Of a stretch of DNA of 64,000 nucleotides, positions 1 through 64,000 are shown piece after piece (position 1 is the stretch's first letter; every line of letters begins with the position of its first letter). The stretch is from NCBI GenBank assembly GCA_035235625.1, contig CP141143.1, forward strand, positions 37,185,178 through 37,249,177, given 5' to 3'. This stretch comes from Saururus chinensis. Lineage: Eukaryota; Streptophyta; Magnoliopsida; Piperales; Saururaceae. The notes beneath the pieces are model-generated. The model was given only the letters and a program-made list of their open reading frames with translations. It ran no database searches and had not been told where the DNA came from. The translations under genes were made by a program, and so were the position numbers.

Positions 1-1629
1 ACATCATGACATTGTAAACCTGTGGTAATTTTCTTACTATTTAACGAGGTTGTAAGCCCCTTGAACCGACCCCGGTTCAATTAATAATCTTACCTTAACC
101 CTAGGGGTAAAAAAGTTAATTATCTATTTACTGAGATTTTTCCTAGCTTATGACTTTGTCCAAATTTATGATATATATTAAAAGTTTATTGTGATTTTTA
201 TCAATTTTTAAATCAACTCATAGGCCTCTGAACCGGAGCCCCTAACTTCAGTCATAAAATATTAATCTATATTACAACTTATAAGGGTAAATTAATCATT
301 TTAAAGATATTAGCATTTTTCCTCATTTTGAAACTTGGTCGGGACCCTTGAAATACGTCTTTGGGTACTTGGTAATTTTTACAGATTTTTTTCAGGTCTT
401 TAAGCTAGTGAACCAAACCCGGTTCAATAACACTTCTTTCTTTCAAACCAGACTGAACTGGGTTAGACACATTCGGGTCTGGTCTTGGCCAAAGCGGTTT
501 GGGTCGCCTGACCTGAACCCGCGCCCAATGACCTGCGATGCGTGGGTCATCTCCCTCATGTCCGGCCGTAGGCTGGAAAGCCTCTGGCGGCTGCGGTTGT
601 TGTGACAGTGGGGCAAGATTGGGCCTCAGTGAATCGCCTCCCGTTAGTCGGCCGTGGCCAAAGTCTTTTTTTTTAATGCAGAGGATTCCGATGCCACTGC
701 AGCTAGTGCCAGCACGGCCCAGGGCCTCCACAGCCTAGGCAAAAGTAGCCAGGGCCGCTGTTGCCAAGGCAGGCAAGGCCAAAGATGGCGCAGCGGGCCC
801 TTTTTTTTAAAACACAGGCCCTCACAGCGGTGGTGGAGCCTGCCATCGGCGGGTCGCCTCCGGTCTTATTTGCCTAGCAACTAGGGTTTCTAGCCAACAG
901 GAGATGGTGGCCATCAGCCGGAGTTTTTTTTACTACAAATTTACTATTTAGCGCAATTACATGAACAATAATCTCTGCAAAATAATGTGTAAGAAATAAG
1001 GCAACTACTGTGTAAGAAATAAAGTAACTATTGCATATATTTATGTTCATTTTAATTAGACAATAGTATGTAAATTTAATCGATTTGAAACTAAGACAAC
1101 CAACTTACCTTAAGTGTTGATTTGGTGGCAGAAACCAGCTTACCTTAATTGCCGATTTGCTGTTGATCCTCTGCCACCATAGCCTCGCCGGAGCCTCATC
1201 GTTCACCACCTTCTCTACCCTTTTGGCCAAAAAGACCCCTCTAATTGTGCACTAATAATCCTTTTTATAAGCATGGGGTGGGTCAATACCCCCACTTAGG
1301 CCACCTAATTGGGCCTCTAAAAATTATTTTCGGAATTATAAACAACCGGGCCCACAAAATGACTTAAATGGCCCAAATACACGTTTAAATCGGGTAAACA
1401 TGCTCTATACGATATGTTTAACTTCGAACAGTTGTATCTCACTCATCTGAAATCTGACTAGTGCATTATTGGTGGCATTTCGATGATCTTTCTATCTACT
1501 TTCTAACAACATAAATTTTAGCCACAAATTCTACCTAGGGAGGAAGTTATTTTACTAAGAATATAAGGTCAAACACCCTATTTTCCACGTGTATAATTTT
1601 TGAAACCTAAGAAAATTCGGGATATTACA
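1..1629 (-). mobile_element. LTR of family 2 (Ty3-type), cut by the left window edge
   Basis: This is a single long LTR whose far part lies outside the window. On the minus strand it begins TGTAATATCCCG at 1629. Its order of landmarks matches LTR E (8502-12120): a segment with 'gaaccggagcccctaa', a GC-rich block (about 480-900), a 'ccttaattg...gatttg' segment near 1130, a 'gggcctctaaaa' segment near 1310, and a segment 'gtatctc...catct' near 1430. No coding region is seen. The left target duplication cannot be seen, so solo or full-length status is open. It seems to have inserted into the repeat-rich long LTR that follows. Confidence 0.7.
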
Positions 1630-2040
1630 CTTACAAACTTACTCGTATAATCATATGCTTACTCATACAAGTTACACATGCTTATACAACCTTACTCATA
1701 CAATCTTACTTGTCCTCGTACGACCTTACTCATACAATTTTACTCGTACAACCTTACTAGTACAACCTTACACTTACAGTTTTGCTTAGAAACATACACT
1801 TACAGTCTTGCTAAAAAACTTATGCTTATAGTCTTGCTTAGAATCATACTCTTACAGTCTTACTTAGAATCATACTCTTACAATTGTGCTCAAAATCATA
1901 CTCTTATAGTCGTGCTCAGAATCATACTCTTATAGTCTTACTCAGAATCATACCCTTATAGCCTTACTCAGAATTATACTCTTACAGTCTTACTTAGAAA
2001 GAATCATACTCTTACAGTCTAATTCATAATCATGCGTACT
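1630..2040. repeat. Degenerate tandem repeat of about 20-25 bp
   Basis: Variants of 'cttactcatacaatcttact' and then 'tcatactcttacagtctta' follow each other through this stretch. The unit drifts in length and sequence. It lies in the long LTR-like region. Confidence 0.75.
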
Positions 2041-2289
2041 CACTCATATAGTAGTACACCTACTATCGACCACTGACGCTCAGTACAACTAATAAGCTCC
2101 AGTGTCAAAATAGAATGGAATATCATTGGGGCATCACCTTAACCTTTGGGAAGTGACTAGACACCATGGACTTTTCCAAAGGCAAGGCACACCAATGCTC
2201 ATGGGGCACAGGATCAAACAGGTAAGAGCAGTTCCATGATACTACTTACCTGAGCACGCAAACATAAACACCCACACATAAGGGGTCAT

Positions 2290-2460
2290 ACAATTGTCCA
2301 AACTCAAGGGGTCTTATAGTGCCAGTGCCACTCTTGGGCATAAATCATACAATGCCATTCTTAGATAGAAACATATAGTGCCACTCTTAGGCAGAAATCA
2401 TACAATGCCACTCTTGGGCAGAAATCATACAGTGCCACTCTTGGTCAGAATCATACAATA
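2290..2460. repeat. Tandem repeat around 'tgccactcttgggcagaaa'
   Basis: At least four copies of 'tcatacaatgccactcttgg' with small changes occur here, spaced about 34-38 bp. It is part of the same repeat-rich LTR-like region. Confidence 0.75.
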
Positions 2461-3261
2461 TTCTTAACAGAGCATCAGACGTCTGGGGCTCAATATAGCA
2501 CATAGACAACATTCTGTAGGATAAACACCATGGCAAGACATGAGAAATGCTCAGCCGACTCATTAGTGGCTAGCTCAAACACATAACTTAATCTGTCAAC
2601 CCTCAGGTCTCAAACTCACAACGCTATAATTAGCTTTGCTTATAATTTAAGTTTGAATTAAGTTATACAGTATAATTATGCGACAAAACTTCTCAAGCAT
2701 ACAGTGCTCCAACTATCAAACTGAAGTTGAGCCTGATCCAACACCCTAGTTTATTAGGGCAACAAACTTCACTTAACCCATCCATCTCATGATCATAACT
2801 TATAGTATATCAAATCCTTACACATTCATACAATCTCTGCCATCCACATTATGGCCAACCCATCTTACTTGGAAGTCATCAAACTGAGCTCCTCAGAGCC
2901 AACCCCAGTTATCGCCCTCTTACTTATACCTCACTTATTTGCTTACTTTTTACTTTATAATCTATATGTTATACTTGTACAATTGTGCAACACTCTTACT
3001 GTCTAACAAGCCCCCAACATATGCTCTAGTCCGCCAATCCACTCCAATCCTCGCCCATCAAATTTAAATTCACCATCTTTTGTCATACGCTTACACATCC
3101 ACATTCAACTCCATACCAAATCCTTTGTCACCTTTTACTATCCATTGCCCATACTTTTGCCCACACACACAAACACATATCCCTTCCATAGGCATATAGC
3201 CATCAGACATACATATATCCATCACACATACGCATAACATACACATACTTTCATACATACC

Positions 3262-3520
3262 TTATTAACATACTCACTAGTCATCACTAGCCCACACATA
3301 ATCCACATACATAGAAACATACTTGCTAGCCATCACTAGAACATACATAATCTACATACTTAGCATACCAACAAACACGCTAGTCATCACTAGCACACAC
3401 ATAATCCACATACGTAGCTTACCAACATACCCGCTAGCCATCACTAGCACATACATATTCCACATACGTGGCTTATTAATATATTAACCTACTCGCTCGC
3501 CATCACTAGCGCACATATAC
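3262..3520. repeat. Tandem repeat of about 56-60 bp
   Basis: Five diverged units share 'gctagccatcactagcacac' followed by 'ataatccacatacgtag' and 'ccaacatac'. It is a minisatellite inside the LTR-like region. The units have no constant repeat plus variable spacer, so this is not a CRISPR. Confidence 0.75.
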
Positions 3521-6056
3521 ATCAACAATACTTAGAGCTCACATGCATGTCATATGCATTTTAACATGGCATAATTTTTCCTCTTACATCATGAAAATGA
3601 ATCATAATTTAATATCCAAGGCATTGATCATACAATCCTAACATGTTGCCACTCAATCAAAACATGCTATCATGAAAACGAGTTCAAAGCTCTCCTACCT
3701 CATAATCAGATGCTTGATGGCGAGCACACAACGGTGGCGGCGTCAATGGCAGAGTTGATGGCTAAAAGCATTGCCAAGTTGAGAGACCTACTGTCCTGAG
3801 GTTTTAGGAAGTGCCAATGACTCATGGCCTAATGAGGTGACACAACACGGAAAAATCCGTGATCCATAGTGGCACACTAGGGTCAGCTAGGAGAAAGATT
3901 GTGCCAATGAGTGGCAAGTACAATAAGAAGTCGAGGGTGTACTCACTAAAGGTCGGTCGGCAGCTGAGAAAAAATTGACCGGCCACAAGATGTCGAAATT
4001 GGCCACAGACAGCACCCAATGGTGGTGATTTCCCATCAACAAGGGCACACATAAGGCAGAGGGTATGGGGTGATGCTCAAGAGTGGAGGAGAGGTGGAAG
4101 AGGGCTCTGATGTCAACTCCATTCGGTGGTAAAGACATCCGATGGTCAGGTGGCACAAAAATGGTGCCTAAGCCCTAAATCGCATGCATGGCCACATGCA
4201 CACACGACCCAAAAAGGGCCACTATAGGGAGAGATGGGTTTGATGGTTGTGGCCCAAACCCCACAAAAGGGCAACTGAGCTAGGGTCAGGAGGTGGTGGC
4301 CGACCTAAACGGCAACGACATTGTCAATCGCCACCCACACCTAAAACCAATGGTGCTGGTGGTTGTGCATCTCACATGTAAAAGGACGAAGGGTGACTCA
4401 AGGTTGAGTAGTGGCGGGGAAAAGGCCACGGTGAAACAAGGCCAACCCCAAGGACAACCGGAAGCATCATCATGGCAAAATGACCATGAAGGGTCATACT
4501 AGTAAGACCCAAATTGAGGCATAAGGGTGGAGCATGACAATAGGGGTGAAGCGGGGTTGGAAACAACAACCCCCAACCAACATTGGGTTGAGGTAGGCTA
4601 GACAGAGTCTGACCAGAGTTTGCCTAGTGGCCGGACGATGATAAAAAACACAGCGGCGTCTCAAAAATATAATGGATAGTGAGAAGAACAAAAACTCAAA
4701 AAGTGTATAGGTAGCTCACATAGGAGTAAGGAAAGCATGACGGTAACCCAGGTTGGCACCTATGGGTTCTTGGCGGCCAAACAAAGATAAGTCTAGTTGA
4801 GGGTGACTGCAAACAGTAACAAAATCACCCTCCTATGTCCCAAAAACGTATTTAGAAGGTGAGAAAAACCAAAGAAAAGATCGGTTGCTCGTGAAGGAGC
4901 AAAGAGGACATGGCAGTGGTCATAGCCAGTACCTACTGATTTGTGGCGGTAAGGTCAAGTGGATCCAGACAAGAACTAACAGAATTCGATGATAGAGGAG
5001 GGACAACGGAGCGACCAGAAACTCACTCGGGTTTCTCTCAAAGTTACTAGACATCAAAATTTTCTAGACGTCAAAAACTTCTCGAATCCGGTCAATGGAT
5101 TTCAGATTTATATATTTTATTCCCTTTTATGTCCCCAACACACATTAACCTCTTGTTTACACGTTATACCTCCAAAATTTGTGCCAAAAGCACACATCGA
5201 GGCTTGTGGCCTATGACTAAGCCCCACACCCGACTCTATGGGTATAATATTGAGGTCAAATATGTAAATACAAATATGCCGAATCATCACATTATTCCAT
5301 CAAAAATGATCATAAAAATAACAAAAAAAATCACAAAAAAATCAAAGAAAAATCAAGGACATTACATATGGCCCGACGAGGCGGTGGTTCGCACTGCCGG
5401 CGTTCCCCCCTTCAACCAGATCTATACATTTTGTGCAGAAAAAAGATGGACTCTGACAACAGTGACTGTCTTTCCTTGCCAAACACGAGGAAGAGAGGAC
5501 AAAGGCTAAGGACCAGCAGCTCAATGACCAGCCGTCTAGTGGCCGTCTGGCAGACCATATGCACCAAATCTCCCCTTTTGATTTTATAAAATTACGCTAA
5601 CAGTGATTGCAAAAATCACTGTTCATACTAATTACATTAATATTAATCTACAAAACCTCCAATAATCTTAATTAAAAAACTAAGACGGCGATCCTACCTT
5701 AATTGTTGGTTTGTTGTCGATCCACCTTCTTCCTCTCAATGCTTTCTAGGTAATGCCAAAGCACAATTAGAGCTAGAATTAGGAGAAATACTCACATATA
5801 TATATATAGAGAGAGAGAGGAAATTAGGGCTTAGTTAGATAAGGGAAAAATTAAGTAGGAGAAGGATTCCTAGGTGGCTTAGACTCTCCTAAAATAAGGG
5901 GTTCGTCCACCACCTAATTAGCCATGCAGTGGGCCCTTCATATCTTTCTACATAGCCTAAAACTGCTCTATATACCCCAATTCTGCAAATCCCCCAAAAA
6001 ATCCGAAGAAAACTAGGAAAAATCTTAAAAATACCTAAAATTTCCTCGACATTACA

Positions 6057-6068
6057 TCCTTTCCCCCT
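6057..6068 (-). other. Polypurine tract of the minus-strand Ty3 element
   Basis: The minus strand reads AGGGGGAAAGGA and is followed at once by the LTR start TGTAATG. Plus-strand DNA priming uses such a tract just before the 3' LTR. It fixes both the orientation and the LTR boundary. Confidence 0.7.
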
Positions 6069-7002
6069 AAAAAAGGAATTTTGTCCCCATCCAGGTGGAC
6101 TCTTCCTCCAACAACCCTGGATAGAAATGATGCATCTCAACTTCTGGCTCCCAAGTTATTCTTCGAACTAGTCATTGCGCCATTGGACTAAGACTAAAGG
6201 GATCACTTTTTTTCTAAGTACTTGATCCTTACGATCCTTGATTTCCTCCGGTTTCTCTTCAAAGGTTAAATAAGGTTTTAACTTTATCATGGAGTGATCA
6301 ATAGCATGTGAATCATCGCGACAGTACTTCCTTAACTGCGAGATATGGAATACATTAAGCACCTGGTTTATGTTAGGGGTAGGGCCAAGCTATACACAAA
6401 ATCTCTGATCTGCTCTAATATTTCAAAGGGTCCTACAAAATGTGGACTCAATTTCCTCTTCTTTCCAAACCTCAAAACTCCATGAGTAGGGGATACTTTT
6501 AGGAACACATGGTCCCCCACTCCAAATTCAAGGTCTCTTCATTTTATGTTCACTTAGTTCTTTTGGCGCTCCTAAGCCACCTGCAATTTTTCCTTAATAA
6601 CTTTTACTTTAGCCTCACACTGTTGAAGCCAATATGAAGATATTATAGCTCGCTCTCCAACCTCACTCTAGTACATTGGTGACCTACATGGGCATCCATA
6701 GAGGGCTTCATAAGGTGTCATCCCAATACTAGAGTGGTAGCTATTGTTGTAGGCGAATTCGATTAAGGGTGGGTGTTCATCCCAGTTACCTTTCCAATCC
6801 AGCACACATGTCCTAACCATGTATTAAAGTGTCTGAATTGTTCTCTCTAACTGTCCATTAGACTGATGGTGATACACAGTACTAAAATTAAGCTCAGTAC
6901 CCAAAACTTTTTGCACACTCTTCCAATAGCATGAAGTGAATCTAGGATCCCTATCAGACACTATGGAAAGGGGAGTGCATTGTAACCTCAAAATCTCCTG
7001 TA
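6069..7002 (-). mobile_element. Ty3-type pol remnant: integrase catalytic core end and C-terminal region (fossil)
   Basis: Minus-strand fragments match plant Ty3 integrases. Around 6830-7000 there is 'SIVSDRDPRF' and 'YHHQSNGQLERTIQTL', the second and third parts of the catalytic core. Around 6170-6362 there is 'VFHISQLRKY' and 'IPLVLVQWRN', the C-terminal end typical of chromovirus-like Ty3 elements. The copy is broken in several places and is a fossil. Its upstream portion continues at 18082-18260, beyond the 11-kb nested insertion. The 3' LTR follows at 6056. Confidence 0.85.
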
Positions 7003-7645
7003 CATATTGCCACGCCTTGGCACATGCCACCTAAAAGTCCAAGGAGGAAGCAACACACTGCCTGACAAGGTACAGTTGAATTGTGGAAGACTTAACCCAT
7101 CTTTCGGTAGAACACACTATGGAGTTGCGCACATATACTTTGTACAAAAGCAAAATGAGGAGAAAATAAAACTAATTAAAACATTAGTCCATTCATGCCC
7201 ACATATTAGTCATAAACAAGCCCACACATGGCTAAAATAAGTCTAAGTTGACAATTGCTAAATAAAAAGTGTGAAGTAGAGTTAAGTGTATATATATCTC
7301 AACATGACATAAACAAGATAACATAAAACCCAACATATCTATGAATCCTCTCTCAATGATTGACGCCATACACATGCTCAACATAGAGCCCATCCAAACA
7401 ACATGCATGGCATGACAGGCAACCCCAAAACAAAACACAAAACAAAGAGGGGTGAGCCAAGACTCAATAAGAATTTTAATACAGAAAGTAAATTCATAAT
7501 GATAACACATGCATAATCAACGTAACATTCATCATATAATCATTCACTATGCCTATTCATCATAGAATAATCATATAAACCTGTACCACATGTGCATTAT
7601 GTCATTATATACATTCCATAAGCATCTACTCATGCCACCTGCATG

Positions 7646-8380
7646 CATGGAAGGCCGTATCGGCCGATACGTACCCGTATCGGCCGAGACCGATACGGTA
7701 CGGGAGGTGATACGCCCCCCACACGTATCACTGATGTGTATCGACCGTACCATATCGATATGGCCGATACGTATCGATACACTATTTAAAAATTAATTAT
7801 TTTATTTAAAAAATTATTTTTTAATTAAAAAAATTTAATTTTTTTTGAAATTTTTTTTAAACTTTTTTCCTTAAAAACAAAAACACAATTCAAACCCAAC
7901 TTTTTTAAAAATTTAAGTTTTTATTATATTAAAAATAATATTTTTAAAGTTATATGATATCAATATAGGTAGGTTTATGCAATTTATATAATTATTTTTT
8001 TACATATAGTGTTCCACAAATATATATTTATTTAAACATGTAATTTAGACTCATATTAAGTATATTATTTATTTTTAAAATAAACTAATTTTAAAGTATT
8101 TAATATGGGAAAGAATGACCAATATTAATATGGGACAGAGAGCATAATAGTATATGGTTCTAAATTAACTAATTTTAGAATACACATATCAGTTGATATG
8201 ATATTATATAGTCTTATTATGCCATAAAAGAAGTATTATAATGATATATTATTAGTTATAATATTTTTTATGTTTATAAAAGGGTTTATGCCCGTTTCGG
8301 CGCGTACCAAGCGTATCATTGGCGCGTACTCGTATCCATGATCATCGATACTCTCATGCATATCGATATGGCCTTCCATG
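7646..8380. mobile_element. Non-autonomous hAT-like DNA transposon (735 bp)
   Basis: The ends are inverted repeats: CATGGAAGGCCGTATCG on the left, and CATGGAAGGCCATATCG as the reverse complement of the right end. An exact 8-bp target duplication, CCTGCATG, flanks it (7638-7645 and 8381-8388). An 8-bp duplication with CA...TG ends suggests the hAT superfamily. The interior is AT-rich with no transposase reading frame. Near the left end a perfect 16-bp palindrome (7656-7671) and further 'gtatcgg' copies form a subterminal motif cluster, and 'cggcgcgta'-type motifs occur near the right end. It sits in LTR copy D. Confidence 0.85.
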
Positions 8381-8501
8381 CCTGCATGTTATGCTATATA
8401 TAACATACCTCATCAATACATAGTCATGCCACCTCTTTATCATGCTATATATAATATATTGCATCAACATAGTCATACAACCTGCATATCATGTTATATA
8501 T

Positions 8502-11500
8502 TGTCATGACCCGAATTTTTAAACGCATTTTTAAATAGCACGAATGGTAAGTAGTGAATTTTTTTCTTTAAATACAAAACAAACCCTTTGATTAAATATC
8601 CAGGTCATGATAACTGGGGTTCACAAATATGAATATCAAATCATACGATATTATTTAACGTCTAAAAATTCATAAAGAGCAGCTCATCCATCTAAGTACA
8701 AGTATGTCACCTATCTGAAAATAAATAACAAGTTGACTCTCATGCTTAAGGTACACTTACGTATCGGAGTTGCAAAAATGCAGAAACCTCTTGTGCTCGC
8801 CTGCCTTTGTCTCACTTGTCGTCGCTTGGAGAATCTGCAACAAAGCAAACCAAACAACAACCACAATCACAATAAAGCATCTCCGCCTACAGGAGAAGAG
8901 CTTCCAAAGGACAAAAGGTTTTATTAATATTTTTTGGATTGGGCCAACATCACTCGATGTTAGTTGCCTATGTACTTATCAGACAACATCTCAAATGTTT
9001 CCAACAAGATCGGATCCAGACGTAGTTCTGCCTAAAAACTACACTATACTAAGAAGCATAGCATCACTCATGCAATGTTTAAGTATTTTAAAGAAACCTA
9101 CCTTTTATGCAAGTTCTTTAATTGTTCCACTTGTCTAATTAACAAGCAATATAAAATAATGTTATTAATTATCTCTCGAACCATTGTTCAATAATTAACA
9201 CTAACACATTTGTATTCACTTAGAGACAACTCGCCCGTCGAGAAATATCAAAACACAAGACTCCAACATGTAGAACATCAATATACAATGGCACATGTAA
9301 GGTAATATACAGAGCACTGAATATAACATAGCTAAGAAATATGGGCTGACCTTTAACCAATAAAGGCCAACACAATGCACAAGACAATGGACATTGTTCA
9401 GGAAACGATGCACTAATTGTTACCTAAAAAATGCCGACTCCCGCTCAAAGGAGTAAATTGTATGCTAACAGAAATCCTAGCATCTCTAGAGATCCACTTG
9501 GATCCGCCATGGGCCTAGAGATGTAGGTACCAGCTATGCTCATGGACACACTGGCCGGAGGTAGATGAGCCTTCCATGATGCTCAAAAACCTGGTTTGTG
9601 CATTTGTAGGGATCCATCGTCCCAAAGAAATGGAGACTAAGAAGGTCTAAATATATGCCATGGCTATTACTGTGTGCTTAAACTTTGACTCTGAAAACAT
9701 CCCATAACCACCCTCGGTTCAATAACCAAGGTAAATTCTATGTTAGGGCCTCGTTCACTCCATGAACTGGTCCCAACCCTAAAGAGGGTATTTTAGTCAT
9801 TATCTTGATTAGGTGTTCTTCCCCCAATCTAAAGACAACCAAAATCTCTTGATTAGTCTTTACTAACCTTAAGTTATTGATATAACTTAAAACATCAATA
9901 ATAAAAGCATACAACAACATAATCAACATAAATAACATGCATTCACACCAATGCATAAATAATGAATAAGGGCCCTTTGCACTCATTTGCCCAAAAGTGT
10001 AGATAACTCTAACGCTTCCCGCGAGTTACATATATAACACTCTAGTCGATAGATGTATTCAATTTCAAACACATGTAACATGTTGCATTAAACCTTGAGA
10101 ATTATGGTTCTTCTCCTTATTTCCCATGACACGGTGACCTATTAAGGTCTTCATGTCTTTTACTGGGAACACCCCTTCCTTTTGAAACCATTTAATGTCA
10201 TTCTAAAGCACCCTAACACTTGGTTGCTAGGTTATCCATTTTAGCAAAAATAGAACATACTACCCCCTAAGGGCATTAGAGTAATTCCACCACTTGGGGT
10301 ATGGTACCCTACCTTGAGTCATTTGGTCATATCACTACCCTTTTAATTATTTTAAGTCACTATCCTCTCAGGAGGCTCCACTCTCAAATTGACCCGAGCT
10401 TCCATTAACATGAATGTGGGCAGATCCACTCAAAAGGGTATTTTTATTATTTGGTTTAAAGCCTTAATGGCATCCAATGGGTCCAAAATTAAACTCAAGG
10501 GTACTATTGCCCTTCATGGACTTTGTGTAATTTTCCTGGCATGTGACGGGGTCGTAAACCTCATGAACCGACCTAGGTTTTGACTAATGGTTTATAATTA
10601 ACCCTAGGGGCACTGGGATTTTTTCTCACCAAATAGTTTGACTTTTAATTAGGTTACCCATTAAACTCTCACTGAGAATTTTTCCAAATATTAGATCAAC
10701 TCATAGGCTCCTGAACTGGAGCCCCTAAGTTGGGTAAGTGATTTTCACATGATATTTAAACCATAAGGGGTAAAAGTGTCATTTTATAGTTCCTGGGATT
10801 TTTCCTGAGTCTTAAACTTGGTCAGAAAACTCCCACGCCTCTTAGAGTCCTTTAATATTTTTATAGAATTTTTTTAACACTTTTATCCCCCTGAACCGGA
10901 CCCGGTCCACTTTATTTTTTTTACACATCAGACCCAAACCGGGTCTGAGAAAATCAGGTTCGGGTCGACGACCAGCAATGCGGGTCGTCTTCCCCGCATC
11001 CGGCCTAAGGCCTTTCAGCCTCCGGTGGTGCCGCCACCCCTGTGGCTAAGGGCTGGGCGGCACACAGGCCCCGGACCGCCGGAGCATGGCGGAACCGACA
11101 AGGTCGGTCCCGCTGCCATCCGGTGTACGGCCGGCAGCCAAAAAGCTGGCCCCTTTTTTTCTTTTCCTTTTTTTAAACGGGTGGTGATGCCGTAGCATCC
11201 GGAGCCAGTGCAGCCTAGGCCAGTGCATCCGGGGTTGGCCTGAGTCGGCATGACCGGGACTGGCATGGCCACGACCGGCATGGCATCAGCTAGCGGCAGT
11301 GTCTCTCTATTTTTTTCTCTATGCATTGATCGACAGTTTGTTCAGCAGCAGCTGCGTGCCGGAGCCTGGCTGGCATAAAGCCGCCGCTAGATGATGGCTG
11401 GCCGGTCATTGGCCAGATGACGCTAACCGATCGACAGCCGGCCAGTAAAATCTAATGTTGAACGGGATTACAGTACACTAATTACTGTTTATGTAAAATA

Positions 11501-12120
11501 CAGTAAAGAGATCTGATGTTCATTCAAATCTAATTAATCAAACTATTATTAATCTTCAAGCGAGGACAAGGCAACAATCCTACCTTAATTGTCGATTTGT
11601 TGTTGATCAACCACCATCAGAGCCTTGCAAAAGCTTCTCCGGAGCTTTGCCAGAAAATTTCATCGGCGGCTCCTCTTCCTTCTCTCTCTCTCCTTCGATC
11701 GGGCCCATACCCCCAAATTATGCCCTAAAAAGGCCTTTTATAAGCATCAGGATTAGGATTCCTAACCCCTCTAGAATTTAGGTAATCCTCCCCAATTAGG
11801 CCACCTTATTGGCACATTAAAAATTAATTTCAGAATTATAAACAACCTGGCACACAAAATGGTCAAATACAGTCTAAATCGGGTAAACAGGTCCTGCACG
11901 ATATGTTCAACTTCAAACAGTCGTATCTCCCTCATCCAGACTTCGATTCATGCATTCTTAGTGGTGTTTCGAAGCTCTTTCTGTCTATTTTTTATCCACA
12001 TATATTTCAGCTACCAATTATATCTATGGAGGAAGTTATATACTAAAAATGTCAATAGGTCAAACACCCTATTTTTCATTCATTTAAATTTTGAAACTCG
12101 GAAAACTTAGGGATATTACA
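8502..12120 (-). mobile_element. Solo LTR E (family 2), 3.6 kb
   Basis: The plus strand runs from TGTCATGACCC at 8502 to GGATATTACA at 12120. Both flanks carry TATAT (8497-8501 and 12121-12125). Orientation is set by the family-2-like LTR next to the polypurine tract at 6056, which also starts TGTAAT on the minus strand. It holds a GC-rich block (about 10970-11450) and no Ty3 coding region, so it is a solo LTR. Short reading frames within it are not genes. It is nested in LTR copy D. Confidence 0.9.
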
Positions 12121-12586
12121 TATATAACATATTTCATCAACACATAGCCATGCCACCTGCATATCATGTCACATGTACATCATGGGTTCACCCATAGTGT
12201 AAGATCCCTAAACTTGAACCGATTTATTTTATTTTATTTAATTATTTTTGCATGGTTTAATGCTAATTCTGATCGGTTTTAACTATTTTTGAAATTAAAG
12301 TGGTTAACAAAGGTTTTAACTAAAATTTTCTTCACATTTATGGTTTTTATGCTAATTTAAGTCATTTAAATTTTTTTCTATTCCCAAAAAATTTGGGGGG
12401 CGGGACCCACCATGGGCCCCACGAGCAAAATTTAAATTTTTAGCCCTAAATGACCCTAACATCAACCTAAGATAGAAAATAATTATTTCAAACTTCAATT
12501 TGGGTTTAAATAAACAAGTTTATCCATTTTTAGTAGTAAATCGTATTTGTACCCCACTAATTAATTAGGTTTACCCCAGCCTTTAC

Positions 12587-12593
12587 TATAAAA
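12587..12593 (+). promoter_or_regulatory. TATA box candidate of LTR A
   Basis: TATAAAA lies about 390 bp into LTR A, just before a 'gaaagggttgagacc' segment. Copy B has a TATAAAA at the matching place (near 28813). This is the expected U3 promoter position, although the LTR is a fossil. Confidence 0.5.
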
Positions 12594-14439
12594 TGAATAG
12601 CCTAGCCACTTTCCCAATTAGGAAAGGGTTGAGACCAGGAGCTTAGGAGCTTAATCCCCATTTTCTTAAAAGAAAAAGGTGATTAAGGTATGAATTTGCT
12701 TAATAGTTCATTAATCTCTTAGTATTTTTCTTAAATCTTTCAAATCTCTTCCTTTACTTTGGATTAATCTCAATTTTGAATGAAAAAAAATACTGATTTG
12801 GGTTTCTATTTCAAAACCTAATGATGAGAATTTCATTTTTAATCTTCTTGAACCCTAGATCTAAGGTTTTTCAAAAGATTTAGGCATTTTAAATTTGATT
12901 TATGAAGGTATTAATAAAAACCATATGTTGGGTAGGATTAGAGGGTGTTGGAGGAGCTGTTTCGAGTGAGAAAGCTTGCTGAAGGTAAGTGTTTTGGTCT
13001 TAAACATTGTTGTAATTTCATATTTAAGTTTTGATAGAGTTTGAAGTGGGTTCCATGATTATGAGCTTTAATGGCGATTTGAGAAATGTTTAATCTTTGA
13101 TGAAATTTCTTGGGGTTTTTGTTTAGTAATGATTAGATTTGATGTTCTATAAGCACGAATTTGATTATCATGAAGTTTGGGGATGAGATTTGATATTTTA
13201 TGAAGTTTATGTGAAGTTTCAATTTTGATTTCGAAGTGGGGAAGATGAACTAGAAAAGCCATTTATGGTGATCGAACAACCACGGAGCAGATTGAACGGC
13301 CAGGTGTTCGAATGGCCCTGTAGGGCATTCAAACGCCAATATAGTGGAATTGGGGTTTTTTGCTATTTTGTCCATTTTTTAGTTTTTACTCTTAAGTACC
13401 ATTTCTTATGTTCGTATTGAGTAATTTGAGTTAGAATGAGCTACTGGAAGGGTATGTTATTGACATTGGAAATTATGAAGAATATGTAATTATTATGGGA
13501 AATTACATGTTGTTGGTTACACATGTTAGGATTGCTTATCTTGAATCTATGATTGAATGATTCCTTATGTTTTAAGTATGACTAGCAAGATTATGACATG
13601 AGAATGGACTTGTATGTCTTCTTATAATGTGATTAAATTATAGGTGAATGATGGTGCCATGTTAAGATTCAAGTGTGATATGTATATATTTATATAGGTC
13701 TAGCATGATGTTGCACTAGACTTGATTGATGTTTCCCGATGGTTTTTTTTCGCTCATGACTTTAGTAGGGAACCATGATTAGATGTTAAAGAGCATGTGT
13801 GTAGGATGTTAATTAGTTATCTATAATACATGTTCATATGCTTAGAGATGAATGTTTCTATCTAGAACACATATATGTGGGGGTAATTATGGTAATTATT
13901 GATATTCATGGTAAAATATGATGCATGTGGGGTGATGGGAGCATGTTCCATGAATTAGAATTCATGTAGAGATTGCTTACGTATGCATCATGTTGCATTC
14001 ATCATGAAGCGGATTTCATGAATAAGACTTTACTGAGTTTAGCCAATGTTTGTCAATTGGATACAATTGTGTGAGAATTGTTTGTTAGGTTAATCGATCA
14101 GAGGCTGAAATAGATTCAGTTTTATGTCCGAAAGGACGAGGTTTTATGTCAAAAAAGATGGGGTTTTACGTCCCTTGAGGATAAGTTTTTCTCCCCGGGT
14201 TGAGAAGAGCGGCAATGCTAAAAGGAAATAAATTGTTGAGATCATTTGGACCCTGAGAATCCAGGTTAGTGTAGCCGAGTGCACCGGCTCACTAGGGGGT
14301 AGTTTTCCTCATTAAGGAATTTACCCAAACTGTAGGATTCATTCAGACTTTCCTGTTGGGAATTGTTTGGAGTGTGCAGGGACTGCTTATGCTTCGGTTG
14401 ATTAAGCAGGGTTATTTTTATTGACTTGCATGGTTATAA

Positions 14440-14740
14440 TTGTGTGTTAGACACTTGATATGTAGGTTGATAGATTATAATTATGCATGATATGATTGTG
14501 TGGTAGAGACACTTCTCATCCAGGTTATATGTGATGTTTATGCATAATATGATGGTGTGGTAGAGACACTTCTCATGCAAGTTATATATGATGTTTATGC
14601 ATGATATGATGGTGTGGTAGAAACACTTCTCATGGAGGTTATATGTGATATTTTTGCATGATTAGAATGTGTGATAGAGACACTTCTCATGTAGGTTATA
14701 TGTGGTGATTATGCATAATATGAATGTGTGATAATCACTT
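14440..14740 (+). repeat. Tandem repeat of about 60 bp in LTR A
   Basis: Four to five units share 'gtggtagagacacttctcat' followed by 'aggttatatgtgatgtttatgcat'. A diverged version is present in copy B (about 30850-31160), so it belongs to the family-1 LTR. Confidence 0.8.
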
Positions 14741-16631
14741 ATTATACAGAATGGATGTGATATCATATTGTGAGTATTCATGCCATGATTGGTATGCATG
14801 AGGTACTTGAATGCAGGATGATTACTTATGGGTAAATAGGGGAATGGTAAGGGAAATTAATCAAAAATGAGGATATTATGTGAAATATGGATCTAAATTA
14901 CCATGTTGATGTACTGTAGTAATTTTCTAATTAATGTTATTGTATTTTAAACCTTACTGAGTTTTACTAACCTCTCTTTCTATGTTTTGTTTTGGGGCTG
15001 CATGGTATGACATGCAGTTGATTAGGATTCCCTATATGAGGGACAATCGGGATATGAGTGAGAGTAGGCATGGATGCCTTAGTACCTTATTTTGTCTTCT
15101 GATTTATGCTATTATAATCATAGAACACTTTGTATTGATGATTATGTTTCAGACGTGTGTATCTTATGCTTCTAAACTTGTTTAAGATTTTCTAATTCGA
15201 GCTTGTGTTTAGGCTCAGGATATGAAGTATGTGGGTTAAGTTTGAGGACTTATTTTAGAAATGATATCCTCTTTTATATTTTACTTTATTTCTCTTGCAC
15301 AAATGACTGAAGGTGCACAACTCTGTGTTTGCTAGAGGAGTTAAGACTTTCTCAATGCAACTTAGTCGCCCCTGTGTGCTTCGACTGGCCCCTAGACCGG
15401 TCTCGGGTCGGGTGGGTGTCAGGGCGTGACACATAGCTCATAACACATATACACCTCATGTATAAACCTATGAAACTCATTATCATCATCACATCTGGAA
15501 TGAATCATTTTTCAACATAAACATATTATGCATATTCATTTCTCAATAAGAACATTCACCCTGCAACATCAAGTGCATCAACTACACACCATCCTTCATA
15601 TCGATGCAAATCATATCATAATCATATGTGTAAAATAAGCTTCATTGTTCCTTACACAACCTATGTCAATGAGCATTATCTCCCATACACATGCAACAAT
15701 CAATGGTGAATGTCTCACAATTGAGAAAATAATTAACCCGCTTACCCAGGACAATCCTTAGTTGAGAAGGTTTAAATTCCTATAAAAAGAAAAACTAAAA
15801 TAGTTTGGGTAGGTTCCCTAAGTGGAAAGGTACCCCCTGCTTACCTAGGACAATCCTTAGCAAAGGAATGTCCAAATTTCAAGTAGGAAAACTAAATCAG
15901 CCTACTCGCCCCATACTAACCTTGCAAGGGAAAGTCCAAATTCATTGAAAGGAAAACTAGAGCAGCGTAGTAAGCCGGTGCACATGGACATACCATTCTA
16001 GATTCTCAGGGTTTAGATAACTTATCAAATAAACTCACATAGCAATTTGCTTCATCTCCACCCAAGGAGGCACCACGTTCTTGAAGGAACGCAAAATGAA
16101 AATATGTCATTTCAGACCCAAAACCTATTCGATAATCCTCCGAACGATTAATTTGGCATTCAGAAGCATCCAGTTACATCCAATCGATTAATCATAACTA
16201 ATCACGATTAATTTTGCTTGTAAATTATTTTGATTATGCATGCAATATGTTATATACATGAGCAAATGATAAATGGGTTCAAGTACAAGTAACATGCTCA
16301 AATCAGTCCATATGTGCATGAAATATGATCGATTTGTGTCAAATAAAATCATATAAGTCTATGCAAGAGTGTACATGTGATAGTGTTCAATCCTATGCTA
16401 AAACATGTGAAACATGAACAAGTAAGAATCAATAGTATACATATGGAAGCATCCATAATTTATCATAGTCCTATCTAACTTAAATCATGGAGTAAATGTG
16501 TAGAAAATATCGAAATATGAGTTCAAGACAAACATAACATAATGCTAGATCTAGACAATTATAAACATATCTATACTTAAGCTAAAACATGTGAAACATA
16601 ATTCACCCTAAATCATTGTAACACATACAAA

Positions 16632-16633
<2 letters not shown>

Positions 16634-16672
<39 letters not shown>

Positions 16673-16692
16673 ATATATATATGCACACACAC
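16634..16692 (+). repeat. Compound microsatellite (CT)n, (TA)n, (CA)n
   Basis: A long CT run with one interruption passes into a short TA run and then CA repeats, inside LTR copy D. Confidence 0.95.
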
Positions 16693-18081
16693 ATAATCAT
16701 GATTAAAAGCTACTGAAATCATCAAGTAAATTACGAAGAAGTTATCAAACATGGATTTAAAACAAGTAGAATATAATACTAAAACTAAATAAGTATAGTC
16801 CTAATCAAGCTTGAGTTAAATCAAAATTTAAAGATGGTTCTCATGCAATCACAGAGCAATTTAGGTAATACTAACTCATTTTAGTCATAAAGAATTAAAT
16901 TTACAAGAAGAGAACAATAAATTGCCAAAATACACAAAAATGGCTAGTAGCAAAATCTGTCGTTTGGCCATTTGAATGCCTTTAACAATTTACTTTTTGC
17001 CCATTTCTTGGTTCATCTTAAACTTTCTAAAATTCAAACTGAAAATAATTAAAAATTGAAGATAAATTCTAAAATCACTATATAACATCATGTAATCAAA
17101 ATATAACCTTAGAACATGATAGATCTAATCAATTTCATGCTTAAGCACTAGAAAATAGCCATAAATAACATGTTTTTAATAAATTATCATTAAAACTCAA
17201 AATGAACCAAGAACCCATATAAACCTGCAAGCATGCAACCCGATGTATAAAAGCACACAGGATGAAATTCCCTTACCTTTATGAAGAAGCTTCAATTCTC
17301 AAGAAATCCTAACCAAAATTAGGGTTTTTGTTAAAACTTAATTAAAAATCACTAATAGGCTTAAATCAACTTGAAAATAAGTAGATCTAGAATATCTTTT
17401 GGTTAAAAATGAATCATCCATTTAGGGTGTTAAATTAAAATTAAAATAAAATTTTTAATAGAAGAAATCAAGAATCAAATTTGGGGAAATGAAGATAAGA
17501 AATATTAAGACCAAAATCGAAAGATTATGAGTGATTAGGGCAAGAAAATACACCTTAATTCATTTTTCAATTTGAGAAATGGGGGTAGAGCATCTCTTTA
17601 TCTCTTGTACATCACATCCCCAAATGGGCAAGCAGCTAAGGTTTTTCCTTTAATAATAAGGTTTTTGGCTAAGTTTACAAACTGTTAGGTTGTAAAATAA
17701 AGTAAACAGCCCTATGTGGTTAATTAGGGCTATTTTTGAGCTAAAAACGAATTTGATTATTCTAAATCCTACTAAAATAAAATAATATGAGTTTAGGGGT
17801 CAAGTGGGTCACACACCGTCCAATGTGGACATGGGGCCCATGGAGGGGTCCACACCCCTAATTAAGGAAAAATTACAATAAAATCCCATAAATCCATAAA
17901 AATTAGCTAAATCAAGTTTGACACTAAATCTTATAAAAAGTTAAACTAAACCTTGTTAAAGCTATAATTACTAATCCTTAACACCAAAAATCAAGTCAAA
18001 CCAGTAAACAAGTAAAACTACACGAATTCACATAATTAAAAAGAAATTATGCCGGGTTAAAGTTAGATATCTTATACATAT

Positions 18082-18260
18082 AATTGGGTCAAACTCTCAG
18101 CGGTTTGCTTCCACCTAATAGGCAGGAAGTGGGCAGACTTTTAGTCAATCTATCTACAATTACCCAAATGGCATTATTCTTTTTCTCAATTGCAGGTAAG
18201 CCGACGATGAAATCCATAGCAATATGCTCCCACTCACTGGAATTTTTCTTCACTATGCAG
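18082..18260 (-). mobile_element. Ty3-type integrase core, upstream part (fossil)
   Basis: The minus strand encodes '[13 protein letters not shown]' and '[12 protein letters not shown]', the start of the plant Ty3 integrase catalytic core. This is the other side of the integrase region at 6069-7002; copy D and its passengers lie between. Just upstream (right) the sequence changes abruptly to an LTR-like piece (J), so gag, protease and reverse transcriptase are absent here. It is broken. Confidence 0.8.
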
Positions 18261-19699
18261 TTTAATTTATATTTAGGGTACACATTAAAATCTCACTAAG
18301 AATTTTTTCAATTTTTAAGTTCACCCATAAACCCCTGAACCAGAGCCCCTAAGTTAGGTATAAAATATTCCAGGGTAATTTAACTATTAGGGGTAAAAAG
18401 GTCATTTTTAAAGATATTGGGATTTTCCCCCAGTCTAAAACTTGGTCAGGGTACTCCTCCAATCATTAGGTATGTTTTCAAAATTTTCTAACATCAAAAT
18501 CACCCTGAACTGGACACGGTTAAGTATCATCTTTATTTCTTCTTTTTTTTGAATCAGACTAGGAATTAAATCCTTGGTCCAACAGTCATCCTTGGAGATG
18601 ACTATGGAATTGGCCATGGTGGTGCTCGCCCTCTGGCAGAAACCCACCTTTGCCTCCCTGAGCAAAAGCTCACCGTCGTAGGTGGGTATGGCCTCCGATG
18701 GCGGCTGAGGCCGCTGCATCGCCCTGCCCTCCTCTCTCTTTGAAACAACTTCATGTATAGAGCATCGGTTTTGCAACAGGTGTCTACTGGCTGCGGCAGG
18801 GCGGCTCCGCTAGAAATCTTAGGGGCAACGACACACTCAGCCACTATCGGCTGTTGGTGGCGCATTTGCCCAGCTACCGCTCTAATCCAATCCATAGGGG
18901 AACATTTCCCCAATCCATCTGGTTTGCCAAGGAGATGCTGATGAGCCACAGGCTGCCGACCCCTTGAGGTCATTGAGCCCGGCTACATGGTTGGGCGCCT
19001 TGGCTCAATGGGATCACCTCCCAACGGCAATTCCACCGCTAGCCAGCAGATGGATTGTTTTCCTTCCGAACCAAAGATGCACTCTTTTTCCTTCCCTCGG
19101 CAATCAAATATTATTTCGTTGAAGGGATCCAGTAGCCATGACCGCCAGCCTTTGTCGGGGTGGATATGAGAGAGAGGTGGAAAGGCCCGCAGTTTGGCCT
19201 TACCTATCCTCCTCTTCTCAAGCCATACTAGAACTATTGATGATGGCAATCGGCTGCCCCAATTTCTCATTATTTTATTCCTCAGTTCGTTACTATATTA
19301 AACATATGCCCTTTGGGCTAGTTTGAATGAAGTCATTGCACAACATGTGCACGATAATCTTTTTGTGCGCATGTTGATTATTTGAAATAGATAATAATAA
19401 AACTATGTTTATAATCATATAATTTATTGAGAAGGAGAGTAATTCGATGTAAATAAAATTAGATGAAGATTAAGCATTTTACCTCTATGTCCTTCTCCTC
19501 TTCATGCATGCTCCTCTCTACCTCCATTAATGGCTGCCGAAAAAACTTCCTCCGGTGGCTCCACCTCCTTCTCGGCCAAAAACTAAGAGTCTCCCTTGAA
19601 AGCCCCAATTAGCCTCTTTTATAATCAAGGAATTAGGGTTCCTAGTCCCCCAAGAGGTTTGGGCCAACTAAACCACTCTTAGGCATCCTAATTGGGTCT

Positions 19700-21118
19700 T
19701 GATCGTTTATAATTAAACCCTTTGCAAGTGTACAAGGTAATTGTACTAGGATAAGTATTTAAGGGTTGTCGAACCTCAGGGACGGATGAATTATCACTAA
19801 ATCTAAAGAGGAATTTGCTGATTGAAAATTTAAACAAACTTAAACTTAAATTAAGTAAAAGAAAGGAATCAACTATATTAAAATAAGAGATTAATATGAT
19901 GGAAATTACTTAGGAAATTGAATCCACTATAGAACCATAACAATTCCTTAACTTTTAATCTAAATCTAGTGTGAATATGAACAAGTATTCTCAGCTACAA
20001 GCTAGAATTACTTCAAAAAGAATCATTAATTAACTTCCATGGCATGAACTATCTTCGACAATAGCACGAATCATCTACACTAAACTAGCTATAGGCATGA
20101 CCCGTCTAATCTTAGTATAACTCATCCAAGTCATTAATTATCTGAACATTAAAACTATTGTATGACCATCTCATCTAAATCACAAAAATTAGAATCGATG
20201 CAAATATCAAAACCATATCAATCTATCATCTACAAGACAATAAATCAACATAGACTTAAATAAACATTAAAAACTCTTCCATTAAAAAGAAAATCCATAT
20301 CATACAATTGTCATCATTCACAACTGAGATCTAAATTAAAAATAAAAGAAACTGAAACTTATCTATAGCTTCATCAACTCCTAAGTAAAAGAATAGTCTA
20401 GCCTTCCATTGTAGAAGAAAGCACTTGAATCTCCATTAGAAGCTTTGAATTCTCTTCCATCTTCTTCTTCCTTTTTTTCTTCCTAAAATCTACTGGAATC
20501 CTCCAATTCTAAGCCAAATATGTCTTTTTATAGGCATAAGTTCCGTAGGAAGAAGTCTAATATGAAAAGGATTGGAATTTGGGTCAAACAAGGAAACTGC
20601 ACGTTATGCCGATTGATCTCCCTGCATGCCCGATCGATCGGCTACACTGTATTTTCATCTGAATTCACGTTATCCCGATCGATCGGTATGTGACCCCGAT
20701 CGATCGACTACAGTGTTTCTGTTTTCCCAGACTGTTCATATTTTGTTCATTAAGCTTTCCTTCATGTCCATATTAATTTCTAACTTGTTTATAACTCTGA
20801 AAAGTTGTCCAAATCACTTTAAAGCATGTGAAGACTATTTTTAAGCATTTCAAACATCGTCCAAGTACTTCGATAAGCGCACTTTACCTACAAAACATAA
20901 AATACCATATTTTAGACATGTATAATGTAATTAAAATTCCAACTTGATTTAAATACATGTCTAAACAACTAATAACTACAAAATTATTAATAATTAAACT
21001 AAAATACTAATATCTATCTTAATCTAAATAAACCATAACTAACTCTAAATTAACCTAATCTATACTAGCAAATAATGTAAAAAGGAGTATAAAATAGATA
21101 TAGATTTCATACTTATCA
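19700..21118 (-). mobile_element. Solo LTR F, 1.4 kb
   Basis: It runs from TGATCGTTTATAA to ATACTTATCA and interrupts LTR J. Flanks are GGTCT (19695-19699) and GGCCT (21119-21123). The undisturbed family-2 site elsewhere reads 'attgggcctctaaa' (near 1307), so GGCCT was probably the original target. Orientation is taken from the TGATAAGTATG start, familiar from plant LTRs. No coding region is seen. It contains three 'cgatcgatcg' motifs at about 20630-20705. Confidence 0.85.
20629..20706 (+). repeat. Cluster of CGATCGATCG motifs in LTR F
   Basis: Three near-identical motifs containing 'cgatcgatcg' lie within 78 bp, spaced about 25-45 bp. 'gatcgatcggctacac' at 20632-20647 recurs exactly in LTR B at 29575-29590, although F and B are otherwise different. 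Confidence 0.85.
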
Positions 21119-21983
21119 GGCCTCTAAATCTAATTTTTGTTACTATAATTAACCAGGCCCGGATAGTGATTTATACGGTCAATTTGTACATCCAATTCGG
21201 GTAAACAGGCGTTGCACATTATGTTCAACTCTTAACGGTTGTATCTCCCTCATTCAGACTCCGATATGCGTGTTCTTGGTAGCACTTTGAAGTTCTTTCT
21301 GTCTACTTTACATCTATATATGTTTCAACCACAATCCCCGACCATTGAGTAAGTTATTGTCACGAGTAAGTGAAGGCGTCAAATACCCTAATTTCTACAT
21401 GGTCAACTTCGGGATAGAAAATTCCCAGACGTTACAAAAGCTGCCATGAACCACATGAAATTTCTTAGTGTCACAGAAATAATTTAAATTAAACTTGAAA
21501 TAAATGAAAAACGGTTAACAAAATTCAATGTAGTTGCTGAATTATATTACTAAATTGTTTATGAATAGAACCCTAATCGTCATTAACTATAAATAGCTAC
21601 CTAGGGCTAATTTGAGGAGAATGGGAAGGGAAGAGAGAGGAGTCACTGGAGGAATTTTTGGCAAGTCCAGTCAGGGATGCAAGCAGGGAGGAGTATTCGC
21701 AACGACGTGAACCTTGAGGCAGGATCACTTTAACACTCAAGTTTGTAGGGTTAATTAATTAAAAGTGAATCATGCTTGATCATGGGATTTGATCTAAAAA
21801 AAAAAAGAGAAAAACCTTTTTATGCGGAGCTACTGAGGCCGGATACGACCAAAGGGCTAGCTGGCCACTGGCAAGAAGACTTCCCTCATGTTGTAAAAAT
21901 GTCTCAACTTATAATGCTATCCAAAGCTAATTGCTTGAATTAAGTTCCTTTCATAAAATAAAAAGTATGTTTTTCGGCCATAG

Positions 21984-22060
21984 TTAAGGTGGTCGGATCT
22001 CTCCCTCTTGAGCGAGAGGTCCTGTGGTCTATTCCTAACCATGTGGCATATAAGGTGTGC
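21984..22060 (+). mobile_element. Possible degenerate tRNA-derived SINE head
   Basis: The stretch 'gagcgagaggtcctgtggtc' followed by 'tattccta' resembles the variable-loop and B-box half of a tRNA ('ggtcctgggttcgattcc'). An A-box-like 'ggtggtcgga' lies about 30 bp before it. It has no complete cloverleaf, so it is not a tRNA gene. A SINE 3' end with a poly-A or poly-T tail could not be placed. Confidence 0.3.
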
Positions 22061-22754
22061 TCATGTATGTAGTGGGGGTATTGGGTGAGTGAGTTGTACC
22101 AATCGAAAAACAAATAGAGGCTGGGCTCGGTAATAGGGGCAGAAAACGCATTTTCCATCTGAGCTGGCGGATCATCATCCGGCAGTGCTATATTCCTAAA
22201 GAAATATAGGCTTTGCATAGGCTCACATTTTAACATGTGGTCCTGTTCAATTATTTTAAAATTCTGCTTACACTTGCAAGATGAAGGCATAGGACCTGCT
22301 TGTGGGCAAAGGTTGGTGCATGTATGGCGTACTTTCAATTAAATTCACAACTTGTGGGTGTTATCCAGTGGATAATAACACATAGGTATAAGAAGTTTCT
22401 ATTAATTAAAAGGTATACTAGCAGCTGAAATGTCCCAGTCAAGGTTATTGACAAAATAACCAGAATGATATTTTTGGCCTTTTAGATGTATGTACCCTTG
22501 GTCATAATTCTACTTTTTAATTCAATTAATTGGTACAATTATACGTGTTAGTTGATTTCATCAACCAAGCAAGGTAGAAGAGTTGATCTATCTATTAATA
22601 TTTAAAAAAGAATATTTGATTTGTTTAGTTAACAGTGAGAAGTTTATTATCAAAGTCTTTAAAAAGAAAGGAACGACCTTGGTGATAAAACTTAAAAGTT
22701 CCAAAAAGACCAAGAGCTTAGTAAGTAGGGGTCTTAGCCAGATGAGATGAGTGA

Positions 22755-23070
22755 GTATTGGCTTGGCTCAAGCTCAAAATTTGACATATTAGCTCTAACT
22801 TAAACAAGTTTTGAACCTCAGGTCTAGATTTGACATGGGCTCGAATTGCCTCCCTTTTACAGTAATCCAACTAATTAATATAGATTGTATATTATAATCT
22901 ATAAATTACCTTCGAGCTCAACATCTAACCTTGTCTGACGGTGTTTGAGCTTCATTCAAGTCAAACTGAGATGTGTTAGAATTCAATTCAAGTTAATTTG
23001 AGCTCAAATGGAGTTTGATTTGAGCTCAATTCGAGCCAAGTTAGGTCTACTTAACGAGCCAGCCCAACTC
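22755..23070. repeat. Region of recurring gagctc/gagcca motifs
   Basis: 'ggcttggctcaagctcaaaa' near the left and 'gagctcaattcgagccaagt' near the right form a loose inverted arrangement, with many gctca/gagct words between. It resembles plant repeats rich in AGCTCGA. Boundaries and class are uncertain. Confidence 0.35.
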
Positions 23071-24221
23071 CTTAATGCTCCTAATAGTAAGTCTTTTTTT
23101 GTCAAAAACTGAGATGTGTTAGATGTTTTCTGTGTACACTGCTCTAGGTTGAAAGGCTTCACCTATATTGCAACTAGTGGATGCTATTGATTTAGTTCAT
23201 TCGCAACAAAGATATAAAAGTATTTGGTTTTGATGAAACCATTTTATATATTGAACTTCAATGCGCATATACTTGGTTTAATTCTATGACAACGTTCTTA
23301 TTTTACCGACATTTTCTACATATATAGAAATGCGAACAAAAAAAAGCACATTTTGTATGTAAATCTAAGAATATGGACATTATTTGGCCAACTCTTGCTT
23401 ATCATCAATGGGTGAAGAGACAACATATAATTATCTCAAACAAGATCTGGACTGAAGTTGTGAGACTTTGGGTAAAGAAAGGCCCCCTGTTCACAAGCTT
23501 AAGGCTCAATACTACTATAAGTTCTAAGAACATAAATAAAACCTTAATTAAAGATCCTAATTTGTTTTGTCGTTTGTTTCATCAATTAGTAAGCGCATGC
23601 ATCATTTGTGTATGTACACTCTGGTATGAAAATTTATGGACCTTTTCACCTGATTTATGTTTTGAGAACATTGAGCTCTTCCTTTTTGAAAAAAATCAAC
23701 ATCTAGACATCCTAGAAAACAAGTTAAACGTTGCATCTTCTCTTGACTATCGTAATTTCGTTGGGTCCGGTTCTTAGTTTTTGAGCTCTTTTTCCGTAAG
23801 ACATGTTTTTGTCAACATGTTCAAAAAGCTAATTCTCAAGAAATTTGATCTTGTTCAACAAGCCGTCTTTCTCACTCAATGTCTAGCTGATTTCTATAAA
23901 AGATCTGTAACATTTTACTTGCCCATTTTGTTTAGTAATCGGGACATTGGGAGAGAAGTAGTTTTTATATGCTATCTACTGACAACGAGCTTTTAATGTA
24001 AATTCAAAGAGATTCATTTCATTTCATATAAATTCAATCTCGTAAAATTCGAAATTACAAAAGCAGAGGAACACACTGAGGTCTGCAATGTTCAGAAACG
24101 TAAATAACAAGACAAAGTAAATAGATCCTAGTGTATACAATCGCCAGTTATTTACCGCAGGTTAACTGCTACTGAGTGCATGGCTTCTATGTGCTATATA
24201 ACTTCCAGATACTAGCGAACC

Positions 24222-25292
24222 TTAGTAGTAAGGAGGAGGTGAAGAAGCCGATGGTGGAGGCGGAGATTGGTAGTAGTAGTTGTGATAATAGTAAGGAGGA
24301 GGAGGGGATGGCGAGGGGGGTGGTGGGGACTTGTAGTAGTATGGAGGAGGTGGTGATGGGGACGGTGGTGGAGGTGATTTGTAGTAATAGGGAGGAGGTG
24401 GAGATGGAGAAGGTGGGGGAGGAGACTTGTAATAGTAGGGAGGTGGTGGTGATGGGGAAGGAGGTGGTGGGGACTTGTAGTAGTATGGAGGTGGTGGAGA
24501 AGGTGATGGTGGAGGTGGGGACACGTAATAGTATGGAGGGGGTGGGGATGGTGAGGGTGGAGGCGGAGACTTATAGTAGTATGGTGGTGGTGGGGATGAC
24601 AAAGGTGGTGGTGGAGACTTATAATAATAAGGAGGCGGCGGAGATGGTGATGGTGGTGGTGGGGAGTTATAGTAGTATGGAGGAGGTGATGGTGGTGGAG
24701 GTGACTTGTAGTAGTATGGTGGAGGTGGAGATGGAGGAGGAGGAGATTTGTAGTAGTATGGTGGTGGTGGAGATGGAGAAGGTGGTGGAGGAGATTTGTA
24801 GTAATAAGGAGGCGGTGGAGATGGTGGTGGTGGTGGTGGGGACTTATAGTAATAAGGTGGAGGTGGAGATGGAGAAGGTGGCGGAGGGGACTTGTAATAG
24901 TAAGGAGGTGGCGGAAATGGTGATGGTGGTGGTGGGGATTTGTAATAGTATGGAGGAGGTGGAGAAGGTGAAGGTGGTGGAGGGGACTTGTAGTAATATG
25001 GTGGGGGTGGAGATGGTGAAGGTGGTGGTGGTGACTTGTAGTAATATGGTGGAGGTGGGGATGGAGAAGGAGGAGGAGGAGGAGGAGGAGACTGGTAGTA
25101 GTATGGCGTTGGCGATGGTGGAGGAGGGGACTGGTAATAATAAGGCGGAGGAGGTGAAGGAGATGGGGAAGGAGGGGACATGTAATAGTATGGTGTCGGC
25201 TTGTAGTAAGGATCAAAAGCCGCAACGCTGGCGGAGGATGCTATGGAGACGACCATGGCCAGCCAAAGCCATGGCCTCCAGAGAGTTTCCAT
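24222..25292 (-). CDS. Extensin (Tyr-rich, Ser-Pro4 type), 356 residues
   Basis: This encodes a secreted hydroxyproline-rich structural protein of the plant cell wall. Residues 1 to about 25 (METLWRPWLWLAMVV then small residues and SVAAFD) form a signal peptide. The remainder is about eighteen tandem units of 16 residues, YYYKSPPPPSPSPPPP, with K replaced by V, N, Q or H in places. Ser-Pro4 blocks are the known sites of proline hydroxylation and arabinosylation. The Tyr triplets and Tyr-x-Tyr motifs are known to allow isodityrosine cross-links. The frame is open without introns and ends SASSPPPYY. The start is the first Met, followed by a good signal peptide, with a TATA box about 80 bp upstream. 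Repeat number may vary between alleles. Long frames on the opposite strand and in the other minus frame are shadows of this repeat. Confidence 0.95.
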   Translation of the reverse strand: METLWRPWLWLAMVVSIASSASVAAFDPYYKPTPYYYMSPPSPSPSPPPPYYYQSPPPPSPTPYYYQSPPPPPPPSPSPPPPYYYKSPPPPSPSPPPPYYYKSPPPPSPSPPPPYYYKSPPPPSPFPPPPYYYKSPPPPSPSPPPPYYYKSPPPPPPSPPPPYYYKSPPPPSPSPPPPYYYKSPPPPSPPPPYYYKSPPPPSPPPYYYNSPPPPSPSPPPPYYYKSPPPPLSSPPPPYYYKSPPPPSPSPPPPYYYVSPPPPSPSPPPPYYYKSPPPPSPSPPPPYYYKSPPPPSPSPPPPYYYKSPPPPSPSPPPPYYYKSPPPPSPSPPPPYYYHNYYYQSPPPPSASSPPPYY

Positions 25293-25370
25293 GCCTTTTG
25301 TGAAAAGTAATTGGAAACTCAGCCCTCGAAAGTACTTTTTGTTGTGGTCTTTGGTACCTTAGTTACCTCC

Positions 25371-25378
25371 TTATATAG
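25371..25378 (-). promoter_or_regulatory. TATA box of the extensin gene
   Basis: The minus strand reads CTATATAA about 80 bp before the start codon. The spacing suits a leader of about 50 nt. Confidence 0.75.
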
Positions 25379-25397
25379 ATGAAGTATCTTGGATGAT

Positions 25398-25403
25398 CAC
25401 GTG
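25398..25403 (-). promoter_or_regulatory. G-box (CACGTG) upstream of the extensin TATA box
   Basis: A perfect palindromic CACGTG lies about 20 bp upstream of the TATA box. G-boxes bind plant bZIP and bHLH factors. Function here is inferred only from position. Confidence 0.55.
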
Positions 25404-25472
25404 GACTGGGTCGGATTGTGGAGTTAGGAACCATTTGGCAGCAACAATTTTTTTTCTGCAGCTTAATTGATA

Positions 25473-25576
25473 TTCCCTTCAACCCATAATAAGTGTCCAG
25501 ATTAGAAAATTGAACTAAACTGATTTTAATTTATTTTTATTTTATAATCTAGACACTTATTATGGGACCCAGGAAG
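25473..25576. mobile_element. Stowaway-like MITE, 104 bp, in the extensin promoter
   Basis: Inverted ends share 'cccataataagtgtc' followed by 'agatta', with AT-rich sequence between. The right end as reverse complement reads CTTCCTGGGTCCCATAATAA, close to the Stowaway consensus start CTCCCTCCGTCCCATAATA. TA dinucleotides flank both ends (25471-25472 and 25577-25578), as in Tc1/mariner-type insertion. It lies about 95 bp upstream of the extensin TATA box. Confidence 0.8.
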
Positions 25577-25578
25577 TA

Positions 25579-27093
25579 TTTGTTAAGTGCATATATTTGG
25601 ATAGGCCGGTTAATTTATATCAGACTCTGTGGCCACTGGACTTATTCTTTGAAAGAGAAATTCATGACCAAGTGACTTTTTTATTGAAATTATTTTTTTG
25701 CTAGATTTGGAAAAATATGAATTTGGATAAACAATTGCCATAAAGAAAGTGGTAAAATGGTAAAAGTCAAAGTCTATGCATTTTGTAAAATGAAGTTCTA
25801 GACCAGTTCTTGACAATTCATTTTTACTTAGTCTTGATTTGGACTAGTCACTAGGTTAGTTAAGTTTGGTGGCGTTGTTGAGAAGTCATGACCTCATTAG
25901 GAAGGCGTAAAAATCAATACAAAATGGAATTGAAAGGGAACAGCCATTACAATTATATTTTGATCATGCCCAGTTCATGTCTCTTCACACAGTTTAGGTG
26001 AGTATACCGGACGGCCAAGATTATCAGATGCAGTGCCAGACATAGAGCAAATGGATTACTTTGACTGTGTTCAGAGTTGGTCATTACCTGCTCCTTGTGA
26101 CAAAGCGTACAGTAATCAGCAATCAGTATTTCCAATGCAGTTAATTGATTCAATTGGTTTCGGATGAGCAGAGAAAAATAAAAGCATGAGTAGCCGCCTG
26201 GCCGGTTAGGAATCCTAATAAAGCCATGGAAGAGCAGCTTTTTTGGCTTTTGTTTAGGATGGACAAGTGAGGAAGTACATCAACATATATAATCTTAACT
26301 TGTGTGTCTTTCGGGCGGATGTTAGACGCTTTAACAAGCGTGTAGTTTAGAAATTATTCCCTCCGCCAAGCGTGTAGTTTAGAATTTATTCCATGGAAGG
26401 AAAATATTAGCTTATAGTTATTACAGCTCCTTGGCCGTCAGATCATAATAAGAATCATGATTCAAAGGCCAAGGCAACTCTGGCTAAATAAACTCTTAGT
26501 CTTTTAATGTTTTACTATGACAATAAGCTTAACTTAAAAAATATTTAAAAGTCTTTTATCTATGAGATTCATGGTGTATATATTAGTAAATTAATTTTAA
26601 AAATTAATAACCAGCATAAAAGAAGCGTACGCAACATAAATTTTACACTAGAAGCACCAAATAAATTATTCTAATTTTTAAATTACAACTTTTATTTTTT
26701 GGCCCCTTTGATGTATAAGACCCGTGGCAGCTATTTTGATTTTCCTAACACCTTGCGCGGCAACTTGTTAGGTCTCCTTTCAGCCTTAGTTTGACGGCCC
26801 AAAGTAGTAAGAGAATTGATTGACGCGCATGAAGAGTTTGGATATCAACCACCCCAAACTTGCCCTCTTAAAAAAGAGATGTGGTTCTGTGGAATCCGAT
26901 CCAACATTTGAGCCAATATTAAAATCGTATAAGCCCAGTGGAGAAAGCGTGTGACACTAAAAAAAAAGGTCCAAGCCAGCAAGTCAAGCCTACACTCCAA
27001 GTTCAAGCCTCGGCTAGCCGAACTCTGAGTTTCCTACTATCAAGCCTACACTCCAAGTTCCCTGTAAACTTGAGTTTTGGACCCCTAAAATCT

Positions 27094-27096
<3 letters not shown>
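25579..27096. other. Intergenic, no gene recognised
   Basis: This is AT-rich sequence. A short direct repeat 'agcgtgtagtttagaa' occurs at about 26338 and 26368. Short frames are not conserved-looking. Confidence 0.6.

Positions 27097-27137
<41 letters not shown>
27097..27137 (+). repeat. (TA)n microsatellite
   Basis: An uninterrupted run of about 20 TA units. Confidence 0.97.
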
Positions 27138-27140
<3 letters not shown>

Positions 27141-27480
27141 CTTAGCCATCTAAATTAGATTTAACAGCCACAAACCCGGTGCTCAAATGAACCAATTAAG
27201 TTATAATTTATTATTTTTAATTAATATAATCCCCATAATACTCCTCCCCTTCCCCAATTGATACCCTAATTTTGATTCCTTTTCTTGGGCGACTAAACCA
27301 GCTGAAGACGACATTGAGAGGAGGGACATAGATTCCCTCTCCTATCATTTCCCCTTATGTTCTTTCCTATTTGGTGATGAGATTAGCTGTAGAAGGCATC
27401 GAGAGGAGGCCAACTAAAGACCACTTTTTCCGGGGGAAACAACTTCTATAGAACCACTGACGGCTCGGATATGTTGTCGC

Positions 27481-27562
27481 CCCTCCCTCTTCCGCCATCC
27501 CCCCATCACCCCCTCCCTCTTCCTCCATCCCCCCATCACCCCCTCCCTCTTCCACCATTGCC
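27481..27562 (+). repeat. 30-bp minisatellite, about 2.7 units
   Basis: The C-rich unit 'ccctccctcttccnccatcc' plus 'ccccatcacc' is repeated at 27481, 27511 and 27541, the last partial. A minus-strand frame through it gives Gly/Glu-rich repeats but no family match. Confidence 0.9.
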
Positions 27563-28409
27563 TTGGTTCCCACTTCCCCAAACCCGAACTTGATAGACAA
27601 GCAATGTCTGATTCCTCGATTCCCATTTCAGTTCATTGCAATTCCTCCAACGGGCAAGTGGTCTCTAATCATATTCTCTTCTTCTCTCATTCTCTCCTTT
27701 TTTCTCTTCTTCCTTCCTCCAATCGATGAAGGCTTGAACTTCACATTATAATCTTCATATGTGCAACCATAGAAGAGAAGGTGAGGACCCAAATACAATG
27801 CATCAATTAATTTTCTATCAGAGGTAAGAGCTCTGTATTGGTCTTCACCTCTGGTACATCATTTTTAGGTATCATCATCTCATTGATTCAAACTTGCAGT
27901 GAGGCTAGTCCAGAGAATGGGGACAGGCTAAAACATGGTCGCCTTGAGGCTGCCATATGGGTCTTCAAAGTGAAGCTTTGTTTATTTTACTTCATACAAA
28001 CTATTTTCTTTCGATTAGTTTCTTAATCATAAGTAAGTGGATTATTGGTAGGCTTTAACTTTTATTGAGTTTCTATATCTGGAGCAAAAATCAAATAAAT
28101 ACCAGTCACAAAAATAATTTCAAACTATATCTGGAGCAGTAATAAGATAAATTAGCTCGAAAACTCTTTTTCTTTTACTTTTGCTCTAGTATTTATCTTT
28201 GCAGAGTCTGAGAGGCGGTGAGCATTTTTATACTTAGTAGGTCATGTTAATATCTAAAGTAATGTTAAGCAAAAATAAATGAAATAATTGAAAACTTTAT
28301 TTTTGCCTTGAAACAAATAGTTCAAGAAACATTTTCAGAAACAAAATAAAGAATCATCAGTTTGTCCAATGACGATCAATCCAATAGCCGTGATATCTAA
28401 CGATGTTCC
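27563..28409. other. Intergenic, no gene recognised
   Basis: This is C/T-rich then AT-rich sequence. Frames of about 62 codons at 27563 and 27838 have no recognisable domain. The right end is the target site of LTR B. Confidence 0.5.
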
Positions 28410-31400
28410 TGTAAGAACTATTGTCTTAAACCGGTTTACTTTTACTTTTATTTATTATTTGATAATCATTATGTGGTTTAAGCCGTTTCTAATCAATGTT
28501 GATGATTTTTAAAAATAAAGGTGGTTTTCAAAGATTTTAATCAAAACTAACTTCACTTTTAGGACTTTTAAGTGAATTTAGGTCAATTGTGAATTTTTGA
28601 AATTTTTTCAAAATTTTTAAAAATTTAGTGTTTGACGGGACCCCCTGTGGGCCCCACAGTCGAATTTAGGTTTTTGATAAAAAAATATCAAAAATATTAA
28701 AAATTTAAAAAAAATTTGGACTTAATTTGGGTTTAAATGACTAATTACCTACTTTTAGTTAAGAATTTTATTTACACCCCAAGTTTTAATTAGGTCTACC
28801 CCTTTCTTTCCTATAAAAAGAAATGGCTGACTCCTTTCCTATTTGGGAAAGGACTGAACTAAAAAATCAAGAACCTAATCCCCATTAGGCCAAAAGAGGA
28901 AGGTGATTAAAGGTAAGATTTTCTTAATTCTTTCTTAATCATTAGGGTTTTTCATAAACTTCTTCTAATCTCATCTTTCTCCATTGATTCAATTTATTTT
29001 CAAGCCATTAAATCACTTATTTACATCTCTATTTCAACCCTAGCTTTCAAAATTTTGTTTTTATGCCTCTAAATATCTAGGATTTTTTCAATAATTTTTA
29101 AGTTTAAATCGGATTTAGGTGGATATTAACAAAAAAATTATATTTTTGGAAGGTTTCGGAGGTGATTGAGGAGCTAATCTGGCTTAAAACAAGGGAAAAG
29201 GTAATAATGGGTTTAATCTCAGCCTTACTATGTTTGAAAATCTCAATTTTTATGTGTTTTGCTTGAATGAGCTTCATGTTTAGGGCTTTAATGGTGGATT
29301 AATAAAAAGTTAATCTTTTGCCTTGATTTTTTAGGGTTTTGATTTGAAATGGGTTGATTTAGCATTCTGGAATGTTTGATTGAATTTTCATGATGTTTAA
29401 GGCTTTGATTGAAGGGTTTTAAGTTTTATTAATAATTTTTCAGTTTAGTTTTCAAAATAAAGAAAACAAACTAGATTTGTCGTTATGGCGATCAATCGCC
29501 CTTCAGGCCTATTAATTGGCCAAACAGAGTTGTAGGCCAATTTTTAGGCCAACCGATCGAATGCCCTTTTGGCAGATCGATCGGCTACACAACAGATTTG
29601 GGCATTTTGGGTTTTTTATGCTTATTTTAGTATTTTTACTCCCAAATAATATTTCTAATGTTATTTGGAGTAATTTGAGTTAGAATAAGCTACTGGAAGG
29701 GTATGTTATTTAAATTGGGATTTATGAAGCATGCTTAAGTATTATGTGGAATTATACGATTATGGTTAAACATGTTAGCATTGATTATCTTGAGTCTATG
29801 GTTGATGAAATTCTTATGCTTTAAGCATGTTCTAGGAAGGTTATTGTATGACAAAGATATGATATACCATCTTATAATATGAATGAATTGTGGGTGAATG
29901 GTGATATCATGTTCTAGCTTCATATGTAAAATAACTATGTTTGTAAGAGTTGAGCATTTGATTTCATATGAATAGAATGATGGTTTACGATAGATTTCAC
30001 CTATTATTTTAGTTGGTAAACATGATTAGATTTTATCAAAGCATGTGTGTATTGCCTTATGAGCTATTGTCAAAGCATGGTCATGTGCTTAGGAATGTAT
30101 AAACACACACACATGTGGGGAATTGATTATGAAATCATGGTTGTTTATGACTTGAATATGATGTATGTGAGGACTGATGGGAACACATTCCATGTGTTAG
30201 AATCAAGTAGAGATTGCTCACGTATGTATCATGTTACATGTATCATGAAACGGATTTCATGAATGAGACTTTACCGATAGCCGTGGTTGATCGATTGGAT
30301 GCAATGATGTGAGATTTTGTGCTGAATTAGTCGATTGTTGGCTTAATCGGAACTTGGCTAATCTAAAAGGACATAATTTCGATTTGAGTTCCTGTGTGGA
30401 ACATGGATACTCCCGGTTGAGTCGATCTGAATTGTTGATGCGGTTGAGATTTATTTATTGAGATAGTCAAACCTAGACCCTGAGAATCCAGAGTGGTATG
30501 CCTTCGTGCATCGGCTACCGCATGTTCTAGTTTCCCCGTGTAGGATTCAGACTCTCCTACCGCAGAGATGTCCAAGCCAAACACATTGCTCTAGGTTTCC
30601 GTAAGGAATTTGGACGTTCTTGACCAGGATTGTCTAGGGCGAGCAAAGGGGTTGACTACCCCAAACACCCCAAGTTTATGCAAGGAATTCAGACTGTGTC
30701 CAGATCGGGCAATGTCTTAGGTTTCTAGTTAGGAAATTGGACCATGTCCAAGGCGGGTGATATGATTGTATTTCTCTCCATGATGGAGATATTCACCATT
30801 TGTTGTTGATGCATGTGTATAAGATAATATTATGCTCAGATTACACAGGTTGTGTAGGGATATTTGAGATTATGTGACACATGTGGATTCAATTTATTAT
30901 GCATGATTTAGTATAGTGTAATTGAGACACTTATCATGCAGGGTGAATGATTTATGGATGAATGATATGAATCTTCATTATGTGATTATGTGCGTTAGAG
31001 ACATTTCTCATGCAGGTTATATATGTGATGTTTATGCATGATCTGAATTGTGTGATTGAGACACTATCATGAAGGTTTATGTGATATGGTCGCATGATTA
31101 GAAAGTGTGTGAGAGACACTTTTCATGTGGATTATGTGTGATATTCTGCTTGAGTATGATAAGATAAGGATCACTGCCTATACAGGATGGATGCTAAGTT
31201 GTAAAATGATCATTTATGCACTAACTTGATATATGTGTTATATGCATGTTAGATCTTTTACTTATGGATAAGTAGGGGTTTAGTAAGGGGATGATTAGAA
31301 AATAGTAGACCATATTATTTATGGATCTGAATTGCCATGATGTTGTGTCATGATAATTTTTTTATTAATGTTACCACCTTTAAACCATTATTGAGTTTTA

Positions 31401-31876
31401 TACTCACCCCTCTTCTGTGATTTATTTTGGGGCTGCATAGTACGATGTGCAAGACAACTTATTTGAGGGATGACATGGGTACTCATGGGATTAGCCTTCA
31501 TGGCATTCCGATGATGTTTTATTTGCTGATTTTATCTTGGTTGACCTTAGAGAACATTATATGATGGATTATGTGTTATGCTCGAGTTTATCTGTTGTTC
31601 TTAGACTTGTTTAAACTTATCTGATTTTAAGCCATGTGTAGGCTCTGGAGATTATTATGTGGGTTGTGTGAGGATTTATTATAGTTTATTATCCTATTCT
31701 TTATCCTTACTTCTCTTGCTCAAAGGACGTGAGGTGCACTACTCCGTTAGTTGAATTGCCCGTTAGAGGGGTTAAGTCTTTCGCAATTCGATAACCTGTT
31801 AAATTCTGTTGCCCCCGCACTCTGACCGGCCCTTAGACTGGGTTCGGCTCGGGTTGGATGGAGCCGGGGCATGACA
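28410..31876 (+). mobile_element. Solo LTR B (family 1), 3.47 kb
   Basis: It begins TGTAAGAACTA and ends GGGCATGACA. Flanks are GTTCC (28405-28409) and ATTCC (31877-31881), a 5-bp duplication with one difference. It matches LTR A in order and sequence: TATAAAA near 28813, 'aaaggtgattaa' near 28899, 'agctactggaagggtatgtt' near 29688, 'attctcaggg'-like and 'tgcatgatat'-like segments later. It is longer than A, partly because of an extra segment around 30450-30760. No Ty3 coding sequence is present. Confidence 0.9.
29492..29590 (+). repeat. GATCGATCGG-type motif cluster in LTR B
   Basis: Motifs 'gatcaatcgcc', 'ccgatcgaatgcc' and 'gatcgatcggctacac' follow each other. The last is identical to a 16-mer in LTR F. 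Copy C carries 'gatcaatcg' variants at the matching place (about 55445-55500). Confidence 0.8.
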
Positions 31877-33180
31877 ATTCCCCCTAGTACTCATGGGGAA
31901 TCGAGAGGCTCAATAAGTGAGGAGCTTTCTCATGATGCTTTACACTCATGCACATGCTATACTGATTATTTTTCTTGGCAGGTATCAAGGAGTTATGCTC
32001 TGATAATTTTAGACTTTATACCAAATAACTATCTTTCATAATTCGATAGTTTTTGGGCTTATACTAAATAACTACTCTCCAAAGAAAATCAATATTATCC
32101 AAAATGCACACAATAAAGCAACGTATGCACAACATTTTATCAACATAATATTTTCCAAAAATAACCCAAAAATAACAAAAATGGAATAAGAACAATTTAG
32201 GAAAACATAATTATACAGCTAGAGCATCAGTTTAGAGCATAAGACTCCTTACCTCGAACTTGAAGTGTAATTTCGTAATTGAAAAAAACCTCCAACAAAA
32301 AATGGACCCCACCACGCGTCTGACACACTTGATTTAGCTAGAAACAACTCTTGAATGGCTTAATTCGGAGTTAAAATGGCTTAGAACATAGGAAAAGAAC
32401 TTTATGGAGTGGTAGAAGTGGAAAATTGCTCGGTGAAGAGATCTAGGTTTGGAATTTATAGCTGAACCTGTGGAAATAGGGAAGAAGGACGTGCAACGCA
32501 TGTCATACATGTGTTGTGCGTGGCAAACTGTGTCACACGGTTTTGCCACGCAGAACACATGCGCATGCAGCGTGCAGTGTGCGGGTGACCGCCTGTGCTT
32601 GTCCACATAGTGCACGTCGCAACACGCGTCCACTGGCATCAGCATGTTGACGCCAACTAATGCAATAAATATTAGTTTAATTTATTTATTTTTTTCAAAA
32701 ATTCCCAAAACTTTAAACGCATGTAACTCCCTTGTGGACTTTGTTTCACTCGATTTTTGTATCAATGGACTTGTATTCATGAGCACTGCAAAAGTGGACA
32801 CCACATGGGGGGGTTTTGCCACACTTTTCAAGTGGGTACCACCCATGTAGAACATTTCATGAGGTCGTAACTTCCGGCCCCAGTGTCTGATTTATGTGGT
32901 TCAAGTACCGTTACATTCGTTTTTTGAAGCTCTATTATAAACTTTAGACAAATCTATAAAAAACAATCCGAAATTACTAAAACTTGTTATAGAATCTTAT
33001 CAGAAATTCAAGGCGTTTATAGGTAGTGTGGTTGATGTGTTGATGGTTGCATTGGTGAGGATAGGCTTGTAAGGGTTCAATGAGTCAACGGGATGTCGAT
33101 GACCTAACACTTCAATAAAGTCATTGATGGTGTATCTGTTCATGAAATTCAAACATGTTTTGAAATGAAGTAAATTCTAT
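31877..33180 (-). mobile_element. Probable old LTR remnant (family-2-like layout)
   Basis: Part of it resembles the end of family-2 LTRs in plus-strand order: 'gtcgtaacttcc', then 'gtctgatttatgtg', then 'gaagctctattataaacttt' (about 32870-32945), like 'gtatctccctcatccagact...gaagctctttctgtc' in E. Clear ends and target duplications were not found. No gene is supported. Confidence 0.35.
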
Positions 33181-33400
33181 TTATAATATGAGTCCCGTTT
33201 ACATGAGCCTAGGCTCATATATGCCTACATGAGCCAGGGCTCTATGGACTGTCGGATTTACATCCGATGACCTATAATTTTCATGGGTTTAAATGTCCAT
33301 GAGTATTATGGGCTGCCGAATGTAAATCCAATGGCCCATAAAGCCAGGGCTCACATAGGCATATATGAGCCTGGGCTCATATAAACGTTTTCCTTATAAA
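33181..33400. mobile_element. Fold-back (long inverted repeat) element, about 220 bp
   Basis: The left arm (from 33181) and the reverse complement of the right arm (to about 33400) match along nearly their whole length: 'gagcctaggctcatatatgc' against 'gagcccaggctcatatatgc', 'tttacatccga' against 'tttacattcgg', and a centre near 33290 around 'ggtttaaatgtcca'. Both ends carry TTATAA, which may be the target or part of the arms. It has no coding capacity. It is probably a MITE of undetermined class; transcripts would form a hairpin. Confidence 0.8.
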
Positions 33401-34946
33401 ATATAATAGTATGATTGTTGTGTATGATAATTAAGTGAATGCATGTTAAGTTATACATATATGATATTGGGGTAAGTAAGCTTTATGTATGTATGAATCC
33501 TTATAATAGATAGTCACCCATCGACTATTAGATTTTGACACTCAAGGACAAATGATCCTAGTGTCTGGTTGGCTATAAAAGTGAGCTGTTTTAGCCATAT
33601 AGATAAATGGCATGGTATGAAACATGGTCATGGTATTTCGGCTATCCAAAAATGAGAGTTTGTATGTTGAATCGCTCTCCTAGCTTGGGAGTTAGGTTTG
33701 AATGGATCATAGCATTAAAAAATGAATGAAATAGTGTAGTGCAATACAAGAAGTTTCAATGATCACAAAAGTCAAGATCTTGACTACTTGGGTCTATGAG
33801 CCCTTGTGGGCCTTTGCTTCAATGTGTGGATGGAGCTGGACATTGTCTTCAAGAAAAGGCTAAAGTCGAGTTGTGGTAGTTCATTATCTAGTGAGAGTTC
33901 TTGGACTCCTAAATGTAGCTACTAAGTTGTAGAGACCGGGTGTGATATGTACTTCAGCTGGGGTGTTGGACTCCAAGGTTTTGTCACATGGTTAAGGTGA
34001 TTATTCATTATGACTTGTATATATTTGATGATTGCTTGTGATACTTGAATTGTTTTTATATTACCATTACATGTGTTTCTTGTTTACCTATCTTACTGGA
34101 TATAATTAAATACTTAGCATCTTCATGATGCAGGTTCACCTCAAGAGTGAGCTGACCTAGTGTGTGAGGAATGGATGACAATCAAACTACATATCAAGTG
34201 TAGGACCTCTTCCGTAGTTGAACTTTTAGTTGGTGTATATAACTATAGTCACATGAGTGCCAATTTTTTAACATTTGTTTGTATATTGTGTATGCTAGAC
34301 ATGTACTCGGGTAAGACCTTGTTTGGTTTATGATATGATTTTGAATACTATGACACTCTAGTTTGATAATATTATGTTTGGAAAAAGGGTAGCTTACACA
34401 TTGAAATATCTTGTCAAAAGTCTTGACAAAAGTTTTAAAAATTTGTTGTCATTGTTGGATTTATGGAAAAATAAATTTCAAAATCTTAGAGTGTGGCACT
34501 GTATATCCAGGCATGATTGCCTACATACGCCCATGAATCCAGCTTCATATCTGATTACTATGCCAAGTAAGAGTCTTCACATCCGTCTTGCATGCATAGG
34601 ACCTCCCTTATGTTGATGCTCCCAACCTACCATTGAGACCCATTGCAAGTAGGACTTCTGCAAATCTGTTCACTAATGCCCATATACTATTGATGTGCAC
34701 ATTTGTCCCCAAGTATGCTTGCCTTTGCTTTCCGCACGCTAAACCTTAGGGGCTATCTAACCCCTTTGTCTATCAAGTGGCTAGGGGTCTAACAGTTAGA
34801 AGGAGGGGATGAATAAAATCATCTTAGGCAATAACTTTCATTTGTCTATATGATGTCAATGGGGAAAATTTTCATTTATCTATCTCACATCAAGGGGTTT
34901 TATGTACAAATTTTTATAAGTCATATGGTTATTTACATTTTAAACA
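33401..34946. other. Unassigned, LTR-like in part
   Basis: The stretch with 'tatcttactggatataatt' and 'gatgcaggttcacctcaag' (about 34090-34150) resembles the R/U5 part of long plant Ty3 LTRs. No ends could be set. A frame of 80 codons at 34374 has no recognisable product. Confidence 0.35.
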
Positions 34947-34955
34947 TATAGGGTA

Positions 34956-35185
34956 GGGAAAATTATTTAAATAATATTTAAAAAATATTTGCCAAAAGCA
35001 CACATTTTGGGAAATATTTCCCAAAATGGTGTTGCTTTTGTCCACATAGGTGCTAGCCAAGTGCTGGTGCATGCGTGACTTTTTTTTGATATTTTTATCG
35101 ATTTTGTCCTTCCAAAGGATGAAATCCCCACACAACACTCTCACAGACTCACTAAATCAACTTAAGGTGATTTTGTCCTTTAAAA
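34956..35185 (+). repeat. Left terminal inverted repeat of the MULE
   Basis: It pairs with about 41670-41896. The outer 130 bp match best; the inner part has repeated 'gattttgtcctt...aaaggatgaaat' boxes, which are themselves short inverted repeats. Confidence 0.8.
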
Positions 35186-35931
35186 GGACAAAATCCCTTC
35201 TTCTTTACCCCCCGCTCCCCTTCCAGTTTGTCTCCAATGTTTCGCTCTACCTAGAACCGTGTGCGCCATGCTCCGCCCAAATCCACTACCAAGCAACCAG
35301 CAATCACCATCTGAGTGACCAGCCCAGATCCGCCTCTATCCACCCAGACCGAAATTCGCCCCCTTAAATTCGTCCAAACCAAAATTCACCCAAATCAGAC
35401 CAAATCCGCCTAGATTTGCCTCTTTCACACAAATCCGCCCCAATTTCTAGGTAAATTTCCTACATTCTTATTCATGCTTTTTTTTTACAATTTTTAAGAT
35501 TTCCTTTGTGCATATAGCAAATCTATTGAAAAGTAATAGGACATAGCTCAATTAAAAAAAAATCTATGTTAAAAAGATAAATTCAAAAGTGCCCCAAAGG
35601 AAATGTACTACATTGCATCCCTTGGACTAAATGTGGTTTGAATATTTGAGGAGCCATGGCTTCCACTAACCATTGAGAAAGATGGGTTAGTCTCAGAGAC
35701 AAATATCATAGATCTATCTCAGATGTCAATGAGGATTAGTTCATACATCTATCTCATTCTCAGATGTAGAAACCTTCCTGTTGATTGGTAAACATACAAT
35801 TAGATTGTGACTTTATTTACTCTCTATTTTAGATATGACTATGTGTTCCTCATATTCTTAATTCTCTGCAGATAACATGGATCATATGAAGCCTTTTTAT
35901 GGTCCAGGCCCCATTGATGAGATGATACTTG

Positions 35932-36605
35932 GGGTCTATTTAGATTGGTGGAAACCTGGAGAAAGGGAAAGGGAAAGAGAAAGAGAAAGAGAAAGAGAAA
36001 GAGAAAATGAATCCAGGTAAAAGAGAAACTAGGAGATTCCTAAAAAATTTCCACTGTTTGGTTGCATAAATGAGGTGGAAGTGGTGTTGGTGGTAGTGGC
36101 AATGGTGTTAATAGTAACGGTGGCGGCAGTGGTGGTGGCAGTAGCAGTGGTGGTGGTGGCGGTGGTAATGGTGGCGGCAACAATGGTAGTGGTGGCAGCA
36201 ACAGTGCTAGTGGTGGCGGCAATGGTAATAGTGGTGGCGACTGTGGTGGTAGCAGCGTAGTGGTGGCAGGGGTGGTGATGGCAGTGGTGATGGTGGTAGC
36301 AACAATGGTGGTGGCGGCGGCAATAACGGTGGTGGTAGTGGTAGCAGCAGTGGTGGTGGCAGCGACATCGGTAGTAGTGACAATGATGGTGGTGGTAGTA
36401 GCTACAAGACATAAGTTTTTAGTACATTGATTTCTCCCAAAATCCATGGGTTGATGGGTAGAAAGTTTTTGGGCCAATTTTTCATCCATTTTCACTCAGT
36501 TTTCACTGTAGTTTCTCTTTCCATATTACACCAAATAGTAGAAACTGGGGGCTTTTAAGAATATTCCTTTCCTTTCCCCCACTTTCCACCAATCTAAACA
36601 GACCC
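35932..36605. mobile_element. PIF/Harbinger-like (Tourist-type) element, 674 bp
   Basis: The ends are GGGTCTATTTAGATTGGTGGAAA-like inverted repeats of about 23 bp (the other end reads GGGTCTGTTTAGATTGG as reverse complement). TTG flanks both ends (35929-35931 and 36606-36608); the usual Harbinger duplication is TWA, so a 3-bp TTG is a mild departure. The interior has GAAAGG/GAGAAA repeats, then a long GGT-rich block. No transposase. It splits the PMD coding exon. Confidence 0.75.
36070..36413 (+). repeat. GGT/GGC-rich trinucleotide repeat block
   Basis: About 340 bp made mostly of gtggtggcggcaatggtag-like triplets. Frames on either strand give Val/Ala, His/Cys-Tyr or Thr/Ala-Pro/Leu runs and are not genes. 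Confidence 0.9.
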
Positions 36606-36946
36606 TTGTGCAGTAGGAGTGGCATAGGTCAACTTCTATTTGGCAAGGAGAGGCATTCTAATTGTTCATAAATTTTATTTTATTTTATGACTATATATTA
36701 TGCTAGTTTATAATATTAAAATTTATTATAAGATCCCAGGTGCCTTGAGTACACTGAACATTTTCGATATCTCCGACAGTGGCCCATAGATAAGCGTATT
36801 TTACCATATTTTAAGCGATTAGGATTGGGACCTTTCATTCACATATAGTACGTTTGTCTTGATAGGCCTTTATTGACAACTCTTGTCGAGAGATGGAGGA
36901 GGGAGACACATATATTTCACCTACCTTATGGGGTGATGTCCATTGC

Positions 36947-39473
36947 TGTAACGACCGCGAATTTTTGGTATGTTTTCTTGCCTCTAATAAAACTATTTTA
37001 TGAATTTCTAATTATTTTAAATTATTTAGAGGTAGATATTTTGAGAGTTTTTATTGGGTTATGATAGATCTCGGTGAGACGAGCGTAACGAACCTAAGAA
37101 CGTATAAAACGGAGGTCGGGAGCGAAAGTTACGACCTCGAGAAAATGTCTTATGGGTGGGACCCACTTTAAAAGTGCAGGATAACCTACCCATGTGGGGT
37201 CTAGTTTCAAAGGGCTTGTCGATATGAGTCCATCGGTACTAAGAATGCACGATTTTGACCTCGGAAAAAAATGTCATATGGGCGGGACCCACTTTGAAAG
37301 TGCGGGATGACCTACCCATGTTTTGGTCTTATTTCGAAGGGCTCGTTGACACAAGTCCATCGGTATCAAGAACGTGCAATTCCAACGTCACGATTGGAAG
37401 TTATCGCGTTTTGAGTTCAAGATATTATTTTAATAAAATAATATCATTCTGGATAGGATCGATGATGCAGTGGATAAGACTGACGACAAAGCGGATAGGA
37501 TTGATAGTGGATAGGATTACTGACAAAGCGGATATAATTGATAGTGGATAGGATTGCTGACAAAGCGGATAGGATTGACAGTGGATACGATTGACATGTG
37601 TTAACCTCACATCTATCCAATTCTTCTATAAATAGCATCCTCAGCATCCAGTCTCTCTCACGTTTTCTCATTTCTCTCCCACGTTCAGAAACTTCTGTTC
37701 TTCATTTCTTACTCGTTTTAAATTCGATTTAAGTCGTTTAAGAGGCGTTTCTACCTAAATCAAGCGTGTTGGACATCATGGCGGGGTTATTTTTCTGGTT
37801 GGAGACCTCCAAAACCCCAAAAGTGGACATCCAATTTCGTGGTATCCGATTTATCGGTTTTGAACTCGCACAAAAAGCAAAGTAGGGGCTTTTATCCTTT
37901 CTTATGGCATGATTATAATATTTGGTTGTCTTTTTAACTTATTATTTATATGACTCTCGCATGTTATGTGCTAGAGATTATTTTCAAGATATGATTTATG
38001 GTTTTTGCATATATATCCGATCTGTTGAATGATTAATCGTTGAGATAGAATCTGATTTATATAGCGTATATTTATAATGTTATTATGTATATTCGAATAG
38101 TCGAATGATTTGCCGTTGGAAGCGGATATGTTTTATACTACATGCATTATGATTGCCTCATACATAATAGTTTGATCGAATATTTATTCGTGGATTTTGA
38201 TATAAATTATACACGATGGAGCATGTGAGATAGCGACAAACTAGCTTCGCCATTGTTTTCATTGTGAATGAATACAATATGTTTAAATGACAGTTTTAGA
38301 GGACTCGTCCTTTTTAAAAGGAGGATACTCAAGATTATTTTTGAAAAGACGTATAAGCATGGTGATCGAGTCACTGAAACGGGACAAAGAAGGGGTAACT
38401 GTCTCATTGGAATGAGCGACCAACCTTGCCTTTGTAGTCGTTGATAGTGACGCTCCCATGTCTTGTAGAGGCGAAGCTAGGATTTTCAAAAAGATAAACA
38501 TTGGGATAAAATATTTTAAAAGAAAACAGCTCTTTTTGGAGTCTGGGAACTCTAGGATATTTCGATTTGAGTCTGGGACTCAAGATTATGAGTCTGGGAC
38601 TCAAGATTATGAGTTTGGGACTCATGAGTGTTTTGGTTGTCCGGAGCTATTGTTGGGCGCCTCGATAGAGCTCCGTTGACTAGATGAGAGCACAATTAAT
38701 CTGGTTCGGAATCGGATGCACGGTACCTAATTTAGCCTGGTGAGCCCCTAACGAAGGGCAAGATCCCTGATTCGCCCCTAACGAAGGGCAATTATTAAGG
38801 CTACACGCGCTAGGGTAGAGAGTATCATGGGAAGACTCTCTACTCTCTAGATCTCGGCGCCCCATGAGCACGGGTGGCTCTTCTATCCACAAGGACGAAA
38901 TGTTTTGAGATGATCTGTGGAGAAGTAAGAGGTCGCTGCTTTGTACCCGCAGCAAGATTCTTATTAATATATATATATATATGTCTGGGATATTTGTAGC
39001 AAGCCGTGAGAGCTTGCAAACCCTAGTAGCATCTTCGATACGTAGGAAGAAGCTCTAGGGGTGGTTTTGGGTGAGAGACACACCCCATTTTCATGGAAAA
39101 TACTATATATATATGTGTGTTGTGAAACTGCCATGTGTTTATTCATGCCTGATAGTATAAACTCCCCTACTAAGTATTTTAAAATACTCACCACCCCCCA
39201 GGCTTTGTAGGATTCAACAAAGCTTAGTGTGCGGGTAGAAGGGCCTACTCCGAAGTTTTATCGATGTGATTTCAAGGATTTCAACCGCACTGAAACGAGT
39301 AAGAACTCCTTATTGTTTTTCTCTTGTGTGTTTGTACACGGACTGTGGTTCCTGGGGATACTACTATTTAAAATATTGCATATGGTGATCAGTTCCAGTC
39401 GCGGGCCTAGGTAAACTCCGATATCTTTATGAAAAGAAAATTTTATATGCTTTTAAAATCCCAGGGCGCGACA
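36947..39473 (+). mobile_element. Solo LTR H inside the PMD exon, 2.5 kb
   Basis: It runs from TGTAACGACCGCG to GGGCGCGACA with exact ATTGC duplications (36942-36946 and 39474-39478). The PMD exon resumes directly after it. It has no coding region, so it is a solo LTR of a Ty3-like element. Inside are a tandem duplication of about 130 bp (about 37128-37385), a unit of about 43-45 bp repeated before a TATA box (37440-37605), and three 22-bp units of 'gagtctgggactcaagatta' (about 38566-38630). Confidence 0.92.
37440..37605 (+). repeat. Tandem repeat upstream of the LTR H TATA box
   Basis: Units of about 43-45 bp carry 'gtggataggattgctgacaa' and 'agcggatagga'. About four units end some 20-30 bp before a CTATAAATAG sequence (near 37628), the place of an LTR enhancer. 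Confidence 0.8.
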
Positions 39474-41669
39474 ATTGCTCTCATGGATGTGGCAATTCTT
39501 TTAGAACTTCGCATCAATGGAGAGGCTGTAACAGGCACGATAGGAGGAGGAGATTTGAATTTATTAGTCAGACTCCTTGGCAGAGCTTCTTCTCCTACAG
39601 TGATGCATGGTATTTGAGTGAGCCTTAGATGGCTCTTAGGTGGGTTTCATGCACTTCTAGTAGATGCCACAGAGATAGTGATTGAGTAGCATGCATGAGC
39701 ATATTTATTACATTTACTTGGGGTTACGATATTTGCGGATAACACGAGTAGCCATGTTAATGTTGTGTATATCTCCCTCCTTACAGATTTCAACATGGCA
39801 GACACTTATGTTTGGGGCAGTGCCACTCTTGCATTTTATACTGAGAGTTAAGGAAAACATGTTAGGCCATGACCTTGAGGATTGCAGGCTATCTAACCCT
39901 TCTCGAGGTAAATGAATTCATTGAAGTTAATATTTTTTACACGCATAATTACTTCGCATTTGCTAATAACTTTTATATCATTTTGTGACACAACTATGGT
40001 TGTGGGAGCATTTACATGTCGGCTAACCAAGTATTGAGATGAGTCACGTAGTCGAGGGTGCTCCATTAGGAGCCAGGTAGGGTATTTTTATTTTTTACTC
40101 TTAATTTTTTTAGCATAGTTTTATTTGGATATGCTGAACTTATGTTTTAAATTTGACTCAAGGTGGAATGTTCAGAGGAAAAAAACCGAAAATCCACAAG
40201 GAGTCCTCTGTTTGTATAGAGGAGAGCTAGACCACTAGCGGCCTTATCAGGTAATTTAATTTTATTATCAAATTTCATACAATGATCATAAGATATGTAA
40301 GGTCATTAAAATTTAATTATCTTTATAAAATGTGTAGGTTATTTGGCAGCCATACTTCCCGAAGGCTTTGGCTGAGTTACCTCTTCTTTGTACTGAGGAT
40401 AGAGATATGTGGCTCTCGCGAACGCCACTCATATGTTTTGAGATTGTTGAGATGTATGTGCTGGATCGTGCTATGCTCCAGTTTAACTTGGAGTAAGAGG
40501 TCCCTCCTCGTACTGTCGAGTTTGTCCATCGCATCACTCGACAAGGCCACCATATTACCGACTGGGCTCTACATCATGCCACATATATCGCTCGATGGGA
40601 TAATATGAGAGCCACTATTATCCGAGGGGAGATGGCTACAACATCGCGAGATGTTTGTAGACCGTATATGCAGTGGTATTTACCCATTATGTGGCGATAT
40701 ATTTTACTGTGCGATGATGCAGAGGAGATGACATATCAGCCTAGGGGTGCATCTAAGGCAACTTTGGTAAGTATATCATAATTAATTTTCTAATTATATT
40801 TTCTTATTTCACATTTATTATGTATCTAACTTTTATTTTTATATAGCTTGGATTAGTGAGACAGACACTTGCCAATTTGACTAACGCATTTAACCCTTAA
40901 TACTTCAGGTGAGATCTTATTAGCATCATGTCAGTTGATGTTCAGGCAACATCATGATGTCCTTAGTAGCTTGCCCCTCCTTTAGTAGGTGATTATAGAT
41001 GTTCATAGACATTATCATACCCACGAGGTAGCTCATACATTGCCGAGGCACAATCTATTCCTTGATATTTCTAGTTGCTCCACATATAGGTTACCCCTAG
41101 CCAGGTTTGATAGTATATTATAGACGACAACGGGCAGCTTGTGTTGAGACATCTTTTACTTATGCGGAGCCGGAGCCAGAGCCAGAGCCGGAGTAGGCGG
41201 ACCATGAGGAGCTAGAAGAGCCAGTATAGCATCGTCGGGGTCGAGGCCAAGGTCAAGGACGTAGGGGTAGAAGAGATTGAGCGACTTAGAATTGTGACAT
41301 GTTTGTTTTGTAAACTAATGTACTTTGATGTATTTATATTATTGTGTTTTATATGTTATTTCTATAGAACATATGTGATGTTATACAAAGATCAATTTAT
41401 ATGTTTTATGTGAAACATATCTGATGTTTATGCAAGGATAAATTTGTATGTTTTGTGTGGATGATATTTTATGTTACATAGAGACAAGTGTTGTTTTCAA
41501 TTTTAAGCTATAGAACAAAATAAAAATCCATCAAATTTCATCCTTTTTAAGGACAAAATCTCATAACTTCCATTCGCCGCCTTCTTAAAGCCATGATTAT
41601 GTCCAAGCCTAGGATTTCGACTTTACAAAGGACGAAATCATCACAACTAGGGTTTTTTCTTTTGGAAGG

Positions 41670-41896
41670 ACGAAATCAGCTTATGTTGATTTTGTCATTT
41701 TAAAGGATGAAATACACTTAAAGTGTGATTTATCCTTCCAAAGGATAAAATGGATGAAAATTTCAAAAAAAAGCCATGCAGGCCCAACACTTGGCTGACA
41801 CCTACATGGACAAAAGCAATTCTATTTTGGGAAATATTTCTCAAAATACGTGCTTTTGGTAAATATTTTTTTAAAATTTATTTAAATAATTTTCCC
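41670..41896 (-). repeat. Right terminal inverted repeat of the MULE
   Basis: Reverse complement of the left arm, with 'ggctgacacctacatggaca' matching 'tgtccacataggtgctagcc' of the left arm. The inner border is approximate. Confidence 0.8.
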
Positions 41897-41905
41897 TATA
41901 GGTTA

Positions 41906-43470
41906 AGTACAGGTCAATTGTGATGATGCACATAGTGGGTTCTAACATGAGATTTTTGATAATGATATCACATAACTTTATATAAAGAATGGGTCTATCT
42001 ACACTCCATTAAACTCCTCAACACCCCATTTTTTAAAAAAAATTAAATCCTTTTTTTACTCTTTAAAGTCCAAATATGCCATTATTTCTCTCCCTATTTA
42101 CCCTACCTCCGCAAACCCCACACCTTCCACTCCCAACTATGGCAACAAAGGCAACTCTGGCATGAGACTCCAGCGGCAGAAACTTCAGTCACCTTTCTCC
42201 TCCCCCTCGCCTCCTTTGACCAACTTCGGCTAGTGCTTTTGGCCGCGACCTCAGCTGTAGCTAGAAGCTCATGGCAAGAAGATTTGGTTGTGGAACTCTG
42301 ATCATGACTAGAAGTTCTTGCTACAACCAGAGTTCCGGCCTAAGCCACAACTTTTGCTCTTATTTGCGGCTAGGAGCTCCGACCAATGAACTTTGGTCAT
42401 GACCAAAAATTTTAGTTGCAGACGCAACTCCGGCCATGGCTAGAGCTCTTGGCTGAGGAACTTTGGCCATAAGCTTTTGTCCACTATAGGACGAGGAGGA
42501 GGTCGTCGGCGCCAACATGCCAACACTAGAGAAGAAGAGGGAGAAAAGGGGGTCCAAATAAAAAATCTATAGGGTACACGAGAAAATTTAAAGAAATTCG
42601 AAGGGATACATGAGAAACTGAGTACAGAGGAGATTACTGAGGTACAGATGGACACGTTCTAAGTGAAGAAGAATTGAGTCCTCCTTTTGCAAACAACTAA
42701 AAGTCGATTCACTAAATACATTGAGTCGAGCAAGTTTAAGATGGCTGAGGTTGAATTCAACTCACCCGGCCAATGTAAGAACACTTGGCTTGTGCTCCTC
42801 TCCAACTTTGTTTCTCACTTTTTTTTAAAAAAATCTTTTTTGGCTAGAAAAATTGTGGTAATTTAGTTGCTTCTAAGTCGCCAATTCATTGTAGACCTTA
42901 TTTCCCAAAAAACATAACCATGGACCTTCCTATTTTTTAGCCAACTTTGAACAGTTTCCAACTCTCCTCGCTACTGTATGCTCTTAACCCATCCCTAGAA
43001 AGCGAACAATTATTTGATACTCCTAGAGTACTGCTACGTAGAATTTACCCCCATTTTACACCCACTTCAATTTGGTACTTCATTTTAAAACGACAACTCA
43101 AATATGCTGACACGACACTAAGTGTAGAGAAGCTTCTCTACAATCAGTTGTAACGGACCTCTTTGCATATGTACAGTCGATCCTAGTAAAAGTAGTAACA
43201 AACAGCTCTCATTAAAGAGGAGGTGAGGACTGATTTCGTGTGCCGCAGCGATATGCGCTCTCTCTCTCTCACACACACACTCTGTCCCGTCAGTCTGATG
43301 CAGCCTGTTTGTCTCTCGCATGTCGGGAGCCGAAACCAACAGAAGCCATTAAATAACAGCCCGAAAACGGAACCAGGACAAGAACCCCCTGCATCTGTTT
43401 CATGTCCGTTTCTGTACACTAAAAACGACTCCGCCCCAAGACAAGCACTCCCTCTGTTCCTTCTCTCTGT
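41906..43470. other. Intergenic between the MULE and the RING E3 gene
   Basis: No gene recognised. 42090-42520 is richer in GC with repeated 'gctagaagctc'/'aactttggc' words. A short CT/CA microsatellite lies at 43258-43282, in the proximal promoter of the next gene. Confidence 0.5.
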
Positions 43471-43473
43471 CTT

Positions 43474-43482
43474 CTATAAATG
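43474..43482 (+). promoter_or_regulatory. TATA box of the RING E3 gene
   Basis: CTATAAATG lies about 25 bp before a pyrimidine-rich leader (about 43500-43580) typical of plant 5' UTRs. The first coding exon is 1.15 kb downstream, so the leader must be spliced. Confidence 0.55.
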
Positions 43483-43782
43483 AATGCCAGTTTCCCAGCT
43501 CCCGCGTTACATTTTCTTTCTTTTTCCTCTTCATCCTCTTCTTTTACTTGTTCTTCTCCTTTCCCTCTTTTTCTATGGTTTGCGGTGAGGGGAAGAGGTA
43601 GTGGAAGTAGTTGTGTTCTTGGGGAGTTTCTATTGTGCAATTTTGTGGGTTTTTTGGTTCGTGTTTAGGAGGATATGAATTCCTTTGGGTTCTTTTTCTT
43701 TTCTTGATTAGTGTTCTTTTTTGTTTTTTAATAGCTTGGTGTTTTTGATTGAGATTCTTCTCCTATGGATGCTTGCTTGCAG

Positions 43783-43891
43783 GGAAGGAACTGAGCAAAC
43801 ATTGCAAATGGTGATTCTGCCATTCTGTAAGAAATCTGGTAAAGTCTTGCCATTTGCATTGATTGGGATGCTCTTCTCTCCGTCTCCTAAG
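43783..43891 (+). other. Probable non-coding 5' UTR exon of the RING E3 gene
   Basis: It has a good acceptor (gcttgcttgcag) at its left border and a good donor (AAG/GTGAGA) at its right. It has no long frame joined to the coding exons. A 12-nt micro-exon (44358-44369) between another acceptor and a GT is also possible but weaker. The real leader structure needs transcript data. Confidence 0.4.
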
Positions 43892-44621
43892 GTGAGATTT
43901 CTACGAAAGAAGTTGTTTGGATAGTAAGAACGATATCCATAAAGTAGTGATGGGCTACTTTGTTTTTAATCTGTACCCACTACAGAATACAGACTCCCTG
44001 CATTGGTAGATGTTTTCATTCCTTTGGTTATATCGGTTACCAACTATAGACCCATATAGCTGAACGCCTTATTCAATAAATGGTCCTTGCCGTCTATAAC
44101 GGCTGATTAGAGTAACCACTGTGAATGGAAAGTGTGCTGAAGTATGTTTTAATAATATGGAATATCTATTCTTTGGCTGATGATTTAGACGGATTCTACT
44201 GCTCATGAAATTATATACGAATCAAGCTGAGAATTGAGATTTGCTTGATTGATTGGTTGGTGATTTTATAGCAGTTTCCAAAAGAAGAGTTGAGGGCTTT
44301 TATATCGGAGTGTGCTTCGTAGCTAAACTTATGACAGGCTCTTCTCCTTCATTGCAGAAGAAAGAAGAGGTACATTGCAATAACTGTGGAAAAATAATTA
44401 TTTACCGACTTGCATGGTGTCTTATTCCATTAAAGACTCACAGACAACATGATCTTAAGTGGAAAAAGCCCAGATTCAATTTAAAGTGTAGAGTCATCTT
44501 CTGCTAGTGTTTCCATAAATTTCTGCTTCATTTTAACTTTATTACGAAGTTATTATTGTGGTTAGTTGTTATTATTAATTCCTTTTCGTTTATGTCTATG
44601 CAGATTAGGGATTGATTGGAG

Positions 44622-47600
44622 ATGAGTGGAGATCGACCAATGGAGGTACACTACATTAATACTGGGTTTCCATACACTGTCACGGACAGCTTGATGAATC
44701 TATTTGAAGGTCTATCATATCCCCAGGCTAACGAGGAAGCTTTACAGAATCAGGTTCCTTCGTGCATCTAATGATTAGGAGTATAAATCTTAAATCTTTA
44801 GAAGTTTCTAATATGCTCAGAAATTTTGATTATCTGATTATTATATGACCCATGGGAAGCATGTTCTTCTCGTTTTTTTTTATTCCTTTTTCCAAGTAGT
44901 AGAAAGTGAGATCTGGTGGAGTATGCTCGTCATTGATTTTGTTATACTAGACTAATTAAATATGTAGTAGATGTTATTAAAACTAAGTAGTTTAATATTT
45001 ACTTTGTATAAACCTTCTGTTGACGAACTTACTTTAACTCGAGTAACTCATCATTTTTATATATTTCTATTTTAAGAAGATGATTGTTCTCCGGATTAAA
45101 AGAAAATAAAAGGAAAAATTTCATGCAGACATTGACAAAAAACTTGTCATTTATTTATTAATTGGACATGAAGAGCTATTGTATCTTTGTTAGTTTAAAT
45201 CTTTTAATTTTCTGCAGGAAAATGCATATTGGTCTGTGCATGCCAGCCCATACAAGTACGAGCTGTCTAATCCTCTCATGAATGATCATGATCTCATCAA
45301 AGATGAAAATAGCAAGGCTTGGGAGAGCCATCTGGTTATTGATAATGAAAACGCACTGTCTCTTGACCATGTTAATGCTGTTACATCTACATCTTCACCC
45401 ACCAGTGCAGAGGAATGTAAGTTAGATTTTTCATTATTGTTTTGAAGTATGCCTGAATACAAGGCTAGAAATGGTCTCTGAAGCAGTGTATTTTTTCAAG
45501 GCTAGATATTCCCATGTGTTTAAGCTTGTTGGCCCGGCCATTATTTTTTTTTCATAGGGATTTCTTTGGTACTCTTGAAAATGCATTATAGAAACAATCA
45601 CTCTTGTTCTTGTTAGAATGAGTTCTCCACATGTTTGCATATGGTAAATTTATAAATGATATGATCATTATAACCAAGTGAAATATTGAAGGATGTGTAG
45701 AAGGCAATGAATGGTAATTCAAATATAGACTTTATCTTATTATGGGGCATCATGATCATACTTATCTGCTTTAGAAGAAATACTCCAGTAGGTCAACTGT
45801 AGGACAGTATATTGTAGGGCATGATCTTATCATATTTTGAGCAAAGAAATTTGTAGTAAGTCTCTGTAGGCTAATATTGAAGCCAATCTTTAGTTTGTAT
45901 TTTATATGGACAGTTTGTTCCATTTTGGGAGCTCTCAAGTTTGCCGAGGGTGATATAATGACAGGCTTCTCAAGTCACTTGAATGCCTAGTTTAGGAACA
46001 TCCTCAGTGTTATAAATGCCATTGGTGATCCACGTCAGCAAATTTCATTGAGTGGTTTTGTGTGCTATATTTTAGGCACTGCAACCTACGTATTCTTCTT
46101 CTTCTCCCAGTGAAAAGAAGATCATATAAATCAATGAAGCACACCCTTTGTTTCCTTAACTTGATCTCAGTTTGGGTTCAAGGTGGTCCCTAACAAAGCT
46201 CTTGTTGGTTGAAAAGTAAATTATTGGTTGAAAAGTAAATAATCTGTTTCTTTGTACATGTTCTTCAAAAAGCGGCTGGTATATCTATCACTTCTTTTGT
46301 CTTTGATATTGAGAAATACCTTTTTTAACTGATGAAAAGAAGACCATATAAAACAATAAAGCACACTCTTTATTTCCTTTAACTTGATCTTAGTTTGGGT
46401 TCAAGGTGGTTCTACAAAGCTCTTGTTGGTTGAAAAGTAAATTATCTGTTTCTTTGTATAGGTTCTTCAAAAAGCAGCTGGTATATCTATCACTTCTTTT
46501 GTCTATCACTTCTTTTGTCTTTGATATTGAGAAATACCTTTTTTAACTGATGAAAAGAAGACCATATAAAACAATAAAGCACACTCTTTATTTCCTTTAA
46601 CTTGATCTTAGTTTGGGTTCAAGGTGGTTCTACAAAGCTCTTGTTGGTTGAAAAGTAAATTATCTGTTTCTTTGTATAGGTGCTTCAGAAAGCAGTTGCT
46701 ATTTTTATCACTTCTTTTGTCCTTGATTTTGAGAAATCCTTTTTTTATCTGATGACTTAATATGCCTTCCACTGTCAATCTATTATTATGCTTTGTGCCT
46801 CATTTTTTTTGGTTTTTTTTTCATGGGATGGATATTGCCCCCTACCTGACTCTCTTGCATTGAACTTGGTTTTTGTTTTCCATTTTCTAAGTGTGATTTT
46901 CTCTGGGTTGAAAATAATGAAGTTTTGAAATCAATCATTTGTTGTGTTGGTATGTAAAAATGCATAATGCATCAGGAATAGAATCCTATATAACTTAGTA
47001 CAACTATGCATGCTTTATTAGTTAGTTATTTTGGAGGCCTAAATTTTGTTGCTTGTCAACATCGGATATTGCAGGCATACGAGGTTCTCATCATGCCAGT
47101 AATACACAGGTGTGCAGCCTGATTATCTTTTATTTTAATGGAAGCAAATGTCCTTTCATTCTGTATGGGTACATAGTTTTAAATATAGCTGATTTTGGTA
47201 GTCAGGATAAGATCACTATCAATATTCATAAGTTCATTCTAGTGTAGTATCCAGTCTACCCTGATACAGCAGGACAAAGTGCTATTTTTTTCATTTCATT
47301 TTAGAAGCAAAAAAATGTTCAGTTAAGGCACCTTCATCGTCCCAATTGTTTGGGGTCAGATGGATTTTGTTGTCATTTGGCTTTATTGTACATGTTGTTC
47401 ATTAGCAACTTAAATGTTTCTTGTTCCTTATCTCACCAAGTCCATCAAAAGTCTTTTTTTATTTCTCCTCTTTCTTTCAAATGCCTCTACAAGCTGTTGA
47501 TGACATCTCCTATGTAGGTGACACTGCAATTCCTATTGCAAATGTTTGAATAATTTGGATGGGCTCTCTTTCAATCTATTGCCAATTGGGGCCTACTCAT

Positions 47601-50600
47601 AATCCCTTTATAATGTGATGGATTTATCCTTTTGTCCCTTTAGTTAGTAATTTTTTAATGGTTATTAGTATGGTAAAGTGACTTCATGAAAACTAGGAAA
47701 ATGGATTGAATACACGAGGGGCACCTAAGTGAGGAATTGAACCTCTGGCAAGAAAGTTTCAGTCTACAGGCAGCATGAGAAAAAGGGTTCTAGATGAGGG
47801 ATCAAGAAAAAAGGGAAAGGCGAAGGAGACTGGGGAAAGTGAGAATGGGGTCAGGGTGAGAGATATAACGGGAGTGAAAGAGGCATAGGAAAGACACTAT
47901 TTTATTCAATACTTGATCATGAAAATTACAATTGGTTAAATAGGACTAAGCAAACTGTTATTGCCAAGATATTAAAATTACAAATAAGTCCTTAATTATT
48001 ATGAAATTATTCTTAATTCCCTAGTTCTTACTTCGGGTTAGTCCTTCAGTTGTGACAAAATGCAAAAATGAGCAAGTTTTCTTACAAAGTAAGTGAATAC
48101 CATTGCTGCAACAAACAAAAAGTGAATACCATGGTTATAATTTGTTGGATATGCTATTTCCTTCATAGTGGTTGGCACTTCTTGAAATGTTCATTTAGTT
48201 ATTGCTGACACTTCTCATCAAATGGTTTGTGCATCGTATGAATTACACAAAAACAACGCCAAAACTGAAACCAATTTTGCACTGAAGATGTGATAAGATG
48301 CAAGAATCTGTAATGGAACTACTTTATCCTTAGAGAGATGGAGAAGGGGAGAGAGAAAGAGATAGACGTACAAACAACTAGAAAATGCAAACTAAGGGGT
48401 GTGTAGTCATGTAGATATGAAAAGGAGAGGGGATGATCATTTCTTGCAGGTCTCACCCTTTTAATTTTCTTTCAATTTTCTAGGAATATGCTAATTGCAA
48501 AACACACCTTAAAACTCGCATTTTAGACAATACCTAATACTGTGGGCACCATATTCATTAATCCTCCCATATAGTTGATTAAGATATTTGGTCATATCTG
48601 TGCAGCTCTTCAACTATTAATCATATTTGTAGTTCCATTGCCATTGAAGAACAACTTTTTCAGTAACTTTGACTCCACCGATTATCTATTAATTACAATT
48701 GTGGGTTGTCATGTTTGTGCAATTCTTGGAAAGAAACTGAAAAGTTCCTTCAATTTCAATATATGTTGCATTCATTCTTCCAACAATTGGGAGTATGTGT
48801 ATGCTTATAGCTGATGTTAATGGGAGTATGTGTATTCTAGTTATCTCAATTGGGGAAGTTCAAAATGCATATACCATATTGCTTCGTCGTTATATAGAGT
48901 CTAATCTATTTCTTCCATAAAAAAAGTACAATCAATTTTTCTATGACCCGCCGTAAGCTTAGGCCAATTAACCTATTATGATTTGGTAAGTTACTTATAA
49001 AGTTGTTGGATTGGTACAAAATTGTTGGAATCCAATTTATTAGTGTTTGTTCGGATGATTGGTTAGAATTAGAAGTCCTTTGTCAACTAGGATTAGAATT
49101 TTTATTTGAGTCCCATTGCCCAAGCCTACTATGTGTAAGGAGATACTACAGTTTCAATGAATTGAATATTGCTTTCTTTATCTTCTCTTCCAAATTTCCC
49201 AAACACTCCTCCAATTCCCTCAGGTCGTCATTAATTCCCCATCTTTTTGGCTCTAATCCTTCCCTTTCATCTAATTTTTCCTTAAATTTATCACCCTTCC
49301 CTGCCATAATCACGTTGTGAACTTGCTAGTTCACATCAAATTTCTCCCGCTCTCTTAGAATATTTATATGATTAAATGACAAAAAAACCATTGTGAGAGT
49401 CTAAGTTTCACATCAGGGCTGACATTGATAATAATTACTGCTGTATAAATTTACTTTCTCAAAGTACCTAATGAAGTATTTGCTGATTGTAGGGATTACA
49501 TGTAAATTGGCAAGATAACATTGACCCGGACTCAATGGCCTATGAGGTTTCTATACTTTGTTACAGCATCTTAATTCTACTTTTGTGGATGCTTCTTTTA
49601 ATAGGACTTAGTTAATGCTTGAAAATCTGTTTTTGGCGAAACATTAAAATTATATTTGGTGCATAGTTAATAGAATTGGGTTATGACATATTAAACTGTC
49701 CAATTGAATACTTGTATCATAAAACCTGTGTGAATCAGGGTAGGATGGATTGACTTGACTGGGTTCGAATCTTCTACTTCTACCTGGTTCAGCATATGAA
49801 AAGCACATTTTATAATTTTATAGCTTAAAATATATAAATAGATTACAAAGATTACATGAATATTGCTTCTTATAGTCTAAATTGCACCATATGAATGTGT
49901 TTCAAACAAACTACACACGCGTGCAAACCACCCCCCCATACATGCACGCAGAGCTGCCATTTTGGTTGTATTAAACTGGCCAAAAGATTGGACATTGGAC
50001 ATGTTTTTTATTCTATATTTGTTTTTTATTCAGTCTTCAAACTGCAGGAGCTGCTAGAGTTGGGTGAAGCTGTTGGAACTCAGAACCGGGGACTTCCCAA
50101 ACAGCTTATTTCTTTGCTTCCTATCACAAAGTATAAGCGCAGCTTTTTCTCAAGAAAAAAGAAAGATTGCGACAGGTAGCTTTCATCCCCTTGCTGATGC
50201 TTTCAGTTATTAAGAAGTTGTTACTGAGATGGGGAAGTAGTTTCAAGAAAAAACATTTAAGAAATCTTTCATTTGCATGCGTCATTGAGATCGGTTCTAC
50301 TAGCTTAAACTACTTCCTGAAGGCCCAAGCTTTCATCAACGTCCAAAAACGAAACTGAGGACCTGAATTCACTTTCAATTAAAACATGTCTGAATCAAAT
50401 CAAAAAATTAAAAAGGGTCTGAAAGTGAGTTCCGGAAACTTCTTTCTTTTTAGATCTCTACCCCCTCCCTTTTCTATTTTACTTTCTTAAAGAATATCTA
50501 TTCCTCCCTTGGCTCCACAATTATGAAATTGCCTGTTTAATGTGGTCCTATAAGTATTTATGCTTCATCTTAAACAGGTGTGTAATCTGTCAGATGGACT

Positions 50601-50835
50601 TTAAGGGAGGAGATTGGCAAATGACACTTCCGTGCAAGCATACTTATCATACTAAGTGCATAACCAAATGGCTGGGCATTAACAAGGTGACACGATCCTC
50701 TTGAAGCTAGTGAACCGCTCTTTGTTATTGTTTGTCTTTTTAGTTCGACAAAAAGGTGCATTACAATTGCGTCTACTCTTTCAGGCGTGCCCAGTTTGCT
50801 TTGTTCAGGTATTTGGGGAGGAATCAAGCTCTTAA
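44622..50835 (+). CDS. BB: E3 ubiquitin-protein ligase, BIG BROTHER type (RING-H2), seven coding exons
   Basis: Arabidopsis BIG BROTHER is a ubiquitin ligase that limits organ growth. Coding exons, all with AG/GT borders and consistent phase, are 44622-44753, 45218-45416, 47075-47109, 49493-49546, 50048-50175, 50578-50686 and 50785-50835. The product is 235 residues (Arabidopsis BB is about 248). Residues 8-17 'EVHYINTGFP' match the family start. 'SAEECI' spans the exon 2/3 junction, 'VNWQDNIDPDSMAYE' and 'ELLELGEAVGTQNRGL' are the conserved middle, and the RING-H2 is CVIC...CKHTYHTKC...KWLGINKACPVC at about residues 184-222. All eight metal ligands are present. The end is VFGEESSS. The start follows an exon beginning at 44604; a second Met is at residue 7. 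Assignment to BB rather than a close paralogue rests on recalled sequence. Confidence 0.93.
46110..46755 (+). repeat. Three direct repeats of about 210-220 bp in intron 2 of the RING E3 gene
   Basis: Units start at about 46110, 46332 and 46551 with 'tgaaaagaaga'. Each holds 'cttgatctnagtttgggttc', 'aaagctcttgttggttgaaa' and 'tatcacttcttttgtctttg'. Units 2 and 3 are closest over their first half. Unit 1 has an extra 'attggttgaaaagtaaa', and unit 2 has a doubled 'tatcacttcttttgtc', both small secondary duplications. Confidence 0.92.
47110..49492 (+). other. Intron 3 of the RING E3 gene (2.4 kb)
   Basis: No gene is seen inside. At about 47325-47360 'cgtcccaattgtttggggtc' resembles a word common in plant retroposons ('tgtttggggtcggctacatg'), so a decayed retroposon may lie here. 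Frames of 79 and 105 codons at 48575 and 49003 look random. Confidence 0.6.
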
Positions 50836-53131
50836 TCGAATAAAGATACTCAGAAGAATTTTGTTGGTTTCTTTCCAGTCATCGGAATGCCTATTTCATC
50901 AATATTGTGTAGTTTGCCACTGTTTGGTTTTTAGGAAAATGTTAATTCTTTAGTTTCTTACTATTACAATTTTACCACAGGAACTTTTAAAGGCTTGTAA
51001 AAGGGGAAAAAAGGAAAACTGTCATTTCAATTGGGTTTCCATGAGTGCACTTTGCTTTAGTTGGAGCCTTCATGAACCTTGTCTTCCTTCACAGCTATAA
51101 AGAAAATGCATTTTCCTTGCAGGTTTTTTCGGTTGTCTCAAGGAAACTATGAGCAGGACAGTAATGCTATTGACATATTCTACCATACGTTTTCTGTAGT
51201 ACTTACTATTATAAAAAGAAAAAGCGTATTTGACTAAAGAAAAAAAGCTGTCAGTGGATTACACATGTTAGCATGCTTTAGCGGCTAACTTGCATTAGCA
51301 TGTTTTAGTGTGTGCGCCATCCATGCATGGATCGAACAGTTATTATGCATGGGATCGACAGTTGGTAAAGCTTCGCCGGTGACACCGGCGCAGAGGCTCA
51401 ATGTGCTTGGGTTAATGGGTGTGCCTACGTGATGGTCATTCACTTGGAGCATGTGAGCTAAATTAATTTTTTTTAATTTTCTTTGTCTTACATTAATAGT
51501 TGTATTTAAAAAAATATTAATTTTTATTGAATGGTCGAACCACATATATGAGAAGGATAATTAACTTATGATAGGCCTTTTTAAGTATTCAATCACTTCA
51601 ATTGAGCAAAATGTAGCTATTAATATAGAATATTTTTTTTTGCTTAGAGCTATGAATTTGGGACGGAATGAGTAATTTGGGACTATTTTAATATTAACAC
51701 AATTTAGACTATCGTAATTTAAACACCTATATTATCGTAAATTAGATATTATATACCATTACAATATAGGTAGCATATACTGTTGCAATCTACACATCCC
51801 AATATCTACCTTATCACCTATTAGAGATTTTTATCATTGTAATTTAGATGTTATATACCATTGTAATGTAGGCATCATATGCTATTGCAACATTGACCAT
51901 CATAATCCTTGTACCATTGCAATTTACTCACAAATTTACTAAATGTAATATTTACCCGTTGCAATTTAAAATCCCATAACAACTTAGTCAGCATTGTGTG
52001 GAGGGAGAAGAGGGAGGAGGGAGAAATGGCAAAGTATTGCCAGCATAGGAGGTAGTAGTGAGAGTAGAAGGAGATCGTGGAGGCAGAGGTGGAAGGAGAA
52101 AGAAGAAGGAGGTGGAGGCATCAACAATGTGAGAGGAGATGACACAATGTGTAGAGGTGGTAGCGATGATGTTTAGAGGCGTCAGTGATGACATATTAAG
52201 GCAACAATAACATGTAGAGGAGTTAGTAGGCATTGACTAGAGAAGAAGGCAACAGAGGATGAAGAAGGAGGGAGAAGGAGAGTAGTACACACTAGAGGAA
52301 AAGGAGGCATCACATAGTGGAGGAAGGGATGATAGGTGGAGGAGGAGGTTGGGAACCTAGGTAGCTGGGTTGGCAGAGGTGGGGAACCCAAAAGGAAGTG
52401 GCGACGACTGAAGGAGAAGGGAGAAGAGTGGAGAAAAAGGCCTATTTTGGTAAAAGTGTCTCTAATTTTTTTCTTTTTTTACCCTAAAACTACCAATAGG
52501 CAAGTGCCTTATTTGGATAACTTGTTTGTCCCTAAGCCCAACCTATAAATATTTCATGAAAAAGTATGTCACTTGGGGTAGGGAGAAGTACTTTCTTGAC
52601 ACCATCTACATGGGTATTTTTTGAATAATCTATTAAGTGCATAAATTTTTTATTTCAAACAAAAATATGCCTAAGGTTCACCCTTCTCTTTAGGGGAAAT
52701 TTTTTTAATTTTTTGGCCGCCACTATTGTCTTTGCAATGAGAACTTTTTTGGAGAGTGGCGACAGGTGAAAGAGAGCTAAAACTAGAGAAGGGGGCAACA
52801 ACCGGAAGAAAAGGTGACAAACAGAGTAGGTAGAGTTGACTGAAGGAGATGGAGGAGGGAAGGGGAATGTAAGGAAGGAGGAAGAAATATAAAAAGAAAA
52901 TTGTAGGACAATTTTGTCAACCAGACTTAGTGTTAGATTTGTTCTTTTATTTGTAGATAATTACAAGAACTCTAGCACCAACCACTCTTCCGTCTGTCAT
53001 TGCCTAGGTCACTCCCTCCTTGCTTCTTGTTCTCTTCTTCTATTGGAAAATGCTAGTAGCAGCTGCACTTACCTCTCTTGATTTTTTGCCTCCTCATTCA
53101 ATTCCTTCTTCCTTTCCTCTCCATTAATTAT
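50836..53131. other. 3' flank of the RING E3 gene and intergenic DNA
   Basis: The 3' UTR must start here; its end was not determined. 51700-51920 has loosely repeated 'ataccattgcaatntaggta' words. 51995-52440 is strongly purine-rich on the plus strand (gga/gaag) and 52730-52900 again. Frames in the purine-rich parts reflect base composition. No gene or bounded element is supported. Confidence 0.5.
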
Positions 53132-53429
53132 TGTGTCCCGATCGGACACAAACAATACTTAGCTTTACGAAGAAGAAATGGAAGAAGTTTGGATGAAGGA
53201 AGAAGAGAAAATAGTCTTTATTATGTATAAAAGACAAAGGAGGAAGACGACCCCCTTATATAGAGGCCACAACTTCCTTGGGGTGCATGCCATCTGGTGG
53301 GCCCCATGCTAATTAGCGGGCCACCAGCTGGTCTTAGTTCTTCCAGCCCCCTGGTAGGCACCAAGACCGGCATCCATCTCTACCACAAAGGCATGGCTAA
53401 AACATGGAAGAACTAAGACTGGGGTGGTC
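53132..53429 (-). mobile_element. Probable short LTR (about 300 bp)
   Basis: On the minus strand it has an LTR-like order: a TATA box 'ctatataagg' near 53257, an 'aataaag' near 53218, a C/T-rich stretch, then an end at 'cgggacaca' near 53132. It sits left of the second Ty3 fossil in the place of its 3' LTR, with copy C between. No partner LTR was found on the right side. Confidence 0.45.
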
Positions 53430-56400
53430 TGTCACACCCTGACACCACCCAACCTGAGCTGAACCCTGTTCAAGGGTCGAGCAAGCGCACAGGGGTGATA
53501 GAAATTGACGTATTAATGTATTACGGAAGTTTTAGCTCCTCAAACGGGCGATCATAATGGAGTAGCGCACCTAATGTCTTTTGAACAAGAGAAATAAGGA
53601 TAACAAAGAGAATAATAAAACTACCATAGTCCTCACACCAACCCACATAATAGCTTCCAGAGCCTACATATGGCTTGAAATCTGGAAAAGTTTAGACAAG
53701 TCTAAGAACAACAGATAAATGTGGGCATGATACATAATCCACTATATAATGTTCTCTAATGTCAACCACGAGAAAATAAGAAAATAAAATATCATCTGGA
53801 TGTAACCAAGGCTAATCCCATGCGAACCCATGCCGTCCCTCATATAGGGAGTCTTGCTCGTCTGCACGTCACACTGTGCGTCCCCAAAATAAATCACAGA
53901 AAGAGGGGTGAGTATAAAACTCAGTAATGGTTTGAAAATGATAACTTTAATCAGAAAATTATCATGGCACAACAACATAGTAATTTAGATCCATAAATGA
54001 AATGGTATGCTCCTTTTCTAATCATCCCCTTACTAAGCCTCTACTTATCCATAAGTAAAAAGATGTAGTATGCATATAACACATCTCAAAATCAGGGCAT
54101 AAATGATCATGATATGATCTAACATTCATCCTGCATAACTGGTGATTCTCACACCATCACATTCACAATCATGCATATTAAGCCATTCTCCTTCATAACA
54201 TTCACCCTGCATAACACGTGTACACAACACATACTCACATAATGCGTATTTATTTCATTCATCCATAGATCATTCACCCTGCACAATAAGATTATTAATC
54301 ACACGATACTAAATCATGTCTAGTAATAATATTCACGTGTTAAAAATCTCAAATTATCCCAACATGACCTATGTAACATGCGCAAAATATTATCTTATTA
54401 TCTCATACACATGCATCACCAACAAATGGTGAATGTCTCTATCATAGAGAGAATACAATCAAGCCACATAGGCTGGACATGGTTCGGTTTCCACATAGGT
54501 AACATAAGGTGTTTAGGGACAAGCCTAGCCAAGGAATGTTCGAATATCACATAGAGAACCTAGAGCAGGTGTGTTCGCCCTGAAACATCTTCTGCAGTGG
54601 GAAGAATCTGAATTCCAAACAGGAAACCTAGAACATGTGGTAGCTGGTTCACAAAGGCATACCACTTTGGATTCTCAGGGTCCAGATGACTATTTCAAGA
54701 AATCTCAACCGCAAGACAAGTACACAACTCGTCTTCATTCATCTCAACTCAATTCAGATTGACTCAACCTGGGGAGTATCCATGTTCCACATAGGAACTC
54801 AAATCGAAATATGTCATTTCAGACCAACCAAGTTCCAATTATGCCAATGATTGACTAATCTAGCATGCAATCTTACATCATTGCATCCAATCAATGAACC
54901 ACAACTAAACATCGGTAAAGTCTCATTCATGAAATCCGTTTCATGATGCATTCAACATGATACATACATGAGCAATCTCTACATAAATTCTAACACATGG
55001 AATGTGCTCCCACTAGTCCCCACATGCATTATATTCAAGTCACAAACAACCATGATTTCATAATTAATTTCCCCTTGCTTGTGTATGTTTAAAATACGAC
55101 ATACATTCCTAAGCATATGACCATGCTTTGACAATAACTCATAATGCACTACATACATATTTTTTCTAACATCTAATCATGGATCTAAACTGAAAACATG
55201 AATCGAAACCATCAGAAACCATCATTCAAATCATGGATTCAAGTTAACAAATCTAACATGTTTGACCAACATCATGTAATTCCGCATGATACCCAATTAT
55301 TCTTCATACATCCTAACATCACTAGCATACTCTTCCAGTAACTTATTCTAACTCAAATCAACCCACATGAATATGAGGAATAATATTTGGAAGTAGAAAT
55401 ATCAAAATAAAAAAATGAATTAAAATGTTCAAATTTGTTGTACTGCCGATCAATCGGCCTGCAAGACCATTTGATCAGCCTATAAGCCCGATCAATCGCC
55501 ATAACGGCAGGTCTAGTTTGTCTTCTCTATTTTGAAAACCAAACCGAGACTTCATCAATCAAACTTAAAACCTCCAATCAAAGCTCTAAAATTCATAAAA
55601 ATCTAATTAAAACTTCAAGAATGCTAAATCTACTCATTTTCAATCAAAGCCCTAAGAAATTAATACAAAATATTAAGTTTTTACTAATCTACCATTAAGG
55701 CACTAAACATGGAATCCGTTGAAGAAAACACACCAAGAACAAATATTTGAAAACACAACAAGATTGAGGCTTAAACCCATTACCTTTCACCACTCTTTTG
55801 GTCAGAATAGCTCAATCTCCTCCAAAACGTACCCAAAACATGATTTTCATTAATACTTCTCAAATCCGATTTTGGAACACTAAAAACCTTCAAGAATAAG
55901 TAAGGGTTTTAGAAACCCAAAAATGAAAATTCAAACATTAGGTTTGGATATAGAAACCCAAATAAGTAGGTTTTGAGTGAAAACCGAGATTAATTCAAAG
56001 CAAAGGAAGTGATTTGAAAGATTTAGGTAAAACCCTAATGGATTAAGGGAACATTAAGAAAATTAAACCTTAGTCTCTTTCCTTTTTGGGCAAATGGGGG
56101 ATTAGGCCTCTTGATCCTAGGTTCAGCCCTTTCCCAAATGGGAAAGAGGCAACCTCTTTCCTTATATAGTAAGGAAGGGGTTAGACCTAATCAAATATAG
56201 GGGTACAAATAGAATTTATAACTAAAAATGAGTAATTTGGCTATTAAAACCATAATTAAGATAAAAAATTCTAAAATAATTTTCCAATGTCTCAATTTTG
56301 ACCATGGGGTCCACTATGGGTACCGCCAACCCTAATTTTGGATAATTAGTGAAAATTTTAAAAAATTTAAAAAATTCTAAATGACTTAAATTAACTTAAA

Positions 56401-56547
56401 AACTATAGATGTGAAGAAAGTTTTGGTTAAAACCTTTGTTAACCACTTAAATTTTAAAAATAGTCAAAATTGATCAGGATTGACATTAAACCACACAAAA
56501 GCAGTTAAATAGAATAAAATAAACCGGTTCAAGATAAAAGTTCTTAC
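53430..56547 (-). mobile_element. LTR copy C (family 1), 3.1 kb
   Basis: The plus strand runs from TGTCACACCCTG to AAAGTTCTTACA, the reverse of copies A and B. Landmarks agree: 'gaggggtgag' (53903), 'attctcagggtc' (54672), 'ttccagtaact' (55334). Flanks TGGTC and CAGTT do not match, so this is not a clean solo insertion; a rearrangement or deletion at one edge is likely. There is no primer site or polypurine tract at either edge. It abuts pol sequence of another Ty3 element on the right. Confidence 0.85.
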
Positions 56548-58660
56548 ACAGTTGCCATGGCCTGCTTCAGCCTCTAAAAGGCCTCTTGGGCCACTTCTGT
56601 CCAAGTAAAGGCCCCCTTCTTGAAGAGGGTAGTGAGGAGACTAGCAATCGTCCCATATTGACTGATGAAGTGTCGATAATACCCTATAAGGCCAAAAAAT
56701 CCACCAAGTGCTCGGATACAAGTGGGGGTCAACCATGAGAGCATAGCAGTCACCTTCGAAGGGTCAGTGGCAACCCCTAAGATCAAGATGAATCGATAGA
56801 GGAAGGACGGAATAAGTCATTCATGAGTCTCTAGAAGGTGGCTGGTGCATTGGTCAACCCAAACAGCATGACCAAGAACTCAAAGTGGCCATTGTGGGTG
56901 CGGAAGGCTGTCTTGTGAACATCGGCTGGCTACACAAGAATTTGATTATACCCCGAATAAAGATCAAGCTTATTGAAGATGGTCGCTCTGGTAAGCTCAT
57001 TGAGGAGCCCTCAATCAACAAAATAGGATACTTATACTTGACAGTGATTGCATTAAGTGTTCGGTTGTCCACATAGAACCACCAAGTGCCATCTTTCTTC
57101 TAGACCAGTAACACTGGAGAAGAGAAGGAACCAGTGCTCTGTTGGATGATACCTGACTAGAGCATGTCAGCCACCAAGCGCTCAATCTCCACCTTCTCAA
57201 TGTGAGGGTATCGGTGCGGTTGGACATTTGCAGGTGAAGCACCAGGAATGATAGGAATGTGGTGATCATGTGGTCGGACCAAGGTAGCCCCTTAGGCTTA
57301 GAGAAGACATCCTCATGCTCCGCCAAGAGAGCTAATAGATCCTCTGGAAGGCTGCCTTGGTGCACATCCACTGTAGCATGCTGATGAAGAAAAATTCCCT
57401 TAGGTGCAAACTGAAAGAGGGAGCTCACCGATTGGGTGGACTACAAAGTGCTTGACTAAGAACCTTGGATGCGCACCTGCTGCCCATGCACTTTAAAGTC
57501 CATGATCATGTTGTGGAAGTTCCACATGACGTATCCAAGATCCTGAAGCTACTGAACTCCCAACACCATGTCCGCCGCTTTTGTTGGAAGCAAGAATAGA
57601 TCGGTGGTGAAGGTATAGCCCTGGAAAGATAATGAAGCTTGTGCACACACCCTAGCGTTCCAAAGGTGTTTTCCATCACCGATCAAGAAGTCGAACAGCT
57701 TCGAGTCTAACATGAAACACCCCAACCATTGTGCCACCTTATCATTAATGAAGGTATGGGTGGAGCCGTTGTCGATAAGGATGGCAACTTGCTGGCGCTT
57801 GAGGTGGCCTTGGACGCGCATGGTGTGAGGAGTGAAGGCCCCTAAAAAAGCATGCATCGAAATCTCAGGTAGCAAGCTGTCATAAGGGGTCGAGCATCTA
57901 GGGCTAGATCATACTCCTCATCGGCCTCCTCGACTAGTAGGCTGCCTCTAACGGAACATTGATGGCTTGGTACGAATTTCTCATTGCACTTTAAGCACAA
58001 GCCCTTCAATCGCCGCTCTTCCATTTGGGCTGGAGTGAGGCATCGTACAACAGGACTAGTAGAGACGTATGGCTGGCTGGGGTGGCAGGTGGGAAGGCTG
58101 GTCAGTGTGGTAGGGAAAGGTAGGGGGCTGGTTGGGGACTAAGGAGACGAGCCCAGTCGGCCTCTTTATCTTTGTAGGCCAGCTTCTCTTCCTCAATTCA
58201 TGCATGACATACGACCTCACGCATCGACATACAAGGAAAATGACACATCTCATTTAAAATTTCTGGTTTGAGCCCTATGTTAAAAGTTCCCACGAGGGCT
58301 GTCATCGGCTAATCAAGGAGGCGATTTACAATCTTCATGAACTCGGTGTAGTATGCTCACATAGTAGTGTTTTGGCACAGGGTGGACAACATCTCATTGA
58401 AATCTTGGAACTCGTTGGGCCTAAATTGGACACAAAGCTTCTTGGTGAATGAAGTCCAAGTTAGAAAACGGGCCTCCTTTTTGAAGCTCTAAAACCAAAT
58501 GGAGCCATCGCCATCTAGATGGAAAGCAGCTATGTGCAACTGTTCAGCGTCGGAGTGATTTCCCTGGTAGGCAAAGAATTTCTCCACCTTGTAGAGCCAT
58601 TTGTTGGTGGATTTCGGTAGTTCCCTACGCATAAGTCAAGAGAATAGATCGGATGATCCT
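56548..58660 (-). mobile_element. Second Ty3-type element: gag, protease and partial reverse transcriptase (fossil)
   Basis: Reading leftwards on the minus strand: gag-like sequence (about 58660-58060), a zinc knuckle 'CLKCNEKFVPSHQC' (about 57980), a retropepsin site 'ILIDNGSTHTFI' (about 57770), a reverse transcriptase start region (about 57350-56850), and the reverse transcriptase/RNase H junction 'FFGLIGYYRHFI' with 'AFTWTEVAQEAF' (about 56680-56580). The order and motifs fit a chromovirus-like plant Ty3 element. It is broken in several places and stops where LTR copy C begins, so RNase H and integrase are missing here. No 5' LTR or primer site was recognised to the right. Confidence 0.88.
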
Positions 58661-60700
58661 TCCTTACAAGAGATAGAGAAGAACTTTTTTTTTTTTTATA
58701 TGGGACGACCTTCTTTTGATTAATGAAGACTACTCTTACACTTTAGAGTGAGTAGTGGTGATTAATCAATTTTTGAAACCCTTTGATTAGATGGAAAAAA
58801 TGAAAGAAACAACTTGAAATTTATTAAAATAAGAAACGAGAAGTGCCAGGAGAAGTGGATACAACTTTCAATTTTTTTAAAAAAAAGAAAGAAAAACAAG
58901 GAAAATTCTTCTTGAAGATAAGAGCTCCCCTTGCACAAGTTCTTCTTCCTTCTTGTGTGCTTTTGTTTGTCTTCCGATTCTTTAAACTTCTTCCACTTTC
59001 AAAAGGTCAAGGCTTTTGAGAATTTGAATTCTTTTGGTGTGTGATGGACTTCTGGATTTCTTTTTGGAGGTTTTGTAGACTTGAAAGCCAAAAGCCCCCT
59101 CTTATGAAAACGAAGGGGTATTTATCGCATTGGATTTGTATGTTTAAGCAAGTAGTAGGGGTAAGTTGGAAGGGTAGTTCATAGGAAATGGAGAGTGAGT
59201 TAGTGGGATGTGAGGCACGAGATAATGGAATGAGTTGTGAGGGGCAGTTCGTGGGAAGTGGAGAGTGAATAAGTGGGACGTGGGAATGCGGTAAAGGTAG
59301 TTTTGAAAGTAATAGGAGAAGTCCCAGTATTATACCTTGAACTTGGTCTCCCCCCCACTTTATCACTTTCTTTACATACAGTTTTTTTGTGTGTTCCTAG
59401 CCATTTTAGTCTTTTTATGGCTGAACATTTTTTTTACAAAACAAGACTTAACATGGGACCCACGAGTCTCACCTAATCTTTTATTTATTTCTTTTTATGG
59501 CTATTTTGTTGTGAGATTTTTGGGGTCTCACACAACCCTTTATAATTTGGATTTTTTTATTTTGATGTGGCTACGTGAGGCTTACAAAGCCTCTCTTACC
59601 CATTTAATTTTGAGTGTAAGGAGGCCTCATGAGGTCCTTACATAATTTTTTTTTTGTTAGAAACCTTGTCCATTCCTACACGTGTAGGATTAAATTTTGC
59701 TTCCTCACTTTTTTTCTTTGGACTTTGTCCATTTAAATTTTTTGTCCTATTCAGAGCTAGTCAAGCTCCAAAATCTTGGCTTTTGAATTTTGACTTTGAT
59801 TTTTTGTTGTTGTCAACAGATAGCCCTTCCGAGGGGTGACAATGGAGTGACATTATACATGGAACTATCACACATCGAAAAAATTATTAGAGGAATGCCT
59901 GGCTTCCCAATAACTTCTTCTACTGGGTTGCCTACAATCCAAACTTCTTCGTATAGAATCGATTTAAATGAAGTTATAATGGATTATGCTATGGAGATAA
60001 TAATGAAAGCATGTAGAAATGTCACTGAAGCTCGTCTAAGGGACGAACCCCTTCCAAGCTTTATCCTTACACAAGGATATCTCTTCTACACCGAAGATTT
60101 AGACAATGGACGTATCGTTTTTTGTTGAAGATGTCCTGAAGAGTTAATTAGAGAGGGAATTCTACACTAATAGATTTTCTTCTTATTATTATTTTTTCTA
60201 AAAAAAAATGTTCTCATATTAGAGATTTTTTTTAAAGATTTTTTTCTTTTTGCAGGAGAGCTTCTTGTTTTTTTTTTTGTTATTGCAAAATTCACACATG
60301 CCCTAGCCTCTTCCAATTCCTCGCTCATTATTCATTTTTTTTTACTACACAAGAGTGGATCTTTATATTTGATGCTCAACCCACCAACATGTTCAAATTT
60401 ACAAATTTTCTTTACACCTCACAAAACTTGTTGGTACTTTAACTAGTCAAAAGAAAGAATTCATCTCAATCTTATTAAATCCTACTTTGAAAAATTAGAA
60501 AGAAGTGACTTATTCCCTTTGCATTGATTTACAAGGATTTTATTTTTTTTTAATTAGCTTTGTTGACTTGTAAGGATATTTAGTCTTTTATCATTTTCTC
60601 TATCAACGCTATGTTGTTGTTGGATCAAAGACAAAAATCATTTGTCTATGTTGCTATTATCATTATTTTTTTATTTTTCATAACTCGGCTTGCCGGTATC
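58661..60700. other. Unassigned AT-rich stretch
   Basis: A poly-T run lies at about 58686-58698. At 59175-59285 'tgggaagtggagagtgaata' and 'aggaaatggagagtgagtta' mark a two-copy tandem repeat of about 65-70 bp. A frame of 112 codons (59790-60128, plus) follows a splice-acceptor-like 'ttgttgtcaacag' and begins to look coding from about residue 19 (GVTLYMELSHIEKII), but I do not recognise it. The rest shows nothing nameable. Confidence 0.45.
59820..60128 (+). CDS. Possible terminal exon or frame of unknown product
   Basis: An open frame of about 100 codons follows an acceptor-like CAG at 59817-59819 and ends with TGA after 'LDNGRIVFC'. The composition (mixed charged and hydrophobic residues, few low-complexity runs) is more protein-like than nearby frames. 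No domain is recognised and no upstream exon was found. It may be chance or part of an unrecognised element. Confidence 0.2.
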   Translation: MALPRGDNGVTLYMELSHIEKIIRGMPGFPITSSTGLPTIQTSSYRIDLNEVIMDYAMEIIMKACRNVTEARLRDEPLPSFILTQGYLFYTEDLDNGRIVFC

Positions 60701-60717
60701 TCTCAATCAGAACTTTT

Positions 60718-60912
60718 TTGAGTCGAGATAAGATAAAATTTTAACTAAATAAGTTTTTATAATAAGATAACATCGTAATCGTGACTCTTTTCTTCACTCG
60801 TTATTTTATTGAGTTGAGATAGGATAAAATCTTAATTGAACAAATTTTCATAATAAGATAACATCGTCAGTTGAGTCGAGATAAGATAAAATGTTAATTG
60901 AACAAATTTTTT
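60718..60912 (+). repeat. Tandem repeat of about 75 bp, about 2.5 units
   Basis: 'gagtcgagataagataaaat' recurs at about 60721 and 60875, with a variant 'gagttgagataggataaaat' near 60801. 'ataataagataacatcgt' follows the first two. A small 'gaatctcaggaa' pair lies at about 60980-61010. Confidence 0.85.
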
Positions 60913-61239
60913 TTAGTGAACACGATCAAATCGTATCCTCTAAATTTAAATCTCTTCCTTTCGATAACTACGAATAGAATCTCAGGAATACCGCAGAGAA
61001 TCTCAGGAACACATTATTATTAAAGCAATCAATCTCTTGGTTCTGGCTTTTCTTCACTAAGACGGGTAGAGAAAGAATATATTTTTATTCTTCCTACATT
61101 GGAGCGTCCTTTCCGTGTTCTTTCAATATTTATCTGTGAGAACATTCTTCCTCCATTCATTACTCTGTGAGAAAGTTTTGGTGGGTGATCGTCCTAAATT
61201 GCTGTATCTCTTCCTTTGTTTTTAGTGTTTGGACAAAGA

Positions 61240-61850
61240 GAGAATGGGAGAAATTAGGAGGCGGCGGAGCGGAACGGAGAGGGAGAGAAGAGTCGTGTTA
61301 ATTGGTAGGACGGAGTAGGGAGAAGAAGTGAGGGCGACTTGAGAGACGAAGTCCGGACTGCAAAGGGTGAAGTGACTGGCGGCCCTCGTCCGTCGGCTGT
61401 CTATGACGCATTCACCATCTCTATCGTCTTTGACGGGGAAGAAAGGAGTCGGAAAAGGAAAACCGGATTTGGGGTCTAAGGACAGATAGGCGGTAGTTGG
61501 AGAAACAGTCCCACTTGTTGGAAGAGGAGTAACGACGCAAAAGGCGGTAGCCCCGGAGGTCGGGCCGCAACCGGAGAGTCCTGGCAGCCCTGGTCTTAGA
61601 GGAAGTAAAAGGAAGGGCCGTCGACCGGCGTCCGAAAGTGAAATGGAAGAGGCGAGGGGAGCAGCGGTCAGTGGCATGGAGGTGACATAAATGAAAAGGG
61701 AAAAGGAGACGGTGGAATGGGAACCGACCGGCGGAGGTGCAAGCCGAGACGCCGGCGACGGTGACCATGCGCAAGGCGATCAGCGGCGGTTGGTAGCGCG
61801 GAGGTGAAAATGCACGGAGAGGAACAATGGGAATGGAATAAAAGAAGAAA
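61240..61850. other. GC-rich block
   Basis: GC content rises sharply here compared with the flanks, with many CpG. Minus-strand frames of 151 and 117 codons overlap in different phases and are rich in Ser, Pro, Leu and Arg, as expected from composition. Similar blocks sit in the family-2 LTRs, so this could be the GC-rich part of another LTR or a promoter island. No gene is claimed. Confidence 0.4.
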
Positions 61851-62204
61851 GGGGAGTTAACGGTTTTTAATCAACGGCTATGATTCAGCCATGGAAATCA
61901 ACGGCTAGGATGTTTATTTATTATGTCGGCTTGGCTTGAGCCGGGCTGGGCTTGGCTCATCTCAGCTTTAGCTTAACTCCGGCTGAGCCGGAGCTGCTGC
62001 TATTATTATTTTTCTTTTGAGAATCTTAAATTTTTTTTTTAATGAAAGCTAACATTTATTTTTATTTTGTAGATTAAAGACTATTTTGGGTTTAGAGCAA
62101 GTTTTCTTCTTTCTTTCTACCATATATGTAATTTACGGATATTAAAAGATTTAAAATTTAACTTTATAACTTACATAATAACAGAAAAAAATTATTGTAA
62201 TTTT

Positions 62205-64000
62205 AATTTTCTTTCTGAGAGGATTGAGAGAATTATTTTTTTATTTTGCAAGTTTTATTAGGGAATTGAGGACTTCGACTAGTTTTATTTATTTATTTTT
62301 TTAAAAAAAGAGATATAAGTCATATTATATTTTTTTTGGAGGACATTAAGAACTTTACGCTTGCTGTCTTTGATTTTGATTTTGATTTAATTTATAATTC
62401 TTATCATGTTTCTTTCTAAGGGAATTGAGAACTTTAGACTTTATTTTTAAATTTTTTTTCTTTATATATATTTTTATTTTTTAAGAGAAAGATGCAAGTT
62501 TCATTATGTCTATTTCCGAGGGGATTGAGAACTTTAAGCTTAGTCTCTTTGATTTTAATTTATTTTGCAAGTCTTATTATGCCTCTTTCTAAGGGGATTG
62601 AGAACTTTAGAGTTACTTATATCAAATTTTTTTTTGTTTAAAAAAAAAGAGATGAAAGTTTTATTATGTATCTTTTCAAGGGATTGAGAACTTTAGGTTT
62701 GCTCTCTTTATTTTGATTTATTTTACATGTCTCATTATATCTCTCTCCGATTAGGAACTTTAGACTTGCTTCGTTTGAATTTTTTTTTCTTTTTTAAAAG
62801 AGATGTATGTCTCATTATGTCCCTTTCTAAAGGGATTTAAAACTTTAAGCTTGCTCTATTTGATTTTGATTTGCATGTCTCATTATGTCTCTTTCTGAGA
62901 ATTTTAGGCTTGGTCTCTTTGATTTTGATTTTTAAGTCTCATTATGTCTCTTTTCGAAGGGATTGAGAACTTTAGACTTTCTTTTTTTAAAAAAAAAAAT
63001 TTTATTTCATTTTTTCGTTTTTTAAAAGAGAGATACAATTCTCATTATGTCTCTTTCCGAGGAGATTAAGAACTTTAGGTTTGCTCTTTTTAATTTTGAT
63101 TTTGATTTGCATTTATAAGTCTCATTATGTCTCTTTCTAAAAAGATTGAAAACTTTAAGTATTGAGAATTTTTTTTTATTTTTTTCAAAAGAGAGATGCA
63201 AGTCTCATTATGTCTCTTTCCGAAGGGATTGAGAACTTTAGGCTTGCTTTATTTAATTTTTATTTATTTTATAAGTCTCATTATGTCTCTTTCTAAGGGG
63301 ATTGAGAATTTTAGAGTTGCTTCTTTTGAGAAATTTTTGTATTTTTTCATTAGAGAGATGCAAGTCTCATTATGTTACTTTCTGATGAGATTGAGAACTT
63401 TAGATTTGCTCTATTTGATTTTGATTTATTTTGCAAGTCTATTATATCTCTTTCTTAGGGGATTGAGAACTTTAGACCTTCTTCTTTCAAGAATTTTTTT
63501 TTATTTTTTCAAAAGATAGATGAAAGTCTTATTATGTCTCTTTTTTATAGGATTGAGAACTTTAGCCTTGCTCTATTTGATTTTGATTTATTTTGAAAGT
63601 CTCATTAGGTCTTTTTTTAGGGGATTGAGAACTTTGCACCTGCTTCTTTAAAAAAAAAATGTACTCATTTTTTCAAAAGAAATCTGCAAATCTCATTATG
63701 TCTCTTTCCAAGGGGATTAAAAACTTTAGACTTGCTTCTTTTAAGAGTTTTTTCTTCATTTTTTTTCTTTTTTTTAAAAAGAGATATGCAAGTCTCATTA
63801 TGTTTCTTTTCGATAGGATTGAGAACTTTAAGCTTGCTCTCTTTAATTTTGATTTTGTTTTATTTTGCAAGTCTTATTATGTCTCTTTCTTAGGGGATTG
63901 AGAATTTTGGACCTGCTTTTTTCGAAAAAAAATTATTAATTTTTTTAAAAAAGATATGCAAATCTCATTACGTCTCTTTCCGAGGGGATTGAGAACTTTA
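62205..64000 (+). repeat. T-rich satellite-like array with alternating short and long units, open to the right
   Basis: The core 'gggattgagaactttaga' preceded by 'gtctcattatgtctctttc' recurs at least 21 times from about 62340. Core spacings alternate between roughly 67-80 bp and 83-103 bp, for example 73, 89, 72, 90, 72, 92 between 63234 and 63722. The short units are linked by 'tgattttgatttattttgca' and the long ones by a poly-T/poly-A stretch with 'aaaagagagatgcaa', so two unit types alternate with a joint period of about 160 bp. Decayed units begin near 62205. Frames in it are not genes. Confidence 0.92.

Follow-up and report, generated by a model that had tools for sequence, protein, structure and literature searches.

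The interval 34956-41896 of the 64,000-nt stretch of DNA analysed here (the window) is a Mutator-like element (MULE) whose plant mobile domain (PMD) gene is near full-length but broken, and it is best read, with a probability of about 0.7, as an old, immobile, non-autonomous MULE either descended from or belonging to those MULE groups of plants in which PMD is an accessory gene. A sequence-only reading had already proposed a Mutator-like element with a PMD gene at this place, and this is confirmed by the terminal arms, the 9-bp target duplication and the match to the Pfam family PF10536. The element adds an inactive case to the known association of PMD with MULEs. Its features are listed in Table 1.

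Table 1. Features of the Mutator-like element and of the insertions it contains.
Feature	Position	Strand	Basis
Left target-site duplication TATAGGGTA	34947..34955		8/9 match to right copy
Left terminal inverted repeat	34956..35196	+	alignment to reverse complement of right arm
Palindromic arm motif, copy 1	35100..35126		pattern search, <=3 mismatches
Palindromic arm motif, copy 2, perfect dyad (26/26 outside centre)	35169..35195		pattern search; dyad scan
PMD 5' coding piece, broken by passenger 1	35868..35930	+	open frame by eye; no Pfam match alone
Passenger 1, 674-bp inverted-repeat element	35932..36605		inverted-repeat ends; flanks
Presumed PMD coding continuation after passenger 1, stop 36614	36608..36652	+	by eye; included in stop count
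PMD exon, first part, stop 36846	36732..36946	+	PF10536 2-45, E 2.1e-8
Passenger 2, 2527-bp LTR-like insert	36947..39473		TG...CA ends; flanking duplication
PMD exon continued after passenger 2; stops 39615, 39687, 39696, 39849	39474..39911	+	PF10536 43-156
Presumed PMD exon, stop 40024, without upstream AG acceptor	39991..40077	+	PF10536 180-207, weak, E 0.29
Presumed PMD exon, stop 40236, GT-AG introns on both sides	40161..40250	+	by eye; no Pfam match alone
PMD exon of 144 codons with a single stop, at 40494	40338..40769	+	PF10536 239-346, E 7.2e-17
Presumed last exon, decayed; acidic EP repeat and RG-rich tail	40844..41276	+	by eye; no PMD match
Palindromic motif copies, right side	41534..41752		at 41534, 41613, 41651, 41688, weak at 41726
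Right terminal inverted repeat	41650..41896	-	alignment with left arm
Right target-site duplication TATAGGTTA	41897..41905		8/9 match to left copy

Terminal Arms and Target Duplication

The alignment of the left arm with the inverted right arm showed 77.4% identity over 252 columns (E 9e-47), in agreement with the long inverted arms described before, and the length of about 240 bp each is that of the long terminal inverted repeats of a TIR-MULE. The arms are flanked by a 9-bp target duplication, within the range of 8-11 bp given for MULEs in PMC6446971; the earlier claim of such a duplication holds as to its presence at the arm ends, but the two copies are imperfect and agree in 8 of 9 bases. 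Among 200,000 random pairs of 9-mers taken from the window, 51 matched as well as 8/9, a figure to be read with the many boundary offsets and lengths tried in the duplication scan. When both ends were shifted one base outward the arm end improved to 20/20 (from 19/20) but the duplication was reduced to 6/7, so that the ends of the element are uncertain by one base. Arms of this quality, bordered by a 9-bp duplication, are not a product of chance. A similarity search of the window did not turn up the arms a second time; the sole match to their sequence outside the element is one of 24 bp at 5174 (E 0.009).

PMD Gene and Domain Content

The PMD gene is a multi-exon gene on the plus strand. When the whole frame was scanned with in-frame stops read as X, its PF10536 score of 134.2 bits lay above the gathering threshold of 34.9 (E 8.2e-39; plus strand, frame 1, in three stretches), which upholds the earlier placement of a PMD gene inside the arms. 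A gene of this kind marks the window as plant DNA. Eight stop-free pieces of the gene were also scanned separately with Pfam; five of them matched PMD at E<=1 and one exceeded the PF10536 cut-off alone (35.3 bits). In the exon-by-exon scan, the exon 36732-36946 gave 34.2 bits, just below the cut-off, in a scanned stretch that ended at 36953. Exon by exon the matches cover positions 2-45, 43-156, 180-207 (weak) and 239-346 of the 347 of the family, positions 43-156 being matched by the stretch 39474-39848 with an E-value of 2.3e-14.

A six-frame scan of the element at E<=0.1 gave PMD as the only Pfam family, in accordance with the earlier statement that PMD is its sole gene; no transposase is visible to Pfam. 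A MULE transposase is a mark of the autonomous members only and is not needed for a non-autonomous one. A transposase as well preserved as the PMD gene should be visible to the Pfam scan, and one in a far more advanced state of decay might escape it. Rfam gave no match at the gathering threshold in 34900-42000.

Two weak candidates were rejected. A match to zf-LSD1 in the last exon (E 0.072) was below the cut-off of that family and was taken as chance, and a link between PMD and DUF1985 rested on a weak match of one of the eight pieces (E 0.078) that was absent when the longer piece was scanned with E-values up to 10; a literature search found no paper naming both "DUF1985" and "plant mobile domain". 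Among solved structures, no match was obtained at E<=1 for one PMD exon piece or at E<=0.01 for the PMD frame read with X. Searches for PMD relatives gave 11 and 5 pattern matches for two exon-piece queries in viral contigs and 18 for one exon-piece query in prokaryote genome contigs, none of which was confirmed; these searches are uninformative because the collections are not meant for plants.

Passenger Insertions

The PMD gene is interrupted by two passengers, which are later, nested insertions. Passenger 1 has a GGT/GGC-rich interior, 38-bp ends that are 84% complementary and a possible 3-bp duplication TTG at its flanks. Passenger 2 is flanked on both sides by ATTGC (5/5), contained no Pfam domain in the six-frame scan of the element and is probably a solo LTR. 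Between 32290 and 32876 the opposite strand has stretches that resemble parts of passenger 2 (about 72-74% similarity), so that a related LTR may sit there. After subtraction of both passengers the element measures 3.73 kb, which agrees with the compact 3.7-kb unit described previously.

Decay of the PMD Gene

Eight in-frame stops were counted in 438 codons of seven PMD pieces, compared with 54 stops in 862 codons when these pieces are read in their other two frames, and the PMD reading frame is therefore clearly a former coding frame. The count leaves out the last exon and includes one piece that overlaps passenger 2 by 7 bases; for the smaller pieces the frame was picked by eye. Additional damage was seen by eye, namely a further stop at 39849 and, between it and 39866, an apparent frameshift in the exon 39474-39911, the tail of which (to 39911) was also read by eye, and several stops and frame changes in the presumed last exon. 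Inspection of five introns by eye showed that three keep both GT and AG (those before 40161, before 40338 and after 40769), whereas intron 2 has lost its AG acceptor and intron 1 has no clear GT donor.

The divergence of the arms (K) was 0.152 for the outer 127 bp and 0.286 for the full arms. Half of K corresponds to 0.076-0.143 changes per site accumulated after the element inserted, provided that the arms were identical at that time; possibly they were not, in which case the true number of changes would be lower and the age an upper bound. Under neutrality 4.2 stops are expected at 0.076 and about 7.9 at 0.143 changes per site (with the transition share taken from the outer arms and the upper value obtained by linear scaling), as against the 8 observed. 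Since the stops are not fewer than the neutral expectation, the PMD gene shows no sign of constraint or protection since insertion, a test that bears on the time after insertion and not on selection before it.

The description of this gene as nearly intact is not sustained in view of the 8 stops in 438 codons, the two insertions and, by eye, the frameshift and the lost acceptor. The claim of very few stops is true of the 144-codon exon 40338-40769 with its single stop, but not of the gene as a whole, and that of proper splice sites holds for three of the five introns but not for introns 1 and 2. The proposal that this copy argues for a role of PMD in its own spread is not supported, the stops being about as many as neutral decay predicts.

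Palindromic Motif of the Arms

In and beside both arms stand repeats of a palindrome about 27 bp long, GATTTTGTCCTTT..AAGGACGAAATC with variants. A search allowing up to 3 mismatches gave 8 strand-wise matches at 6 places, all within 35100-35195 or 41534-41714, and none in 100 shuffles; the pattern was composed from these very arms, so this control speaks for repetition and not for independent discovery. A seventh, weak copy at 41726 has 7 mismatches. The last four copies on the right are spaced 37-38 bp apart, and the two on the left 69 bp. A looser half-site matched 15 times (1.7 expected), with 11 of the 15 in the same two arm stretches. A pattern-free scan gave 48 strong 27-mer dyads in the window, some of which overlap; 6 of them fall in the two arm regions, which together make up 702 bp or 1.1% of the window. 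Folding of seven stretches as DNA gave z below -2.5 for four, including copy 2 (35169-35195) with z -6.7, but not for the other three. A second palindrome of 24 bp, ATTTTGGGAAATATTTCCCAAAAT, is located at 35004-35027 and recurs at 41824-41847 with one base changed.

The palindrome array could represent candidate protein-binding sites, either for a transposase or, by analogy with the targets of VANC (PMC5735166), for an accessory protein. In anti-silencing MULEs of the VANDAL/VANC type, a protein encoded by the element binds motifs repeated within it; here a palindrome is repeated, and its binding by PMD would be hypothetical. The Arabidopsis DOWN motif CATGCAGTTT, located in the MORC1 promoter according to PMC9899485, had no match in the element when 1 mismatch was allowed; in the window it had 10 matches against 5.6 expected, a number reached by 7 of 100 shuffles.

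Relation to Known Elements

In Table 1 of Dupeyron et al. 2019 (PMC6446971), PMD is listed, often in antisense, in seven MULE groups of flowering plants (MULE-Solanaceae_1, VANDAL, MuDR-9_OS, MULE-Monocots, MDR, MUDRAVI2 and MUDR). The duplications, where stated, measure 9 or 9-10 bp, and the arms, absent from one group, are 14-421 bp long in the other six. The present element resembles these groups in its 9-bp duplication, in an arm length similar to that of most of them, and in its internal PMD gene, which is internal in all, half or most of the members of the groups. In contrast, those groups are classified by their transposase, whereas the element has none visible to Pfam and its PMD gene is a pseudogene; MULE-Solanaceae_1, moreover, is listed without inverted repeats, unlike the armed element described here. 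The same source describes several of these groups as also encoding transposase, PMD being an accessory gene.

According to Ikeda et al. 2017 (PMC5418596), the first description of PMD came with a MULE of rice, and PMD-C was captured by MULEs on two occasions, in grasses and in Amborella, as transposase fusions. The element shares with these the location of PMD within a MULE, but its PMD stands alone and is not joined to a transposase. The Kaonashi and KIU MULEs (PMC13317346, PMC2528002) likewise carry a non-transposase gene, in many copies; they are described with a ULP-like gene and no terminal inverted repeats, whereas the element has PMD and arms. VANDAL21 with VANC (PMC5735166) is similar in combining short motifs repeated in non-coding parts with an accessory gene. 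The VANC motif YAGTATTAY differs from the palindrome of the element, and binding and anti-silencing are reported as demonstrated for VANC, while the palindrome is a candidate site only.

Nicolau et al. 2020 (PMC7156037) describe PMD as a domain of unknown function that is predominantly associated with transposable elements, the eudicots having mainly genic PMD-C. In tea, 175 phased-small-RNA loci are reported at PMD genes (PMC10673657), so that PMD genes can also be targets of silencing. In a literature search judged by titles and the beginnings of abstracts, transposase-free PMD MULEs were not found as a topic; in PMC3946583 the letters PMD name a cloning vector.

Origin of the Element

The arms, the target duplication and PMD as the only Pfam family argue for a decayed non-autonomous MULE, and its decay is indicated by the 8 stops against 4.2 to about 7.9 under neutrality, by the two nested insertions and, by eye, by the frameshift and the lost acceptor. 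The ancestor would have contained both a MULE transposase and PMD, and an internal deletion, in the element or in its source, would have removed the transposase; a deletion derivative explains the anatomy because several PMD-bearing MULE groups also encode transposase (PMC6446971). Mobilisation would then have occurred in trans, by a related transposase recognising the long arms, followed by insertion at the present site and neutral decay. In relatives with an intact PMD protein, the latter would most likely act on chromatin or transcription and so help the family to escape silencing, along the lines of what Ikeda et al. 2017 (PMC5418596) offer as a tempting speculation; the element's own copy could hardly act in this way. 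Against a deletion derivative it may be held that no transposase-bearing element sharing the arms was seen within the window, and that PMD stands alone and ends close to both arms, unlike the fusions described by Ikeda et al. 2017.

The main rival, although an unlikely one, is a Pack-MULE, that is, a non-autonomous MULE that would have captured a host PMD gene of the MAIN/MAIL type with its introns, the gene decaying later. The introns of the PMD gene (three GT-AG by eye) are what captured genomic DNA would have, two MULE captures of PMD-C genes were proposed by Ikeda et al. 2017 (PMC5418596), and PMC6446971 describes Pack-MULEs as elements that lost their transposase and bear fragments of host genes. 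The gene found here, however, spans nearly the whole PMD domain from arm to arm rather than a fragment, and a fresh capture is unneeded when PMD already resides in many MULE groups (PMC6446971). It is considerably more doubtful that the element belongs to a family whose copies with the same arms regularly carry PMD alone and use it for their spread, by anti-silencing or by recruitment of a transposase. The position of PMD as sole gene found, ending near both arms, and the palindrome array of the arms and their borders, a candidate set of binding sites, would fit such a family, but there is no shortage of stops in the PMD of the element and no sister copy within the window. A family of this kind with a working PMD has a low probability and receives no support from this copy.

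A narrower version, in which the PMD protein of such a family would recognise the palindrome (about GATTTYGTCCTTT..AAAGGACRAAATC) and lift silencing while a transposase from elsewhere moves the unit, is conceivable by analogy and would be a long shot; if true, it would represent a VANC-like system built on PMD. Lastly, it is barely credible that chance inverted arms surround an unrelated PMD gene, whether a host pseudogene or a PMD of the Ty3 type. Nothing of weight favours this, although the introns permit a former host gene; the arm similarity (E 9e-47) and the 9-bp duplication at the arm ends speak against it. A retroelement PMD gene is expected to lack introns, and the PMD-A of Ty3 elements would be intron-free between direct LTRs, whereas here three GT-AG introns were read by eye and the flanking repeats are inverted.

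With PMD already known as a cargo of plant MULEs, this copy says little by itself about PMD function. The role of PMD in transposons is a genuine question that has already been stated in print. Taken alone the element just adds another dead PMD-bearing MULE, and its value is that of a pointer: surveys based on the transposase (e.g., Dupeyron et al. 2019) would miss PMD-bearing units that have none, and the arms and the palindrome can serve as probes in the source genome for whether PMD is kept under selection in transposase-less units.

Surroundings of the Element

About 10 kb on either side of the element were scanned in 12 frames with Pfam at E<=0.01, and of these frames only one gave a match, a RING finger. 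This RING-type zinc finger (zf-RING_11, E 2.9e-8) lies at 50576-50686 on the plus strand and is perhaps an exon of a host gene. An open frame of 378 amino acids at 24225-25358 on the minus strand, with SPPPPSPSPPPPYYY-type repeats and extensin-like by eye, gave no Pfam match at E<=0.01. A long repeat is present in three diverged copies (12197-15356, 28410-31876 and 53430-56549), pieces of which are 68-79% identical, the third being opposite in orientation to the other two; the copy at 28410-31876, the only one in the Pfam-scanned stretch, gave nothing at E<=0.01. Further downstream, a fragment of a retroelement aspartyl protease (RVP_2, E 1e-6) is located at 57552-57908 on the minus strand, and a degenerate repeat array occupies 62235-64000, reaching the end of the window.
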